Shown here piece by piece: positions 1 to 62,771 of a DNA stretch of 62,771 nucleotides. Source of the DNA: Alphaproteobacteria bacterium (lineage in GTDB: Bacteria; Pseudomonadota; Alphaproteobacteria; Micavibrionales; Micavibrionaceae); contig JANQFU010000104.1 in the NCBI GenBank assembly GCA_028277665.1, positions 1 to 62,771 of the forward strand, read 5' to 3'. Within the stretch, counting starts at the first letter, position 1; each line of letters opens with the position of its first letter. The notes beneath the pieces were generated by a model, which had not been told where the DNA came from, ran no database searches, and saw only the letters and a list, made by a program, of their open reading frames with translations. The position numbers and the translations under genes are program-made.

Positions 1-25
1 ATCTACGATGTAACGTAGACAGGCC

Positions 26-630
26 ATGAAGAATCGCTATTGCAAAAGTTCAAAACTTTCTGAGGCCAAATTTCGGGAGCTGGTAAAGTACTTTGCCGCT
101 GATCTGACAGCGCTCCGGATTGCGAGTTTGTCGGGGTTGAACCGAAACACGGCCAACCGGTATTTACGCATGATCCGAGAGCGGGTCGTGGCCCATTGCG
201 AGCGGGAATCGCCGTTCTCCGGCACGGTCGAGGTGGATGAGAGCTATTTTGGCGCGCGGCGGGTGCGTGTATACGGAAGTTGTGCCTGATTGCTCGAAAG
301 CCACGCTGCAAGCCATCATCCGGGGAAAGGTGGACCTGGAGAGCCTTGTCAATTCAGACGGCTGGCGAGGGCCTGGTCGAAATCGGATACGGCCACAAGC
401 GCGTGGATCACGGCAAGAACGAATTCGCCAAAAAAGATGGCACACATATCAACGGAATCGAAGGCTTTTGGGGCATCGCCAAAGTCCGGCTGACAAAGTT
501 CAGGGGCATGGCCCCGCAGACTTTCTACCTCCACTTGAAAGAAACCGAATTTCGGTATAACCATAGAAACGAAAATCTGGGACGACTGATCCTCAAAATT
601 TGCAGATCAGACCCTCTCAACCAGGCATGA
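26..630 (+). pseudogene. Degenerate IS1595-family (ISXO2-like) transposase
   Basis: The first frame (26-289) encodes the N-terminal helical DNA-binding part and reaches the first catalytic region, VDESYFGARR. An internal stretch of the DDE domain is then missing. The reading resumes in another frame at about 267 (VYTEVVPDCSKA, NSDGWRG) and shifts again near 365 into a frame that encodes RVDHGKNEFA, HINGIEGFWG and FYLHLKETEFRYNHR, ending at 630. These blocks are typical of the IS1595/ISXO2 transposase family. With one internal deletion and at least two frame changes, no functional transposase can be made. Terminal inverted repeats were not identified, and the left end may lie outside the window. 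It marks past mobile-element activity next to the lower-G+C flank. Confidence 0.85.
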
Positions 631-650
631 CCCAAAATGAAATATAGTCT

Positions 651-3407
651 TCAATCTGAAATTTGTTTTCTCAGTTCTGCTTGGTGTGTTTCAAAGGATT
701 TTTTTAAATCCTCTAGTAAAGCCGATAAAGTCGATAGATTATTTTCACCTGTAGCATGGATTTGGTCAGCTTTGCTTTCAATATCTGCGGCAAGCTCAGC
801 AACCCGTAAGAGCCCTAAAGTTGCGCTGGAAGACCGCAAAGGATGTGCTGAGTCCGCAAGAAGCTTTGCATTATTATTCGCAATAGCTTCTTCGGCTGTA
901 GCGATGTGCTTGGCGCTACTGTCTAAAAACTTTTGAACACAAGCCCCAAACTTATCTTCCATGAGGTCTTTCATATTTTCCAGCGCGTCTTGATCAATTT
1001 CATCAGGGGCATTGGATGTATGTGAAGATTCATCATTTGAGGTTTCTTTTTCTTCTCGCCCGGCAAGCCACTTCTTTAAAACACGAATGAGGTCCTGTTT
1101 TTTGACGGGTTTGGACACATAATCATCCATTCCGGCATCAAAACATTTTTGACCATCGCCCTTCATGGCATAAGCGGTAAAAGCGACGATGGGTGTTTTT
1201 TGAACACCTTCGCGCTTTTCTAAACCGTGAATGATCTTTGTCGCTTCAAACCCGTCCATTTCCGGCATATTGCAATCCATGAAAATCAAATCAAAGTGGC
1301 GTTGTTTGGCGAGTTTTACAGCCTCCAGTCCATTCCCTGCTGGCGTGATGTGACATCCCATTTTCTCAAGAATCGTCGTTGCGACCATTTGGTTTGTTGG
1401 ATTATCTTCTACAAGCAGAATTTGCGCATTTTCAAAGCGTATCGATTGGTCTTCTGTATGTTTCGTTCTGTTATCAGATTCCCGCAGCGTGTAGCGTGTG
1501 ATCAGTTCAAAGTCTGATTTTCCGTCCTGCATGGAACGAATGGCCATGAGTGCTTTGATCACATCCTGCCCGCTGACCGGCTTGGTGAGATAGCCATGAA
1601 ATCCAAGGTCTTTTGTGCGTTCATTGTCACCGCGGCTGGGCGCGGAAGAGATCATCAATAACGCTGTGTCCTTAAGCTCTGTGTTGGATTTAATCCGGGC
1701 GGCAAGCTCCATGCCATCCATTTCCGGCATCATAAAATCTAAAACAGCCATTTCAAACGGCGCACCATCCTCAGCCGCCTTTATCATGAGATCGAGACCT
1801 TCTTGTGGCATAGAGGCAATCGATACCTCCATCCCTGCTTTGCGCATAGGTTCGGCGGCAATGTCTTGTGCAACCTTGTTATCATCGATGACGATTGCTT
1901 TCACGCCGGATAAATCAGCCGATAAATCAAAGCTGGAACGATCTTGCGCATTCCTGTCATGTTCCAGTGTGAGCGTGAACCAGAATGTTGATCCTACGCC
2001 CGGCATACTATCCACGCCAATATCGCCATCCATCATACTCGCCAACTCTTTACAAATCGCCAGACCTAACCCGGTACCGCCAAATCTGCGGGTTGTTGAT
2101 CCGTCTGCCTGATCAAATTTGTTGAAGATCAAATCCTGCTTATCTTCAGGAATACCGATACCTGTATCTTCGACATAGGCGCGGAAGGTGATGTCATCAC
2201 CGTCTTGGTCCTGCACATCGATTCCAACAAGCACATGACCTGTATCCGTGAATTTCAGGGCATTGCTTGCAAGGTTAAGGAATATTTGCCGCACACGGCC
2301 TGGATCACCCATAACAAAACGGGGCATATCCGGATCAAAGCGCAGCAACATCTCCAGGTCTTTTTCTTGTGCCTTGATGGCGACAAGATCGGCGACTTCT
2401 TCGATGAGAGATTGCAGGTCGAAAGGAATAATCTCGAATTCCAGTTTGCCGGCTTCAATCTTTGAAAAGTCCAAAATATCATTCACAAGCTGTAACAGGT
2501 TGTCAGCCGAACTTAAGGCTGTGCGTGCATAGCCCGCTTGTGTTTGATCGAGATCTGTTTCCAAAAGTAAATTGGTCATGCCGATAACGCCATTCATGGG
2601 CGTACGGATTTCATGGCTCATATTAGCAAGGAATTCAGATTTTAAGCGCGTGGCTTCGTCGGCTTTTTCTTTGGCTTTGGCAAGCTCTATCGCTTGCTGG
2701 CGTAATTCTGCTGTTTTTTCTCGCACACGCCGGACGAGCGGGCGGAATAAGAATAAAGCCTCCAGCAACAAAACAAAAAGCACGCTGATCAATACATATT
2801 TTTCAATTTCCTGTAGTTTGGAAACCGCCGCCTTGCTCTCGACCTCATGGATATACACAACCTCATCAAGGAGATCGAGCAACACAATCGCATCCACATG
2901 ATCAATTTCATACAAGTCAGGGTTATGACGTGTTAAGGCGCTGTCAGGGGCTTCGATTAAGTTTTCAACACGCCTGATAAAATTTTTTATCTTTTGATTC
3001 AGATTTTTGGGATCATCGAAATAAATTTCGCGCACAGCCTCAGATTCAAGAGGCGGAAGATTTCTTTTTTTATTGCCGACAATCATATCCTGATGGCTGC
3101 TTGTAAATTCGCTCAGCATTGTGCGTAATTCGCGGCGAATAACGGGGCGTTCAATATCTGGCACAATGACAAGTTCATTGGCATAAAGCGCAATACGTTG
3201 CGACAGCATACGCTGTTTCCCGCTAATATTAATCAGCGATGCGGCTGATTTGTTGTGCGAAATAAGCGTGATCATAATTGCAAAGGTTGCTATCGACATG
3301 ATCGCAATCAGCGATAGGCCGACAATATAGGCACGCCCCAAATCAATATGGATTTTTCCAAAGATAAGAAACCCTGTGCCCTCTAACTCATTTTGTTGCA
3401 TCATCAA
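651..3407 (-). CDS. Hybrid sensor histidine kinase with PilJ-type input, two receivers and Hpt
   Basis: 918 residues. A membrane segment at about 25-48 is followed by a PilJ-like extracytoplasmic region ([13 protein letters not shown] near 61-73) and a second membrane segment near 205-222. A coiled linker leads to a HisKA domain with phospho-acceptor H265 in MSHEIRTP. The HATPase_c domain has an N box near 378-386, DTGIGIP at 414-420 and GGTGLGLA at 443-450. Two receiver domains follow, with likely phosphorylated D557 (first) and D711 (second), and then a C-terminal Hpt domain with H855 in AHPLRSSS. The architecture supports a His-Asp-His-Asp phosphorelay in one inner-membrane protein, with output to an unlinked regulator. 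No cognate regulator adjoins it, and the signal is unknown. The gene looks more A+T-rich than the che block further on. It is transcribed toward the broken IS1595 element, with its stop only about 20 bp from it. Confidence 0.93.
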
Positions 3408-3612
3408 GTGCCTTTTGTACCCGAATTAAGAAAATTGTCCTGACCGAACGGTTTTTTCATCGTCTATAGCGAGTGCTGTGCTGGCCATAATTCAGCCCTC
3501 CTTTCGAGCTTTCATTATGCCTTAAAATCCTTATAAATGCTTAAGTTCTGGTGGTTGGGTACTTATGTGTGTAAAACGGTTGTGCTGGGATATAGAAAGG
3601 GAATGTTAGGAA

Positions 3613-4158
3613 ATGAATTTAAAATTTAGCTCTTACAAAGAGGTAAGCTTCACTCGTGTCACACAAATTTTTGAAACGACGTTTTCAAACTCTGAAGGGC
3701 CGGATGAAGGTCGCATAATTGGAAATCTTGTAACAGATTTAATCAATAAAACTCCTGAACAGGATATTTTGGGGTTTATTGCCAAAGATGGAGATAAAAT
3801 AATTGGCGGCGTATTTTTTACACGACTAATTTTTGATTACAACGACTTTGATGCTTTTATCCTTGCGCCAATGGCAATCGAAACAGATTATCAAGGAAAA
3901 GGCATCGGCCAGAAACTTATTCATCATGGTATTCAGGTGCTCCAGAAAAACCATGTAAAACTCATTTTCACATATGGAGACCCTGATTTTTATTCAAAAG
4001 TAGGTTTTCAACCTGTCAGCCAGGAAATGATCAAGGCTCCTTTTACCCTAACTCAGCCTGAGGGCTGGCTTTGCCAATCTTTGGATGGAGATAAAATTCC
4101 TATTATTTCTGACAAACCAAGATGTGTTGAGGCGTTTGATAATCCAGAATATTGGTAG
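3613..4158 (+). CDS. GNAT-family N-acetyltransferase
   Basis: 181 residues with one GNAT fold. The acetyl-CoA-binding motif A is clear at about residues 93-112 (APMAIETDYQGKGIGQKLI, of the Q/RxxGxG/A type). A later DPDFYSKVGFQP segment matches the usual motif B region of YhbS-like acetyltransferases. An ATG at 3602 runs quickly into a stop, so the start at 3613 is preferred, with a purine-rich AGAAAGGGA upstream. The substrate cannot be deduced. The gene stands alone on the plus strand between a divergent histidine kinase and an HTH gene, and is A+T-rich, suggesting acquisition. Confidence 0.85.
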   Translation: MNLKFSSYKEVSFTRVTQIFETTFSNSEGPDEGRIIGNLVTDLINKTPEQDILGFIAKDGDKIIGGVFFTRLIFDYNDFDAFILAPMAIETDYQGKGIGQKLIHHGIQVLQKNHVKLIFTYGDPDFYSKVGFQPVSQEMIKAPFTLTQPEGWLCQSLDGDKIPIISDKPRCVEAFDNPEYW

Positions 4159-4335
4159 CAAATAGAAAACTATTGAAAACGCTCCTTTTATGCTGCTTCT
4201 CAGCGCGCGCATCTCCGGATCGGTTCGCAGACTGTCAATCAGGCCGCGCCATCCCCTGACGGGCCAAAAGGATGCGGTATAATTCTCAGGATTATAAAAT
4301 AGGATTTTAACCCTATTTACTCGTGCGTATTAATC

Positions 4336-4351
4336 CAGGACAATAATCCTG
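4336..4351. promoter_or_regulatory. Inverted repeat overlapping the HTH gene start (possible operator)
   Basis: CAGGA-CAATAA-TCCTG is a perfect 5-bp inverted repeat that ends three bases before the ATG at 4354. A related AGGATTATAAAATAGGATT sequence lies about 50 bp upstream. The position suggests autorepression by the HTH protein. This is inference from position and symmetry only. Confidence 0.3.
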
Positions 4352-4353
4352 TT

Positions 4354-4833
4354 ATGCTGGAGCATCAAAATATATGGCGGGCGATAGATCATCTTGCGCA
4401 CGAAGCGGGGTTCTCTCCGTCCGGGCTTGCAAAGCAGGCTGGTCTGGATCCAACATCTTTTAATAAAAGCAAGCGGCACAGCCCTGACGGCAAGCCCCGC
4501 TGGCCGTCGACAGAAAGCATCTCCAAAATTCTGGCCGTAACCGGAATGTCGGCGGCAGATTTCTTTGCGATCGCCGAATCCGGTCCGGACGGTAAGACGT
4601 CTTTTTCTTCTTGCGGAGGTATGAATTCGGAAGAATGGGCCTCGTTTCGTTCTGGAGACAGGCTCCTCATTCGAACGGTTTCTGGTCGCTATATTGCCGG
4701 AGAGCTTCTCTGCGCTGAGGAAGGGGGAGGCGAATTACGGGCCTTTGAGCCGGAAGAAGGGATAATCCGCATCTCTGTCGGCGAGATTGGCTGGGTCGCC
4801 CGTATTTTGGACGGCTGCGGCTGTCCGTTTTGA
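4354..4833 (+). CDS. Phage-repressor-like HTH transcriptional regulator
   Basis: 159 residues. The N-terminal ~70 residues form an XRE/cI-type helix-turn-helix (the segment GFSPSGLAKQAGLDPTSFNK, then a second helical part with WPSTESISKIL). A short C-terminal beta-rich region (about 95-155) resembles the S24/LexA-like dimerisation fold in its FRSGDRLLIRTVSGRYIAGE pattern. I do not see a convincing S24 Ser/Lys catalytic pair, so self-cleavage is not predicted. The sequence just upstream has no strong Shine-Dalgarno but does carry an inverted repeat, consistent with autoregulation. A tRNA-Ser gene follows 65 bp downstream. The DNA targets are unknown. Confidence 0.8.
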   Translation: MLEHQNIWRAIDHLAHEAGFSPSGLAKQAGLDPTSFNKSKRHSPDGKPRWPSTESISKILAVTGMSAADFFAIAESGPDGKTSFSSCGGMNSEEWASFRSGDRLLIRTVSGRYIAGELLCAEEGGGELRAFEPEEGIIRISVGEIGWVARILDGCGCPF

Positions 4834-4897
4834 TGTCTTCTGGAATCCTCTGTTGTCAAATGATGTCATGCGCGCTATAAAGCCGCTCTGACCGAGA

Positions 4898-4988
4898 GGA
4901 GAGATGCCGGAGCGGTCGAACGGGGCGGTCTCGAAAACCGTTGTGCGCCTTGAGCGTACCGAGGGTTCGAATCCCTCTCTCTCCGCCA
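4898..4988 (+). tRNA. tRNA-Ser (anticodon CGA)
   Basis: Acceptor strands GGAGAGA (4898-4904) and TCTCTCC (4978-4984) pair fully, followed by discriminator G and an encoded CCA (4986-4988). The anticodon stem closes the loop CTCGAAA, giving anticodon CGA at 4932-4934. There is a long variable arm, typical of class II tRNA-Ser, and a T-loop GGTTCGAATCC. Length is 91 nt with CCA. Confidence 0.97.
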
Positions 4989-5149
4989 TTTTACAAAACC
5001 AATAAATTATTAATTAATTTCAACAACTTATCTAGAATTACTCGCAACATCCACTTGGGCCAAAAACATAGAAAAATATATACATAAAACAAAAATCTTT
5101 TGTACCCCCTTCTTTTCCTCGCTTTTTTGTGCCCCTCTAAAATGGACAA

Positions 5150-5635
5150 TTAGGCGATTGAGGGGAGAGACTCAGAGACCAAAAATCCTCTAGCTTCACA
5201 TTCTTTCAAAGCCCAGAAAGCATAATCCATGATCTTGGGATGTTGTAATGCATTTTCAATGTTATCATATTCGACGGCCTCAGCTTCATAACAGCCTGTA
5301 ATAGTTCCTTCTTTGTCGTGCCAAAAATGCACATGGACAACTTCCTTGTGATTTGTAAAATCTTCCGTAAGTGCGCCGACAAATGTAACATCCTGGGATT
5401 TAACAATAGCTCCGAGTTCTTCATTCAACTCTCGGATCAGAGCATCCATAACTTTTTCACCATCTTCAACATGTCCACCAAAAATATTTAAAACACCAGC
5501 ATGCTTGCCCCAATTTTCTGGTCTTTGTTGCATCAAAATTTTGTTGTTTTTTGTAAGCACAACACAATCAGCCAAATGAACAGAAAATTGGTTTAGATTT
5601 GTTTTTTCAAGATCAATAATACGAATAGTTTCCAT
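5150..5635 (-). CDS. Nudix hydrolase
   Basis: 161 residues. A complete Nudix box is visible at residues 54-76: G54, E60, then R68-E69-L70 and E72-E73 with G75, matching GX5EX7REUXEEXGU apart from Ala at the last hydrophobic position. The family hydrolyses nucleoside diphosphates linked to another group, using Mg bound by the RE..EE glutamates. The substrate is not predictable. The gene is distinctly A+T-rich, is flanked by A+T-rich non-coding DNA and lies just after tRNA-Ser, so it may have been acquired there. Confidence 0.9.
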   Translation of the reverse strand: METIRIIDLEKTNLNQFSVHLADCVVLTKNNKILMQQRPENWGKHAGVLNIFGGHVEDGEKVMDALIRELNEELGAIVKSQDVTFVGALTEDFTNHKEVVHVHFWHDKEGTITGCYEAEAVEYDNIENALQHPKIMDYAFWALKECEARGFLVSESLPSIA

Positions 5636-5895
5636 GTCTAAATATTATTTGCTTTCGATCACAAAAGCATTAAAAATATAAGTAGCCAAAATGCAATACA
5701 TTATGTATAGATTTTATGCATTATGTAAATATAAACCTTAATAAAATCAATAGCTTAAGGTGGATACTTTTCTTTTTTTTAGACGCTGTACTCCGCCATT
5801 TTCCCTTTCACTGACATGGCTGGCAAAAATAATCATGGGAATTGATCCCGATATAGCTTGGTGGATGAATGACATTCTCGCAGGTCCGTTCCGGA

Positions 5896-8529
5896 TCATT
5901 CCGTTTTCAGGAAAATTTCAAGTTCTTTCCGGATTTCTCTGAATTCTGAGAGCATATTCTCAACCAGTATGTTACGGCGCGGCGAATCCTGGTTTGCGAG
6001 ACAGAGGCGCTCCAGCTCTTTGGCCATTTCCGCGAAATTCAGGGCGCCGACATCCCTGGCAATGGAATTTATGGCATGAGCGAAATCCGCTGTGTTTTGA
6101 GTGTCTCCCGTATCATTGGCTTTTTTCATTGGTTCGAGACGGTTCTCGATATCGGTGAGTACGGCCGTTGCAAGTTTTCGGGCATAAGTCTGTTCTTTCC
6201 CTCTCAGGGTTTGCATAATCCGGGCAGATTCATTTGCGCGGGATGTGTCGCCGTCCTGAACGGACGCAGATACGGGAGAGGGGTGATCGGGGGATGTGCT
6301 TGTTGCCGGCAAGGCTTTATCTTTTAGCCATCGTTCCAGTGTAACGGCGAGTTCTTCGATTTTGAGCGGTTTGGAAAGAAAATCGTCCATACCGGCGTCG
6401 AGGCAGGATTGTTTTTGTTCATCCAGCGCATAGGCTGTCAGAGCAATGATGGGGGGGATCGTTTCCTGTTTTTCGGTTTTGCGGGTTTTGATAATTTCCG
6501 TTGCTTCCATTCCACTGACAACCGGCATGCGCAGATCCATGAAAATCAGGTCGTAGGTGTTATCTGCGGCCATTTCGGTTGCCGTTTGCCCGTTTTCCGC
6601 GGTATCGCAGGTGATCCCGAACTGCTCCAGCATGCTGGTAATAATGAAACGGTTGCTTGCAACGTCTTCCGCGAGAAGAATGTGCGCTTTGTATCGCGGA
6701 AAGTCACTTTCGTATTTTCCTGTTCGAAGGGATTTTATTTCGGAGGCCGTTGCTTGCCTTAACGGCAGGGAAAAATAGAACGAGGTTCCTGTGCCGGGGA
6801 TGCTGTTGAAACTGATGTCTCCTTCCATCATTTCCGTCAGGGAACGGCAGATCGAAAGTCCGAGCCCCGTCCCCCCGATTTCCGGATCGGAAAGCGTGTC
6901 GGCCTGGATGAATTTGTCGAAAATAGTCTCCTGTTTTTCGTCCGGAATGCCGCGTCCCGTGTCGGAAACAGTAAAGAGAATTTTTGTGCGCGTGTCAGGG
7001 GACGCCTCAGAGGGGAGGGGGGCGGGATCCTCATTTCTGACGAGGGTGACCCGAAGCTCGACATGCCCTTTTTCCGTGAATTTGATGGCGTTACTGAGAA
7101 GGTTTCCCAGAATTTGCCGGATGCGTCCGCTGTCACCGTAGACATGGTGGGGGATCGCCGCTTCGGTTTCAAGACGCAGATCCAGCTTTTTACTCTGTGC
7201 ATAGTTACGAAACAGGGCGGTTACTTCTTCAAGGAGAGCTGGAAGATTAAAAAGCTGTTCCGATATCCTGAGTTGCCCGGCCTCAATCTTGGCAAGATCA
7301 AGCACGTCGTTAATAATGCCGAGTAAAGCGTCGCCCGAACGGGAGATAAGATTGACATATTCTTCTTGGCGTTTGTTCAGTTTTGTTTTTTTCAAAAGGC
7401 TGGTCGTGCCGATGATTCCATTCATCGGTGTTCGGATTTCATGACTCATATTGGCCAGAAATTCGCTTTTTGCCCGGCTGGCCTGTTCGGCGTCTTTGCG
7501 GGCGATCTGAAGCTCTTCTTCGTTTTGTTTCAAATCGGAGATATCTCTCGCGATTGTTGAGAAATGTGTAACCTCGCCGTCTGCGCCATAGTGAGCCAGG
7601 ACAACCTGGGAAACCGGGATTTCTTCGCTGTGGTCGTTCCTGATAACGGTTTCTCCGATCCATAGACCGTTCCATGTCGCGGCAGGAAGCGCGTCTTCAT
7701 GCACAATTCTAAGGCTGTCTGCCGTTTTTCCCGGCCCTTCTTCCGGGGCTTCCGTTTCTCCGAACAGAAAATCCTGCGCGCTTGGGTTTGTGAAAATCAA
7801 ATTTCCCCTGTGATCCAGGATCGCGACCAGATCCGGCGTCGCTTCCAGAAGTTCAAAAAGACGGTTTCGCTCTGCCTCCGCCTCTTTTAAACGTGTGATG
7901 TCCTCTTGCGTTCCGATATAGGCAATCAGCGCGCCTGAATCGTCAAAAACAGGGGCCATCCTGAGCGTGTTCCAAAATGGCGTACCGTCTTTCCGGTAAT
8001 TCAGGATGTCCAGATGCGCGGATCCTTCAGCTTCGATGGTCTGGCGCAATATTTCTATCGTTCGTGGATCTGTGTCGGCGCCTTGAAGAAAGCGGCAGTT
8101 TTTTCCGAGAACTTCTTCACGGCAGTAGCCGGTCATGGTTTCAAAAGCATGATTGACGTATGCAAGCGGCATATCCGGCAAACGCGCATCTGCAACCGAT
8201 ATGCCGATCGTGCTCGATTCAAGGGCATGAATCAGAAGGTCTTTTTCACGAATGGGCAATGCGATCAGTGCTTCCGTATAAGGCTGATTGATCGGAGACC
8301 GTCTTTCTGTCTCCGTTTTTTTTCTCCCCGAAAAGAGCGCGGTTTTAAAATGCAGCAGCGCCGCGGAGACGAGGATGAGGGCGAGCGCAAACTGCGCGAT
8401 TGGATTCAGAGTCCAGCCGAAAGGAAGCGTAGCTATCAAAACAAGACCTGCGACACCGGGCAGAAGAACGGCCGCCGGTATTTTCGTCTTGTCTTTCTGT
8501 GGCTTTGTTTTTTCAATTTTTGTGATCAA
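5896..8529 (-). CDS. Membrane LOV-PAS hybrid histidine kinase with receiver and Hpt
   Basis: 877 residues. Two hydrophobic segments lie at about 18-36 and 44-62. A LOV-type PAS domain follows at about 95-215: GKNCRFLQG carries the adduct-forming cysteine C145, with flavin-contacting N177, N187 and Q208 at the expected places. A second PAS domain spans about 220-335. HisKA has H363 in MSHEIRTP. HATPase_c has N480, DTGRGIP near 523-529 and GGTGLGLS at 552-559. The receiver has D665 and the C-terminal Hpt-like domain has H818. LOV domains bind FMN and form a cysteinyl adduct in blue light, so a light-controlled phosphorelay is inferred. It is the last gene of the long che/partner-switch block, 48 bp after the phosphatase gene, which makes the REC-SpoIIE protein a natural phosphotransfer partner. 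Confidence 0.93.
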   Translation of the reverse strand: MITKIEKTKPQKDKTKIPAAVLLPGVAGLVLIATLPFGWTLNPIAQFALALILVSAALLHFKTALFSGRKKTETERRSPINQPYTEALIALPIREKDLLIHALESSTIGISVADARLPDMPLAYVNHAFETMTGYCREEVLGKNCRFLQGADTDPRTIEILRQTIEAEGSAHLDILNYRKDGTPFWNTLRMAPVFDDSGALIAYIGTQEDITRLKEAEAERNRLFELLEATPDLVAILDHRGNLIFTNPSAQDFLFGETEAPEEGPGKTADSLRIVHEDALPAATWNGLWIGETVIRNDHSEEIPVSQVVLAHYGADGEVTHFSTIARDISDLKQNEEELQIARKDAEQASRAKSEFLANMSHEIRTPMNGIIGTTSLLKKTKLNKRQEEYVNLISRSGDALLGIINDVLDLAKIEAGQLRISEQLFNLPALLEEVTALFRNYAQSKKLDLRLETEAAIPHHVYGDSGRIRQILGNLLSNAIKFTEKGHVELRVTLVRNEDPAPLPSEASPDTRTKILFTVSDTGRGIPDEKQETIFDKFIQADTLSDPEIGGTGLGLSICRSLTEMMEGDISFNSIPGTGTSFYFSLPLRQATASEIKSLRTGKYESDFPRYKAHILLAEDVASNRFIITSMLEQFGITCDTAENGQTATEMAADNTYDLIFMDLRMPVVSGMEATEIIKTRKTEKQETIPPIIALTAYALDEQKQSCLDAGMDDFLSKPLKIEELAVTLERWLKDKALPATSTSPDHPSPVSASVQDGDTSRANESARIMQTLRGKEQTYARKLATAVLTDIENRLEPMKKANDTGDTQNTADFAHAINSIARDVGALNFAEMAKELERLCLANQDSPRRNILVENMLSEFREIRKELEIFLKTE

Positions 8530-8577
8530 AATTCTATCCTTTTCCGGTTTTTCCTTATGTTGTTTGCTTTATTGGTT

Positions 8578-9813
8578 TCATAGGGGCGGGTTGTAGAGGA
8601 AAGTCGCCAGAGTAATGTCGTCGGCAGCCAGATCGTACCCTTTTTTCAGAAATGTATCCACTATGGCGCTGTTAATGTCTTTCGCCTGGAGCGGGGGACC
8701 GGACTCTGGAATCGTTCCCAGATACTCGCTCATCAGCAGTTCTGCCGGGAGGAAGAACGTTTCATTTTGGTTGTTGTCTATCGGATTCGTTTTTCCGGCA
8801 GGCATGCATTCGATAATACCGTCGGTCATGATGCATATTCCGTCTCCGGAAGAAAGGCATATTTCTCCTTCTGATACTGTAAAATTCTGAGTGCTGATCC
8901 CGATTGGCAGTCCGTTGCACGGGTGTTCTTTAACTTTTTTCTCTCCCGGACGAAAAGACTTGATTGCCGGGAAGCCGGTTGCGGCATATTCTATGCGTCC
9001 CGTCCCGTATTCGAAATGAAAAATGCCGCCGACGCAAAAGTGGATGTCCCCAAAATGCTGGCAAAGACGTATATTCAGGTATTCCAGAAAAGCGGCCATC
9101 TCTATTTTATGGCGGCCTTTTTCCGACAGTCGTGTAAACGCGCTGTTTGCAATCCCTATTATGGCGGCGCTGTTTAAAGAAGCGCGTATGCCATGACCAG
9201 ATATATCCATGACACAAATTATGACGTCGCCGTTCTCAAGCGGCCAGGCTGTCCACATGTCTCCACCGACATGGTAGGCCGGCTGGTATAAAAGGGAAAA
9301 ATCATATCCGGCTTTTCTGAAATTGTCGGTTTGTATTTTTTTGTCAGGCATAATTCTGCGCATGAAATCCTGGGCGGTTCGCATGTCGTGTTCTACTGCC
9401 TGGTCGAGCGTGCGCATCTTCGAGAAAGTTTCCGAGAATTCGAGATAAAATTTGATTCTGTTAATAACTTCCTGTTCGTTAATGGGTTTTTCGAAATAGT
9501 CGTTTGCCCCGAGTTTATAAATTTTTTCGAGATTTTCTTTTCGTTCTCCTGCCGTGATGATAAGAACGGGTGTTTCAAACAAATCCGTTTTTTCCCGTAT
9601 GCGGCGGCAGGCCTCAAACCCGTTGACAACCGGCATGTACAGGTCGAGAAGAATAATGTCCGGGCGGTAGAATTGAGCCATACGTACGCCTTCCAGCCCG
9701 TTTTCGGCGGTCAGGATGTGTCCTATTTTCATTTCGCGCAGCAGGGCTTCCAGTTTGATCCGGTGGTAATTTGTGTCTTCTATGATCAGGATGCTTTTCT
9801 GGTTACTGTTCAT
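8578..9813 (-). CDS. Response regulator with PP2C-type SpoIIE phosphatase output (RsbU-like)
   Basis: 411 residues. An N-terminal receiver (about 5-125) has the acidic pair E12-D13 and phospho-acceptor D57 in LLDLYMP. A coiled linker (about 125-165) leads to a SpoIIE/PP2C phosphatase domain with the metal-binding blocks VGGDMWTAW, VMDISGHGIRASL, MTDGIIE and a final DDITLATF. Such proteins dephosphorylate a phosphoserine on a STAS antagonist when their receiver is phosphorylated. The STAS and ATPase genes lie just upstream in the same transcript. Its start overlaps the end of the ATPase gene by about 11 bp, indicating translational coupling. The downstream LOV hybrid kinase ends in an Hpt domain that could phosphorylate D57 (inference). 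Confidence 0.93.
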   Translation of the reverse strand: MNSNQKSILIIEDTNYHRIKLEALLREMKIGHILTAENGLEGVRMAQFYRPDIILLDLYMPVVNGFEACRRIREKTDLFETPVLIITAGERKENLEKIYKLGANDYFEKPINEQEVINRIKFYLEFSETFSKMRTLDQAVEHDMRTAQDFMRRIMPDKKIQTDNFRKAGYDFSLLYQPAYHVGGDMWTAWPLENGDVIICVMDISGHGIRASLNSAAIIGIANSAFTRLSEKGRHKIEMAAFLEYLNIRLCQHFGDIHFCVGGIFHFEYGTGRIEYAATGFPAIKSFRPGEKKVKEHPCNGLPIGISTQNFTVSEGEICLSSGDGICIMTDGIIECMPAGKTNPIDNNQNETFFLPAELLMSEYLGTIPESGPPLQAKDINSAIVDTFLKKGYDLAADDITLATFLYNPPL

Positions 9814-11764
9814 CGATACATAACCTTTCCGGTCTCCTGTCTTCAGCAGAGACCCCTTTCAGACCGTCCTTAAGGATTTCTATGGCAATAAAGGGGCGTC
9901 CGAATTTTTGCGCCAGCGTTTTTATGCTGAATGGGGCGGGGCAGGGAATTTTTCTGATGTCCAGATCCGTGTCGGGCGTAATGAGATACGTTCCTTTCCG
10001 CGAGATCGACTGACAAAACGGGGTTCCGTTTGTATAGTATGCGCGATCGACCGGGTCGAGGCGGATTTCTCTTTCATCAGGGAAATAGCTGACCAGCATG
10101 ATAAGAAAACGGTCCAGTGTACGCATACATAAACGATCTTCTCCGAGCGTACACGTACAGAAATGGCATTCTTTGAAAGTTGTGTCCGGGGAAATAAGAG
10201 ACGCGACGGCGCGTCCGAGGATATCATTGACAATAGGGGTGCCGATTTCATGATCTTCGAAAAAATCGCTCATCTGTGCCTTGGTTTTCGAAAACAGAAG
10301 AGCAGGCGTAAAGCCGGTTTTGTTGATCGCAATGGCGGCAAGCTTAAGGGATTTGCCGTCTGGAAACGGGATCGTCTGGAAGTACCAGCCGGAGCCCTCA
10401 TTCCTGTGTTGTGTTGAGGGAGATGTCGGTCTTATTTCCTGTGTTTGTGTGCCAAAGCTGTGTATGACGGCAAATGTCTGCCCGCCTTTTCCTGTAATGT
10501 GAATGCTGTGCTGTTTCTCAACTTCCTCAAGGATGTGAATGGTTTTTCCGAATTCCTCCTGATAATTTTTATAGCTCGTATCCAGTTTCTTACGGGCGTG
10601 CCGCATATCTATCTGGACACCGAGCCGGGCGGACAGTTCGTAAAGCGTGAAAGACAAGGGCAGAACTTCGTTTACGTTCCTGAAAAAATCGGTGTGACTC
10701 CCGGGCGCAGAAGGGGGCGGCGTTTGATAGAGGATTGAAAATTCCTTTTTGTCGTGATGTTGACGTAAAGACCTCAATTGGCCGGAAATTTTGTCATACG
10801 GAACGTCTGCAAGGATAATCATGGCGGAGCTGTGTTCGGTAATGTCTTCAATAAACTCTATTCGGGGCAGAACATGCCTCGCGCGTGTATATCCAAGTGC
10901 GTTGAGCTTGTTGCGCATTTCTTCAAACAAGGCCGGCGCCTCTGTCATGACAGCGATGATATCTGTCGAAAATCCGTCTTTTGCGTCTTCCGGAAGAACA
11001 ATTTTACCGTGTTTTTCGGACATCGATACCGTTATTCGCCCGGAAAAAGGGCAGCATTCTATTTTGTCCGCAATATGAAGAATGTAGTCGAATCCCTTTG
11101 TAAAAATTTTGTCTTTGTATTTGTGTATGAAATCTTCGAAGCGGACGCCGGGCCCCTCATCTTCAATGCAGATCCGAAGATGGGGCGGCGCGAGCGTGAG
11201 CGTAAGAGAAAGGGGCAGCCCTCCCAATTCCGGTTCTTTGAGGCAAGAGGAGATTTTCTGGCAGGCATCCAGAAAATCGGCGTGCTCTTTGTCGAGAGGA
11301 AAATCGGTTTTCAGGTTTCCATGCAATATTGCGTTCATGAGGAGTTCATGCGCGACAATCCCGAAATTTTGAGTGAACGTTTCTGAAAACCGGAAATGCT
11401 TTTCCAGCATGTTTTGAAAAGGTCTGATCCAGTCTTCTTCATAGGCCCGTTTCGTTGACAGGAGGATTTTTATATATTTTTCAAGCTCAAGGCTGTTCGC
11501 AGGGAGGCGGTCTGCAAGGCGCCGGGGCCAGTCTGAAATTCCCATATCAACATATAGCGACGCGATGGAATCGATGCCGGCGCTAAGAAAACTCTCCGGA
11601 TTTTCGTCGGTATTCTCGTCGAAAAGAATAATTTTGAGGGAATTTTTAATGTCCTTCAAAGAATTCAAAGACGTTATGCCTTCCTGATCCGGCGTTATGC
11701 CGGCATTTGAAAGCGCCGTTCTGATGTGTTCCGGGTTATGGTGCTCCGGAATAAAAAAATGCAT
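9803..11764 (-). CDS. RsbW-like ATPase fused to a large uncharacterised C-terminal region
   Basis: 653 residues from the ATG at 11764. A longer reading would overlap the STAS gene, and this start lies 7 bp after the STAS stop. Residues about 120-245 form a GHKL/RsbW-type ATPase: an N box near 138-150 (AHELLMNAILHGN) and a G1 box EDEGPG at 201-206. The usual G2 glycine-rich lid is degenerate (TKGFDYILHIADKI). Residues about 265-385 look like an alternating beta/alpha receiver-like fold without a clear phosphorylation site. The far C-terminal region is unrecognised and contains the cluster C533-x2-C536-x-C538-x7-C546. In partner switching such a protein binds and phosphorylates a STAS protein. 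Here it probably pairs with the STAS gene upstream and the RsbU-like phosphatase downstream. Its output partner is unknown. Confidence 0.8.
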   Translation of the reverse strand: MHFFIPEHHNPEHIRTALSNAGITPDQEGITSLNSLKDIKNSLKIILFDENTDENPESFLSAGIDSIASLYVDMGISDWPRRLADRLPANSLELEKYIKILLSTKRAYEEDWIRPFQNMLEKHFRFSETFTQNFGIVAHELLMNAILHGNLKTDFPLDKEHADFLDACQKISSCLKEPELGGLPLSLTLTLAPPHLRICIEDEGPGVRFEDFIHKYKDKIFTKGFDYILHIADKIECCPFSGRITVSMSEKHGKIVLPEDAKDGFSTDIIAVMTEAPALFEEMRNKLNALGYTRARHVLPRIEFIEDITEHSSAMIILADVPYDKISGQLRSLRQHHDKKEFSILYQTPPPSAPGSHTDFFRNVNEVLPLSFTLYELSARLGVQIDMRHARKKLDTSYKNYQEEFGKTIHILEEVEKQHSIHITGKGGQTFAVIHSFGTQTQEIRPTSPSTQHRNEGSGWYFQTIPFPDGKSLKLAAIAINKTGFTPALLFSKTKAQMSDFFEDHEIGTPIVNDILGRAVASLISPDTTFKECHFCTCTLGEDRLCMRTLDRFLIMLVSYFPDEREIRLDPVDRAYYTNGTPFCQSISRKGTYLITPDTDLDIRKIPCPAPFSIKTLAQKFGRPFIAIEILKDGLKGVSAEDRRPERLCIDEQ

Positions 11765-11771
11765 GTGATTT

Positions 11772-12086
11772 CTAGCTTTTCGTTTGAGTGACCTGGAGTT
11801 GTTTATCAATACTGGTGATCTCAAAAACGCGCCGGACTTGCCCTTGAGGGTTTTTCAGGTGGAGGTGTCCTCCCATTTTTGTGATAATTTTGTGCGCAAG
11901 GAAGAGCATGCCGATTCCGGCGCTATCGATTGCTTCGAGTGCGGATAAGTCAAAGGTGATAGTTTTTTTTGTATTTTGAAAATTGTTGATCAGGGCGTTA
12001 AATTCTGTGTGGTCCTGAAAATTCAGCTTCCCTTCAAGGTGGACTATGATGTCATTTTCTCCGTATATTTCCTGTCTGGTGTTCAT
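11772..12086 (-). CDS. STAS-domain anti-sigma-factor antagonist-like protein (RsbV-like)
   Basis: 104 residues from the ATG at 12086, preceded by AGAGAAG. Upstream in-frame codons would run into the soluble MCP-like gene. It is a single STAS domain, with the conserved phosphorylation loop at residues 53-59 (IDSAGIG) and S55 as the likely phosphoserine. In the RsbV family, phosphorylation by an RsbW-type kinase and dephosphorylation by an RsbU-type phosphatase control partner binding. Both partners are encoded immediately downstream. The target of the switch here could be a sigma factor elsewhere or a component of the adjoining chemotaxis machinery, and neither is shown by sequence. Confidence 0.88.
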   Translation of the reverse strand: MNTRQEIYGENDIIVHLEGKLNFQDHTEFNALINNFQNTKKTITFDLSALEAIDSAGIGMLFLAHKIITKMGGHLHLKNPQGQVRRVFEITSIDKQLQVTQTKS

Positions 12087-12123
12087 GTTTTCGCTTCTCT
12101 CTTGTTCGTTTTTATTAATCAGA

Positions 12124-13254
12124 TCAAAAAAGCTCAATATCGTCTTCATCCTCAGCATGATTTGCGCTGTCCCCAACCGCATTCTCATCGGTTGTTCCGG
12201 TTGAAGGGGGAGAGGGCGTTTCGCCCGTCTCCTCAAGAAAATCTTCTTTCAGGCGGGACAATGAGAATCTCTTCAGCAAATCGTCGATCATTTCCTGTGG
12301 CAGTTCGTGGGGGAGGTCGCTCAGATCCGCATGCCGCCGGGAGTTTTCCGTCAGTTTCTCAACTTTGTCCTGAATGCCTTCCGATGCGGCGTTCAGGTGC
12401 TGCATGCGTTGCTTTGCGTAATCCTGAAACTGCATGGCCATGATCAAACGTGAGACGATATTCGAGATATCCGCCGCGCTGCTGACTGTGTTTTCGAGAA
12501 CTTTCTTGTGCTGGGCGGATTGTTCGATCAGGGCGGAAAGCGTTTTGTTGACATGATCTTTCATTTCAATCTGTTTGGTCATGTCGCGGGAGGCAATGTC
12601 TTCAAGCATGATGAAGCTCTCATCAAGGTTGCCGGAAAGTCCCGTAATAAGGGCGTTCATCTTTTCTGCCAGATCCCTTGTATCCTGTGATAAATCGCGG
12701 ACCTCTTTTGCGACGACTCCGAAGGACTTTCCTGTGTCGCCTCCGGCGCGCTCGGCTTCGATCAGAGCGTTGATTGAAAGATATTTCGTGTCTTTTGTGA
12801 TTTTAAAAATATCTTCAAGGGCTGCGTTGACTTCTTTTGAGTCTGCAACGGCTTTTTGCATGACATAGACCATATTCATGGCCTGTTTTGAGATTTCGAG
12901 GACGTCGTTGATCATAAAGGAAATCAGGTCGTCCAGAGATTTAACGACGTCGCTGAGCGGTAGAGCCTGTCCGTCCAGGACAATGTTCGTTGATGTCTCG
13001 ACAATATTTGTGACGGTCCGAGATTGGTCATGCGCCTTCTCGGAAATGGCGCGAAAATTTTCGACAAGAGCTTCTGCCTGTTCCTCTATATATCTGGACA
13101 GAGAGTCCACCTCTGAACGAGAGCGCTCGGAAGCCCAGCTGATCAGGAGACCGAGTTCCACCCATCTGTGGACCAGTTCCTCTCTGCTGTGCCCGTCCGG
13201 AACGGTATAATCCTCCGGAACGGTGAGCTCCTCCGTGTCTTCAGAGTTCGTCAT
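12124..13254 (-). CDS. Soluble MCP-like signalling protein
   Basis: 376 residues with no membrane segment. A long helical region contains an MCP signalling hairpin tip near 155-200 (SINALIEAERAGGDTGKSF, then GVVAKEVRDLSQDT), which is the CheA/CheW contact site in receptors. Further on there is an AMQFQDYAKQRM block of a kind also seen in other cytosolic MCP-like proteins. The tail is acidic and ends DDIELF, closely like the end of the CheD encoded nearby (GDVELF). The gene overlaps the end of cheB by 14 bp. It may be a cytosolic receptor, or an adaptor or phosphatase-like partner of CheY. No canonical CheZ, CheC or CheX is seen in the block, so a role in signal termination is conceivable but unproven. 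Confidence 0.82.
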   Translation of the reverse strand: MTNSEDTEELTVPEDYTVPDGHSREELVHRWVELGLLISWASERSRSEVDSLSRYIEEQAEALVENFRAISEKAHDQSRTVTNIVETSTNIVLDGQALPLSDVVKSLDDLISFMINDVLEISKQAMNMVYVMQKAVADSKEVNAALEDIFKITKDTKYLSINALIEAERAGGDTGKSFGVVAKEVRDLSQDTRDLAEKMNALITGLSGNLDESFIMLEDIASRDMTKQIEMKDHVNKTLSALIEQSAQHKKVLENTVSSAADISNIVSRLIMAMQFQDYAKQRMQHLNAASEGIQDKVEKLTENSRRHADLSDLPHELPQEMIDDLLKRFSLSRLKEDFLEETGETPSPPSTGTTDENAVGDSANHAEDEDDIELF

Positions 13255-14311
13255 TAATCGTCTCCAGAATTTTATTCAAAGACAGGGATTTTTGAATCGC
13301 GCCGGCTTCCGCCGCGGCTTTCGGCATGCCGTAGACCAGACAGCTTGCCTCCGACTCTCCGAGCGTGACGGCGCCCGTGTTCATGAGTTTGAGCAGCCCC
13401 TTCGCGCCGTCGTTCCCCATGCCCGAAATGATGATCCCCACGCTTTTTCGTCCGACGGTCTCGGCCATCGAGTCGAACAGATATTCCGCCGAGGCGATAA
13501 AACCGCCAAGGGGAGGGGCCTTCAGAAAGGCGGCTTTAAGAACGGCGCCTTCTTGCCGGACCTGGAGATGATGCTCGTTGTCCGCGAAATAGATCGTATT
13601 GGCCTGAAGGATCTCGTTATGGGCGGCGGTTTTAACCTTGATATGCGGCGGGGCGATCGTGGCGATCCGCTCGACAAGGTTCGGGATGTAGTGCCGGTTG
13701 ATGTGCTGAACGATCATGGTTGGCGGGATATTGCATTTTAATCCTCCGGCCAGATAGCGCAGACGTTCGACGCCGCCGGTCGAGGACGCGATTCCGATCA
13801 GCCGGCGTTTGACGCTGCGCCGGGTTCCCGGTGTGGCCTGGGTTTTGGGTGTGGAGGCGACGTGCCCCTGGATGTTCTTCGAGCCGGCCACGGCGCGAAG
13901 ACGCGGAACCAGTTCGTTATTGATCAGGTTTGTAAAGGCGTCCCCGTCAACATTTCCGTTATGGGTCAGAGGTTTGGCGATGGCGTCCGCGGCTCCGATC
14001 TCCAGAGCCTCGATTGTGACGGCGGCGTTTTTTTGTGTGAGAGAGGAGAGCATGATCACCGGCATAGGGCGCAGGCGCATGATTTTGTCGAGGAAGTCGA
14101 TCCCGTTCATGTGCGGCATTTCAACGTCGAGCGTGATGACGTCCGGGTTTGTCGCCTTGATCATTTCCCTGGCCTCGAAAGGGTCTTCCGCTTCGCCGCA
14201 GATTTCAAATCCGGCACGCATCAGCGTGTCCTTCAGGACGGCCCGGATAAAACTGCTGTCGTCGACGATTCCGACCCGGATCTTGCTATTGCTTTTGCTA
14301 AAAGAGTTCAA
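13241..14311 (-). CDS. cheB: Chemotaxis response regulator protein-glutamate methylesterase CheB
   Basis: 356 residues. An N-terminal receiver has D17-D18 and phospho-acceptor D62 in LDVEMPHMNG. A linker leads to the methylesterase domain with nucleophile S177 in the SSTGG block, H203 in VQHINRHY and D301 in SGMGNDGAKG. It removes methyl groups from (and deamidates) receptor glutamates and is activated by CheA phosphorylation. The start overlaps cheD by 14 bp and the end overlaps the soluble MCP-like gene by 14 bp, so the three are probably co-translated. Confidence 0.97.
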   Translation of the reverse strand: MNSFSKSNSKIRVGIVDDSSFIRAVLKDTLMRAGFEICGEAEDPFEAREMIKATNPDVITLDVEMPHMNGIDFLDKIMRLRPMPVIMLSSLTQKNAAVTIEALEIGAADAIAKPLTHNGNVDGDAFTNLINNELVPRLRAVAGSKNIQGHVASTPKTQATPGTRRSVKRRLIGIASSTGGVERLRYLAGGLKCNIPPTMIVQHINRHYIPNLVERIATIAPPHIKVKTAAHNEILQANTIYFADNEHHLQVRQEGAVLKAAFLKAPPLGGFIASAEYLFDSMAETVGRKSVGIIISGMGNDGAKGLLKLMNTGAVTLGESEASCLVYGMPKAAAEAGAIQKSLSLNKILETINDEL

Positions 14312-14909
14312 CGTCTCCCTCCAGTTTCTGATGGCGCAGGTCTTCGTATGTTTTCCGCTCGTTTTCCGCGAGTGAGGTAAGATCTGTGGATGTGATGACC
14401 GGGCGGACGAGGGCGCGCCCGGTCGCGGGATAAAAAATAACTTTCCGGCCGGTCGTGCCGCCGCTGTCTTCGCTCGTGATCCGGATTCTTTCCGTGCGGA
14501 AGAACTGGCGTGCGAATTCTACGTTCCGCTTTCCGACATCGTTTGAGACGCCCGAAATGACTTTGCCGCCGCCGAAAATTTTGACGGTCAGATCGTTTTT
14601 GCAAGCGCCGTGGCTGTAGAGTGCGTTCAACAGAATTTCTATTGCGGCTTCTCCGTAGCGTTCCGAGCGGTCGAGCGGATTTTTGCTTTGCGTTTTCGGA
14701 ATGTCGGGCAGAAGGAAATGATTCATGCCGCCGACGCCGATATGCGTGTCACAGACGCAAACGGAGACGCAGGAGCCAAGTGTCGTTGACAGGGCAAGAT
14801 GACGGTCTTTCGACCATGCATAATATCCGGCCGCGATGGGAACCATATGCACGTCGAAATTTTTGTCGAAATACCCGTCGTTTTTTTTGCTTTCTTTTAC
14901 GAGCGTCAT
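14298..14909 (-). CDS. cheD: Chemoreceptor glutamine deamidase CheD
   Basis: 203 residues. The catalytic cysteine is in TLGSCVSVCVCD and the catalytic histidine in GMNHFLLP. KIFGGG and VGKRNVEFARQF are further family signatures. CheD deamidates receptor glutamines and in many bacteria partners with CheC or CheY. The C-terminus is an extension ending GDVELF, similar to the tail of the soluble MCP-like protein two genes on. The start overlaps the cheR stop as ATGA and the end overlaps cheB, giving tight translational coupling. Confidence 0.96.
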   Translation of the reverse strand: MTLVKESKKNDGYFDKNFDVHMVPIAAGYYAWSKDRHLALSTTLGSCVSVCVCDTHIGVGGMNHFLLPDIPKTQSKNPLDRSERYGEAAIEILLNALYSHGACKNDLTVKIFGGGKVISGVSNDVGKRNVEFARQFFRTERIRITSEDSGGTTGRKVIFYPATGRALVRPVITSTDLTSLAENERKTYEDLRHQKLEGDVELF

Positions 14910-15763
14910 GCGATTCTTTCGTATGTTGTATGGCCTTTTGAGACGAACATGGGATGCGCTCCGGCATAATGTTCGGAATGTCCGAGATAGAGCAGGGCGC
15001 CCGGTTCCATCAACTGGGCCATTTTATTAACGTATGTGCGTTGTTTGTCCCGGTCGAAATAGATCAGGACGTTGCGGCAGAAAACAGCCTGAAAGGGACC
15101 TTTCATCGGCCAAAGGGGCATGTTCAGGTTCAGGTGATTAAAGGATACCAGATCCCGCACGTCTTCATTGACGCGGTATTTTGCGCCGCCGCTTCCGGGC
15201 TCGATCGTCAGATATTTCTGGCGGTATTCCGGCGAAACGCCTTTTAATGAGTCCTCGCCGTAAATCCCCTGACGGGCGCGGGCCAGAATGGTCGTGTCGA
15301 TGTCTGTCGCCAAAATCCGTATATTGCCGCGCATGCCCGTTTCCTTGCGGACGTCCAGAACGGTCATGGCCATGGAATAGGGCTCCTGTCCGCTGGAGCA
15401 TCCCGCCGACCAGATCCGGATTTTTTTGTTGGGATTCTGTTGAAGGAGCGTTTTGAGTTGTTCTTTCAGAACCTCGAAATGATGATTTTCCCGAAAAAAA
15501 TGAGTGACATTTGTCGTGCAGACATTCACCAGATCCGGGATTTCCGTGTCCCGGTGCTTTTTGTCCATAAGATATTCAACATAGGCATCGTATCCCGGCA
15601 ACCCCAGAATTTTGATCCGTTTGGCGATCCGGTTCGAAACCATCTGGGCCTTGTGGTCCGCAAGGGTAATGCCGCAGACATTGTAGATAACGTCCTTGAT
15701 CGTCAGGAAATGTTCCTGGGTAAAAGTCTGATTGTCGGGGCTGGAGTGTTTTTCTGAGGTCAT
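14906..15763 (-). CDS. cheR: Chemotaxis protein methyltransferase CheR
   Basis: 285 residues. An N-terminal helical domain is followed by an S-adenosylmethionine-binding domain with IRIWSAGCSSGQEPYSMAM (motif I), the conserved ATDID block and FCRNVLIYFD. It methylates receptor glutamates. The transmembrane receptor encoded just upstream ends in DWKEF, which resembles the NWETF-type C-terminal pentapeptide that docks CheR and CheB. It overlaps cheD by 4 bp (ATGA). Confidence 0.97.
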   Translation of the reverse strand: MTSEKHSSPDNQTFTQEHFLTIKDVIYNVCGITLADHKAQMVSNRIAKRIKILGLPGYDAYVEYLMDKKHRDTEIPDLVNVCTTNVTHFFRENHHFEVLKEQLKTLLQQNPNKKIRIWSAGCSSGQEPYSMAMTVLDVRKETGMRGNIRILATDIDTTILARARQGIYGEDSLKGVSPEYRQKYLTIEPGSGGAKYRVNEDVRDLVSFNHLNLNMPLWPMKGPFQAVFCRNVLIYFDRDKQRTYVNKMAQLMEPGALLYLGHSEHYAGAHPMFVSKGHTTYERIA

Positions 15764-15855
15764 ATGCGGGGAGCCTGTTTTCGCTTTTTATTTCAAGTCG
15801 AACCTGAGCCGCAAGGCGGCTCAGGCTTGTCTGCGTTTTCCTCTGGCGCCGCGTT

Positions 15856-17892
15856 CTAGAATTCTTTCCAGTCCGCGTCGTTATTCGGATCCGGGGCGAA
15901 TTCGCCGCTGCCTGCCGGTGCGGCTTTCGATTTGGGTGCGGTCGTCGGCGCGCTGCGGACGGGCGCGGCGGCTTCTGCCACACGGGTTGACATCCGCCGC
16001 GCGCTGCGGCGCCCGGCTTCGTCGAGCTTGAAGAATTCGACGGCTTCGAAGAGCTGGGCGGCCTTGTCCTGCATGTCGGCCGCAAGCCCCCGGCTTTGCT
16101 GGGCCATGGCGGCGTTTTGCTGGGTTGTGCTGTCCATCTCCACGACGGCCTGCGAGACTTCGTCAAGCGAGGTCGATTGTTCTTCGCTCGCCCGGGCGAT
16201 TTCGCTGACCTTGTCGGTCACGCTGTCGATGGATTTGTAGATTTCCTGCAGCGATTCGACCGCATCCTTGACGAGATCGACCCCGCCGCGGACCTGTTTG
16301 GAGCTGTCGTCGATCAGGCCTTTGATGTCTTTGGAGGACTGGGCCGAGCGTTGTGCCAGCGTCCGGACTTCCTGCGCGACGACGGCAAAGCCGCGTCCCG
16401 CGTCTCCCGCCCGGGCGGCCTCAACGGCGGCGTTCAGGGCGAGGAGGTTGGTCTGGAACGCGATTTCGTCGATCACCGTGATGATGTCTGTAATTTTCTC
16501 GGACGATTCGTTGATCTTTTCCATCGCTTCTCCGGCTTCTCCGGCGACGCGGCTTCCTTTTTCGGCGACGGTCCGGGCGCGCCCGGCTTCGTCGCTGGCC
16601 TCTTTCGCACTGTCGGCGTTCGTGCGGACCGTTGTGGTCAGCTCTTCCATCGAGGCCGACGTTTCTTCCAGTGTGGAGGCCATTTGCTCGGTCCGGTCGG
16701 AGAGTCCTTGCGAGTCTCTGGCCATTTCATCGGCTTTGCCTTTGACGTCTTCCGATGTGCCCTTGATGTCTCCGATCACGTCGCGCAGGCGGCCGATGAA
16801 GGTGTCCATCTGGCGGCACATTTCGGAGATTTCGTCTCTGCCGTTCGTGAACGGCATTTCGTTCGTGAGATCTCCTCCGGCCAGAATTTTAACCGCATCC
16901 TGCATGCCGCGGACGGGCCGCAGGATCGCGCCGGTCAGGAAGAAGGAAATGGTAACGCCGATGGCGAACCCTGCAGCCGAGAGAGCGAGCGCGGTTTGAA
17001 TCGTTCTTTCAATCAGGGTGTTCATGGCTTCGCCGATTTCATCTTCGCTCTCGGCCATGCTTGACTGAACAAAAGCCGCGTTTTCGCGCATGTGCTCGCC
17101 GGGTTTCAGGATTTTGGAATTCACAATTTCATTTCGGGCAAAAATGGCTTCCGCGATTTCCTCGACATGTCTTTTGTACTCCGCCGTCATCTGGATTGCT
17201 TCATTGAGCCAGACCAGACGCTGCGGATTCTCAACGCCGTTTTTCAGGTCTTCAAGCGCGTGGTGCGCGTTTTCATACAGCCTCAGGATTTCTTTGTAAT
17301 CGGCTTGCGTGTTATCTCTTTGGAAGCGCAGCATGATCAGGCGCATGACATAAATGATGCCATTCGCTTCCCGGGCATCGCTTGCGGTTACGAAATCGCC
17401 GTCCTTGTACGCCGTACTGGCGATTTCGTCGATTTTCCGGTTTATCTGCGGCCCCAATATGTCGGTTCCTTCGAGGACAAGCTTGTTTCTCCTGTCCATG
17501 AGAACCAGGTTTTCTTTTATCCCTCCAAAATAAATCTTTTTGTTTTCGTCTATTTCATCGATTTTTGCCGCACGTGTCGGATCACCGATCGAGGCTTGAG
17601 CCTCACTGATCATTTCATCCATGTGTTTTTCACTGATTTCGAACCCTTCGCGCAGGTCTTTGTTGCCTGTTCGCAGCCAGTCAAGAAAATCCTTCTGGCT
17701 TTTGGCGACATAACCGCTCAAGTTGCCCACAAGTTTGGATTCGTCGACCAGCTCGTTATATTCGTCGAATGATGTGTTCACCTTGCTGAGCTGCATATAA
17801 GAGATCCCCGCGATTATCGCGAGAATGAGCAGAACCGTTCCAAAGCCGGTGTAGATTTTCTGCCCGATTTTCATGTTGTTTAAGAGATTCAT
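15856..17892 (-). CDS. Transmembrane methyl-accepting chemotaxis protein
   Basis: 678 residues. TM1 lies at about 14-33, a long helical periplasmic region of about 265 residues follows, and TM2 is at 301-322. The length and all-helical look of the sensor suggest a helical bimodular (HBM)-type ligand domain, though this is not certain. A HAMP domain (about 323-375) precedes the cytoplasmic signalling helices, whose hairpin tip carries [20 protein letters not shown] and the following [10 protein letters not shown]. The C-terminus ends DADWKEF, matching the xWxxF receptor tether for CheR/CheB. Encoded between cheW and cheR, it is likely the dedicated receptor of this cluster. The ligand is unknown. 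Confidence 0.95.
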
Positions 17893-17931
17893 TGTATGCC
17901 TCCTGTCAGATTTCAGATTTTGTGTGCGGGG

Positions 17932-18528
17932 TTATGCGGGGGATTGCTGAAGCTCGTCGATCATCTTCATGTCGAAAAGCTTGGCGATATTGACGATGGC
18001 GACCATCCGTTTTCCGGCGGTGACCAGACCGTCGAGATACTGGGTTTCAACGGTCATGCTGGCGTCCGGCGGCGGCTGGATCCGGTCGCTCTCGATGGTC
18101 AGAATGTCCGAGATCGCGTCGACGAGCAGGCCGATCGTCCGCCCGCGAATGTCGGCCATGATCACGACATGGCGGTCCGTGACTTCCGTCAGGACGTTCT
18201 GGAACCGGGCCTGAAGATCGAAAACGGGGACGATGTTGCCGCGCAGGTTCGTGACGCCGCGGACATAGACCGGCGTGTTCGGAAGCGGGGTCGTTTTCAT
18301 CCAGCCGCGGATTTCCTGAACGGTCAGGATCGGCGTGGCGTATTCCTCATCGTTGATCGTGAAGGTGATGTACTGGTTCTCCGCGTCCACGGACTGGCTC
18401 AGGCCCATATCGTCCATGGCCGTGGCGCCTTCGATGTCCTGTTTTTGCGCACTGTTTTCTTCCGCGTCGGGAAGCGCGGCGGCTGTTTTTGCCTTTGCCT
18501 CTTGTTCCAATGTTTCGCTTTCTGTCAT
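17932..18528 (-). CDS. cheW: Chemotaxis coupling protein CheW
   Basis: 198 residues. A low-complexity acidic/alanine-rich N-terminal extension of about 50 residues precedes a standard CheW domain: QYITFTINDEEYATPI, VQEIRGWMKTTPLPNTP, VRGVTNLRGNIVPVFDL and a DAISDIL-containing end. CheW links receptors to CheA. The extension is longer than in typical CheW proteins and has no recognised role. It is 37 bp downstream of cheA and 39 bp upstream of the receptor gene. Confidence 0.95.
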   Translation of the reverse strand: MTESETLEQEAKAKTAAALPDAEENSAQKQDIEGATAMDDMGLSQSVDAENQYITFTINDEEYATPILTVQEIRGWMKTTPLPNTPVYVRGVTNLRGNIVPVFDLQARFQNVLTEVTDRHVVIMADIRGRTIGLLVDAISDILTIESDRIQPPPDASMTVETQYLDGLVTAGKRMVAIVNIAKLFDMKMIDELQQSPA

Positions 18529-18565
18529 GTCTGGCCTCTTTTTTGCTGGTTGATCCGGAATGTGT

Positions 18566-20644
18566 TCAGGTTGTTGTCTGTACGTAATCGTAATTCCCGC
18601 TTTGCTTTTGCAGGGCTTTCAGGTCGATGCTTGCTTCCATATTGACCATTCCCGGGACGTCAATGATCAGGGCGACATCCCCGTTGCCCAGAATGGTGGC
18701 GGCCGAGGCGCCGGGGACATTGGCGTAATTCGTCTCCAGACTTTTGATGACGACTTGCTGCTGGCCCAGAACCTCGTCCACCATGATGGCCAGCCGGTCG
18801 CCTTCGTCGCTTTCGACGAGGACAACGAGGCCGTCTTCCGGGTTTTTGATCGCGTCATCGACGCCGAAGATGTCGAATAGCGGCATGATCCGGACATATT
18901 CGCCGCGCGCCTTGATGACGTTGCAGTTCCTTGAGATCGTGCTGATATCTTCTTTGCGCGGCTGCACGCTTTCGATGATATTGATCGTGGGCAGGACGAA
19001 TCGCTGTGAGCCGACGGAGACGACCATCCCGTCCATAACAGCGAGCGTCAGGGGCAGGGAGAGCGAGAAACGGCTGCCTTTGCCGGGGGTGGAGGTGACG
19101 GAAATCCGCCCGCCCATGGCTGTGACGTTCCGGCGGACGACGTCCATGCCAACCCCGCGACCGGAAACCTCCGAGACTTCTTCCGCTGTCGAGAAGCCGG
19201 GCCGGAAAATGAGGTTGTTCAACTCGTGTTCGGAGAGATTGGCATCCGGTTTTTCAAGCCCCTGTTCGACGGCTTTTTTGAAGACGGCGTCCTTGTTGAT
19301 CCCTTTCCCGTCGTCCTGAACCTCGATAACGATCCGGCCGGATTTGTGTTTGGCCGAGAGCTGGAGCGTGCCGTAGCGGGTTTTTCCGGCGTCTTCCCTT
19401 TCGGCCGGCATTTCGATCCCGTGATCAACGGCGTTACGGACCATGTGGGTCAGCGGATCGACGAGGTTTTCGAGGACCGTTTTATCGACTTCCGTATCTT
19501 CCCCAAAGGTCGTCAGGCGGACGTCCTTGCCGAGCATGTCCGAGATTTCCCGGATGATCCGCGGCATGCGCGTGAACACGGATTTAATCTGCTGGGCCCG
19601 GACGGCCATCACGCTTTCCTGCAGGTCCAGCATGTGGCGGGAGAGTTGATCGACGCTTTTCTGAACCTCGGTGCCGGTCTCGCTGGTCAGCCAGCGGGCT
19701 TTTTCCTGCAGCATGGATTGGGCGATCACCATTTCGCCGACAAGGTTCACCATCAGATCGATTCGTTTGAGATCGACCCGGATAGAACTGGTTCCGCTTG
19801 TCGCGGCGCTTTCCTGAGTGTCGCGGTCTTCCCGGCGGCGGCCGAGGCGCTGCGCTTTTTCCGGATCCTCGGTTTTCCGGCGCTCGGGCATGTCGCCGGG
19901 CGGCGTGTCCTGAAGAGCAATGCTCAGGTCGCACAAATCCTCGACGAATTCGAAGATTTCCCGAATTTCCTCTTCCGGGGCGAGTGTTTTCAGAATGAGG
20001 CGCCAGCCGGTATAACAGGAATCCGGCAACATCTCGTCAAAAGGCGGCAGGTCGTCGAGATCCACTGTGATTTCCAGTTTGCCGAGATCTTTTAAGGCCT
20101 GAAACAGATAGAGCGGCTCGTTGCCCGTTTTCAGCATGTCCGGGCGCGGACGGAACTGGATGGCCCAGGTTTTTTCGGCGTGTTCGCAGGCGGGGCCGTT
20201 TTCCGGTGTGCTGTCTTTCGATGCAGGGCCGGCCGGAGCGGCAGAGTCGTCTCCGCCCGCACCGCCGACGGCGGCCAGAGCGGCCATGGCTTCGACAATG
20301 TTCGCGCCGAGATCCGGGTCGCTGTCCATGCCGGCCCGGGCGTCGGCGATCAGTGTGTCCAGTATGTCTTTTGCACGCAGGAACAGGTCGATCCGCTCGC
20401 GCGTGACGTCCAGTGCGCCTTCCCGCATGAGGTCCAGAGCGGTCTCGAAGTGATGCGTGAAATGAACGATATGATCGAAGGCGAAGGCGCCGGCCCCGCC
20501 CTTGATTGAGTGAATATCCCGAAAGACCCGGTCGATCAGATCCGGGTCGGTTCCGCCGGATTGCAGAACGTTCAGGGCGTCTTCCGCGTCCAGGAGCCGG
20601 TCTTCACATTCCTCAAAATATGTCTGTTTGAAGCTGTCATCCAT
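18566..20644 (-). CDS. cheA: Chemotaxis histidine kinase CheA
   Basis: 692 residues. The P1 Hpt domain has H45 in DIHSIKGGAGAF. An alanine/proline-rich linker is followed by a P2-like alpha/beta region (about 165-255) and a charged linker. The P3 dimerisation helices begin near SSIRVDLKRIDLMVNLVGEM. The P4 ATPase has HMVRNAVDHGIE, a VQDDGKGI G1 box and GRGVGMDVV. The C-terminal P5 CheW-like domain ends the protein. CheA autophosphorylates in response to receptors and passes phosphate to CheY and CheB, both encoded here. No frameshift or missing key residue is seen. Confidence 0.97.
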   Translation of the reverse strand: MDDSFKQTYFEECEDRLLDAEDALNVLQSGGTDPDLIDRVFRDIHSIKGGAGAFAFDHIVHFTHHFETALDLMREGALDVTRERIDLFLRAKDILDTLIADARAGMDSDPDLGANIVEAMAALAAVGGAGGDDSAAPAGPASKDSTPENGPACEHAEKTWAIQFRPRPDMLKTGNEPLYLFQALKDLGKLEITVDLDDLPPFDEMLPDSCYTGWRLILKTLAPEEEIREIFEFVEDLCDLSIALQDTPPGDMPERRKTEDPEKAQRLGRRREDRDTQESAATSGTSSIRVDLKRIDLMVNLVGEMVIAQSMLQEKARWLTSETGTEVQKSVDQLSRHMLDLQESVMAVRAQQIKSVFTRMPRIIREISDMLGKDVRLTTFGEDTEVDKTVLENLVDPLTHMVRNAVDHGIEMPAEREDAGKTRYGTLQLSAKHKSGRIVIEVQDDGKGINKDAVFKKAVEQGLEKPDANLSEHELNNLIFRPGFSTAEEVSEVSGRGVGMDVVRRNVTAMGGRISVTSTPGKGSRFSLSLPLTLAVMDGMVVSVGSQRFVLPTINIIESVQPRKEDISTISRNCNVIKARGEYVRIMPLFDIFGVDDAIKNPEDGLVVLVESDEGDRLAIMVDEVLGQQQVVIKSLETNYANVPGASAATILGNGDVALIIDVPGMVNMEASIDLKALQKQSGNYDYVQTTT

Positions 20645-20691
20645 TTTTAGTCTCTTTTCAGTATTTTATAAATCGTTATTCATCTCTTTTC

Positions 20692-21060
20692 TTAACCACC
20701 GGCGACGCGCTTGACGACCGAGATCAGCTTTTCCGGGTTGAAGGGTTTGACAATCCAGCCGGTGGCTCCGGCTTCGCGCCCGGCGTTCTTTTTCGTTTCA
20801 TCGGCTTCCGTCGTCAGCATCAGGATCGGTGTGGTTTTGTAGGCCGGGAGCAGACGTAGGGCTTTGATCAGTTCGAGGCCGTTCATGTTCGGCATATTCA
20901 GGTCCGTAATGACCACGTCCGCGGCCTGCCCGTTGAGGACGTCGAGCGCTTTTTTGCCGTCTTCGGCTTCGAGGACGTCGTATCCTGCCGTCTTTAGCGT
21001 GTGGGACACCATGTCCCGCATGGTCTTCGAATCGTCTACGGTGATGACACGCAATGCCAT
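20692..21060 (-). CDS. cheY: Chemotaxis response regulator CheY
   Basis: 122 residues, a stand-alone receiver: acidic pair D9-D10, phospho-acceptor D53 in VVITDLNMPNMNG, the conserved T in MLTTEAD and K in WIVKPFNPEKL. It is of the CheY type that normally acts on a flagellar or pilus motor. It is encoded 18 bp after the STAS gene and 47 bp before cheA. Confidence 0.96.
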   Translation of the reverse strand: MALRVITVDDSKTMRDMVSHTLKTAGYDVLEAEDGKKALDVLNGQAADVVITDLNMPNMNGLELIKALRLLPAYKTTPILMLTTEADETKKNAGREAGATGWIVKPFNPEKLISVVKRVAGG

Positions 21061-21078
21061 GTTCTTGCCTCTTGCCTT

Positions 21079-21414
21079 CTATGGGTTGTTCACTGTGAGC
21101 GGGAGAGAATCCTCCAGCCCGAGTTCTTGAAGAACGGTTTCGATCGCGGGCGATGCCGAGAACACAAAGCCCCGCCCTCCGGGCGCTGTTTTTTTTCGGG
21201 CGGCGATCAGAACCTGGATGCAGGCCAGGGATATCCTTTCCGTTTCGGACATATCGATTTCGATGCTGCCTTTTGCGTTATTTACAAGCAGAGTCTCAAT
21301 GTCTTTTTTCAGTTCGCTGGCGTATGCCAGATCGGCGTGGAGCGGAATTTCTATTTTTTGGGCCGCGTCCTTGCTCTTCTTTTTTTTGGTCGTGTTTTGT
21401 TTCTCTCCGGCCAT
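21079..21414 (-). CDS. STAS-domain protein at the head of the che operon
   Basis: 111 residues. A lysine-rich N-terminus (about 20 residues) precedes a compact STAS domain. The usual phosphorylation-loop region reads ERISLACIQVLIAARK, where many chemotaxis-linked STAS proteins carry a small or serine residue at the position before ACIQ; here it is leucine after S58, so phosphorylation is uncertain. Small STAS proteins at this position are known in other alphaproteobacterial che operons. As the first gene of the minus-strand block it probably lies closest to the promoter, in the divergent gap with the IalB-like gene. Confidence 0.87.
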   Translation of the reverse strand: MAGEKQNTTKKKKSKDAAQKIEIPLHADLAYASELKKDIETLLVNNAKGSIEIDMSETERISLACIQVLIAARKKTAPGGRGFVFSASPAIETVLQELGLEDSLPLTVNNP

Positions 21415-21704
21415 TTTGTCTTTCCGCTTTTTTGCTTCTGGTGTCTTTCAAAAACGGGCATAAGGAATGCAGCCTTCCGGTGCGGCTCTCAGGGCTTATG
21501 CCGAGTCTATTCCTGTAATCCCTTTGTTTTTTTAAAAATGTATCTTATTTTCCGGTTGTATGGCAGATGGGTCTTCCTGTATGCAGGCGGCCTCAGAGGC
21601 GGAAGGAATGTCGCGGATTTTCACCCGTGACAGTTCCGTTTCGATCTGTTAGTGAGGAATATCTTCGAGATTTTTTTCTGTCGTTGACATATGGAGTTTG
21701 TGTG

Positions 21705-22277
21705 ATGCGCGTTTCGTCAGGAGGCCTTAAATTTATTGCCGTTGCCGCCGTTTTGCTGATGATCGGCGTCTATGCGGTCTTTTCCTTTAGTGCGGATGCT
21801 CCGGCCAAAAGCGAATCGGAGAAAGCTGTACAGGCGTCCGATCCGTGGCAGATCCGGTGCAGCGTTCCGGAGGGCGAATCGGGAAGTGTTGAAGAGAAAG
21901 ATATCAAGGTCAGCCGGGAAAATTGCGAGATCGTCCAAAAATTGATTGTTGCAGAAACGGGCGAGCGCTTTGTTGAATTTGCTGTGGGGCTTCCCGCGGA
22001 TCAGGATGCGGCCCGGGGCGTTGTGATTCTTCCGCTGGGGATGCTTTTGCCTGGCGGCGCGCAATTGAAAATCGACGACCAGGATCCTTTTGCGTTCGAT
22101 GTCCGCTTTTGTACAAACGCCGGTTGCTTTGCCTATCTGTCTTTGGAGCGCGGAGTGATCGATATGATGAAAAAAGGGGAACAGGCGGAAATTCTGTTTA
22201 AGGACGCGCAAGGAAAAACTGTTCGCGTCGATCTGACGTTGCGCGGGTTTACAAAAGCCCTTAAAAAACTTGGCTGA
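21705..22277 (+). CDS. Invasion-associated locus B (IalB) family protein
   Basis: 190 residues from the ATG at 21705, preceded by GGAG at 8 bp. An N-terminal hydrophobic segment (about 9-27) acts as a signal peptide or anchor. The mature part shows the IalB pattern: WQIRCSVP, an ENCEIVQ block, GVVILPLGMLLPGG and a later Cys pair in VRFCTNAGCFAYL, probably forming disulfides in the periplasm. The molecular role of the family is poorly defined outside Bartonella. The gene diverges from the che block and ends in a clear terminator 30 bp downstream. Confidence 0.88.
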   Translation: MRVSSGGLKFIAVAAVLLMIGVYAVFSFSADAPAKSESEKAVQASDPWQIRCSVPEGESGSVEEKDIKVSRENCEIVQKLIVAETGERFVEFAVGLPADQDAARGVVILPLGMLLPGGAQLKIDDQDPFAFDVRFCTNAGCFAYLSLERGVIDMMKKGEQAEILFKDAQGKTVRVDLTLRGFTKALKKLG

Positions 22278-22307
22278 TTTTCGCTTTTTCCATCAAGTTG
22301 CGATAAG

Positions 22308-22337
22308 CGGGGCGCAAGATTTTGTGCCCCGTTTTTT
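22308..22337 (+). terminator. Rho-independent terminator after the IalB-like gene
   Basis: CGGGGCGCA (22308-22316) pairs with TGTGCCCCG (22323-22331), nine pairs including one G-T wobble, around a 6-nt loop. Six T residues follow. Confidence 0.9.
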
Positions 22338-22708
22338 GTTGGGCGTTTTATGTGCGGCTGCAGATGATCGTATGCGGTTTGTGGGGTTTCGTTTATTCTG
22401 TTGGTTTGGGGATTTTACTCAAGATCTGTGTAAGTGGATGTTTTTAAATAATAAAAATATTCAGATTCTCTAATAAGTTGCGCAAAAAACACACATTCGG
22501 AAAAAGTGCGGTTTTTATCACGGAGGCCTCTTCCGGCGATTCGGCAATGCTGGTATAACTTTTGTGTCGTAATCGAAAGGTTGCGATTCATTAATGGTAA
22601 ATTAATCTTTTTGACACAAACCTGTGCGTTAACGCCCGCCCACAAGGGCATAGAATTTGGTTCATTCCGAACCGATCCAACCAGAACTCAATTAAGGAGA
22701 GACCAACT
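22338..22708. other. Non-coding leader region of the autotransporter gene
   Basis: About 370 bp without a credible gene. It presumably holds the promoter of the autotransporter gene. A TTGACA hexamer at 22611-22616 is not followed by a convincing -10 box at normal spacing. A good ribosome-binding site AAGGAGAG lies about 9 bp before the ATG at 22709. Confidence 0.5.
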
Positions 22709-25700
22709 ATGACGAATTTTAGAAAAACGTTGCTGGCCGGTACGGCGGTGATTGCACTGGGTGCTTTTGCTCCGGGTCTGGCTCATGCTGCGGCAAACGA
22801 CTTTTCGCTCGATGCCGACAACAACGGCACCGACTATGAAGTCGATATTGCCGGCGGTGCTGACCTTGATGGTGCGGCCGGTTATGTTGCTGCCCGCGAT
22901 TTGGTCGTGAACGCAACCGGAAACCTGATCGTTGACGTAACGACGACGATCGGTGACGGCTCCGACGCCGACTACCCGGCCATCACGACGTCGGCCGACG
23001 ATCTGACGTTCACCATTATCAACGGTGTTGGCGGTAGTGCGGCGAACGATGACGATGCTGAAACGCTGACGATTGATGGTGATGTTACAAAGCGGACGGC
23101 GGACACGACCCTGAACCTGACGATCGTCGGGGAATCGACCGACGCTGCGGCGACGGATACGTTCAATGTCGACATCGACGGGGACGTCGATCTCGGTGAC
23201 GGGACGTTGACAATTACGGCGGACGCCAACGACAACAACCCGGTTAACGTGAATATCGAAGGCGACCTGACCGCCGGTGCAACCGTTCTTCAGGAAGACG
23301 GGGCCAACAACTCCGTTGTGACCCTGACATTCGACGGGACGACGGCGCAGACGGTGTCCGGGACGATTGACGGGGAAACCGATTCTGATGGGGACATTGT
23401 TGTTGACAACGCGGCCGGCGTGACGTTCGAAGGAACGATCGGGGCCGGTGTTGGTGTAGACACAATTACCATTGAAAAAGCCGGCGGAAATTCCTCCGCG
23501 ACGTTTGAAAATGCTGTAACCGCAGTTATTACGCTCGGTGGCGATAACAACGCAACGGACGAAAACACGGCGGTTTTTGACAGCACGAATACGGCTTTCA
23601 CCGTGACGGGCGCCGTGACGGCGGCTTCCGCGGCGAACGAAACCGACACCGTGACGATCACAGGGGATGACACGGTCACCTTTGCAACGGCTTTCGGGGG
23701 CGGGACGAACAATATCGAAGTCGTGAACGTCAATGCGACGTCCAGCGCGACGTTCGATCTTGCCGCTCAGGCTGTGCTGTTTGATATCAACACCACGGGG
23801 ACCGTGACGCACACGGGCGCCTTGACGGCGACAAGCTATACCGTTGACGGTGCGGCGACGATCGCCCTGACGGCGGCCGGAAACGCCGTGACCAACGATA
23901 TCGACATCGATGCGGCGGCGACGGTAACCTTTGCCGACGGCGCAACACAAACGACCGGTGGTATCGACAACGTGTCCGGTGCGGATGATCTCGGGACTGT
24001 GACGTTTGCCGGAGATGCGACTGTCGCAGGGTCTCTCGGGGCTACGAACGACCTCCTGCGCGTGAATGCGAACGGTGGCGCCGGGAAAAAAGTTCAGGTT
24101 GTTGCGGTTGACGCAAAAGTCCTGAACTTTGGTGACGACGGTGTCGTGGAAGTCAGCGGCGATTACGCTGTGGACAGCACAACAACATCGACAACCGGCG
24201 AAGGGACTCTCGAATTTGACGCCGGTGGTGCGCAGGCAGCGACCGGAAATGTCGGTTCGGCGAACCTGCTGCTGAAAAACGTTCTGATCTCCGGTGCGGC
24301 GACGGATGTGACCCTGACAGGTGATGTCTACGCCACGAACGTGACGTTCGATGACGGCGATGCCGGGTTGATCCTTGCGGACGGCAGCGATATCCATGCC
24401 GATATCGTTGCAACGGGCGACGAAGACGGGGATCTGACCTTTGCCGGGGACAGCGTCGTTTACGGAACCATCGGGGATCTGGCCGGTGCCGGGAACTCCC
24501 TCGACGACCTTCTGTTCACGACGGCATCCGGTGAAACGGTTGACTTCCGCGACGACGTCATGGTCGACGGCTTCGATGCCAGCGGCGCAACGGACGCGCG
24601 CGTCCTGCTCCGGAACGGTGTTGAAATGAACGTTGAGGCCGGTATCAACGCCGCTCAGGCCGATACGACGACCTTTGCGTTCGAACTCAGCGAAGACAAC
24701 ACGGCTGTCACGGAAGTGTCCAGCGCCGGTGTGGCTGCGTTCGACCTGACCAACGCCCGGATCGAGGCTGTGGTTATGGATGACGCCGGCTTTATCGCCG
24801 ATGGAACGGTCTATACGATTTTCGACGGGAATGCCGCTTTGACGGACCCGACGAACACGACCGTTATCGACAATTCCCGCGTGCTCAACTTTACATGGGC
24901 CAGCACGGCTGACACCGGGAACGACGGGACGATCACGGCGAACCGGGTGAACACCCTGGATAAAATCGCCGCGACGACCGTCACGTCGAAAGTCGGTAAA
25001 GCTCTTGAAGACATCGGGGCCGGCGGGAACGCCGCCATCGATCTGCTGCAAGGCCGTCTGGCGCAAGCCAGCTCGGACGAAGCTGTCGACAACATCCTCG
25101 AATCCGTCGCGCCGACCGTTGACGGCGGGGCCACGGTCGGAGCCGTTGCGAATGTCACCGGCAGCGCGACGTCTGTCAACCAGACCCGTCTTGCGTCCCT
25201 GCGTTCGGGCGACATGACCGGTATGGCCGCGGGGAACGTCTCTAATGGTCTGAAAGCCTGGGGACAGGTCTTCGGCACGACGGCCGATCAGGACCGCCGT
25301 GACGGGGTTGACGGCTTTGATGCCGATACCTGGGGCGTAAGCGTCGGTGTCGACAGCGAAATGATCATTGAAGATGCCGTTCTCGGGATCTCTCTGACCT
25401 ATGCCGACACGGATGTTGACTCCAAAAACATCAACAACACCAAAGCCGACATCAACACCTACCAGATTGCCCTGTACGGTGATTACGATCTTGACGAGCG
25501 CACGTTCGTCAGCGGTCAACTCGGTTACGGCAACAACGACATCGACCAAACCCGTCACGACGTCGGCGGTCTGGTTGGAACGCACGCTTCGGCTGACTTC
25601 GATGCCGATGTCTGGTTCGCCAATGTCGAAATCGGCCATGACTTCTACACGGAAAACGGTGTGACCTTGACGCCGAGCTTCCTGGTTAACTACCAGTACA

Positions 25701-26092
25701 TCGACACCGACGACTACACGGAAACGGGCGCCGGCGGTATGAACCTTCATGTTGATACCGATGCACAGCACGTTTTTGAAGTCGGACTCGGGGTCGATGC
25801 GTCCTGGATGTACCAGTACGCCGACGGCTCTTACATCAAACCGAAAGTCAGTGCCGGCTACCGGTATGATATTGCGGACGACAAAGTTGAGACGTCCAGC
25901 AACTTCACCGGAGCCACCGGGACGGTCTTCAAAGCCGAAGGCGCGGATCCGGCTCAGCACACCTTCAACATCGGTGCGGGCGTGACCTACTTCACGACCG
26001 ACAACTGGGAACTGACCGCCGAATACGATTTCGAGCTGAAATCGGATTACGACGCGCATTCCGGTGTCCTCCGCGCCGCGTATAAATTCTAA
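22709..26092 (+). CDS. Autotransporter (type V secretion) outer-membrane beta-barrel protein
   Basis: 1127 residues. A signal peptide of about 27 residues ends AHA|A. The passenger (about 28-830) is rich in Asp, Thr, Ala, Gly and Val with many short beta-strand units of the type GDxTVTG..LT, as expected for a right-handed beta-helix. The last ~280 residues form the translocator barrel, beginning near LKAWGQVFG and ending with the aromatic terminal strand RAAYKF. There is almost no Cys in the passenger. It is exported by Sec and inserted by BAM. No protease motif or autocleavage site was recognised in the passenger, and function (adhesion or other) is open. An almost full-length antisense frame exists and is interpreted as a codon-bias artefact. 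Confidence 0.93.
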   Translation: MTNFRKTLLAGTAVIALGAFAPGLAHAAANDFSLDADNNGTDYEVDIAGGADLDGAAGYVAARDLVVNATGNLIVDVTTTIGDGSDADYPAITTSADDLTFTIINGVGGSAANDDDAETLTIDGDVTKRTADTTLNLTIVGESTDAAATDTFNVDIDGDVDLGDGTLTITADANDNNPVNVNIEGDLTAGATVLQEDGANNSVVTLTFDGTTAQTVSGTIDGETDSDGDIVVDNAAGVTFEGTIGAGVGVDTITIEKAGGNSSATFENAVTAVITLGGDNNATDENTAVFDSTNTAFTVTGAVTAASAANETDTVTITGDDTVTFATAFGGGTNNIEVVNVNATSSATFDLAAQAVLFDINTTGTVTHTGALTATSYTVDGAATIALTAAGNAVTNDIDIDAAATVTFADGATQTTGGIDNVSGADDLGTVTFAGDATVAGSLGATNDLLRVNANGGAGKKVQVVAVDAKVLNFGDDGVVEVSGDYAVDSTTTSTTGEGTLEFDAGGAQAATGNVGSANLLLKNVLISGAATDVTLTGDVYATNVTFDDGDAGLILADGSDIHADIVATGDEDGDLTFAGDSVVYGTIGDLAGAGNSLDDLLFTTASGETVDFRDDVMVDGFDASGATDARVLLRNGVEMNVEAGINAAQADTTTFAFELSEDNTAVTEVSSAGVAAFDLTNARIEAVVMDDAGFIADGTVYTIFDGNAALTDPTNTTVIDNSRVLNFTWASTADTGNDGTITANRVNTLDKIAATTVTSKVGKALEDIGAGGNAAIDLLQGRLAQASSDEAVDNILESVAPTVDGGATVGAVANVTGSATSVNQTRLASLRSGDMTGMAAGNVSNGLKAWGQVFGTTADQDRRDGVDGFDADTWGVSVGVDSEMIIEDAVLGISLTYADTDVDSKNINNTKADINTYQIALYGDYDLDERTFVSGQLGYGNNDIDQTRHDVGGLVGTHASADFDADVWFANVEIGHDFYTENGVTLTPSFLVNYQYIDTDDYTETGAGGMNLHVDTDAQHVFEVGLGVDASWMYQYADGSYIKPKVSAGYRYDIADDKVETSSNFTGATGTVFKAEGADPAQHTFNIGAGVTYFTTDNWELTAEYDFELKSDYDAHSGVLRAAYKF

Positions 26093-26107
26093 GATGCTTT
26101 TACGGTC

Positions 26108-26129
26108 GGGCCGGCTTTCCAGCCGGCCC
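26108..26129. repeat. Perfect 9-bp inverted repeat after the autotransporter gene
   Basis: GGGCCGGCT-TTCC-AGCCGGCCC, a strong hairpin 15 bp after the stop codon. It lacks a T-tract of its own and precedes a second, T-tailed hairpin. Confidence 0.8.
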
Positions 26130-26152
26130 GCGCCGGACGAAAGTCTCCGAAA

Positions 26153-26187
26153 AGCCTCGCAGGGTTATCCTTGCGGGGCTTTTTTTG
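26153..26187 (+). terminator. Rho-independent terminator of the autotransporter gene
   Basis: AGCCTCGCAGG pairs with CCTTGCGGGGCT (one bulge, one wobble) around GTTAT, followed by seven further T residues. Confidence 0.85.
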
Positions 26188-26203
26188 TGGCCGTTTCGAA
26201 TAT

Positions 26204-26289
26204 GTGCCGGGCAAGCGCAAGGCGTCCGTAGGGACGAGAGCATGCCCGGCACTTGAGGGCTCGCATTTAAAATGTCCGATTTTAAATGC
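26204..26289. repeat. Tandem palindromes between convergent genes
   Basis: Two structures sit side by side. GTGCCGGGCA (26204-26213) pairs with TGCCCGGCAC (26243-26252) and encloses a small CGTCC/GGACG hairpin. Next comes a perfect 11-bp palindrome, GCATTTAAAAT (26263-26273) with ATTTTAAATGC (26279-26289), around a 5-nt loop. It lies just after the stop of the convergent minus-strand hydrolase gene, so it may serve as terminator or be a dispersed repeat. Confidence 0.6.
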
Positions 26290-26303
26290 AATATATAAAG
26301 GGA

Positions 26304-27290
26304 TCATTTCCCGGCGTCGGTAAACTCTTGCGGGGGCGGCGTGACCGGTATTAAAGCCGGCGGTTCCGTACCGTTCGACTCTGTTGCCTTGCTCGGATCA
26401 ACCGGGAGAGCGTCGCGAAGAAGACCCGGCCACTGCTCGTTCCAGCCTTTTCCATGACTGGCGTCTTGAACATACGTGAATTTGACAGGCGCGTCCGGAC
26501 CGAGGGCATTATGATAGCTGTTGAATATAGCCGGAGGGACGTTTTCGTCCTGTGCGCCGACATAATGGTGTTGCGGAATGGTTTTCAGGCGGTCCGCAAA
26601 ATCGATCGGGTTCAGGGATTGGTCGAGTCGGGTGACGCCGTGGATATCGCTGTGAAGAACGGGGTTCAGATTGCCCGCGACGGTCCGCAAATTCCGGACG
26701 TCATCCCGTTTCGCGGCGACAATCGCGGCCACGGTTCCGCCGCCGGAATATCCGACCAGTTCGAACCCGTCAATCTTGTACATGGCCTTGATGTTGTCGA
26801 GCGCGGCCATATACGAATCGATGACTTCCGGCGCATAGCGGCCGTTCGTCCAGTATGTGCCCGGGCAGGGGCGGTCTTCGTGGATCCAGCCGGTGCCGGA
26901 GCCTGTGTACTGACAGGGCCGGGAAAGCCAGAACACGTTCGGCGAATTGTCATGCGCGGCGAGTTGCAGCGCAACCGGATCTTTCGGCGTCGGATCGAGC
27001 GAGGGCCGGGACGGCGAGACCCATGCAAGCCCGTCGCCCTCGATATAGACGCGCGCCGGGGCATAATTCTTGTCCTGACGCTCATAGGCGATCAGGTGGA
27101 ACATGCCCGCCGGAATCTCCCGTTTGATCATCCACGCCGCCGAGGCGATCCGCGCGGCGACCTCTTCGCGTTTAAAGACCATGGAATAGGTGCACCCGCC
27201 AAGAACGGCGCCCGACAGGGCCGCACCGGCCATCAGGAGCAGAAAAGGAGATTTGGAAACGGCGGAAGAGGGGTTGCGCAAAAGATTCAT
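26304..27290 (-). CDS. Alpha/beta-hydrolase-like lipoprotein
   Basis: 328 residues. An N-terminal hydrophobic segment ends in a lipobox-like AVLGGC (Cys about 33), suggesting lipid attachment. The hydrolase core has the nucleophile elbow GYSGGG, a likely acid in GAQDENVP and a histidine in DASHGKGW, the usual Ser-Asp-His order. A Pro/Thr-rich tail follows. Membrane-anchored serine hydrolase or esterase is the best description, with substrate unknown. It is convergent with the autotransporter gene and 73 bp from xth. Confidence 0.82.
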   Translation of the reverse strand: MNLLRNPSSAVSKSPFLLLMAGAALSGAVLGGCTYSMVFKREEVAARIASAAWMIKREIPAGMFHLIAYERQDKNYAPARVYIEGDGLAWVSPSRPSLDPTPKDPVALQLAAHDNSPNVFWLSRPCQYTGSGTGWIHEDRPCPGTYWTNGRYAPEVIDSYMAALDNIKAMYKIDGFELVGYSGGGTVAAIVAAKRDDVRNLRTVAGNLNPVLHSDIHGVTRLDQSLNPIDFADRLKTIPQHHYVGAQDENVPPAIFNSYHNALGPDAPVKFTYVQDASHGKGWNEQWPGLLRDALPVDPSKATESNGTEPPALIPVTPPPQEFTDAGK

Positions 27291-27363
27291 GTCGGTTCAT
27301 CCTGTCCGGAAATTATGACTGTGTACAGGTTACCCTGTTCCGGGCAAGGGCTCAACTCGGTTT

Positions 27364-28155
27364 TTACGTGAATGTTGCGATAAGCGGCGTGTGGTCGGAC
27401 GGTTTATCCAGCCCGCGCGGAGCCGTATCGATAACACAGGACGCCAGGCGGTCCGTCATTTCGGGGGAGGTCAGGATATGGTCGATCCGGAGTCCTTCGT
27501 TTTTCGGCCATGCCCCGCCGGTATAATCCCAGAATGTATAGGTCTGTCCGCCCGGATCGAAAACCCGGTAGGAATCCGCAAGTCCGAGATTGACAAGCGC
27601 CCGGAATTTCCGGCGCGTTTCGATCCGGTACAGCGCGTCTGCCGCCCATTTTTCGGGGGCGTAACAATCGCGCGGCTCCGGGATGACATTAAAATCGCCG
27701 CCGATGACAAAAGGGATAGTCTCGTCGCGCAGGAATTTGAGGCGGTGATAAAGCCGGTCCATCCACGCGAGCTTTTTCGGATATTTCTCGCTGTCCGGCG
27801 GATTGCCGTTCGGAAGATAGATGTTGATCAGGCGGAGACCGTCCGGCGTTTGCGTCTCCAGATAGCGCGCGTCTTCATCTCCGTCATCGCCGGGAAGGCG
27901 GTCCAGAACGCATTGGTGCCGGTCTTTCTCCTCCTCCTCCTCCCCATCTTCGCGAATCAGGGTCGCGACGCCGTTCCATGACTTCTGGGCGACGACATGG
28001 GCCCCGTATCCGATCTCCGCGAACGAGTCATACGGGAAGTCGAGTCCCTTCAACTCCTGAATCATCAGAATATCCGGCCTCTGCGCCGTGAGCCAGTCAC
28101 GGACGTGCCCTTGCCGGGCCTTGATTGAATTGACGTTCCACGTTGCGAGTTTCAT
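27364..28155 (-). CDS. xth: Exodeoxyribonuclease III / AP endonuclease
   Basis: 263 residues with the ExoIII (EEP) fold: WNVNSIKAR at the start, IQELKG carrying the metal-binding Glu, NIYLPNGNP, GGDFNVIPEPRD with the catalytic Asp/Asn, a LRIDHILTS block and the final SDHTPLIA. It processes abasic sites and 3'-blocked ends in base excision repair. An acidic Glu-rich stretch (about 90-105) is a small insertion in a surface region. It is divergent from dgt, with only about 45 bp between likely starts. Confidence 0.95.
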   Translation of the reverse strand: MKLATWNVNSIKARQGHVRDWLTAQRPDILMIQELKGLDFPYDSFAEIGYGAHVVAQKSWNGVATLIREDGEEEEEKDRHQCVLDRLPGDDGDEDARYLETQTPDGLRLINIYLPNGNPPDSEKYPKKLAWMDRLYHRLKFLRDETIPFVIGGDFNVIPEPRDCYAPEKWAADALYRIETRRKFRALVNLGLADSYRVFDPGGQTYTFWDYTGGAWPKNEGLRIDHILTSPEMTDRLASCVIDTAPRGLDKPSDHTPLIATFT

Positions 28156-28200
28156 GGGACCAACTGAGGCTTTACGTTTATGAGCTCAAGGAAATACTAT

Positions 28201-29448
28201 ATGGTGCCGGTAGGGAATCTCAAAACAGGGAAACGGATTTTTATGGCTCTGGATCAAATGGACTATAACTATTGCGCATTGCCTCTGGCCGCGTATGCGT
28301 GCCGCCCGGATCATTCCCGGGGCCGCCTCTATCCCGAGACCGACAGCCGTTACCGGACATGTTTCCAGCGGGACCGCGACCGGATCATCCATTCCGGCGC
28401 GTTTCGCCGCCTGAAATACAAGACGCAGGTTTTTGTCTATCATCAGGGCGACCACTTTCGCACGCGCCTGTCTCATACGCTGGAGGTCGCGCAGATTGCA
28501 AGGGCTCTGGCGCGGGCCCTGATGGTGAATGAGGATCTGGCCGAAGGGATCGCCCTCGCGCACGATCTCGGCCATCCGCCTTTCGCGCATATGGGCGAGG
28601 AGAATCTGAAAATCCTGATGGAAGATCTCGGCGGGTTCGATCATAACGAACAATCTCTCCGGGTCCTGACGCATCTGGAGCGCAGCTATCCGAAATGGCC
28701 GGGACTGAATATGAGCTGGGAAATGATCGAAGGCGTGATCAAGCATAACGGCCCGGTCCCGGACGAAAAAATGCGCCCGACATTCCGGGAGATCGACGCG
28801 CGTCTTCAGATCGGCCTGAAGACACATGCGAGCATTGAGGCGCAGGTCGCGGCGATTGCGGACGACGTCGCCTATAACAATCACGATATCGGGGACGGCC
28901 TGCGCGCGGGGCTGTTCACGCTCGAAGACCTGCGCGTTCTGCCGATGCCGTCCGCGCAAATGGATCGGATCCGGGCCGAATATCCGGGGCTGGATGAGGA
29001 TCTTTTGATACAGGAAATGCTCCGCGGGATGATCGGGGAGATGGTCGACGACGTTCTGGAAGAAACCGAACGCCGGATCCGGGACGCCGCCCCGCAATCT
29101 CCGGACGATGTGCGGGCCTGCGGGCGGCAACTCGTGGCGTTTTCGCAGGAAATGCTCCCCAAAATTGCGGAGACCCGCGCGTTTCTGATGGAGCGGATGT
29201 ACCGCCACTATACGATCAACCGGATCTGGGTCAAAGTCGAACGGATTATCGGCGATCTGTTTCATCATTTTCACGCGCAATATGCTTTGATGCCGGACCG
29301 TTGGCAACGCCTTGTAGAGGCGGGGGGCGGAGTGGAGGACGAGACGGCCCGCGCCCGCATTGTGGCCGATTATATCGCCGGCATGACGGACCGATTCGCG
29401 ATCCGCGAGCATGAGCGGATGTTCGATTTATACTGGGATCTGCGGTGA
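28201..29448 (+). CDS. dgt: Deoxyguanosinetriphosphate triphosphohydrolase-like protein
   Basis: 415 residues from the ATG at 28201, chosen because AAGGA lies 8 bp upstream; ATGs at 28180, 28243 and 28258 are alternatives. The HD-domain metal site is visible: RLSHTLEVAQIARA, then ALAHDLGHPPFAHMGE, and a later VAAIADDVAYNNHDI block. The N-terminal FQRDRDRIIHSGAFRRLKYK motif is characteristic of bacterial Dgt-like enzymes. It hydrolyses dNTPs to deoxynucleosides and triphosphate. Its last codons overlap the next gene (GTGA). Confidence 0.94.
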   Translation: MVPVGNLKTGKRIFMALDQMDYNYCALPLAAYACRPDHSRGRLYPETDSRYRTCFQRDRDRIIHSGAFRRLKYKTQVFVYHQGDHFRTRLSHTLEVAQIARALARALMVNEDLAEGIALAHDLGHPPFAHMGEENLKILMEDLGGFDHNEQSLRVLTHLERSYPKWPGLNMSWEMIEGVIKHNGPVPDEKMRPTFREIDARLQIGLKTHASIEAQVAAIADDVAYNNHDIGDGLRAGLFTLEDLRVLPMPSAQMDRIRAEYPGLDEDLLIQEMLRGMIGEMVDDVLEETERRIRDAAPQSPDDVRACGRQLVAFSQEMLPKIAETRAFLMERMYRHYTINRIWVKVERIIGDLFHHFHAQYALMPDRWQRLVEAGGGVEDETARARIVADYIAGMTDRFAIREHERMFDLYWDLR

Positions 29449-30056
29449 AAAATCCGGTTCTTGAGATATCCGAAAGCCTTGCCGGGACGGATGCCCGGCT
29501 GTCCCTTGTGCCGGTCTCCCCGGACGGGACGCTCGGTCTGCGGATCGCGCCGCTTCGCGATCCGGAAAGTGTCATCTCCGCGAAGGCGGGACTCTTCAAA
29601 AGCGTTTTATCGGAAGAGTCCGGGTCCCGCCCGATTCTGGATCTCGCTCTCTCGGACGACGCGTTTCGTCAGTGGGCGGAGGCCGCCTGTAAAACGATAA
29701 AAATGCCGGAATGTGCGCCGACCTGTAAACCGGAACACAAACTTCAGTATGACCTCTACCTGATCGAATGCCTCTCCGGCCCGTCCGGATCTCCGCCGTC
29801 GGTCGGGAGCGATTCGCTTTGTGCGGCAATGGGCCTGTATCTGGCCTTTACCGCGTTTCTCCTTGAGGAGGGCGCAGAAGAAAACAGACTAATAAATAAT
29901 TTCAAGAATATAGAACAATTCATTGATAAAAATAGAAATATAATATTTCTGATAGCGCAGGATCCTCTGATGAAAGACCTCTTCAGGAAAGTGATTCGTG
30001 GATTGTTTTTGAAATTAAACATAAATGTGCTTGAGGAATGGCGCTGCATTTCCTAG
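29445..30056 (+). CDS. Hypothetical protein between dgt and the SPOR gene
   Basis: 203 residues starting with GTG that overlaps the dgt stop, so translation is probably coupled. I do not recognise the family. Residues 1-85 carry the G+C-rich codons of the neighbouring genes. The C-terminal third (from about residue 145) is conspicuously A+T-rich and rich in Asn, Ile and Lys, with a predicted amphipathic helix and the segment FRKVIRGLFLKLNINVL. There are several Cys residues (near 82, 90, 94, 110 and 125) but no clear metal motif. In many alphaproteobacteria argS occupies this position. Confidence 0.65.
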   Translation: MKNPVLEISESLAGTDARLSLVPVSPDGTLGLRIAPLRDPESVISAKAGLFKSVLSEESGSRPILDLALSDDAFRQWAEAACKTIKMPECAPTCKPEHKLQYDLYLIECLSGPSGSPPSVGSDSLCAAMGLYLAFTAFLLEEGAEENRLINNFKNIEQFIDKNRNIIFLIAQDPLMKDLFRKVIRGLFLKLNINVLEEWRCIS

Positions 30057-30108
30057 GATAAGGCGTTCCGAAATACGTTGGCGCGTGATGATTTTAAGGG
30101 AGGCCGCG

Positions 30109-31065
30109 ATGTCGTTCTTTTCAGGTCTGTTCAAGCGGGAAGGCAAATATACGGGCAAAGGCCAGCCGCGCCTGATGCCGGTTTTTGCTGTCGGTTTTCT
30201 GATCGGTCTGCTCGGTTATCTGGTCGTCCAGAGCATGCCCGACGAGAACGGAAATATGAGCGCATCGCAGGTGCCGGTCGTCAAGGCCGAAGCCGAACCC
30301 TACAAGGTCGTGCCGGAGGATCGGGGCGGTATGGAAATCGCTCATCAGGACAGCACAATCTATCAGGCCATGCGCGGCGAGGGGCCGGATGAAAGCCCGC
30401 AGACCGAACGCATCGAAAATCTTTTGTCAGACGAAAGCATGGACTCCGATGAGACGCTCCGCAGTCAGCGCGCCCGGAATTTCGCGGGCCTGAAGACCGA
30501 AGAAGAGAAAGAAAAAAAGGAAAACATCGTCATTGCCGATATCTCGGAGCCGATGCCGGGCCGGGTGCCGAATGACGACATGCTGGACCGTTCGGCCCGC
30601 GCCCCGAAAACACCGAAAGAGCCGGAAACGCCGGATCCGTCCGCCGCCGATGCGGGCGTGCATGAGTCCCTCGACGACATCATCGCCCGCGCCGCCGGAC
30701 GAAAAGCCGGAACGCAGGAAAATAACGATACGCAGATGATCGCGCAGGCCGAGGCTCTGGCCCGGATGGAGCCGGCCGCCGGGACGATGGGCCAAAAGTC
30801 GGTCTTGGACGCGGCCCAAAAAACGCATTACGTCCAGCTCTCTTCCGTCCGTGAGGAATCCGCGGCGCAAAGCGCGTGGAGCGGTATGCAGAAAAAATAT
30901 GGAGTCCTGCAGGACGCTGCGTACCGGGTTCAAAAAGCCGATCTCGGAGCTCGCGGCACGTTCTACCGCCTGCAGGCCGGACCGTTCCCGGAGGATTACG
31001 CCAATCAGGTCTGTACCGCGATCAAATCCCAGTCCGGCGGAAGCTGCCTTGTCGTCCGGAAATAA
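30109..31065 (+). CDS. SPOR-domain cell-division/envelope protein
   Basis: 318 residues from the ATG at 30109, with a strong AGGGAGG upstream; an earlier in-frame start lacks this. A short cytoplasmic N-terminus precedes one membrane segment (about 22-42). A long charged, Pro/Ala-rich periplasmic linker follows, and the SPOR domain occupies the last ~80 residues (HYVQLSSVREESAAQSAW, FYRLQAGPFP). SPOR domains bind denuded glycan strands at division sites. It sits between dgt and nagZ in the standard alphaproteobacterial order. Confidence 0.9.
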   Translation: MSFFSGLFKREGKYTGKGQPRLMPVFAVGFLIGLLGYLVVQSMPDENGNMSASQVPVVKAEAEPYKVVPEDRGGMEIAHQDSTIYQAMRGEGPDESPQTERIENLLSDESMDSDETLRSQRARNFAGLKTEEEKEKKENIVIADISEPMPGRVPNDDMLDRSARAPKTPKEPETPDPSAADAGVHESLDDIIARAAGRKAGTQENNDTQMIAQAEALARMEPAAGTMGQKSVLDAAQKTHYVQLSSVREESAAQSAWSGMQKKYGVLQDAAYRVQKADLGARGTFYRLQAGPFPEDYANQVCTAIKSQSGGSCLVVRK

Positions 31066-31087
31066 CAGGACCGCACCCGAAGACTCC

Positions 31088-32056
31088 ATGTCCGCCGTGC
31101 GCCGCGCCCGCATACAGCTTGCGGACGGTGCAATGCCGGTCGTTTTCTCGCTCGCCGGAGAGCGCCTCACGCCGGAGGAAACCGCTTTGTTCCGGCAGGC
31201 GGACCCGCTCGGCTTTATCCTTTTCGCCCGCAATGTCGGCGCCAAAGACGGCCTTCGCCGCTTATGCGAAGAGTTGCGGGCATGCGTCGGCCGGGACTGT
31301 CCGATCCTGATCGATCAGGAAGGCGGGCGCGTCCGGCGGCTCCGTCCGCCGGAATGGCACGACCTCAAGGCCATGGGCCATTACGGGGCCATGGCCGAAC
31401 GGGAAGGGCTTGCGCCTGCGCTCGCGGCGCTTTCCCGGGATCTGCTCCCGGCGGCACAGGACATGCGCGCGGCCGGGATCGATGTCGATTGCGCGCCGGT
31501 TCTGGATCTGGCCTGGCCGGGTGCGCATGCCGGGATCGGCGACCGCGCCTTTTCGGCGGATCCGGAGATCGTCGCCGCATTGGGCGGGGCGGTCTGCGAG
31601 GCTTTGCTGGCGGAGGGGATCTCCCCGGTCCTCAAGCATATGCCCGGTCACGGCCGCGCGAAATGCGATTCGCATGAGGCTCTGCCCGTGATTGAAGAGA
31701 GCCTTGCCCCCCTCGCCGGAACGGATTTTGCCCCGTTCCGCGCGCTCGCGGCGCGGTTCGGCCCGGCGGATCAGGTCTTCGCGATGGCGGGGCATCTCCT
31801 GTTCCGGGCGCTCGATCCGGATCGGCCCGCCGGGTTCTCGGAGGCGGTCGTGCGGGAAATCCTGCGCGAAGAGATCGGCTTTCAGGGCCTGCTCATGAGC
31901 GACGATCTGTCGATGGGCGCGCTTTCCGGGTTCGGGACTATCGCCGCGCGGGTTTCGGCGGCACTTGCGGCGGGGCTCGATATCGCGCTTTACTGCGCGG
32001 GAGATATGAATGAGATGAGCATGATTGCGGAAAATTATGGACGCCACGGAACATGA
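31088..32056 (+). CDS. nagZ: Beta-N-acetylhexosaminidase NagZ
   Basis: 322 residues from the ATG at 31088. It is a GH3 family enzyme: PILIDQEGGRVRRL, the flexible catalytic loop KHMPGHGRAKCDSH that supplies the His/Asp acid-base dyad, and the nucleophile Asp in LLMSDDLSMGAL. It cleaves GlcNAc from anhydro-muropeptides in cytoplasmic peptidoglycan recycling. It follows the SPOR gene by 22 bp, and its 3' end overlaps scpA by about 20 bp. Confidence 0.95.
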   Translation: MSAVRRARIQLADGAMPVVFSLAGERLTPEETALFRQADPLGFILFARNVGAKDGLRRLCEELRACVGRDCPILIDQEGGRVRRLRPPEWHDLKAMGHYGAMAEREGLAPALAALSRDLLPAAQDMRAAGIDVDCAPVLDLAWPGAHAGIGDRAFSADPEIVAALGGAVCEALLAEGISPVLKHMPGHGRAKCDSHEALPVIEESLAPLAGTDFAPFRALAARFGPADQVFAMAGHLLFRALDPDRPAGFSEAVVREILREEIGFQGLLMSDDLSMGALSGFGTIAARVSAALAAGLDIALYCAGDMNEMSMIAENYGRHGT

Positions 32057-32813
32057 CGCCCTGCTTTTGCAGATTGACGGCTTTGAGGGACCGATAGACG
32101 TGCTCCTTCAGATGGCGCGCGACCAGAAAGTGGATCTGCGCCAGATTTCGGTCCTGCAACTCGCCCGGCAATATCTGGCGTTTATCGACAGGGCGCGGGA
32201 ACTCCGGCTTGAACTGGCTGCGGAATATCTCGTGATGGCGGCGTGGCTCGCTTATCTGAAATCGCGCCTTCTCCTCCCGGTACAGGAGGAGGACGGCGAA
32301 GAGATGAGCGGGGAGCAGATGGCCGAAGCTTTGGCCTTTCAGCTCCGGCGGCTGGAGGCCATGCAGGAGGCGGGCGCGGCCCTGATGGAGAGTCCGCGCC
32401 TCGGGCGGAGCATTTTCGGGCGCGGCGCGCCGGAAGGTCTATCGGTTTCGCTGCGCACCCATTATGATGTCAGCCTGTATGACCTGATCCGTACCTATGG
32501 AGAGATCAACCGCCGCAAGGACACCCGGAGCTATGACCTGCCGGTTTTCGCTCTGATGACAATGGAGCGTGCGATCTCCCGGATGGAGGATATGCTCGGG
32601 CGCCTGCCGCGCAAAGGGCCGTATTCCGTCTGGACGACCCTGCATGCGCTCCTGCCGGAAGGAATCCGGGATAAACTTTACGGACGTTCGGCGGTGGCCT
32701 CGATGTTTACGGCCGGGCTTGAAATGGTCCGGCAGGGAAAAATGGAAATCCGCCAGGACGCCCCGTTTCGCCCGATCTATCTCCGGGCGAAGGAAGCGGC
32801 GGGTGAGGAGTGA
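32037..32813 (+). CDS. scpA: Segregation and condensation protein A
   Basis: 258 residues from the ATG at 32037 (an in-frame ATG at 32025 is also possible). It has the kleisin-type N-terminal GFEGPIDVLLQMARDQKVDL and AAEYLVMAAWLAYLKSRLLL, and a C-terminal winged-helix part. ScpA bridges SMC heads in the chromosome condensation complex with ScpB. The start overlaps nagZ, and scpB follows 10 bp later. Confidence 0.95.
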   Translation: MDATEHDALLLQIDGFEGPIDVLLQMARDQKVDLRQISVLQLARQYLAFIDRARELRLELAAEYLVMAAWLAYLKSRLLLPVQEEDGEEMSGEQMAEALAFQLRRLEAMQEAGAALMESPRLGRSIFGRGAPEGLSVSLRTHYDVSLYDLIRTYGEINRRKDTRSYDLPVFALMTMERAISRMEDMLGRLPRKGPYSVWTTLHALLPEGIRDKLYGRSAVASMFTAGLEMVRQGKMEIRQDAPFRPIYLRAKEAAGEE

Positions 32814-32823
32814 AAGACACAAG

Positions 32824-33468
32824 ATGAGCATGCTGCCGGACGCAACTGAGCGTACACATCATTTACGTATCCTGGAGGCCATCCTCTTCGCCGCGGCGGA
32901 GCCGCTGCCGGTCGGGGAGCTTTACGAGCGCATGCCGGACGGCGCGGATGTCGGCGGATTGTTGCTGGAGCTTCAGAAGACGTATCGGGGACGGGGGGTT
33001 GAACTGGTCTCGCCCGGCGGGTTCTGGGCGTTCCGGACGGCGCCGGATCTCGCCGACGCGCTTCAGGCCGAAAAGCATATTGAGCGCAAACTTTCGCGCG
33101 CGGCCGTTGAAACGCTCGCGATTATCGCGTATCACCAGCCGGTCACACGCGCGGAGATCGAGAATATCCGGGGCGTGGCGACAAGCAAGGGAACGCTTGA
33201 TATGTTGCTGGATCTGGGCTGGATCAAACCGGGCCGCAGACGCGAAGCTCCGGGGCGGCCGCTGACATGGGTCAGTACGCCGGCCTTTCTCGACCATTTC
33301 GGTTTGGAGGCCTTGACGGACCTGCCGGGGCTTGACGAATTGAAATCTTCAGGCTTATTAGACAGACGCCCGGCAATCGAAACGCTTCCGGGAGAGGGCG
33401 GAGACGAAGGCACAGACGAAGACGGAGACGGAGAGCTTTTTGCGCCGTCCTCCGCCGAAGACTTGTAG
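32824..33468 (+). CDS. scpB: Segregation and condensation protein B
   Basis: 214 residues with two winged-helix modules. The family core AAVETLAIIAYHQPVTRAEI and the GVATSKGTLDMLLDLGWIK segment are present. The Gly/Glu/Asp-rich C-terminal tail is low-complexity. ScpB partners ScpA on SMC. The ATG at 32824 follows the scpA stop by 10 bp, and its ribosome-binding GAGGAG lies within the end of scpA. Confidence 0.95.
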   Translation: MSMLPDATERTHHLRILEAILFAAAEPLPVGELYERMPDGADVGGLLLELQKTYRGRGVELVSPGGFWAFRTAPDLADALQAEKHIERKLSRAAVETLAIIAYHQPVTRAEIENIRGVATSKGTLDMLLDLGWIKPGRRREAPGRPLTWVSTPAFLDHFGLEALTDLPGLDELKSSGLLDRRPAIETLPGEGGDEGTDEDGDGELFAPSSAEDL

Positions 33469-33490
33469 TATATTAGACAATTGTTTTTTT

Positions 33491-33620
33491 AACCGCAGAA
33501 AGGCGCAGAGAATATAGAGGAGGTTATAAAATTTTCGTCATTCCGGCGAAAGCCGGAATCCGGAAAAAATAAAACTGGACCCCGGCTTTCGCCGGGGTGA
33601 CGAGTAAAAAAAACTCTGCG
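33491..33620. repeat. Palindromic dispersed repeat nested in an outer inverted repeat
   Basis: The core 33536-33602 runs from CGTCA to TGACG and holds two perfect hairpins, TTCCGGC-GAAA-GCCGGAA (33541-33558) and CCCCGGC-TTTC-GCCGGGG (33580-33597). An outer pair AACCGCAGA (33491-33499) / TCTGCGGTT (33612-33620) brackets it. This type of CGTCATTCC palindrome is common between genes of several alphaproteobacteria. It fills the 220-bp gap between scpB and tatA. Confidence 0.8.
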
Positions 33621-33691
33621 GTTGGTTATATCCTGTTGTCGGGGATAATGACGGGAAAAAGGAAGATCAAGAAAGGCAAGGCAGGTAAAAA

Positions 33692-33886
33692 ATGGCTCCT
33701 GGTATATGGCAGATTCTGGTGGTTCTCGTTCTGGTGCTTCTTCTCTTCGGTGCCGGGCGGCTTCCGCGCATCATGGAAGATCTTGCCAAAGGGATCAAAG
33801 GATTCAAGCGCGGCCTCCAGGACGAGGGCGAGGACAAGCCGGATGAAAACCTCAAGATCAAAAATCAAGACGACAATAAGACTTAA
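33692..33886 (+). CDS. tatA: Sec-independent translocase subunit TatA
   Basis: 64 residues: a short N-terminus, one membrane helix (about 5-20), the [20 protein letters not shown] hinge and amphipathic helix, and an acidic/Lys-rich tail. TatA oligomers form the pore of the twin-arginine pathway for folded proteins. AGGCAGG precedes the ATG. tatB and tatC follow directly. Confidence 0.95.
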
Positions 33887-33903
33887 CGAAAAGGCGTCAT
33901 CCT

Positions 33904-34146
33904 GTGCTTGATTTTAGCTGGGCGGAACTGCTGGTCGTCTGTGTGTTGCTGGTCTTTCTGATCGGCCCGAAAGAACTGCCTGTCGTTATGCGGGTGCTCG
34001 GACGTTTGATCCGCCGCCTGCAATATCTGCGATTCGCGGCCTCCCGCCATCTGGAGGCCTTTCTGGAGGAACAGGATCTCAAGGAATTGCAGGGCGGCAC
34101 GTCGTCATCGTCTTCCCAAAAAGAAGAGGCGCGCAAGGATGAGTGA
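33904..34146 (+). CDS. tatB: Sec-independent translocase subunit TatB
   Basis: 80 residues starting with GTG at 33904. N-terminal LDFSWAELLVVCVLLVFLIG, then GPKELPVVMRVLGRLIRRLQ, is the TatB membrane helix and hinge. It is shorter than most TatB proteins. With TatC it forms the signal-peptide receptor. It overlaps tatC by 8 bp. Confidence 0.93.
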   Translation: MLDFSWAELLVVCVLLVFLIGPKELPVVMRVLGRLIRRLQYLRFAASRHLEAFLEEQDLKELQGGTSSSSSQKEEARKDE

Positions 34147-34948
34147 TTTCTCCCGGAACGATTTGCACGGTCATCTCGGCGAGTTGCGCGTACGCCTGAT
34201 CCGGGTCTTCCTCATTATGTTTGCGGCGATCGGTCTGTGCTTTGTCTTTGCGCAGCCGATTTTCGGGTTTCTGGTCCGTCCGCTGGCCGAGGCTATGGGG
34301 GAAGGGGGCACAAACCGCCTGATATATACCGGTCTGACGGAAGCCTTTTTTACGTATATGAAGGTCGCCTTTTTTGCGGGCGCGTTCCTCAGCTTCCCGG
34401 TTCTTCTTGCGGAGCTCTGGCGGTTTATCGCCCCGGGGCTTTATAGGCGGGAGCGACGGGCTATCCTGCCGTTTCTGGTCGCGACGCCGCTCCTCTTTTT
34501 CGCGGGCGGGGCTATGGTCTATTACGTTGTTCTGCCGCTGGCCTGGCCGTTTTTCCTGTCTTTCCAGAGCGGCGCGGATGTGACGGCTCTTCCCGTCCAG
34601 CTTGAGGCGCGGATCGGGGAATATCTCGATCTTGTCATGACGCTGATTTTCGCGTTCGGTCTGTGTTTCCAGATGCCGGTTTTGTTTGCGCTGCTCGGCC
34701 GCGCCGGGATCGTCAAGGCTAAAACGCTCGCCGCCGGCCGGAAATACGCGGTCGTCGCGATCTTTGTCTGCGCCGCGTTTCTGACCCCGCCGGATGTGAT
34801 CAGCCAGATTCTTCTCGCTCTTCCCATGCTCGCACTGTTCGAGCTGTCCCTTTTTATCGTTGGGCGGGAAGAGGAGGATAGGCATAAGGAGAAAGACGGA
34901 CAGGCTGGCCGACAGGAGTCGAAGGAGGAGCAGACGAAGTCGTCGTGA
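34139..34948 (+). CDS. tatC: Sec-independent translocase subunit TatC
   Basis: 269 residues with six membrane segments. The N-terminal HLGELRVRLIRVF and the FWRFI-type loop (AELWRFIAPGLYRRERR) are TatC hallmarks and contribute to twin-arginine recognition. The charged C-terminal tail (Glu/Lys/Gln-rich, about 245-269) overlaps, on the opposite strand, the 3' end of the Tat-signal protein gene by 95 bp. Confidence 0.96.
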   Translation: MSDFSRNDLHGHLGELRVRLIRVFLIMFAAIGLCFVFAQPIFGFLVRPLAEAMGEGGTNRLIYTGLTEAFFTYMKVAFFAGAFLSFPVLLAELWRFIAPGLYRRERRAILPFLVATPLLFFAGGAMVYYVVLPLAWPFFLSFQSGADVTALPVQLEARIGEYLDLVMTLIFAFGLCFQMPVLFALLGRAGIVKAKTLAAGRKYAVVAIFVCAAFLTPPDVISQILLALPMLALFELSLFIVGREEEDRHKEKDGQAGRQESKEEQTKSS

Positions 34949-36374
34949 TTGAGTGGAAGCTCCCGGGAGGATTGAAAAACCCTCCAATCGGCGTCCCCTC
35001 TGCCGGCTGCTGCGGTGCGGGGCTGGCCACCCCCGCGAAGTTTTGTATTTTGAGAACCATCGCGCGGGTCAGGTCGCCGATCGGGAAGAGTTGCTTTCCG
35101 AATTGGGCGGCCATAGCGGCCCAATTTACGAATTTATTCGATGCAAGCGGGTTCAGAATGCCGAGAACCAACCGGTTGTTTGTCCCTGTCTGCCCGTCCA
35201 TCTTGTTTTCGACAACCTGAACGTCCGGGCGTGTAAGTGCCCGGATGTCACTGGCTTGTTCGCCGCCGAAAGAACATCCGCCAAGGACGATGAGTTTGAC
35301 GGTGTTCTTGCTATTTCTTACAAAATCCTGGAATCGGCTGAAGTTCTCGTAACGGCTGTGTCCGCGCTGTATGGCGATCGACGTGCCGCCCATGGAATTT
35401 GCATGGGCCTTCATTTTCCCAATGCCGGCTACCCCGGCATCTGGTTTGTTTATGAGGTGGGTGACATCTCCTTTTGTCATGATAATGAAGCCGTCACCAT
35501 TTACCCTTGTCCAGCCGTCCTTTTTAAAGGCGGCCATAATGGCGTTATAATCCCTGTCCATATCAGCCCGGTTTTCGAAGTCTCCGAGCACGGTGACGGC
35601 GACGATCTTGCCTTTTGCATTTCGCGCGTCTGCGGGGCTGAATCCCTGCGGCAGATAGAGGGCAAGAGGAGAGGTCTCCTCGCTACCGGACAAGACAGCC
35701 TGATAGTGCCCTTGCACGGTGGAGAGAGCGTGTCGCAATGTGCCCTGATTTGGGACGTGTGTCAGAGCGATCCCGAAATTATTTGTAAAATGCTGACGCA
35801 GAGCGGCGTTTCCGTGGCGGGCGACGAGATCGGCGAGGCGGGTCAGGACCATGATGTCTTTGCGGTCGTTTTGTCTATAATCGACGCCTTTGTGCAGGAG
35901 GCTTTCAAGGAGGCTCTCCTGCAACTTTACAAGAGCGTCACCGCGGGAACCAAACGCCTGAACAAGCTCTCTTCCTTTGTTGAACACAATAAAGTTCCGC
36001 ATGGCGTTCAGGGCCAGAGCCGTTCTTGCCGGATATTCCGGATCCAGATTATACTTGACCGTGTCGTAGAAGGCCTTGGGATTACCCAGGAGGCGGTTTG
36101 AAATCTTGTCAAAGGTGGTGGCGATGGTCGCGAGGCCCCGGTCTCCGATCAACTGCATCAACTGGTTCCGCGGGAGGCCGCGCAGAACGGAAAACCGGTC
36201 GTCTTTACCGTAGTGAGATCGGTCCATATGTTGATACATGGCTGTGATCTGGTCTTTTGTCAGCCATTTTTGTACGGCCGCCAGAGCTCTGGCAGGTGCT
36301 GCGGCAAGCGCAAGAGCCGCTGCTGCTGCTCCTGTCAATACGTCTCTTCTCGATAATACTGCTGGTTCTGTCAT
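34854..36374 (-). CDS. Tat-exported protein with clan CD (caspase/separase-like) His/Cys motif
   Basis: 506 residues. The N-terminus has a twin-arginine signal (SRRDVLTG, R9-R10, then an Ala-rich hydrophobic stretch and ALA). An all-helical region (about 35-230) is followed by an alpha/beta region (about 255-415). In the latter, strand TSIAIQRGH ends in H339 and strand LIVLGGC ends in C367. The RGHS and LGGCSFGG blocks lie as the catalytic His and Cys do in clan CD cysteine peptidases, and the second resembles the separase LxGCSSG loop. The tail after residue 450 is Pro/Ser/Thr-rich. I do not know the family; peptidase activity is inference. A paralogue lies 525 bp downstream of this gene's start, on the same strand. 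Its 3' end overlaps the tatC 3' end by 95 bp. Confidence 0.8.
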   Translation of the reverse strand: MTEPAVLSRRDVLTGAAAAALALAAAPARALAAVQKWLTKDQITAMYQHMDRSHYGKDDRFSVLRGLPRNQLMQLIGDRGLATIATTFDKISNRLLGNPKAFYDTVKYNLDPEYPARTALALNAMRNFIVFNKGRELVQAFGSRGDALVKLQESLLESLLHKGVDYRQNDRKDIMVLTRLADLVARHGNAALRQHFTNNFGIALTHVPNQGTLRHALSTVQGHYQAVLSGSEETSPLALYLPQGFSPADARNAKGKIVAVTVLGDFENRADMDRDYNAIMAAFKKDGWTRVNGDGFIIMTKGDVTHLINKPDAGVAGIGKMKAHANSMGGTSIAIQRGHSRYENFSRFQDFVRNSKNTVKLIVLGGCSFGGEQASDIRALTRPDVQVVENKMDGQTGTNNRLVLGILNPLASNKFVNWAAMAAQFGKQLFPIGDLTRAMVLKIQNFAGVASPAPQQPAEGTPIGGFFNPPGSFHSITTTSSAPPSTPVGQPVRLSPYAYPPLPAQR

Positions 36375-36422
36375 GACCGGGCCTTTATAAAAAATATGTG
36401 AATGTTGTTATACGTCTCGTCC

Positions 36423-36487
36423 TGTCATTCTGAGGGAGCGGCGCTCCCGAAGAATCTTAAGATCCTTCGCATGCGCTCAGGATGACA
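36423..36487. repeat. Dispersed palindromic repeat (TGTCATTCTGAG type)
   Basis: Ends TGTCATTCTGAG (36423-36434) and CTCAGGATGACA (36476-36487) are inverted copies with one mismatch. Inside lie a GGAGC/GCTCC hairpin and an AAGAATCTTAAGATCCTT palindrome. The element lies in the 525-bp non-coding gap 36375-36899 between the two Tat-signal genes. Confidence 0.7.
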
Positions 36488-36530
36488 ATCGGAAAATGCG
36501 TATCGTATGAAGCCTCCGTAAAACGACGTG

Positions 36531-36665
36531 TAGGAACCTCTGCAAAAATCTCTTTTTCGTCATCCCCGCGAAGGCGGGGATCTTTCAATCTTTTGTTTCT
36601 AAAAGATTCCCGCTTTCGCGGGAATGACGGTTTTTGTGTTAAAGGGGTTTTTGCAGAGCTTCCTA
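36531..36665. repeat. Palindromic repeat nested in an 18-bp inverted repeat (MITE-like)
   Basis: Core 36558-36629 runs from CGTCATCCCCGC to GGGAATGACG and contains two hairpins with GAAGG and TTTC loops. It is enclosed by TAGGAACCTCTGCAAAAA (36531-36548) and TTTTTGCAGAGCTTCCTA (36648-36665), inverted copies differing at one base. The arrangement copies that at 33491-33620, a hairpin pair inside outer inverted arms. It has no coding capacity. Confidence 0.75.
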
Positions 36666-36694
36666 TAGTAATTCACGATAAAAATCGGACACCT

Positions 36695-36725
36695 CGTTGT
36701 CGTTGCGAGCGACCGGAGGCAACGG
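36695..36725. repeat. Short repeat-like fragment (CGTTGCGAGCGA type)
   Basis: GTCGTTGCGAGCGACCGG followed by AGGCAACGG resembles another dispersed alphaproteobacterial palindrome family, here a single partial copy. The rest of the gap to 36899 is A+T-rich with no credible gene. Confidence 0.4.
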
Positions 36726-36899
36726 AGTGTATAATTTTTATTCGAAACCACTACATTACAGAAGCTCCTGTATCAATTTCCAAAAACAATTCCAAGGCTT
36801 TTGTAAGCGCTCCGGCCGAGGTTTGTCAAGTTTTTACGGAAAAACTTTTATCCTGTGTCCGAATCATTCAACGAATGAGAGTTGATTTTTGTCCTGTTG

Positions 36900-38357
36900 T
36901 TAAAAAGGATTGGGGGCAGTCAAGACATGAGGAAGGGCCTGGTGTATTGGTGAAGCTCCTGTACGTTTCAGAATAATGGCACGGGACAGGTCGTTCGAAG
37001 GGAAGCGCTGGTTTGGGTAATTTCTGGCCATCTCGTCCCAATCCACGGGATCTCCGACTGCAAGTTGGCCTAAAATCCTTAATGTAACTTCGTTATTTGT
37101 TCCTGTGGCTCCAATCCCCGTATTTTCAACGATTTGCAGAGGAGGGAATCGTCTCCGGAAATCATCGTGCGCTCTGGAAAAGCTGCCGCCAAAAATGACG
37201 GCCTTTGTAGCGGCAGTGACGTGCTTTTCGAATTCTTCGAGATTTTTGGCGTCGCTGCGTCCCCGCTGTATGACGATGGATGCGCCGCCTATGGAATCCG
37301 TATAGGCCTTCATGTTTGCGAGACCGGTTTCCCCGTTTTCTGGTCTATTTATGCAGTGGGTAATCGATCCTCTCTCCATAATTAGAAATCCGTCCGATTT
37401 TGTAATTTTCCACCCCTCTTTCTTAAAAGCACGATAAATGGCGTAAAAGTCATTTTTTATATTCCTTTCGCGTTCAAAATCCCCGAGAACGGAGACGGCG
37501 ACGATTCGACCGTGCTCGTTCCGGGCATCTTCAGGGCTGAATGCTTTCGGCATATAGGGCGTGAGGGGGGATGGATTTGTATTATACCCGGAACGAACAG
37601 TCCGATAATGCTCACGGATGTCTGAGATATCGAAAAAGAAGCCTTCTCGGGAAGACTGGAAACGTTTTAGAACATGCCAAAAGTTCTTTTCGAACTTCTG
37701 GCGCAGGTCGTTATTTGAATACAGTCGTGCGACCAGGTCGGAAAGGTGTATTAGGACCATAGCGCTTGTTCGATCGTTCTGGTCTTTGGGCTTTTCTTCT
37801 CCTATAAGTTCTTCAATCAAAAAAGATTGCAATGCTTCAAGAGGATTTTTGGTGTTTCCTTGATCCTGATCAAGGCGGACGGAGGTTGAGACCAGATGGT
37901 CTCCTCTGTTGTAAGCAATGAAATTCCGCATGGCGTTCAGGGCGTAATCTCTTCCCCTGGGGTCTTGGGAACTCAGAAGCGTACGAATTGTACTTGAAAA
38001 ATCGTCAGGCTGATCTAATAGCAGATTTGATATTTTACGAAATGTTGTCGCGTTTGTCATCAGATCGGGGGCGCCGATCAATTGGATAAGGTGGTGTGTA
38101 GGTAGATTTGTGATGGGCGAAAAGCGCGCGGAAGGGGCATCATGTTGTATGTCGTCCATGTGTTTAAACATGCCGGCGATTTCTTCCGGCGGCAGCCAGT
38201 CATATGTTGCTTTGGGGATAGAGTTGTTTTCGGGGAACCGTCTTTTGAGTAAGCCTGGGCTGAAGTCTTTGATGTTTGAGATTGCTGTTACTACTCCTGC
38301 TCCTATTCCCGCGAAGACAAAAGCTCTTCTCGTTATTCCATAGCTGTTTTTAGACAT
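36900..38357 (-). CDS. Tat-signal paralogue of the caspase-like protein, with catalytic positions replaced
   Basis: 485 residues, clearly paralogous to the 506-residue protein beside it; shared blocks include ALNAMRNFI, SDLVAR/ADLVAR, GFSPADARN/AFSPEDARN and VLGDFE. The N-terminus carries a twin-arginine signal (ITRRAFVFAG) and a hydrophobic stretch. In the alpha/beta region the aligned positions read RGRS (R367 instead of H) and FGGSFS (S392 instead of C), so a His/Cys dyad is absent. If the neighbour is a peptidase, this one would be inactive, possibly a partner or regulator. The gene is more A+T-rich than its paralogue, pointing to an old duplication or separate acquisition. Confidence 0.78.
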   Translation of the reverse strand: MSKNSYGITRRAFVFAGIGAGVVTAISNIKDFSPGLLKRRFPENNSIPKATYDWLPPEEIAGMFKHMDDIQHDAPSARFSPITNLPTHHLIQLIGAPDLMTNATTFRKISNLLLDQPDDFSSTIRTLLSSQDPRGRDYALNAMRNFIAYNRGDHLVSTSVRLDQDQGNTKNPLEALQSFLIEELIGEEKPKDQNDRTSAMVLIHLSDLVARLYSNNDLRQKFEKNFWHVLKRFQSSREGFFFDISDIREHYRTVRSGYNTNPSPLTPYMPKAFSPEDARNEHGRIVAVSVLGDFERERNIKNDFYAIYRAFKKEGWKITKSDGFLIMERGSITHCINRPENGETGLANMKAYTDSIGGASIVIQRGRSDAKNLEEFEKHVTAATKAVIFGGSFSRAHDDFRRRFPPLQIVENTGIGATGTNNEVTLRILGQLAVGDPVDWDEMARNYPNQRFPSNDLSRAIILKRTGASPIHQALPHVLTAPNPF

Positions 38358-38442
38358 AACACCATTCCTGTTTTATGGAGATTTTTCGTTTTTTCTACCC
38401 TATACAATTTGAAGGAGAAGTGTCAATATTTATGACAAATTT

Positions 38443-39012
38443 TTACGGAAAAACTTTTGTGCCGCGCAGAATGCCGTTTTCCGGCACGGGGTTTCGCGGG
38501 GTTTCCGGATAGCCGCGGCCGTCATATTTCAGGACGGCGCTACCGGATAAATCCCAGCGGCCGTCCATCCGGACGACGAAATTCCGCCATCCGTGCGTGG
38601 TTTGATCGGCAACGATGAAGGGCGTCTGAACGGGTGTCGTCGTCGAGATCCATGTGAATCCGTGCGGTGGATCGGCCCGGAAGACAAGCAGGGCGCATCC
38701 GTAAGAGCCGCACCAATGCCCGAACGGGGTGCGCATATGAACGAGCGCGTCCCGCATTCCGTCTCCGTTCAGGTCTATTCGCGTGAACTGATATCCTGAA
38801 TGCCCCGGTCCCCTCGTTTTCCGGACATGATGGCGCAGCGCCTGTTCGAGATCGGCATCGCCTGGCTCTTGCGGGGCGAGGGCGGGCATCGGCATCAGGC
38901 CGTGCGCTCTGCGGGGGAGCGTGTCCGGATCGCGCGTTCCGCATCCTCCCGGAAAAAACAGGGACAGAAGAACAAACAGTGTAAAGAAACCGTATTGAAA
39001 ATGTGCATACAT
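38443..39012 (-). CDS. Hypothetical secreted or lipoprotein-like protein
   Basis: 189 residues from the ATG at 39012; an upstream in-frame GTG at 39078 is less likely. The hydrophobic N-terminus ends in FPGGC, a weak lipobox, so lipid attachment is possible. The mature region has TRIDLNGDGMRDALVHM, an EF-hand or FG-GAP-like Asp-rich loop, and a WCGSYGCALLVF pair of Cys residues likely to form a disulfide. I do not recognise a named family with confidence. It is divergent from the FAD enzyme gene. Confidence 0.7.
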   Translation of the reverse strand: MYAHFQYGFFTLFVLLSLFFPGGCGTRDPDTLPRRAHGLMPMPALAPQEPGDADLEQALRHHVRKTRGPGHSGYQFTRIDLNGDGMRDALVHMRTPFGHWCGSYGCALLVFRADPPHGFTWISTTTPVQTPFIVADQTTHGWRNFVVRMDGRWDLSGSAVLKYDGRGYPETPRNPVPENGILRGTKVFP

Positions 39013-39103
39013 ACGTAAAAACTCTGAATTTTTTGGATATACCCCTATGGTTGAGGTAATCTGTGCATTCCTGAACACGTCTTAAGTCTAGAGCTTGTCA
39101 AAG

Positions 39104-40486
39104 ATGAACACAAACCCTGAAAACGCAGCCCAGAATATTCATTCCATGTCCGGTTTTTCCAACAAGTCCTCTTCCCGGCCGTTACGTGTTGCCGTTGTTG
39201 GCGCCGGTGTTTCAGGATGTGCGGCGGCATGGCTTTTGCACAGGGCCGGAATTGATGTGCATCTGTATGACAAGGAAAAGGAGCTGGGCGGTCATGCCCA
39301 TACGCTTCAGGGAGAAGATTGGGGGCCTGTCGATTCGGGGTTTCTGGTCTATAATGAAAACGGATATCCGAATCTGGCATCGCTTTTTCGTTTTCTGGAA
39401 ATAGAAACGGACACCACACAGCCGTCTTTTTCCGTTTCGATCGATTCCGGTCGGCTCGAATATGCCAGCGACAAGCTGTTTGCCCAGAAATCAAATCTGT
39501 TTTCTCCTCGATTTTATCTTATGCTCCTTGAAATTCTGCGTTTTTACAATTCCGTTCCGGATCTTTTGAAAAATGTAGACCTGAGTGAAACCCTGTCTTT
39601 AGGAGATTTTCTTGAACGGGAAAAATTCAGCCGCGCGTTCCGGGAACGTCATCTCTATCCCGTGGCCTCGGCGATCTGGTCGATGGGGGCCGGAGACGCC
39701 GCACATTTTCCCTTGCGCCATTTTCTGAATTTTTTTGCGACGCACGGGTTTCTGGATGGGGCGGGCCTTCCGGCCTGGAGAACGGTCAGGGGAGGAAGCC
39801 GGAATTATCTCCGGAAAATGATGGCGCCTCTGATTGAGGCCGGGCGGTTTTACGGAGCGTCTCCCGTACGTGCGGTCGATCGGCGGGAAGACGGGGTAGA
39901 GTTGCAGATCGCAGACGGTCAGGTTGTTCCGTTCGATCATGTCGTGATGGCAACGCATGCCGATATCACGCTTGCGCTCCTGAATGCGCCGGACTCTGAC
40001 GAACGGACGGCCTTAAGTGCTTTCCCGTATACATGGAACGTCGCATATCTTCACAAGGATCCGGCATTGATGCCCCGCCGGAAAGCGGCGTGGGCGGGAT
40101 GGAACTATATGGCGGAGCGCGAAGGGGGACATTCGTGTATTACTTACTGGCTCAGCAAAATGCAGTCTTCGCCGGAAGGGGGGGCGGCGAACTTGTTTGA
40201 AACGTTAAACCCGCCCGTCCCGCCGGATCCGTCCCTGACTCTGAAAAAACTGGTTTTTCACCATCCGAGATTCGGTCTGCAGGCTTATCAGGGATGGTCG
40301 CATATCTCGAGAATCCAGGGACGGCGGCGGACATGGTATTGCGGGGCATGGTGCGGGCGTGGGTTTCATGAAGACGGCCTGACCTCAGGATTGACCGTCG
40401 CCGAAACTCTGGGATCAACCAGACGGCCGTGGAATGTAACGGAAACGTCTCCGGCCGCCAGGCGGTGTTCTCCGGAATCGGGATAA
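39104..40486 (+). CDS. FAD/NAD(P)-binding amine-oxidase-like protein (COG2907 type)
   Basis: 460 residues from the ATG at 39104 (an in-frame TTG lies 9 bp earlier). The Rossmann motif VVGAGVSGCAAAWLLHRAG is followed by the E/D-rich second strand and LGGHAHTL. Later blocks DSGFLVYNENGYPNL, PVASAIWSMGAGDAAHFPL, VVMATHAD and the C-terminal YCGAWCGRGFHEDGL fit the predicted NAD/FAD-binding proteins of COG2907. Those usually lie beside DUF1365 and cyclopropane-fatty-acid synthase genes, neither of which is seen here. The reaction is unknown. It converges on uvrA with 8 bp between the stops. Confidence 0.85.
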   Translation: MNTNPENAAQNIHSMSGFSNKSSSRPLRVAVVGAGVSGCAAAWLLHRAGIDVHLYDKEKELGGHAHTLQGEDWGPVDSGFLVYNENGYPNLASLFRFLEIETDTTQPSFSVSIDSGRLEYASDKLFAQKSNLFSPRFYLMLLEILRFYNSVPDLLKNVDLSETLSLGDFLEREKFSRAFRERHLYPVASAIWSMGAGDAAHFPLRHFLNFFATHGFLDGAGLPAWRTVRGGSRNYLRKMMAPLIEAGRFYGASPVRAVDRREDGVELQIADGQVVPFDHVVMATHADITLALLNAPDSDERTALSAFPYTWNVAYLHKDPALMPRRKAAWAGWNYMAEREGGHSCITYWLSKMQSSPEGGAANLFETLNPPVPPDPSLTLKKLVFHHPRFGLQAYQGWSHISRIQGRRRTWYCGAWCGRGFHEDGLTSGLTVAETLGSTRRPWNVTETSPAARRCSPESG

Positions 40487-40494
40487 ACGGGGCC

Positions 40495-43353
40495 TCAGGC
40501 AATTTTCTGTGTGTTACGGCGTTTGAGGATCGGGGCGAGATACTGGCCCGTATAGCTGCTCTTGCAGGCGGCGATGTCCTCCGGCGTGCCGCTTGCGACG
40601 ATCTGCCCGCCCTTGTGCCCGCCCTCGGGGCCGATATCGATGATCCAGTCCGCCGTCTTGATGACGTCGAGGTTATGCTCGATGACGACGACGGTGTTCC
40701 CTTGCTCAACCAGACGGTGCAAAACCTCCAGAAGACGGCGGACGTCTTCGAAATGCAGGCCGGTTGTCGGTTCGTCGAGGATGTACAGGGTCCGGCCGGT
40801 CGCCCGTTTGGAGAGCTCTTTGGAGAGCTTGACCCGCTGCGCCTCGCCGCCCGAAAGGGTTGTCGCGGGCTGTCCGACATGAATGTAACCGAGTCCGACG
40901 CTTTTCAGGGTTTCCAGCTTGTCGCGGATACTTGGTACGGCCTTGAAAAATTCGGCGGCGTCGTCCACCGTCATATCCAGAACGTCGGCGATGGATTTTC
41001 CCTTGTAGAGGATGTCCAGCGTCTCCCGGTTGTACCGCTTCCCGTGGCAGGCCTCGCATGTGACGTAGACATCGGGCAGGAAGTGCATCTCGATTTTCAA
41101 AACGCCGTCGCCCTGACAGGTCTCGCAGCGTCCGCCCTTGACGTTAAAGGAAAAGCGGCCAGGGCCGTAGCCGCGGGCTTTTGACTCGGGCAGGCCCGCA
41201 TACCATTCCCGGATCGGCGTGAACGCCCCGGTATATGTGGCGGGGTTCGAGCGCGGTGTGCGGCCGATCGGCGATTGGTCGATGTCGATTACCTTGTCGA
41301 GATGCTGGAGCCCGTCGATCCTGTCGTGCGGGAGAGGGGGCTCCCGGCTGCCCATCAGGGCCTGCGCCGCGCCGCGATAGAGCGTATCCAGCGTGAAGGT
41401 CGATTTGCCGGAGCCGGAAACGCCGGTCACACAGGTGAAGGTGCCGAGAGGGATTGTGCCGGTGACGCCGCGCAGATTGTTTCCGATCGCGCCGTGAACC
41501 GTGAGTGCCTTGTTCTTCCCGGCTCCTTTTCTGCGTTTTTCGGGGACGGGAATTTCCCGCGCGCCGGTCAGGTATTGGGCCGTCAGGCTGTCCGGGCAGG
41601 CCATGACCTCGTCCGGGGCGCCCGAGGCCACGACGTTGCCGCCGCGCGTTCCGGCCCCCGGTCCCATATCGACGAGGTAGTCTGCGGCGCGGATCGCGTC
41701 TTCGTCATGTTCGACGACCAGAACGGTGTTTCCGAGATCCCGCAGGCGGACGAGTGTTTCCAAAAGCCGGTTGTTGTCCCGTTGATGCAGGCCGATCGAG
41801 GGTTCGTCCAGCACGTACAGGACGCCGGTCAGGCCGGAGCCGATCTGCGAGGCAAGGCGAATGCGTTGACTTTCCCCGCCGGAAAGCGTTCCGGAGGCCC
41901 GGGACAGGTGGAGGTAATCCAGTCCGACATTGACCAGAAAGCGCAGACGCTCGTTGATCTCTTTCAGGATCCGTGCGCCGATTTCCTGTTTCTGCGGGTC
42001 GAGCCGTTCGCCGTCCTGAAGGGCTGTGAACCATTTGGCCGCCGTGCGAATATCCATTGACGCGGCTTCCGAGATGTTCAGGCCGTCGACGCGCACGGCG
42101 AGGGCTTCGGGTTTCAGGCGCGCGCCTTCGCAATCGGGGCAGGGGACGCTCGCCTGATAGCGTGAAAGCTCATCCCGGACGCTTTGGCTGTCGGTCTCGA
42201 GCATCCGGCGTTCCAGATTGGGGATGACGCCTTCGAAAGGTTTGTTTGTTCTGTAGGAGCTGCTTTCGCCGTCTCCATACTGGACGGCGATCTTCTCGCG
42301 GCCGGAGCCGTACAGGATCGCGTTACGGACGGTTTCGGGGAGATCCTGAAACGGTGTGTCGATACCGCTGCCGTAATGTGCGGCAACCGACTCGAGCATT
42401 CGCCGGTAAAAACTCGCGAAGCTCTTCGACCATGGAATGATCGCGCCGTTGCGCAGGGTTGCTGATCCTTTGATGATTTTGGCTTCGTCAAAGCGCAGAT
42501 GAACGCCAAGCCCGTCACAGGTCGGGCAGGCCCCGTGCGGATTGTTAAAGGAGAACAGGCGCGGCTCGATCTCCGGGATCGTAAATCCGGAAACCGGGCA
42601 GGCGAATTTTTCTGAAAAGAGTTGCCGCCCGCCGGTTCGTGCGTTTTCGACCATCATCAGGCCGTCCGCGAGGCCGAGCGCCGTTTCGACGGAATCGGCG
42701 AGCCGGACGCCGAGATCCTCCCGAATGATCAGGCGGTCCACAACGATGTCGATGTCGTGCTTGTATTTTTTATCAAGCTCCGGAGCGTCTTCAATGTCGT
42801 ACATCTCCCCGTCGATCTTGACCCGCTGAAAGCCCTTGGCGCGGAGCTCGGTCAGTTCTTTGCGGTACTCTCCCTTGCGGCCCCGGACGATGGGGGCGAG
42901 AAGATAGATGCGTGCGCCCTCTTCCATCGCAAGGATCTGGTCGACGATCTGTGTGACGCTCTGGCTTTCGATCGGCAGGCCCGTTACCGGGGAATAGGGC
43001 GTTCCGACCCGCGCCCAGAGAAGCCGCATGTAGTCGTATATTTCCGTGACGGTTCCGACGGTCGAGCGCGGATTTTTGGACGTCGTTTTTTGCTCGATCG
43101 AGATGGCGGGCGACAATCCCTCAATCGAGTCGACGTCAGGCTTTTGCATCAATTCCAGAAACTGGCGCGCGTAGGCCGAGAGGCTTTCGACATAGCGGCG
43201 TTGTCCTTCGGCATAGATCGTGTCGAATGCGAGGGAGGATTTGCCGGAGCCGGACAGACCCGTCATCACGACAAGCGAGTCCCGCGGCATGTCGATGTTG
43301 ACGTTTTTCAGATTGTGCTCGCGCGCGCCGCGCACGGAGAGTGTTTTGAGCAT
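40495..43353 (-). CDS. uvrA: Excinuclease ABC subunit A
   Basis: 952 residues. The first Walker A GLSGSGKS is at 32-39 with the long signature half. A zinc module has CPVSGF and later CPTCDGLG. The ABC signature [12 protein letters not shown] appears in the first half. The second Walker A GVSGSGKS is near residue 650, a second zinc module has CETCQGDG and [10 protein letters not shown], and [11 protein letters not shown] closes the second half with DEPTTGLH. UvrA finds bulky lesions for nucleotide excision repair. An SOS-type box lies 34 bp upstream of the start. Confidence 0.98.
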
Positions 43354-43387
43354 ATGTATGACTATCCTGACGCAGACAAAAACTTTT

Positions 43388-43402
43388 GTTCTTTATATGT
43401 TC
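43388..43402. promoter_or_regulatory. LexA/SOS box upstream of uvrA
   Basis: GTTC-TTTATAT-GTTC exactly matches the alphaproteobacterial GTTC-N7-GTTC LexA operator. It lies 35 bp from the uvrA start in the uvrA-ssb divergent region, a known location for SOS control. LexA itself is not in the window. Confidence 0.8.
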
Positions 43403-43437
43403 TTGTTCTGCAAAAGGCAAGATGAAATTTTCAGGAC

Positions 43438-43560
43438 TTACACAGATGAGGAAAAAAGGGCGATTCGAGGAGATTGCTTGTGGGGATGGACGAGTTTGTA
43501 TCCCGGAAATGCGATTTGCCCGAGAATGAACAGGGTCAAAAGGAATTTAATTTGGGCCAT
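43438..43560 (-). CDS. Possible small membrane or secreted peptide (40 residues)
   Basis: An ATG at 43560 opens a 40-codon frame beginning MAQIKFLLTLFILGQIAFPG, a plausible membrane or signal segment, with a basic C-terminal half. No Shine-Dalgarno is seen. It lies in the 360-bp uvrA-ssb gap, reading toward uvrA and ending before the SOS box. It may be spurious. Confidence 0.22.
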   Translation of the reverse strand: MAQIKFLLTLFILGQIAFPGYKLVHPHKQSPRIALFSSSV

Positions 43561-43713
43561 GGCATATCATTCTGTCATGACAGATGGATTTCGAGCCTGT
43601 TTATCCTAACCCGAAATCATGAATTTTGGCTTAACGCTTGATTATGCGTTTGATCCGTTGTTACCTGTAGCGAGGACTCGAAACAAACCGGAAGCATAAC
43701 AGGAGCGCAGACA

Positions 43714-44223
43714 GTGGCAGGTAGTGTAAACAAAGTAATTTTGGTTGGGAATCTGGGGCGGGATCCGGAAGTTCGGAACATGCAGTCGGGCGACCGTGTT
43801 TGCAATCTGTCAATTGCAACGTCCGAATCATGGAAGGACAAAGGGACCGGCGAACGCAAGGACCGCACGGAATGGCACCGCGTTGTGATCTTTAATCAGC
43901 CGCTTGTTAATGTGGCCGAGCAATATTTGCGCAAGGGGGCAAAAATTTATATCGAAGGGCAACTGGAAACCCGAAAATGGACGGATCAAAGCGGCATAGA
44001 AAAATATTCGACGGAGGTTGTCCTCCGCCCGTTCCGCGGGGAATTGACGATGCTCGATTCGAAAAGTGATTCGGCGGGGGGCGCGCGGAGCTACGGTGCT
44101 TCATATGGCGGAGGAGAGCAGGGATACGCCGCGCCGCAGAGCAGCGGAGGCGGATTCTCGCAGCAGGGAACAGCGCCCTCGGCTCCGCCCGTTGATGAAA
44201 TGGAAGATGATATTCCGTTTTAG
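43714..44223 (+). CDS. ssb: Single-stranded DNA-binding protein
   Basis: 169 residues starting with GTG at 43714 (AGGAGCG upstream). The OB fold occupies about 1-112 ([45 protein letters not shown]). A Gly/Ser/Gln-rich linker follows, and the conserved acidic tip MEDDIPF recruits repair and replication partners. It is divergent from uvrA, as in many proteobacteria. Confidence 0.98.
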
Positions 44224-44233
44224 GAGCACAAAA

Positions 44234-44752
44234 ATGAAAGCGTTTAATACGTGGGCGTCCCTGTTTCTGGCCGTCCTCCTGATATTTTTTTCTCCGCTTT
44301 TGTCTGCTTATGCTGAGGGAAACAATCCGGCGTCGTCCCCGGTTTCTTCCGCCTCTTCGGGGCGGATAACGCGGGAAATTTTTCAGGAACGACTGGTTCT
44401 GGCCGGAAAATTTCATGACGTCCGCCCGGTCAGACCGATGATCGAAAACGCGATTGAGCGGACAGTGTCCCGTCTGCCGTTAAAAGATCAGATCCCGTTC
44501 CGGAAAGCGGTTGATTCTGCTCTGGATTATGACGCGTTTGTCGAGGAATCCGTTCGTGCCATGGCGTCTGTGTTCACCGTTGCCGAACTGGAAGCCATGA
44601 TCGCATATTACGGATCGGAAGCAGGGCGTTCTTCAATGCAGAAAATGTCGGCTTATGGGGATCTCATGGCACCGAAAATAACAGGCCTTCTCGATGAGGC
44701 CCTGATGGTCGTCCGGACAGGACCGCTTCCGGACAAGGCCGGTTCCCGGTAA
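44234..44752 (+). CDS. DUF2059-like periplasmic protein
   Basis: 172 residues from the ATG at 44234, 10 bp after ssb. A signal peptide ends AYA|E. The mature part is helical, with a DUF2059-like core near the end (VFTVAELEAMIAYYGSEAGR, then SMQKM). The function of the family is unknown. It is probably co-transcribed with ssb and precedes gyrA by 88 bp. Confidence 0.78.
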   Translation: MKAFNTWASLFLAVLLIFFSPLLSAYAEGNNPASSPVSSASSGRITREIFQERLVLAGKFHDVRPVRPMIENAIERTVSRLPLKDQIPFRKAVDSALDYDAFVEESVRAMASVFTVAELEAMIAYYGSEAGRSSMQKMSAYGDLMAPKITGLLDEALMVVRTGPLPDKAGSR

Positions 44753-44840
44753 CGTTTCTGTCTCTCGCAAGCTTGTCACTATCTGGAAATCCTGCTAGAA
44801 AACAGGGTCGTACAGCGCGTAACCGAAAGAAAAAACTGAA

Positions 44841-47555
44841 ATGTCAGACGTGAGCACATCCGAACCGGTCCTGCCGAATATTTCCCTCGAAGAGGAAATG
44901 AAGAAGTCCTATCTCGATTATGCGATGAGCGTGATCGTGAGCCGGGCCCTTCCGGATGCGCGTGACGGGTTGAAGCCTGTGCATCGCCGCATTTTCTATG
45001 CCATGCGCGAGGGCGGGTATACGTCCGACAAGCCGTTTCGGAAATCAGCGCGGATCGTCGGGGATGTCATGGGGAAATACCACCCCCACGGCGATCAGGC
45101 GATTTATGACGCCCTTGTGCGGATGGCGCAGGATTTTTCGATGAGGTTGCCGCTTGTCGACGGGCAGGGGAACTTTGGCTCGATGGACGGCGACCCGCCG
45201 GCGGCCATGCGTTATACCGAGGCGCGTCTCCAGAAATCGGCCGAGACGATGCTGGAGGATATCGACAAGGATACGGTCGATTTTCATCCGAACTATGATG
45301 AAAGCACGCTGGAGCCCGAGGTTCTGCCGTCCCGCATTCCGAACCTGCTCGTGAACGGGGCGGGAGGGATCGCTGTCGGGATGGCGACGAATATTCCGCC
45401 GCATAATCTTGGCGAGGTCATTGACGGGTGTCTGGCCTATGTCGATAACCCGGAGATTACGACCGAGGAATTGATAGAGATTATTCCCGGCCCGGATTTT
45501 CCGACCGGCGGCCAGATTCTGGGGCGGATGGGGATATACTCGGCGTATACGACGGGGAACGGCTCGGTTATTTTGCGCGCGCGGGCGGAGATTGAAGAAA
45601 TCCGTGAAAAGCGTGAGGCGATTATCGTGAGCGAGATTCCCTATCAGGTCAACAAATCGCGCCTGCTGGAGCGGATCGCCGAGGTTGCGCGTGAGGGAAT
45701 CGTTGAGGATATTTCGGATATCCGTGACGAATCCGACCGGGAAGGCGTCCGGATCGTCGTCGAGCTCAAGCGCGGTGCGGTCGGGGATGTCGTCCTGAAC
45801 CAGCTTTTCAAGCATACGCCGCTGCAAACGTCGTTCGGCTGTAACATGGTGGCTTTGAATTACGGGCGTCCGCAGACGATGCTCCTGCGTGAGATGATCG
45901 CCGCTTTCGTGAAATTCCGCGAAGAAGTCATTACCCGCCGGACGGTTTATGAACTGAACAAGGCGCGTGAGCGCGGTCATATTTTGGTCGGTCTGGCTGT
46001 GGCTGTTGCGAATATTGATGAGATGATCCGGATCATCCGGAATGCGCCCGATCCGCAGACGGCGCGGGAGCAATTGCTCGAACGCGACTGGCCCGCGAAG
46101 GATATCGCGCCGTTGATCGATCTGATCGACGATCCGGATTATCCGCTATCCAAAGAGAATACCTACCGGATGAGCGAGGCGCAGGCCAGAGCGATTCTCG
46201 ATTTGCGCTTGCACCGCCTGACCGGGCTGGAGCGCGACAAGATCAGCGACGAGCTTAAGGCCATTACGGATAAAATCGCCGAATATCTGGCTATTCTGGC
46301 CAGCCGCGAAAAGCTGCTTGAGGTGTTGTGCGGAGAGCTTTCGGAGATCAGGGACAGGTTCTCGACGCCGCGCCGGACGGAGCTTGTCGAGGCGGAATTC
46401 GAGCAGGATATCGAGGCTCTGATCCAGCGTGAGGACATGGTCGTTATGATCACGCATACGGGGTATGTGAAGCGTGTGCCGCTTGCCACATACCGCGCGC
46501 AGCGGCGCGGCGGCAAGGGCCGCTCGGGGATGAGCATGAAGGACGAGGATTTTATCTCGGATCTGTTCGTCGCGTCGACCCATACGCCGCTTCTGTTCTT
46601 TACGTCACGCGGGATCGTTCACAAAATGAAAGTGTATCAGCTCCCGCTTGGTACGCCGCAATCCCGCGGGAAGGCCCTTGTGAATATGCTTCCGCTTGAG
46701 CAGGGAGAGAATATTTCGGTCATTCTGCGCATGCCTGAAAGCGAAGACCTCTGGAACGAGTTGGATCTTATGTTTGCGACGTCCGGCGGATCGGTCCGGC
46801 GGAACAAACTTTCGGATTTCTGCAATATTCGCTCGAACGGTCTTATCGCGATGAAGCTCGAGGGGGATGAAAGCCTTGTTTCCGTCCGGATTGCCCGGGA
46901 TGACGAGGATGTCTTGTTGGCGACGGCTCTTGGCAAGGCCATCCGTTTCCCTGTTTCGGACATTCGGGTCTTTTCGGGGCGGACCTCGACCGGTGTGCGC
47001 GGGATCAGACTCGGGAAGGGGGACAAAGTCATCTCGATGTCGATCCTCAAACACATTGAGGCCACGCCGGAAGAGCGGACCGCATATCTTAAGCTCGCGG
47101 CCCGGATGCGCGGGGCGGATGAGGACGGTATGGAAGTTGAAGGCGATGCGGTTGAGCTTTCGGAGGACCGTTTCAAGGAGCTTCAGGACAAGGAACAGTT
47201 CCTGCTTGGCGTCACGGTAAAAGGCTTTGGAAAACGAACCTCCGCATACGAATACCGGATCTCCGGCCGGGGCGGGCAGGGGGTCGCGAATATGGCCCTG
47301 ACCTCGAAGAACGGCGGCGAAGTCGTTGCGACGTTCCCGGTCACGGATTTCCATCAGGTCATGCTGGTCACGGATGCGGGACAGCTCATCCGCATGCCGA
47401 TCCACGACGTCCGGTTTACCGGACGCGCGGCGCAGGGTGTCACGCTCTTCCGCGTTGCGGGCGACGAAAAAGTCGTTTCTGTCGCCTGGCTGGTTGAGGA
47501 TGATGAGGAAGAGGTTGAGGTTGATTCTGATTTGGCCGATGGTGCTGATTCCTGA
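44841..47555 (+). CDS. gyrA: DNA gyrase subunit A
   Basis: 904 residues. The breakage-reunion domain has catalytic Y125 in [10 protein letters not shown]. The C-terminal beta-pinwheel contains a full GyrA box QRRGGKG, which distinguishes GyrA from ParC. The tail is acidic. The quinolone-pocket segment reads [15 protein letters not shown], with Q86 where E. coli has S83 and D90 where it has D87. Gyrase introduces negative supercoils with GyrB. Confidence 0.98.
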
Positions 47556-47572
47556 CAGGGGTAAGATTCGAT

Positions 47573-49267
47573 ATGGCAAAAGCAAATCTACTCAAAACAA
47601 CGACAAATAATTATCTGGAGTTGGTTGGGAACGGTCGTATATACCGTGTTCCCCCTTTTCAGAGGGACTATTCGTGGAAGGAAGAACATTGGGAAGATTT
47701 GTGGAATGATATTGTCGAAGTATACGATAAAAATGACGAAGGTCATTATATGGGTGCAATCGTCATTCAGGGAATAAGCGATCGTGAATATATGATTATT
47801 GACGGCCAGCAGCGTTTGGCAACGTTGAGCTTGCTGGCTCTTGCCATTATTAAAAGGATTCAATATCTCTCCGAGGGAGGGATTGAGGTTGAAGAGAATC
47901 AGGAGCGTATTGAGCTTTTACGTGCCCGTTTTCTTGGTGACAAAGATCCAACGTCATTAACGTATTCGAGTAAACTTTTTTTGAATCAGAATGATAATGA
48001 TTTTTATCAAGATTATTTGCTCCAGCTCAGGACGCCGCCAGCTCCTAAAAGACTTCCCTCTTCAAACAAAGCCTTGTGGGATGCGTTTTCATATTTTCTT
48101 CGGAAGGTAGAGGGAAAAGAGGGGTTAAGAGATTCCGGTCAGGAACTTGCTAAAATCTTGAATGAGTCCGTTGCGCGGCAGCTTTTGTTTATATCTATCG
48201 CCGTAGAAGACGAAGTGAGTGCATACACTGTCTTTGAAACATTGAACGCACGGGGGTTGGAGCTTTCGTCAACGGATTTACTTAAGAACTACCTTTTTTC
48301 TCGTGTGAAGGGTGCGCAAGATCTTAAGCATCTTCAGGCGCGCTGGAAATGTATTATTGATACGGTAGGGCAGACCAAGTTTCCTGATTTTTTGAGGTAT
48401 TACTTGAGTTGTTCTCATCGGCAGATCAGAAAACAAAGACTTTTCAAAGTTGTTCGTGCAAAGGTAAGGTCTCCGGAAGACGTCTTCGAATTACTTACAG
48501 CACTTGAGGAGTGTGCCGAACTCTTTAGGGCTTTGGGAGATTATACGCACGAATTTTGGCTGAGCGATAAAGATAGAAGAGAATATATAAGAATTCTGAA
48601 TCTTTTTGGGGTTCGGCAAATGACGCCGGTTCTCTTTTCCGCCTATAGCAGATTTACCCCTTCTGATTTTACACGGTTGCTTAAGCTGTTTGTTGTTATT
48701 ACGTTTCGATACACTATCGTTTGTAATAGAAACACAAATCCCTTGGAACCGGTTTACAATAATACTGCAGCGAAAATCATCAGTGGAGAGATTTCTTCAG
48801 TGGCACAAGCCTTTATAAATATGAAATCGATTTATGTCGGTGACGAAAATTTTAGAAGCGATTTTTTATCTATGTCAATTGAGACGGCAAAAAAGAAGAA
48901 ACTCACACGATATATTCTTTCCGCACTTGAAACTGATTTGAGCGGGAAAAGAATGGATTTTGAGAGTGATCCTGCAAGCATTGAGCATATTCTGCCCGAA
49001 AATCCCGGCTCGGAATGGGATGAGGCATTTCCTGATACGCAGCATCTATATTACGTATACAGACTGGGAAACCTGACTTTACTGGAAGAGGGTTTGAATA
49101 GAGAGGCGGGTATATCCTGTTATGATGATAAAAAAGATATTTATCGACGTAGTGCCTACGCCTTGTGTCAGTCCGTAAATGCTCCCGAATGGAGCCCGGC
49201 GGCTATTGAAGATCGCCAAAGGAAAATGGCTGAAAGGGCGGCGCATATCTGGAAGTCTGATTTTTAA
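47573..49267 (+). CDS. DUF262/DUF1524 protein (GmrSD-like putative type IV restriction enzyme)
   Basis: 564 residues. The N-terminal DUF262 (ParB/sulfiredoxin-like) domain has YRVPPFQRDYSW and the hallmark DGQQR at 77-81. A long helical middle region leads to a C-terminal DUF1524 HNH-like nuclease with SIEHILPEN near 469-477 and YRLGNLTLLEEGLNREAG near 497. Such proteins (GmrS+GmrD fused) restrict glucosylated or otherwise modified phage DNA, although not all family members do. The gene is A+T-rich compared with gyrA and coaD on either side, which are normally chromosomal neighbours of other housekeeping genes. It begins only 17 bp after gyrA, so it may be read from gyrA transcription. Confidence 0.88.
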   Translation: MAKANLLKTTTNNYLELVGNGRIYRVPPFQRDYSWKEEHWEDLWNDIVEVYDKNDEGHYMGAIVIQGISDREYMIIDGQQRLATLSLLALAIIKRIQYLSEGGIEVEENQERIELLRARFLGDKDPTSLTYSSKLFLNQNDNDFYQDYLLQLRTPPAPKRLPSSNKALWDAFSYFLRKVEGKEGLRDSGQELAKILNESVARQLLFISIAVEDEVSAYTVFETLNARGLELSSTDLLKNYLFSRVKGAQDLKHLQARWKCIIDTVGQTKFPDFLRYYLSCSHRQIRKQRLFKVVRAKVRSPEDVFELLTALEECAELFRALGDYTHEFWLSDKDRREYIRILNLFGVRQMTPVLFSAYSRFTPSDFTRLLKLFVVITFRYTIVCNRNTNPLEPVYNNTAAKIISGEISSVAQAFINMKSIYVGDENFRSDFLSMSIETAKKKKLTRYILSALETDLSGKRMDFESDPASIEHILPENPGSEWDEAFPDTQHLYYVYRLGNLTLLEEGLNREAGISCYDDKKDIYRRSAYALCQSVNAPEWSPAAIEDRQRKMAERAAHIWKSDF

Positions 49268-49289
49268 TTGCCAGAAGAATGTTGAAGAA

Positions 49290-49796
49290 ATGGACGCAAA
49301 TTCCGGAAAATATCTGACGGGGGTGTATCCCGGGACTTTTGATCCGGTGACGAAGGGGCATTTGCACCTGATCCACCGGGCCAGCAAGCTCGTGGATTCC
49401 TTGATTATCGGCGTCGCGGCCAACAAGCGTAAGGCTCCGCTTTTTACGCTGGAAGAGCGCGTGGCGATGGTCCAGAAAGATATTGAAAACATGCACAATC
49501 TCGATTGTCCGGTGACGGTCATGGGGTTTGGCAATCTTCTGGTCGAATTTGCGGAGGAGGTCGGGGCAAGCTGTATTTTCCGGGGGTTGCGCGCGGTCTC
49601 GGATTTCGAGTTCGAGTTTCAGCTCACCGGCATGAATGCGCGTTTGAAGCCGGATATTGAAACATTATTCCTGATGGCCTCTGACCGGTGGCAATTTGTC
49701 TCCTCCGCCTTTGTGCGGGAGATCGCGTCCATGGGTGGGAATGTCGAGGATTTTGTCACGCCGCAGGTCGCGCAGGCCCTTGTGCGTAAAATGTAG
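49290..49796 (+). CDS. coaD: Phosphopantetheine adenylyltransferase
   Basis: 168 residues from the ATG at 49290. The nucleotidyltransferase motif GVYPGTFDPVTKGHLHLI, the central RGLRAVSDFEFEFQL and the final VSSAFVREIASMGG (ISSTxVR type) are complete. It makes dephospho-CoA from 4'-phosphopantetheine and ATP. The stop is 8 bp from that of the convergent bamE. Confidence 0.97.
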   Translation: MDANSGKYLTGVYPGTFDPVTKGHLHLIHRASKLVDSLIIGVAANKRKAPLFTLEERVAMVQKDIENMHNLDCPVTVMGFGNLLVEFAEEVGASCIFRGLRAVSDFEFEFQLTGMNARLKPDIETLFLMASDRWQFVSSAFVREIASMGGNVEDFVTPQVAQALVRKM

Positions 49797-49803
49797 TGCG
49801 GGC

Positions 49804-50259
49804 CTATTCCTGGGGCACGTTAAACCGTCCGAGATTCCCGAAAAATTGCTGGAAAACGGTCGTTTCGTTTCCATAGGTTGGTGTTTCTTCGCCGGTAGGT
49901 TCAATATTTCCCCGTGCGGGATCAATATTGCGAATTTCCTCCACCGTATGCCCGTCCTTTGCAAATCTGACCATGACGATTTTTTCGTCGACGATCTCGG
50001 GAGAGAAGACGCCGCGCCGGGCAGTGTTCTGACCGAGGTAATACCATGTCCGGTCGTCAAACGGAGCTATGGTCGTTGGGGATCCAAGAATATGCAGAAC
50101 ATCGTCTTTTGTGTTTTTTCCGGGGGCGATCTCTTCAATCTGCCATAATTCAATGTAATTCCCGCGAGTCGCGGTGACGGGGGCGCAGGAGGAAAGCAGA
50201 AATCCCGGGGCAACCGTCAATGCCAGAATCAGGGTGGGGAGAATTTTTCTATTCTGCAT
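49804..50259 (-). CDS. bamE: Outer-membrane protein assembly factor BamE
   Basis: 151 residues. A lipoprotein signal ends LLSSC. The SmpA/OmlA domain shows IAPGKNTKDDVLHILGSPT and TWYYLGQNTA. BamE is a lipoprotein of the BAM complex that inserts barrels such as the autotransporter and the small beta-barrel protein in this window. It is divergent from yceD, a frequent pairing in alphaproteobacteria. Confidence 0.93.
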   Translation of the reverse strand: MQNRKILPTLILALTVAPGFLLSSCAPVTATRGNYIELWQIEEIAPGKNTKDDVLHILGSPTTIAPFDDRTWYYLGQNTARRGVFSPEIVDEKIVMVRFAKDGHTVEEIRNIDPARGNIEPTGEETPTYGNETTVFQQFFGNLGRFNVPQE

Positions 50260-50360
50260 ATATAATCACCGTTTTAAATTGGAAACCAGGGCAAAACTCT
50301 GTGTATTCTGCTCTCAACATATGTGATATATCGGGAGCAGGCAAGAAGGGGGGAAAAAGA

Positions 50361-50990
50361 ATGACGCATCATCAAAATTCGTCAGGCACAAAAACCTGTG
50401 AACCGGAATGGTCAAGTCCTTTGGATATTTCTTCTTTGGAAAACGGCCCTGTGACTCTATCCATTGAGGCTGATGAGGAAACGCGGAAAAAAATTGCCCG
50501 GCGGACGGGCGTTCGCGCCATTGGTTCGTTATGTGTTAAATACACATTGAATGAAGAGAAGGGGCGGGCTCTTATCCATGTCGGCGGGGACCTGGAGGCT
50601 CATGTCGTTCAGGACTGCGTTGTTACGCTGGATCCGGTCGAGAGTGATGTGACGGATCATTTTGATGCCTGGTTCGGGGCGGATCCACAGGTCATTCCGA
50701 TGGCGCGCGCGCGCCGAGACAGAGACTCTGCTCTTTCACACGAAAAAGAGGCGCCGATGCTTGAGGAATACGAGGACCCGGAGTTTGTTGCGGATGGCCG
50801 GATAGATCTTGGAGAACTCGCCGTTCAATATTTTTCGCTTGCGCTTGATCCGTTTCCCAGGCGTTCGGATTTACCGCCTACGCCTGATGATGAAAACCGA
50901 AGAGAGGAAACGGGAAGCAGAGCAGGGACCTCTTCCGTCAAAAACCCGTTCGCGGCTCTTAAGGACTGGAAAGAGCAGGAGAAATTGTAA
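50361..50990 (+). CDS. YceD/DUF177 family protein
   Basis: 209 residues from the ATG at 50361 with AAGGGGGGA upstream. The DUF177 core is visible: HVGGDLEAHVVQDCVVTLDP, an acidic stretch EEYEDPEFV, and DLGELAVQYFSLALDPFPR. YceD has been linked to 23S rRNA accumulation and commonly precedes rpmF and plsX, neither of which follows here. Confidence 0.92.
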   Translation: MTHHQNSSGTKTCEPEWSSPLDISSLENGPVTLSIEADEETRKKIARRTGVRAIGSLCVKYTLNEEKGRALIHVGGDLEAHVVQDCVVTLDPVESDVTDHFDAWFGADPQVIPMARARRDRDSALSHEKEAPMLEEYEDPEFVADGRIDLGELAVQYFSLALDPFPRRSDLPPTPDDENRREETGSRAGTSSVKNPFAALKDWKEQEKL

Positions 50991-51020
50991 ATCAAATGCG
51001 TATAAAAATTCTGGTTCCCG

Positions 51021-51293
51021 TTACTTTTTCTTGCGGTCTTCATCCAGCATAACGCGTAAATTATCGGCGACATGATCTTTGTCCATCGCCTGGATACGGT
51101 TTTTGGCTTGAGAGAACGGAGAATTTTCTTTGCGGGAAAGATGTTCGGCGATTTTCTGGAGGGTGTCTTCTCCAATATTCTCACGGGCAGCCCGCGCGTT
51201 CGCCAGAGCTTCCTCCCGGATGGCTTTTGAGCGTGCCGCCGCTTTGGCTTTTTCTTTTTTTTCTTTCGCATCTTTTCCGAATAAGCCGAACAT
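51021..51293 (-). CDS. DUF6481 family small protein
   Basis: 90 residues, very rich in Lys, Ala and Glu and fully helical, starting MFGLFGKDAKEKKEKA. The C-terminal half (NPF-like SPFSQAKNRIQAMDKDHVADNL) matches the DUF6481 proteins of alphaproteobacteria. Function is unknown. It is convergent with yceD. Confidence 0.8.
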   Translation of the reverse strand: MFGLFGKDAKEKKEKAKAAARSKAIREEALANARAARENIGEDTLQKIAEHLSRKENSPFSQAKNRIQAMDKDHVADNLRVMLDEDRKKK

Positions 51294-51564
51294 GGCATGT
51301 CCCTTTCTTGTCAGAGCCCCATCAAAACCCTCAAAATTCTAACATTTTAAAGATATTGGGAAAAGGGGGATCAAAAAACACATATATAAGTATAAGCGCG
51401 CGTATTAAGGCGGACACGCAGCGTAAGGAAATACGCTTGCTTGTGTCGGCGTTGCGCCTGCCAATTTGTGGAATTGAAAAATGTACACTCTGTTGGGCAA
51501 GTTTGTTTGGTTATTCCCTTGACCGCAGGATTCCGAAAGCTTATAACGTGCATCTGTTTCTTAA

Positions 51565-51641
51565 CGCGGGGTGGAGCAGTCTGGTAGCTCGTTAGGCTCA
51601 TAACCTAAAGGTCACAGGTTCAAATCCTGTCCCCGCAACCA
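51565..51641 (+). tRNA. Initiator tRNA-fMet (anticodon CAT)
   Basis: 77 nt with encoded CCA. The acceptor has the C1-A72 mismatch (C51565 against A51637) that marks initiator tRNAs. The anticodon loop CTCATAA has CAT at 51599-51601, and the T-loop is GGTTCAAATCC. The restriction island starts shortly after its 3' end. Confidence 0.97.
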
Positions 51642-51658
51642 AGAAAAATCAATAAGTT

Positions 51659-51681
51659 AGCCGCCGCATGGCGGCTTTTTT
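51659..51681 (+). terminator. Terminator after tRNA-fMet
   Basis: AGCCGCC-GCAT-GGCGGCT followed by a T run, 18 bp after the tRNA. Confidence 0.9.
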
Positions 51682-51867
51682 GGTTATCTGGAATCTCCTG
51701 ATCTGAAAATTTCTTTGTCTTCGTGTTTGATGATATCCTCGCACACCTTTTAAAAAGAGGCTAAAAAAACAGGTATATGTAGAAGTTAGTTTGCGCTAAG
51801 AATCTAATACTTTTAATTTTCAATGTGTTGTGCCAAGTTTACCCAATAACATCAAGGGTTGATAGGC

Positions 51868-54800
51868 ATGGCAGAAACATTTTACGAAAAGCCAATATTA
51901 AATTCACCGTATGAAGAGCCTTCGCGCCACCATGCGCTGGATGAAGACGGCCAGCCCACGGACCAACAGCCCATAACCGGACGGCGGCGCTCTGAACTGA
52001 TTACTCCTGTACCAAAGCCTCGCAAACGCAAGGGAAAAAGTAGCGACGCAAAGCAAACGAATCTCGATTTAACCGCCGCCGAAGGATTTTCGGACGATGA
52101 GCAAGAATATAACCCGACCCCTATCATCAACGAAATCCGCTCCCATGTTGGCTCATGGCGCAAAATTCCCAGCCCGAATGACTGGGGGGTGACGCCTGCT
52201 ACAGCCCGTCTGCTCCAGCACTGGCGCAATTATGACTTTCAAGGCATACGACCCTTTTTCTGTCAGGTCGAAGCAGTAGAAACCGTTATCTGGCTTACGG
52301 AAGTGGCCCGGAAGCAGAAAACTTACAAGAAATTCTGGGATCATGTTCAGGGCGCAAACGAACAGGCGAACCCGAACCTTCTCCGCCTGGCCATGAAAAT
52401 GGCGACCGGCGCGGGCAAAACAACCGTCATGGCCATGCTTATGGCCTGGCAGACAGTCAACGCCGTCCGTTCCCCGACAAGCAACCTGTTCACCCGCGGC
52501 TTTCTGATCGTCGCGCCCGGCATTACAATCAAGGACCGCCTGCGCGTCCTCCTGCCCAGCGACCCGGACAGCTATTACAAATCCCGCGAATTGGTTCCGT
52601 CCGACATGCTGGAGGACATGAACAAAGCCAAAATTGTCATTACCAATTACCACGCATTCCAGCTCAAGGAACTGATCGACACGAACAAGGTCGGGCGTTG
52701 CCTGTTGCAGGGCCGCGGCGAACCGATCCAGACCAAGGAAACCGAGGGACAGATGGTGCGCCGGGTGGCCGAGGAACTGATGGGCCTGAAAAATATTGTC
52801 GTTATCAATGACGAGGCGCACCACTGTTACCGTGAAAAGCCGGACAATGAAGATATTGACGACCTGAAAGGCGACGAGAAGAAAGAAGCAGAAAGCCAGA
52901 ACAAGGCCGCGCGCCTGTGGATCAACGGCCTTGAGGCTTTCAAACGCAAGCTTGGCGTCCGGGCCGTTTACGATCTTTCGGCAACACCGTTTTTCCTGCG
53001 CGGCTCCGGCTATGCGGAGGGAACCCTCTTTCCATGGACGGTCAGCGATTTTTCGCTCATGGACGCTATCGAATGCGGGATTGTGAAACTGCCGCGCGTC
53101 CCAGTTGCTGATAACTATATCTCGGAAACCGAAATGCCGGTTTACAGAGATTTGTGGGAACATATCGGCAAAGACATGCCGAAAAAAGGCCGCGCAAAAG
53201 GTGGTGCCGATGTCAGCCCGCTGGATTTGCCGTCAAAACTTCAGACAGCCTTGCACGCCCTTTACAACCACTATGACGAAACGCATCAAAAATGGCAGGA
53301 CGCAGGCATCGAGACACCACCGGTTTTTATCGTTGTTTGCAACAATACCTCCACGTCAAAACTGGTCTATGAGTGGATTTCCGGCTGGCAGCGTCCGAAT
53401 GAAGACGGCGAACTGACTTTCGAGCATAACGGCCACCTGCCTTTGTTCCGGAATTTTGATGAACACGGCAACCGGCTTTCAAGACCCCCTACGCTCCTGA
53501 TCGACAGCGAACAGCTTGAATCCGGCGAGGCGCTGGACAAAGATTTCCGCGCCGCTGCCGAACTCGAAATAGAACAATTTAAACGGGAACTGAAACAGCG
53601 CACCGGCGCGGGCGACGTGGGCGAGATTTCCGATTCCGACCTGCTGCGGGAAGTCATGAACACCGTCGGCAAAAAGGGACGGCTGGGCGAACAAATCCGC
53701 TGTGTCGTATCCGTTTCCATGCTGACGGAAGGCTGGGACACCAATACCGTCACGCATATTCTCGGGGTTCGCGCCTTCGGCACACAGCTTTTGTGCGAAC
53801 AGGTCGTCGGGCGCGGTCTGCGCCGTTATTCCTATGAACTGAATGAAGAGGGCCTGTTTAACGTCGAATATGCCGATATTATGGGGATACCCTTCGACTT
53901 CACGGCCAAGCCGCAGGTGGCAAAGCCGGTTCCGCCGCGTAAAACCGTGCGGGTTCAGGCGGTCAAGGAACGCGCAGCAAAGGAAATCGTTTTCCCGCGC
54001 GTGGTCGGTTACCGGATCGACCTGCCGGAAGAGCGTTTGCAGGCAGCATTTAACCCCGATTCCAAACTGGTTCTGACGCCGGAAATGGTCGGCCCCGGCC
54101 AGACGTTGCTGGAGGGGATCGTCGGCGAAGGCGTTACCTTGAGCGTCGCGGAAATGAAAGACAAGCGCCCCGGCACCATTTCGTATGAACTGGCAAAACA
54201 TCTCCTGTATTCGTATTTCCGGGATGATGACGGCGAGCCGAAATTGCATCTGTTCGGCCAGCTTAAACGGATCGTCCGCCGGTGGATCGACGGCGGCTAT
54301 CTGGAATGCAAGGGCGGCACCGGCACATGGATGCTGCAATATCTGGATATTGCCAACGAGGCAGCCGAGCGCATTTACCACGCCATTGCCGGAACCATCG
54401 GCGACGAGCAGCGGATCATGGCCGTTCTCGATCCCTACAATCCCAAAGGCTCCACCGCCCATGTCGGTTTTCAGACCAGCCGGGATTTATGGACGACAGC
54501 AAAGGACAAATCGCATATCAATTACGTCGTTTGCGACAGCGACTGGGAAGCCGAGTTTTCCCGTGTCGTGGAGCAGCATCCGCGCGTGATCTCCTATGTG
54601 AAAAATCAGGGGCTGGGGCTGGAGGTTCCTTATAAGGACGGCTCCACCGCCCGCCGTTACCTGCCGGACTTTATCGTCCGGATTGACGACGGGCGCGGTC
54701 CAGACAATCCGCTTAACCTGATTGTCGAGGTCAAAGGTTACCGCCGCGAAAACGTCAAGCTGAAATCGGAAACCATGCGGACAAAATGGGTGCCCGGCGT

Positions 54801-54918
54801 CAATAACCTTCAAAGGTGGGGCCGCTGGGACTTTGCCGAGTTTGGCGAGGTGTATGAAATGGACAAGGAATTTAACGCGCTTGTAGAGCGCGTGATCGGC
54901 TTGCAGGAGGCGGCATGA
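51868..54918 (+). CDS. DEAD/DEAH helicase-nuclease, type III-like restriction subunit (Res)
   Basis: 1016 residues from the ATG at 51868. The superfamily 2 helicase has Walker A ATGAGKTT near 178-185, the DEAH box NDEAHH near 314-319, DLSATPF (motif III) and a motif VI region GVRAFGTQLLCEQVVGRGLR. The C-terminal PD-(D/E)xK-like nuclease has RRYLPDFIVRIDDG near 930 and LIVEVKGY near 951. Together with the Mod-like methyltransferase in the same cluster it forms a putative ATP-dependent restriction system. The last 60 bp are duplicated after rhuM. It overlaps rhuM by 4 bp (ATGA). Confidence 0.92.
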   Translation: MAETFYEKPILNSPYEEPSRHHALDEDGQPTDQQPITGRRRSELITPVPKPRKRKGKSSDAKQTNLDLTAAEGFSDDEQEYNPTPIINEIRSHVGSWRKIPSPNDWGVTPATARLLQHWRNYDFQGIRPFFCQVEAVETVIWLTEVARKQKTYKKFWDHVQGANEQANPNLLRLAMKMATGAGKTTVMAMLMAWQTVNAVRSPTSNLFTRGFLIVAPGITIKDRLRVLLPSDPDSYYKSRELVPSDMLEDMNKAKIVITNYHAFQLKELIDTNKVGRCLLQGRGEPIQTKETEGQMVRRVAEELMGLKNIVVINDEAHHCYREKPDNEDIDDLKGDEKKEAESQNKAARLWINGLEAFKRKLGVRAVYDLSATPFFLRGSGYAEGTLFPWTVSDFSLMDAIECGIVKLPRVPVADNYISETEMPVYRDLWEHIGKDMPKKGRAKGGADVSPLDLPSKLQTALHALYNHYDETHQKWQDAGIETPPVFIVVCNNTSTSKLVYEWISGWQRPNEDGELTFEHNGHLPLFRNFDEHGNRLSRPPTLLIDSEQLESGEALDKDFRAAAELEIEQFKRELKQRTGAGDVGEISDSDLLREVMNTVGKKGRLGEQIRCVVSVSMLTEGWDTNTVTHILGVRAFGTQLLCEQVVGRGLRRYSYELNEEGLFNVEYADIMGIPFDFTAKPQVAKPVPPRKTVRVQAVKERAAKEIVFPRVVGYRIDLPEERLQAAFNPDSKLVLTPEMVGPGQTLLEGIVGEGVTLSVAEMKDKRPGTISYELAKHLLYSYFRDDDGEPKLHLFGQLKRIVRRWIDGGYLECKGGTGTWMLQYLDIANEAAERIYHAIAGTIGDEQRIMAVLDPYNPKGSTAHVGFQTSRDLWTTAKDKSHINYVVCDSDWEAEFSRVVEQHPRVISYVKNQGLGLEVPYKDGSTARRYLPDFIVRIDDGRGPDNPLNLIVEVKGYRRENVKLKSETMRTKWVPGVNNLQRWGRWDFAEFGEVYEMDKEFNALVERVIGLQEAA
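54859..54918 (+). repeat. 60-bp direct repeat, copy 1 (end of res)
   Basis: Encodes the Res C-terminus, MDKEFNALVERVIGLQEAA and stop. It matches 55930-55989 at 52 of 60 positions by direct count. It contains the Shine-Dalgarno AGGAGG for the next gene. Confidence 0.95.
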
Positions 54919-55937
54919 GCGAAGGCGAGCTGATCCTGTACCAAACCGAAGACGGGCTGGCGCGTATTCATCTCCGCACGGCAGACGGGACGGTGTGGCT
55001 TTCTCTCAATCAGATCGCCGAATTGTTTGAAAGAGATAAATCCGTTATCTCGCGCCATATCACGTCAATTTCCGAGGACGGAGAATTGACAGCAGACTCA
55101 GTTGTTGCAAATTATGCAACAACTGCCACAGACGGCAAGACCTATCAGGTTGACCATTATAGCCTCGATATGATCCTCGCCGTCGGTTACCGCGTTCGTT
55201 CCCCGCGCGGCACGCAGTTCCGGCGCTGGGCGACGACAACGCTGCGCGAATATCTGGTCAAGGGGTTCGTCATGAATGACGAGCGTCTCAAAAACCCGGA
55301 TTCCGATGATTATTTCAGTGAATTAATAGAGCGCATCCGTGATATCCGGGCTTCGGAAAAACGCTTTTACCAAAGAGTCCGCGATCTGTTCGCGGCCACC
55401 AGCACGGATTATGACGGGACATCAGAGACAGCCAAAACATTCTTCGCCACGATCCAGAACAAGATGATTTTCGCAGTCACCGGCCACACAGCGGCGGAAT
55501 TGATCGCAAAGCGCGCAGATCCGATTCTGCCCAATATGGGACTGACATCATGGAAAGGCGCACGCGTTCGGAAAACGGACGTGACGATCTCCAAAAACTA
55601 TCTGAACGAAGACGAAATCCGCGAGCTTAATCGCCTTGTCACGATGTTTCTCGATTTTGCCGAAGACCGCGCAGAAAAACGCCGGACGATCACCATGCAG
55701 GACTGGATCGCGCAGACCGACCGCTTCCTCGATTTCAACGAGCGCGATGTGTTGCAAGGTCCGGGCAAACTCGCGCACGAAGACATGACCCGCCTCGTCC
55801 ACGACCGCTACGCCGAGTTCGACACAAACCGCCGCGCGGAAGAAAAAGACCTCGCCCTCACCGAAGAAATCGCCGATTTAAAAAGAATAGAGGCGGACAT
55901 CGTAAAAACGACAAAGGGGAGGACAAAAAATGGGTAA
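54915..55937 (+). CDS. RhuM-family protein
   Basis: 340 residues. The N-terminal winged-helix-like part (WLSLNQIAELFERDKSVISR, HITSI) and the YRVRSPRGTQFRRWATTTLREYL core define the RhuM (virulence-associated) family, often found in restriction and toxin cassettes. A helical C-terminal part follows (MQDWIAQTDRFLDFNERDVL). The role in restriction clusters is unknown; DNA binding is plausible. Start coupled to the res stop by ATGA. Confidence 0.92.
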   Translation: MSEGELILYQTEDGLARIHLRTADGTVWLSLNQIAELFERDKSVISRHITSISEDGELTADSVVANYATTATDGKTYQVDHYSLDMILAVGYRVRSPRGTQFRRWATTTLREYLVKGFVMNDERLKNPDSDDYFSELIERIRDIRASEKRFYQRVRDLFAATSTDYDGTSETAKTFFATIQNKMIFAVTGHTAAELIAKRADPILPNMGLTSWKGARVRKTDVTISKNYLNEDEIRELNRLVTMFLDFAEDRAEKRRTITMQDWIAQTDRFLDFNERDVLQGPGKLAHEDMTRLVHDRYAEFDTNRRAEEKDLALTEEIADLKRIEADIVKTTKGRTKNG

Positions 55938-55989
55938 GGAATTTAACGCCCTGATCGAGCACGTGACCGGCTTGCAGGAGGCGGCATGA
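55930..55989 (+). repeat. 60-bp direct repeat, copy 2 (mini-gene of 19 codons)
   Basis: A complete ATG-to-TGA frame for MGKEFNALIEHVTGLQEAA, nearly the Res C-terminus, overlapping the end of rhuM by 8 bp. Its TGA overlaps the next ATG as ATGA and its AGGAGG is the ribosome-binding site of the next gene. Whether the peptide itself matters is unknown; it may act as a translational coupler. Confidence 0.9.
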
Positions 55990-56870
55990 CAAGAGAACAA
56001 GAAATTCGATTTGATCCCGTTCATATACGCTTCGATGGCATTGATGCGGAAAGCCACAAAATTGATCTTGCCCAATTTGGCAAAGCGGCGCTTGGCATAT
56101 CAAAAATCATGGCATCTACGGCGCAGTTTGTTGCTACAGGAAATTATCGGCAAACGCAAAGAAAGCTGGACTTTAAGGTTCTTATAGGCCCAGCAGAAGA
56201 TAACTGCATCACATTTGAAGCGGTTATAGAAGCCATAGAAAATAAAGATGTTGCTGTTGCATTTCTCGCGTGCGGAGGATTATTAGCAGCCAATATCATA
56301 ACAGATGTATATCGGCTTGTATTCAAATTGCTGTGGAATTTATTTACATCCAGTAAAGATTCCGAGAAGACACAACAGGAGTTGGAACAAAAGCTGGATG
56401 GAGTCTACGACAAAGAAACCATATCCAAGCTGATTGATACCGTCCATAAAATGGCCGATGGGCTACTTCCCGCAGCAAAGAACGCGACGCAACCTATCAA
56501 TATATCCTGTGAAACACTTCAATTCGGGGACACACATAAAAACTATTTTGTAAAACTGGATGTATCCGACAAGCAGGCAATTATAGATAGAGATTTTGAA
56601 TTTACAGATTTGGAGCAGCATAGAGTTATCATCAGCGAAATTGATATGAAGAATGCCACATGCATGGTTTCGCTTCAGGATGACCTTAAAAGGCGATTTA
56701 AAGCACGGATTACCGATCCTCAAATTGAACAAGCGAACAACGATTATGGAACGGCTACAAATTCAAAAAGGTCTGTGACGATCACAGCAAAGAAAAAGCT
56801 GGATAAAGGCATTGTTAAGGAATTTATCATCAGCGACATCAATCTGGGTACAGAGATTTCATCGGAGTAA
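55986..56870 (+). CDS. Unrecognised protein of the restriction island
   Basis: 294 residues, not assigned to a family. An N-terminal alpha/beta part (about 1-85) is followed by a hydrophobic stretch near 88-118 (VAVAFLACGGLLAANIITDV) that could be a membrane or buried helix. A charged helical linker (SSKDSEKTQQELEQKLDG) leads to a beta-rich C-terminal domain (about 165-294). The codons are distinctly more A+T-rich than in res and mod on either side, so it is probably a later insertion. Its translation is coupled to the 19-codon mini-frame upstream, and mod starts 3 bp after its stop. Confidence 0.8.
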   Translation: MTREQEIRFDPVHIRFDGIDAESHKIDLAQFGKAALGISKIMASTAQFVATGNYRQTQRKLDFKVLIGPAEDNCITFEAVIEAIENKDVAVAFLACGGLLAANIITDVYRLVFKLLWNLFTSSKDSEKTQQELEQKLDGVYDKETISKLIDTVHKMADGLLPAAKNATQPINISCETLQFGDTHKNYFVKLDVSDKQAIIDRDFEFTDLEQHRVIISEIDMKNATCMVSLQDDLKRRFKARITDPQIEQANNDYGTATNSKRSVTITAKKKLDKGIVKEFIISDINLGTEISSE

Positions 56871-56873
56871 GGC

Positions 56874-59759
56874 ATGGCAAAAACACCAAAAACAAAATCC
56901 CCGAAACAGGTTGAGGCGCTCAAGCACGAGGACGCGAAGCGGAAGAATATTCCCACAGCCGAATTGCAGTCGGCGGCGCAGCGGATGGAGGAAATGCAGC
57001 CCAGCCCGCCGGTGACATATGGTCGGCGCAGCCCGCTGGCGCGCGGCATAACCCGGCCCCGCGACCCGGACATTGATCCGCAGATGGTGTGGAAGGGAAC
57101 GCGGGTGCGTCTGACCAAGGAGCAAATAAAAGAGGTCACGGAAAAAGGCTATGTCGATCTTGACGAGGCGCAGCTTGTCTGGCGCGGCAAGGACAGCCAA
57201 GACTGGTCCGACCTCGTGGTGCAGGCCCCGCCGCTCTATATTCAGGAAAAAATCCACCCCAAGGCCATTATCGACGACCTGATGCGCCAGACTTCAGTGC
57301 GCACAAAACAGGACGCCGATATGTTCGACCTGTTCCACGATTTCAACGGCATCGACCCGGAGGCCAAAACCGAGTTTTACGAGCATGACCAGAACTGGTC
57401 GAACCGGATGATCCTCGGCGACTCCCTGCAAGTCATGGCCAGCCTTGCCGAGCGGGAATCCCTGCGCGGGCAGGTACAGTGCATTTACTTCGACCCGCCC
57501 TACGGCATTAAATTCAATTCCAACTGGCAGGTGTCCACCCGCTCCCGCGACGTAAAGGACGGCAAGCTGGAGGAAATCACCCGCGAGCCGGAACAGGTCA
57601 AAGCCTTCCGCGATACGTGGAAAGACGGGATACATTCATACCTGACCTACCTGCGTGACCGCCTGACCGCCATGCGCGACCTGCTGACGGAAAGCGGTTC
57701 TATTTTTGTGCAGATCGGGGATGAAAACGTCCACCGCGTCCGGGCACTGATGGATGAGGTGTTTGGGGAAGAAAACTTTATTGGACAGATAACAGTTAGA
57801 AAGACCACAAGCGAAGGAAGTTCGTTTATTGGCTCAACGTGCGATTTTGTTCTATGGTTTGGTCGAGATACCACAAAAACAAAATTTAGAACCATCTACG
57901 TGAACCGTGGTGAAGATGCAGAAGGACGATATAGCTTAGATCATTCTGATGGCCGAAAATATAGAACCGACAATATTACCAGTTCTCGACCTGCAGGAGA
58001 TGGCGATGTAACGCGTTTCAAGTGGTTTAACAAAGATTTTACCCCTGGAAATGGTACCTTTAAGACTACTGAAACAGGGCTTTTGAGATTAGGAAAGGCC
58101 GACAGGTTTCACGTCAGCTCACAAGGAAAATTAAATTATGTACGCTTTTCGGATGATTTTGGTCTTCATCCTATTGCCAACTTATGGTCGGATATAAGCG
58201 GTGCTGTCCAAAGCCGAAGTGACCCAAAGGTGTATGTCGTTCAAACGGGTACGCCACTGATCCAGCGTTGTTTGCTTTTAGCAACTGACCCCGGTGATCT
58301 GGTACTGGACCCGACCTGCGGTTCCGGCACTTCGGCGACGGTGGCAGAGCAATGGGGGCGCCGCTGGATTACGATTGATACCTCCCGCGTGGCACTGGCC
58401 TTGGCGCGGGCGCGGCTGATGGGGGGGCGCTATCCTTATTATTATCTGGTCGACAGCAGGGAAGGCCGGGAACAGGAACAGAAAATTTCCGGCAAAATCC
58501 AGCCCGATTCGCCTGTGCAGGGCGACATTCGGCAGGGGTTTGTCTATGAACGCGCGCCGCACATCATGCTCAAGACCATCGCCAACAATGCCGAGATCGA
58601 CGTGATCTGGGACAATTATCAGGCAAAGCTGGAGCCGCTGCGTAAAAAGCTGAACAAGGCACTTGGCAAAAAATGGGAGGAATGGGACATCCCGCGCGAG
58701 GCGGACGGCAAGTGGCCGCGCGAGGCTGCCGTGGCCCATCTTGAATGGTGGGATTTGCGGATCAAGCGCCAGCAGGAAATCGACAAATCTATCGCGCAGA
58801 AGGCCGATGTGGAATTTCTCTATGACCGGCCCTATGAGGATAAAAACCGCGTTCGCGTCGCCGGGCCGTTTACGGTAGAAAGCCTGTCCCCGCACCGCGT
58901 TATTCCGGCGGACGAGGCCGAAATGATCGAAGAGTTAGAGGCCGCCGAGGGTAAGCGTAAACCTAAAAAGAAAAAAGACGTGGGCGCGCCGCTGGCCGAC
59001 TTTACGCAGATGGTGCTGGAAAACCTGAAATCCGCCGGGGTGCAGCAGGCTGTGAAAGAGGACAAAATCACCTTTACCGCCATGGAAGGCTGGCCCGGCG
59101 ATTATATCGCCGCCGAGGGGCATTTTCAGGAGGGCAACATATCGAAACGCGCTGCCATTTTCATAGGCCCGGAATTCGGCACCGTCAGCCGCGCCGACCT
59201 GACAGCCGCCGCGCGGGAGGCTCTGGACGCGCGGTTTGACGCGCTGATTGCCTGCGGCTTTAACTTTGAGGCGCATACGTCCGAACTGAACAAACTCGGC
59301 CCGCTGCCGATCCTCAAAGCCAAGATGAACCCCGACCTGCATATGGCAGGCGAACTGAAAAATACTGGCAAGGGGAACTCGTTCATCGTGTTCGGCGAGC
59401 CGGATATTGAGTGGGCGTTCGATGCGGACGGCAATATCACCGTCGAAGTTCTGGGCATCGACGTGTTCGACCCGAAAACCGGCGACGTGCGCGCCAGCGG
59501 CAAAAACGACATCGCCGCATGGTTCATCGACACGGATTACAACGAGGAAAGCTTCTTCGTCCGCCACGCCTATTTCCTCGGCGCGCAGGACCCGTATCAA
59601 GCCCTGAAAACCAGCTTGAAAGCGGAAATCGATCGTGAAGCATGGGAAACATTGTACCGTGATACCTCCCGCCCCTTCGCCCGGCCGGACAGCGGACGCT
59701 TCGCGGTCAAGGTCATCAACCATTTCGGCGACGAAGTGATGAAGGTTTTTGCGGTGTAG
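56874..59759 (+). CDS. Beta-class DNA adenine methyltransferase, type III-like modification subunit (Mod)
   Basis: 961 residues. The catalytic DPPY (motif IV) is at 207-210 and the SAM-binding motif I DPTCGSGT lies later, near 478-485, which is the beta-class order used by type III Mod proteins. The segment between them (about 300-470), where the target recognition domain is expected, is coded in A+T-rich DNA (about 57770-58290) unlike the flanks. The C-terminal ~400 residues hold a charged linker (KRKPKKKKD) and an extra region not seen in short Mod proteins. It would protect sites cut by the Res protein encoded three genes upstream. Confidence 0.93.
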   Translation: MAKTPKTKSPKQVEALKHEDAKRKNIPTAELQSAAQRMEEMQPSPPVTYGRRSPLARGITRPRDPDIDPQMVWKGTRVRLTKEQIKEVTEKGYVDLDEAQLVWRGKDSQDWSDLVVQAPPLYIQEKIHPKAIIDDLMRQTSVRTKQDADMFDLFHDFNGIDPEAKTEFYEHDQNWSNRMILGDSLQVMASLAERESLRGQVQCIYFDPPYGIKFNSNWQVSTRSRDVKDGKLEEITREPEQVKAFRDTWKDGIHSYLTYLRDRLTAMRDLLTESGSIFVQIGDENVHRVRALMDEVFGEENFIGQITVRKTTSEGSSFIGSTCDFVLWFGRDTTKTKFRTIYVNRGEDAEGRYSLDHSDGRKYRTDNITSSRPAGDGDVTRFKWFNKDFTPGNGTFKTTETGLLRLGKADRFHVSSQGKLNYVRFSDDFGLHPIANLWSDISGAVQSRSDPKVYVVQTGTPLIQRCLLLATDPGDLVLDPTCGSGTSATVAEQWGRRWITIDTSRVALALARARLMGGRYPYYYLVDSREGREQEQKISGKIQPDSPVQGDIRQGFVYERAPHIMLKTIANNAEIDVIWDNYQAKLEPLRKKLNKALGKKWEEWDIPREADGKWPREAAVAHLEWWDLRIKRQQEIDKSIAQKADVEFLYDRPYEDKNRVRVAGPFTVESLSPHRVIPADEAEMIEELEAAEGKRKPKKKKDVGAPLADFTQMVLENLKSAGVQQAVKEDKITFTAMEGWPGDYIAAEGHFQEGNISKRAAIFIGPEFGTVSRADLTAAAREALDARFDALIACGFNFEAHTSELNKLGPLPILKAKMNPDLHMAGELKNTGKGNSFIVFGEPDIEWAFDADGNITVEVLGIDVFDPKTGDVRASGKNDIAAWFIDTDYNEESFFVRHAYFLGAQDPYQALKTSLKAEIDREAWETLYRDTSRPFARPDSGRFAVKVINHFGDEVMKVFAV

Positions 59760-59768
59760 GAGAACGAC

Positions 59769-59900
59769 ATGAAATTCTGTATTGCCGATACCTTTCCCAA
59801 AGCCCTTGCAAAGCTTCCTGCACAAGAGCAAAAAATTGTCAAAACCACGGTGTTCGATCTCCAGATGGACCCGGCGCACCCCGACGCCGGTTCCCTATAA
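59769..59900 (+). pseudogene. Truncated RelE-like domain gene
   Basis: The frame begins MKFCIADTFPKALAKL and continues AQEQKIVKTTVFDLQMDP, which resembles the RelE/ParE-like N-terminus of helicases that follow mod in related islands. It is cut short at about 40 residues, where the sequence joins an integrase fragment. It starts 9 bp after mod with GGAGAACG upstream. Confidence 0.65.
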
Positions 59901-60735
59901 CGTCACGCAGAAATATCTCGAAGCCTTTGACGATCATCTCCACGCCCATACGCGGCTGGCTTATATTCTGTGCGTCCAGACCGGCATGCGGGCGCGGGAA
60001 TGCGCGCAGATCAGAGAGCGGCAATATTACGAAACGGAGCGCGTCATCGCTCTTTCGCCCGACCAGACCAAGACCAACACCGGGCGCTTCGTCCATGTCA
60101 ACGACGTGGCGCACGAGGCTCTGGTCGAGTGCCGGAAGACCGGCGATTACCTTTGGGACGTCTTGCAGGAATACCCGCACCTTGCCGCGGAATACCGGAA
60201 GAAATACGGGATCGAGACGCGCGGCGACATAAATTTCATCCTCTTCCGCAGCAACGGAACCGGCGTGCCGCGCCCCGTCAAGCACGTTGCCACGACGGCG
60301 TGGAAAACGATTAAAAAGACGGTCGGCATAGATTACCGCTGGCACGATACCCGCGCCGCCTTCTGCTCCGATACGCTCGGCGGCGGCGGAGATATTAACA
60401 CCGTGCGCCAGCTCGCAGGCCATCAGGACATCCACACCACCCAGCGATACCTCCACGCCGCCGCCCCACACCTGAAACAGGCCGTCAAAAACAAAAAAAG
60501 GTGGCGAGGGGCAACGTGTGGGGTCTTTGCCCCTCGCCTGCCGCGCGCTTTTTGTATTATGCGCCCCTGCTTACGCTGGTGTGGGGAGAACCCCCCCTCC
60601 TGCAGAGGCCTGTTTTCGCGCGGCAATTCGGGGGATTCTAAAACGTGTAATTCAGTCCGAGCGTATACGTCCACGCATTGTCGGCCACATTCTCGAAATC
60701 CGCGCTTTGATAGCGGGCGAGCCCGCGCACGTTAA
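59887..60735 (+). pseudogene. Truncated tyrosine recombinase (integrase catalytic domain)
   Basis: The catalytic half of a phage-type integrase is present: the first Arg in TGMRARECAQIRER, the H-x-x-R box in RWHDTRAAFCSD, and LAGHQDIHTTQRYLHAA with the nucleophilic Tyr. The N-terminal DNA-binding half is missing and the reading frame joins the RelE-like remnant out of frame. Homology ends near 60505; the rest of the frame to 60735 is low-grade sequence overlapping the barrel gene on the other strand. It is probably inactive for integration unless expressed as a stand-alone domain. Confidence 0.8.
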
Positions 60736-61300
60736 AGTTTTCGTCGATGTTGAATTGCGCGCCGCCGCCCACACGAAAGCCAAACTCGCTCTCGTCAACA
60801 TCGGAAGAACCGACTCCCGGAACCGTGGCTGTGATCTCCGCCTTGCTCCAGGAGACCCCGGCGGTACCGATCAACTCGAACCGCTCCTGTTCGCCCAGCG
60901 GCAAATAACCGAGGCCGTCGAGCGTCAGGCCCTGTACTTTCACGTCCGTGGAAAAGTCCGCCGGGGCGACCATGCCGGGGCCGACGAGCGAGCCGCCCGC
61001 GATGTTTTTGCCTTCTTCACGGGTACGGAAATAGCCAAGCTCCAGCCCGAAATTCCGGTGCGGCCTGATCCCGGCATGGATACTCAGCCCGTCCAGAGAA
61101 TCGTCAAGGATCGCATCGCCGTCGAGCGCCAGCCCGCCACCAATGTCATAGTTTTTGTTATAGTCGTAAACGCTGCGCATCAGGTCGATGCCCACATAGG
61201 GTTTCAGGTTCGCAAGCTCTGCGGCCTCCACCTCGCTCACAAACGCCAGCGCGGCGAGCGCCGCCATAAACGCTTTCGAGTAGGGTCTTTTTGTCGTCAT
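60638..61300 (-). CDS. Outer-membrane beta-barrel protein (OmpA/opacity-like)
   Basis: 220 residues. A signal peptide (about 1-27, ending VEA|A) is followed by alternating amphipathic strands (KPYVGIDLMRSVYDY, GLSIHAGIRPHRNFGLELGY, FNVRGLARYQSADF). The final strand ends in Phe (YTLGLNYTF), the BAM recognition signal, consistent with a small barrel of about eight strands. The function is unknown. Its 5' leader contains a long structured region and a terminator-like hairpin. Confidence 0.88.
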   Translation of the reverse strand: MTTKRPYSKAFMAALAALAFVSEVEAAELANLKPYVGIDLMRSVYDYNKNYDIGGGLALDGDAILDDSLDGLSIHAGIRPHRNFGLELGYFRTREEGKNIAGGSLVGPGMVAPADFSTDVKVQGLTLDGLGYLPLGEQERFELIGTAGVSWSKAEITATVPGVGSSDVDESEFGFRVGGGAQFNIDENFNVRGLARYQSADFENVADNAWTYTLGLNYTF

Positions 61301-61332
61301 CGGTTCAACTCCTCATTTTCTCAAGGTCAAAG

Positions 61333-61359
61333 AAAAAGCCGCCAGAGAGATCTCTGGCG
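61333..61359 (-). terminator. Terminator-like hairpin in the barrel gene leader
   Basis: On the minus strand CGCCAGAG pairs perfectly with CTCTGGCG around a 4-nt loop, then GGC and a run of five T residues. It lies 33 bp before the barrel gene start, so it would either end an upstream small RNA or attenuate the gene. Confidence 0.7.
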
Positions 61360-61546
61360 ACCGGGATTTCAGAACCGCTTTCGTGTGAGAACGGCCAGCG
61401 GCTTTTAAGCCGAAGCCTTGGACATAACCGCTGATCCCGGCCAAAACAAAGACCGAGATACAGCACCTTTGGCGCGTCTATTTAAGGGAACGCACCAATA
61501 ACGGTTGATGCCAACCGCACACGAAATAGGGGTTCTGAAGCCCCGG
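61333..61546 (-). ncRNA. Candidate structured RNA in the leader of the barrel gene
   Basis: Read on the minus strand, the segment folds into several hairpins: CGGTTG-GCAT-CAACCG; TTGGTGCGT pairing with ACGCGCCAA; ATCTCGGTC pairing with GGCCGGGAT. A long-range stem joins TTCAGAACC and TTTCGTGTG near the 5' end with CACACGAAA and GGTTCTGAA near the 3' end (two 9-bp blocks). It ends in a T-tailed hairpin. The 5' end could alternatively form GGGG-CTTCAGAA-CCCC. It could be an independent small RNA or a cis-acting switch. I cannot assign it to a known RNA family. The remaining intergenic sequence up to 61755 shows nothing clear. Confidence 0.45.
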
Positions 61547-61755
61547 ACCGCACGGACAAACCCGCACGGTTCCATTTGCGAATTTAAGGGAAGATGAAAG
61601 GGGGTGCAAGGGGAATGTTTTAACTTGTTAAAAAGGGCTGCTACAAAAAATCATCTTTGTCTAATCAATTGCCTGTTGGCGATTTCGTTATCGATTTTGA
61701 CTTTAAACTGTCCTACATTCAACAGCTATACCGTGCAGTGATGGGATAATATGAA

Positions 61756-62703
61756 ATGACCGAGCAAAAAACCGATACTTTGCAAAAGCCAGATATGAGG
61801 GCCGTTCTATCGAGAACACACCTGCCCCATGAATTGAACAGCCTTCTTATGCCTATAATGGAGGCCGTTTCGAATGCCATGTACGGAATTGAAGAAAAGT
61901 ACGGGGATAAAGCCGCTTCAGAGGGTGAAATATCAATAGTTTTTAAAAACCCTAACGAACCTTCCAAAACCGAAATATCTATAACGGACAACGGTGTAGG
62001 TCTCACAGAAGAAAACTATAAGTCCTTTCAAACCCCTTTTTCAGGTTATAGACTTGATAAAAAAGGCCGGGGCTTTGGTCGATTTATTGCATTTAAAATC
62101 TTTTCAAGAATACTCTATTCTAGCCGTTACGAATTTATGTCTAGCAAGGATGTAAGGTGTTTCCGTTTTGATATAAACGGGGATGACGAATTTATATATT
62201 TTGATGGAGAGCCAGATTTTGAGCATACAGGCGTAAGAGTTGAGTATGATAGCCCTTTAAAACCATGGCATGAGTTCTTTAGAGAAATCAACATTGAGGG
62301 TGTCAGGGACAGTATTGCAAATAATTTCTTGCCCTATTTTTTGTATCAGTGGTTACCTAAAATCACTATTCAATTTGGTGATGGGAAACCTGAAGACATT
62401 AGGGAACATTTCCAAGGTATTTTTATTGAATTTGATAAGGGCACAATTGAAGTTTCAATAGATGGATTTAATGAAACCCTCAATTACTCCCTGACGAAAA
62501 TCCCCAAGACTAAATCTTACAAGAACCACTGCCTTTTATTTTCTGCGGCAAACAGAATTGTAGGAAATCCAAGAGACCTTACAAACCTTCTTGGACAGCC
62601 GCACTTCACAGATGAAGAAAATAAAAAATACATAGTGCTTGCCGTTGTAAGCGGAGAAGCTTTTGATAGGCGCTTAGAGTCCGTCCGGAAACTTTATGAA
62701 TGA
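61756..62703 (+). CDS. GHKL ATPase-domain protein, 3' end apparently replaced by an insertion
   Basis: 315 residues as read. The Bergerat fold is clear: N box MEAVSNAMYGI near 35-45, G1 ITDNGVGL near 76-83 and G2 KGRGFGRFIAF near 98-108. A beta-rich second domain follows. The coding sequence is A+T-rich and recalls ATP-binding proteins found in defence loci, but no family is assigned. The last seven codons (SVRKLYE) and the stop lie in sequence that looks like the end of an IS5-family element, so the native protein was probably longer. Confidence 0.75.
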   Translation: MTEQKTDTLQKPDMRAVLSRTHLPHELNSLLMPIMEAVSNAMYGIEEKYGDKAASEGEISIVFKNPNEPSKTEISITDNGVGLTEENYKSFQTPFSGYRLDKKGRGFGRFIAFKIFSRILYSSRYEFMSSKDVRCFRFDINGDDEFIYFDGEPDFEHTGVRVEYDSPLKPWHEFFREINIEGVRDSIANNFLPYFLYQWLPKITIQFGDGKPEDIREHFQGIFIEFDKGTIEVSIDGFNETLNYSLTKIPKTKSYKNHCLLFSAANRIVGNPRDLTNLLGQPHFTDEENKKYIVLAVVSGEAFDRRLESVRKLYE

Positions 62704-62771
62704 TTACAGAGTTTGCGTAACATGAGCCGGATGGAGGCGAGGCGCACGAAGGCAAGGGCGGAACGCGTCAG
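62677..62771 (-). mobile_element. End of an IS5-like insertion element (partial)
   Basis: On the minus strand, 62694-62771 reads as the last 25 codons of a transposase, ending ALAFVRLASIRLMLRKL then CNHS and stop, in keeping with the C-terminus of many IS5-family transposases. The sequence GAGTCCGTCCGGAAAC from 62677 could be the terminal inverted repeat, preceded by TTA as expected for YTAR targets. The element continues beyond the window, so this is a partial view. Confidence 0.6.

Follow-up and report, generated by a model that had tools for sequence, protein, structure and literature searches.

An F7-class chemosensory cluster with a likely partner-switch output and a LOV hybrid kinase at its end

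The locus described here raises the question of which signals enter, and what output leaves, a chemosensory gene cluster that runs on into genes for a partner switch and a blue-light kinase. The window (the whole stretch of DNA analysed, 62,771 nucleotides) was originally predicted to hold thirteen minus-strand genes with short gaps or overlaps. The ORF list and Pfam domains confirmed this: 13 collinear ORFs, all on the minus strand, occupy positions 5896-21414, and neighbouring genes overlap slightly or are separated by gaps of at most 92 bp, the widest (15764-15855) lying between the MCP gene and cheR. STAS1 (21414) is first in transcription order and the LOV kinase (5896) last. The chemotaxis, STAS, ATPase, REC-SpoIIE and LOV-kinase domains claimed for these genes were all found, including those of the nine genes called chemotaxis-type, of which the ninth (13254-12124) more precisely encodes an McpA-like, soluble homologue of chemoreceptors that combines an MCP tip with a CheZ-like motif. 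The listed ORF start of STAS2 (12236) and the called start of the 653-residue ATPase protein are probably too far upstream, 12086 and 11764, respectively, being the likelier starts. Promoter-like sites across 5600-21700 numbered 13, compared with 9.2 +/- 2.9 in shuffled sequences, which neither supports nor refutes co-transcription.

Table 1 Features of the chemosensory and partner-switch cluster (positions are those of the window).
Feature	Position	Strand	Evidence
STAS1, first gene, leucine at phosphoacceptor place	21079..21414	-	PF13466 1.4e-8; STAS alignment
CheY	20692..21060	-	PF00072 8.6e-30
CheA (Hpt, dimerisation, HATPase, CheW-like)	18566..20644	-	Pfam; CheA tree
CheW	17932..18528	-	PF01584 8.5e-34
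Chemoreceptor, 4HB-HAMP-MCP signal, C-terminal DWKEF	15856..17892	-	Pfam; sequence
CheR	14906..15763	-	PF01739 1.4e-59
CheD	14298..14909	-	PF03975 9.8e-29
CheB	13241..14311	-	PF01339 7.8e-41
McpA-like protein (MCP hairpin, CheZ-like motif, IELF tail)	12124..13254	-	PF00015 5.5e-17; model pLDDT 69.6
CheZ-like motif D278xxxQ282 in McpA-like protein	12409..12423	-	D and Q in 34/34 sequences
IELF, C-terminal end of McpA-like protein	12127..12138	-	[IV][ED][LMF]F ends 33/34 sequences
STAS2, likely phosphorylatable	11772..12086	-	PF01740 3.5e-16; D-S in 24/24 STAS2
653-residue protein: ATPase, degenerate receiver, C-terminal domain without profile match	9803..11764	-	profiles 2.4e-20 (ATPase), 2.1e-7 (receiver)
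REC-SpoIIE, all four PP2C motifs retained	8578..9813	-	PF00072 3.3e-25, PF07228 8.3e-22
Hybrid kinase LOV-PAS-HisKA-HATPase-REC-Hpt	5896..8529	-	Pfam; H box and Hpt by sequence
LOV domain with GKNCRFLQ in hybrid kinase	7885..8244	-	1.6e-34 to solved LOV domain, cysteine aligned

The F7 "stage 1" order given in the excerpted text of PMC7184735 is antagonist, cheY, cheA, cheW, receptor, cheR, cheD, cheB, McpA-like, antagonist, serine phosphatase. The order found here, STAS-cheY-cheA-cheW-MCP-cheR-cheD-cheB-McpA-like-STAS-(ATPase)-REC/SpoIIE, is close to it and includes the two antagonists, the serine phosphatase and the McpA-like receptor with the conserved C-terminus expected of F7. In a tree of 37 rows with few outgroups, two long branches and a midpoint root, CheA falls in a 30-row clade (support 99/99) with the CheA of E. 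coli and Vibrio, and the other CheA of the same genomes fall outside. Judged from CheA placement, gene content and gene order, the cluster is an F7-class chemosensory system. Stage 1, as set out in the same excerpt, has two cheW-like genes against one here, and for its receptor an Aer2-like 36H type is described, whereas the receptor here has a 4HB-HAMP domain make-up. The ATPase here is moreover a protein of its own that carries a degenerate REC half, the gene row closes with a LOV hybrid kinase, and the host class, Alphaproteobacteria, is probably a further difference.

The joint arrangement had been thought unusual, and a survey of gene order around relatives had been set beforehand as the test of this. 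The claim did not hold: relatives keep the order, and most of it has been published. Matches to the McpA-like protein were obtained in 69 other genomes; 26 loci in 24 genomes were examined, of the 27 with matches of about 1e-19 or better (the G113:C18 locus was left out), and weaker matches, in 45 genomes, were treated as ordinary MCPs and stand outside the counts. REC-SpoIIE lies inside the cluster at 16 of the 26 loci examined in the class, and its absence says little where the 20 kb limit or, as in L117 and L119, a contig end truncates the locus. Two Vibrio contigs, L130 and a second, contig-split cluster of the same genome share the layout. The cluster of the nearest relative, G050, contains neither the ATPase nor the kinase, so the switch in G050 must work otherwise or not at all. 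A scripted scan of at least 80 named loci found CheA with SpoIIE at 3 and yielded McpA-like sequences from 6; tblastn on plasmids was unproductive. The core layout is thus already described, and the less ordinary features are the LOV end, the 653-residue fusion and the CheZ-like McpA receptor.

The role of McpA-like receptors and of their conserved C-terminus in F7 systems is a published question (PMC7184735). The 34 McpA-like sequences compared all retain the D and the Q of FQDxxxQ, a CheZ-like motif, and 33 of them end in an IELF-type tail, which is also found in the Vibrio homologues. In CheZ, the D and Q of DxxxQ are the catalytic residues, with D143 and Q147 as the E. coli counterparts. 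Profile comparison of the McpA-like proteins with a CheZ set that was itself picked by its motif gave a 92.9% match, which fell to 3.7% when the motif was cut out, as expected if the motif were the shared part. The match stands for the alpha and gamma sets taken separately. The proteins thus resemble CheZ in the FQDxxxQ motif and an acidic-hydrophobic C-terminal tail, and differ from it in being longer, in having an MCP tip and in giving no Pfam CheZ match. These sequence features suggest that the McpA-like protein is a CheY-P phosphatase in receptor form. We regard as evenly poised the wider proposal that, in both Alpha- and Gammaproteobacteria, the McpA-like receptors of F7 clusters dephosphorylate CheY-P, using a chemoreceptor scaffold in which helix 2 of the MCP hairpin bears a CheZ active site and the tail docks CheY in the manner of CheZ.

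A plausible alternative, given somewhat less weight, is that FQDxxxQ serves structure or docking in a genuine chemoreceptor and is not a phosphatase site. The MCP tip speaks for it, as do the best sequence and fold matches, which are mostly MCPs or other coiled coils with no CheZ among the best 50 fold matches listed, the lack of a match to Pfam CheZ, the choice of the CheZ set by its motif, and the reported association of P. aeruginosa McpA with the F6 array (PMC7184735). Set against this reading are the placing of Q275, D278 and Q282 among just 15 invariant columns in the 34 sequences, together with the loss of the CheZ match on motif removal and its presence in each set apart. What weighs against the phosphatase reading is that the genome encodes a true CheZ elsewhere; one is also present in 22 of the 26 searched genomes that carry McpA. 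According to the excerpt of PMC7184735, F6 clusters are the only ones to include cheZ at stages 1 and 2. If the phosphatase reading is true, F7 clusters without cheZ have an off-switch of their own. The motif makes the question of McpA-like function directly and cheaply testable.

In an alignment of 15 STAS1 and 24 STAS2 sequences, the phosphoacceptor place of the window's STAS2 reads D-S-A-G, the D-S being kept in all 24 STAS2, and that of its STAS1 reads S-L-A-C. Across the STAS1 proteins this place is occupied by T (9), L (3), S (2) or A (1), leucine being the residue in G050 and in both clusters of the window's genome. STAS1 is therefore an unlikely second substrate, and its candidacy as an equal one was rejected. 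REC-SpoIIE keeps the four SpoIIE/PP2C motifs and an intact receiver motif. The protein predicted to be an RsbW-like ATPase does match the ATPase profile (2.4e-20; 99.3% profile match to the ATPases of relatives), although it scores below the Pfam cut-off for HATPase_c_2 (14.8 vs 27.4 bits) and is a 653-residue fusion whose receiver has lost the receiver motifs. Profile comparison of its C-terminal domain did not confirm a SpoIIE fold (0.2% alone, 3.1% with the G050 copy; model pLDDT <50). Foldseek top matches of the domain model were to P. aeruginosa RssB, these being partly circular because REC-SpoIIE rows stood in the model's alignment. A protein search returned the 653-residue protein alone among approximately 8000 candidates scored, and a search with its wider family returned it with unrelated receiver proteins.

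One supported CheA clade has five members, each with a tandem pair of REC-SpoIIE copies, and the 653-residue protein fits an ATPase fused with the first of two such copies. The clade would then display steps in phosphatase decay, with fusion to the ATPase in the window's genome. REC, phosphatase and ATPase sit in two genes here and in one protein, the CrsR type, in Vibrio L135 and L137; L101, considered as a further single ATPase-REC-SpoIIE protein, was rejected as its ATPase lies in a different frame.

LOV histidine kinases and YtvA (LOV-STAS) are cases of a blue-light domain wired to a stress-type switch. The known ones act via PhyR-NepR or the stressosome, and none is known to act via the phosphatase of a chemosensory cluster; NepR had no match in this genome, which has four sigma-70 region-2 matches. 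The LOV domain at the end of the cluster is intact, its adduct cysteine aligns with that of a solved LOV domain, and it is joined to a histidine kinase in one protein that also keeps the H box, the receiver and the Hpt histidine. Of the 16 survey clusters that include REC-SpoIIE, four have a hybrid kinase or an Hpt-bearing sensor immediately downstream, and one has a LOV protein there. This suggests that cluster and kinase are loosely linked and that the receiver of the phosphatase is in most cases phosphorylated by some other protein, for which CheA is a plausible candidate; the LOV kinase is an add-on to the cluster.

It could be argued further that the LOV kinase only adjoins the cluster and has a response regulator of its own elsewhere, with CheA alone driving the partner switch, a reading that would suit the 12 of 16 clusters without such a sensor directly downstream and the kinase-free cluster of G050. 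We consider it unlikely in view of the position of the kinase, which is separated from REC-SpoIIE by 48 bases, with both genes on one strand. Moreover, the second cluster of the genome has a paralogous kinase in the same place (43% over 703 residues), kinases come after the switch in L110, L111, L115 and L130, and an intact LOV also ends one distant cluster (G113), as a separate small protein 6 bases past the switch.

We lean towards an F7 cluster with a likely partner-switch output, in which the LOV kinase would give the phosphatase of the switch a second input, blue light. The receptor array would set CheA activity, and phosphate from CheA would go to CheY, to CheB and probably to the receiver domain of REC-SpoIIE; under illumination, the LOV kinase would use its own REC and Hpt to pass phosphate to that same receiver. 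Activated REC-SpoIIE would dephosphorylate STAS2, and free STAS2 would bind the ATPase and release its target, a sigma factor or another partner; otherwise the ATPase would phosphorylate STAS2. The degenerate half of the 653-residue protein is likely non-catalytic and may hold STAS2 or the active phosphatase close to the kinase, and the McpA-like protein would likely end the CheY branch as a CheY-P phosphatase via D278 and Q282, its tail docking CheY. By its motifs (LOV cysteine, H box, receivers, Hpt histidine, STAS2 serine and four SpoIIE motifs) the predicted partner-switch relay is intact. The relay of the original prediction, from LOV through Hpt, REC phosphatase and STAS to the ATPase, survives in this respect and needs amending for a kinase that is an add-on (4/16) and for STAS1 as an improbable substrate. 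Flagellar chemotaxis through CheY beside a vestigial or unrelated partner switch is very doubtful: FliG is present in the genome and the E. coli flagellar CheA lies in the same clade, but the CheA of a different cluster (C34, L009) sits in the tree with the second copies from four other genomes, REC-SpoIIE and STAS2 retain their motifs, and REC-SpoIIE recurs at 16 of 26 loci.

Related wiring has been described. The Shewanella oneidensis che1 locus, in the excerpt of PMC9855816, unites che genes with crsR and crsA, and likewise places an antagonist and a regulator with an anti-sigma domain, acting in sigma-factor control, beside che genes; here ATPase and phosphatase are split between two proteins, a light input is predicted and no RpoS was identified. 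The HptB-HsbR-HsbA pathway of Pseudomonas aeruginosa (PMC5085249) resembles the proposed relay: hybrid sensors signal via Hpt to a SpoIIE-type switch, at its receiver, and from there to a STAS protein. Its Hpt stands alone and its sensors are encoded elsewhere, unlike here, where the Hpt is within the kinase and a chemosensory cluster is joined. The paralogous kinase of the second cluster, which lies on the two contigs C34 and C30, is of the dCache/PAS type, and the two clusters, one ending in a LOV kinase and the other in a dCache/PAS kinase, constitute a natural sensor swap.

The 13 collinear minus-strand genes of the original prediction are confirmed as real by the ORF calls, and Pfam supports the predicted domain role of each except the 653-residue ATPase protein, which scored under its cut-off. 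The LOV domain of the kinase matched a solved LOV domain (1.6e-34) with the cysteine aligned, and REC-SpoIIE retains GGD, DISGHG, TDG and DDIT. In the STAS protein alignment D-S is found at the phosphoacceptor motif, the serine of which would be the phosphorylated residue, in all 24 STAS2 sequences and in one of 15 STAS1 sequences; the STAS1 serine is replaced by leucine in the window, in a second cluster of the same genome and in the nearest relative (G050).

A profile made from both McpA-like proteins of the window's genome (cut-off 1e-10) had matches in 70 genomes out of the 385 of the class, and from these 26 loci in 24 other genomes were examined. The joint arrangement had been predicted to be unusual; the chemosensory core, however, recurs at 23 of the 26 loci, with REC-SpoIIE inside the cluster at 16. 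The ATPase is on the same strand in 13 of these 16 (that of L063 recognised solely by the N-box when aligned), a candidate is on the opposite strand in two (L103 and L114), and none was found nearby in L104. A hybrid kinase or Hpt-bearing sensor lies directly downstream in four: Hpt is above the cut-off in L110 and L115 and just under it in L111, while the L113 sensor has GAF, PAS and an Hpt just under the cut-off, with no kinase domain found. Locus L130 (NZ_JACABA010000001.1, labelled a Rhodopseudomonas MAG) keeps the order from STAS1 to REC-SpoIIE, followed after one small ORF by a dCache-PAS hybrid kinase that gave no Hpt match at 0.01. Two Vibrio loci (L135 and L137) run from cheY to STAS2 and then encode a single REC-SpoIIE-ATPase protein. 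In the available text of PMC9855816, crsR and crsA lie within Shewanella che1 and are linked to RpoS. Only the window's genome and G050 gave an McpA-like match at 1e-30 (2 of 142 genomes of the order) or a match to the 653-residue protein (2 of 104 of the family). The cluster thus combines a known core with a novel variation at its end. Two features inside it are testable: the McpA-like protein with its resemblance to CheZ, and the fusion of the ATPase with a degenerate REC half.

In the CheA tree (37 rows with few outgroups, two rows on very long branches, root for drawing only) the window's CheA is placed, together with those of E. coli and the two Vibrio clusters, in a clade of 30 rows (99/99). 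Vibrio's other CheA lies outside it, as do five second CheA that form a clade of their own (from the window's genome, G050, G448, G144 and the L130 genome). The CheA of L009 falls among the second CheA proteins of relatives. L009 is a third CheA cluster of the window's genome, with a CheA of 1014 residues, CheB- and CheR-like neighbours and an ORF which we take to be ChpT-like.

An MCP tip is present in the McpA-like protein, whose long second helix (modelled at 174-308) contains the motif FQDYAKQ. The corresponding motif of E. coli CheZ is FQDLTGQ, with D143 and Q147, presumably the catalytic residues. All 34 McpA-like sequences keep the D and Q, among them two from Vibrio and two from other gammaproteobacteria in which E or A stands for the Q before D; the tail [IV][ED][LMF]F terminates 33 of the 34. 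Of 19 ordinary MCPs encoded at these loci none has the motif, and 15 end in W-x-[ED]-F. Profile comparison with CheZ (26 rows, being E. coli and 25 frames picked by motif, one protein twice) gave 92.9% (3.8e-7 as a single comparison), with D on D and Q on Q; the five gamma-type sequences alone gave 84.1% and the rest alone 85.7%. Controls gave at most 1.0% (30 column shuffles), 1.3% (reversed), 8.2% (ordinary MCPs), 1.1% (N-terminal part) and 3.7% (motif cut out), and the shared part is therefore the motif region and not the whole protein. Counting against a CheZ-like reading, Pfam CheZ did not match the McpA-like protein, CheZ was absent among the 50 fold matches listed for its model, and a true CheZ is encoded elsewhere in the window's genome and in 22 of 26 McpA-bearing genomes. 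In the part of PMC7184735 available, the conservation of McpA-like C-termini is described as striking, their role and the receptor function for the F7 class are called unclear, and only F6 clusters include cheZ in stages 1-2. No proposal of CheZ-like activity for McpA-like receptors was seen among the matches listed (titles and abstract starts). The McpA-like protein of genome G113 was matched twice by that of the window (36-273 and 390-605), as a tandem double hairpin.

Residues 1-265 of the ATPase protein match the ATPases of relatives (99.3%, 2.4e-20) and its middle matches receivers (93.6%, 2.1e-7) in profile comparisons; the last 244 residues alone gave no profile match, and AlphaFold gave receiver pLDDT blocks of 63-90 with no confident fold beyond. 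Pooling the three degenerate copies (window, contig C30 and G050) gave a match to active REC-SpoIIE (97.8%, 1.3e-12) spanning the receiver and the beginning of SpoIIE, an alignment in which the receiver acidic pair is lost in all three copies and the lysine in two. In G050 a 402-residue version without the ATPase, matching about residues 288-497 of the ATPase protein (BLASTP, 9e-12), precedes REC-SpoIIE. Loci L101 and L102 have the order STAS2, ATPase, REC-SpoIIE, REC-SpoIIE, where the TDG aspartate is no longer present in the first REC-SpoIIE (YNNA, YSVA) and GGD is retained. These two, the window, the second cluster (contigs C34 and C30 counted as one) and G050 form one CheA clade (99/96); only one REC-SpoIIE was found in L130 and in each of the remaining survey clusters (14). 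A single tandem duplication, followed by decay of the first copy and by its fusion to the ATPase in the window's lineage, is the simplest reading. At L051-L056, L058-L061 and L065, away from chemosensory genes, regions of ATPase, receiver and SpoIIE type are joined in single proteins of ~630-690 residues, although some of these regions score below threshold. The loci belong to several genomes of Alphaproteobacteria, many of them small.

The predicted light relay is complete by motif: light would act on the LOV kinase and, through Hpt, REC-SpoIIE and STAS2, on the ATPase. HptB-HsbR-HsbA is a described parallel to this kinase-to-switch relay (PMC5085249, in the part available). As REC-SpoIIE usually has no kinase beside it, it is likelier that CheA was the ancestral donor and that the LOV kinase came in as an additional input. 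A LOV protein is present in one of the 16 REC-SpoIIE clusters, L069, also the only hit of a six-frame LOV cysteine motif scan of L001-L129; no real motif was seen among the 80 named loci listed. In the CheA tree L069 is placed next to L123 and at a distance from the window, and LOV was therefore probably recruited twice. Among the matches listed, no paper combined LOV with chemosensory, partner-switch and SpoIIE proteins. The C-terminal tail of the L069 LOV protein is rich in helix and includes a histidine (HLRDS); it may be what is left of a histidine-kinase dimerisation domain, or a variant of one, with no ATPase domain attached. As regards possible targets of the switch, the window's genome encodes FliG and has four sigma-70 region-2 matches (frames of 664, 301, 228 and 206 residues); NepR had no match there, and the Caulobacter control was detected.

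Coordinates of individual features
Feature	Contig or locus	Position	Strand	Length
LOV protein of G113	L069	11449-12081	+	211 residues
McpA-like protein of G113	L069	7098-9185	+	696 residues
Third CheA cluster (L009)	C34	1500-21000		
28-base repeat	C30	28439-28466		
28-base repeat	C34	76221-76248		
Two long ORFs, overlapping antisense	window	22688-26092	+ and -	1127 aa (+), 1123 aa (-)

The second cluster is divided between two contig ends, C34 carrying STAS1-cheY-cheA-cheW-MCP-cheR-cheD-cheB-McpA-like and C30 carrying STAS2, the ATPase protein, REC-SpoIIE and a hybrid kinase. Identity to the window proteins ranges from 77% (CheY) down to 29% (ATPase protein); the kinase has dCache_3 and PAS domains, and no LOV cysteine motif was found in it by the scan. 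We infer that the two ends are neighbours. Both carry the same 28-base repeat, of which seven copies were found when up to two mismatches were allowed. An insertion element may separate McpA-like from STAS2 in this cluster. The repeats would face each other if the contigs adjoin, and a copy on contig C74 adjoins a transposase-like ORF, presumably of the IS630 type. In the window, the longer of the two antisense ORFs carries an autotransporter beta-domain.
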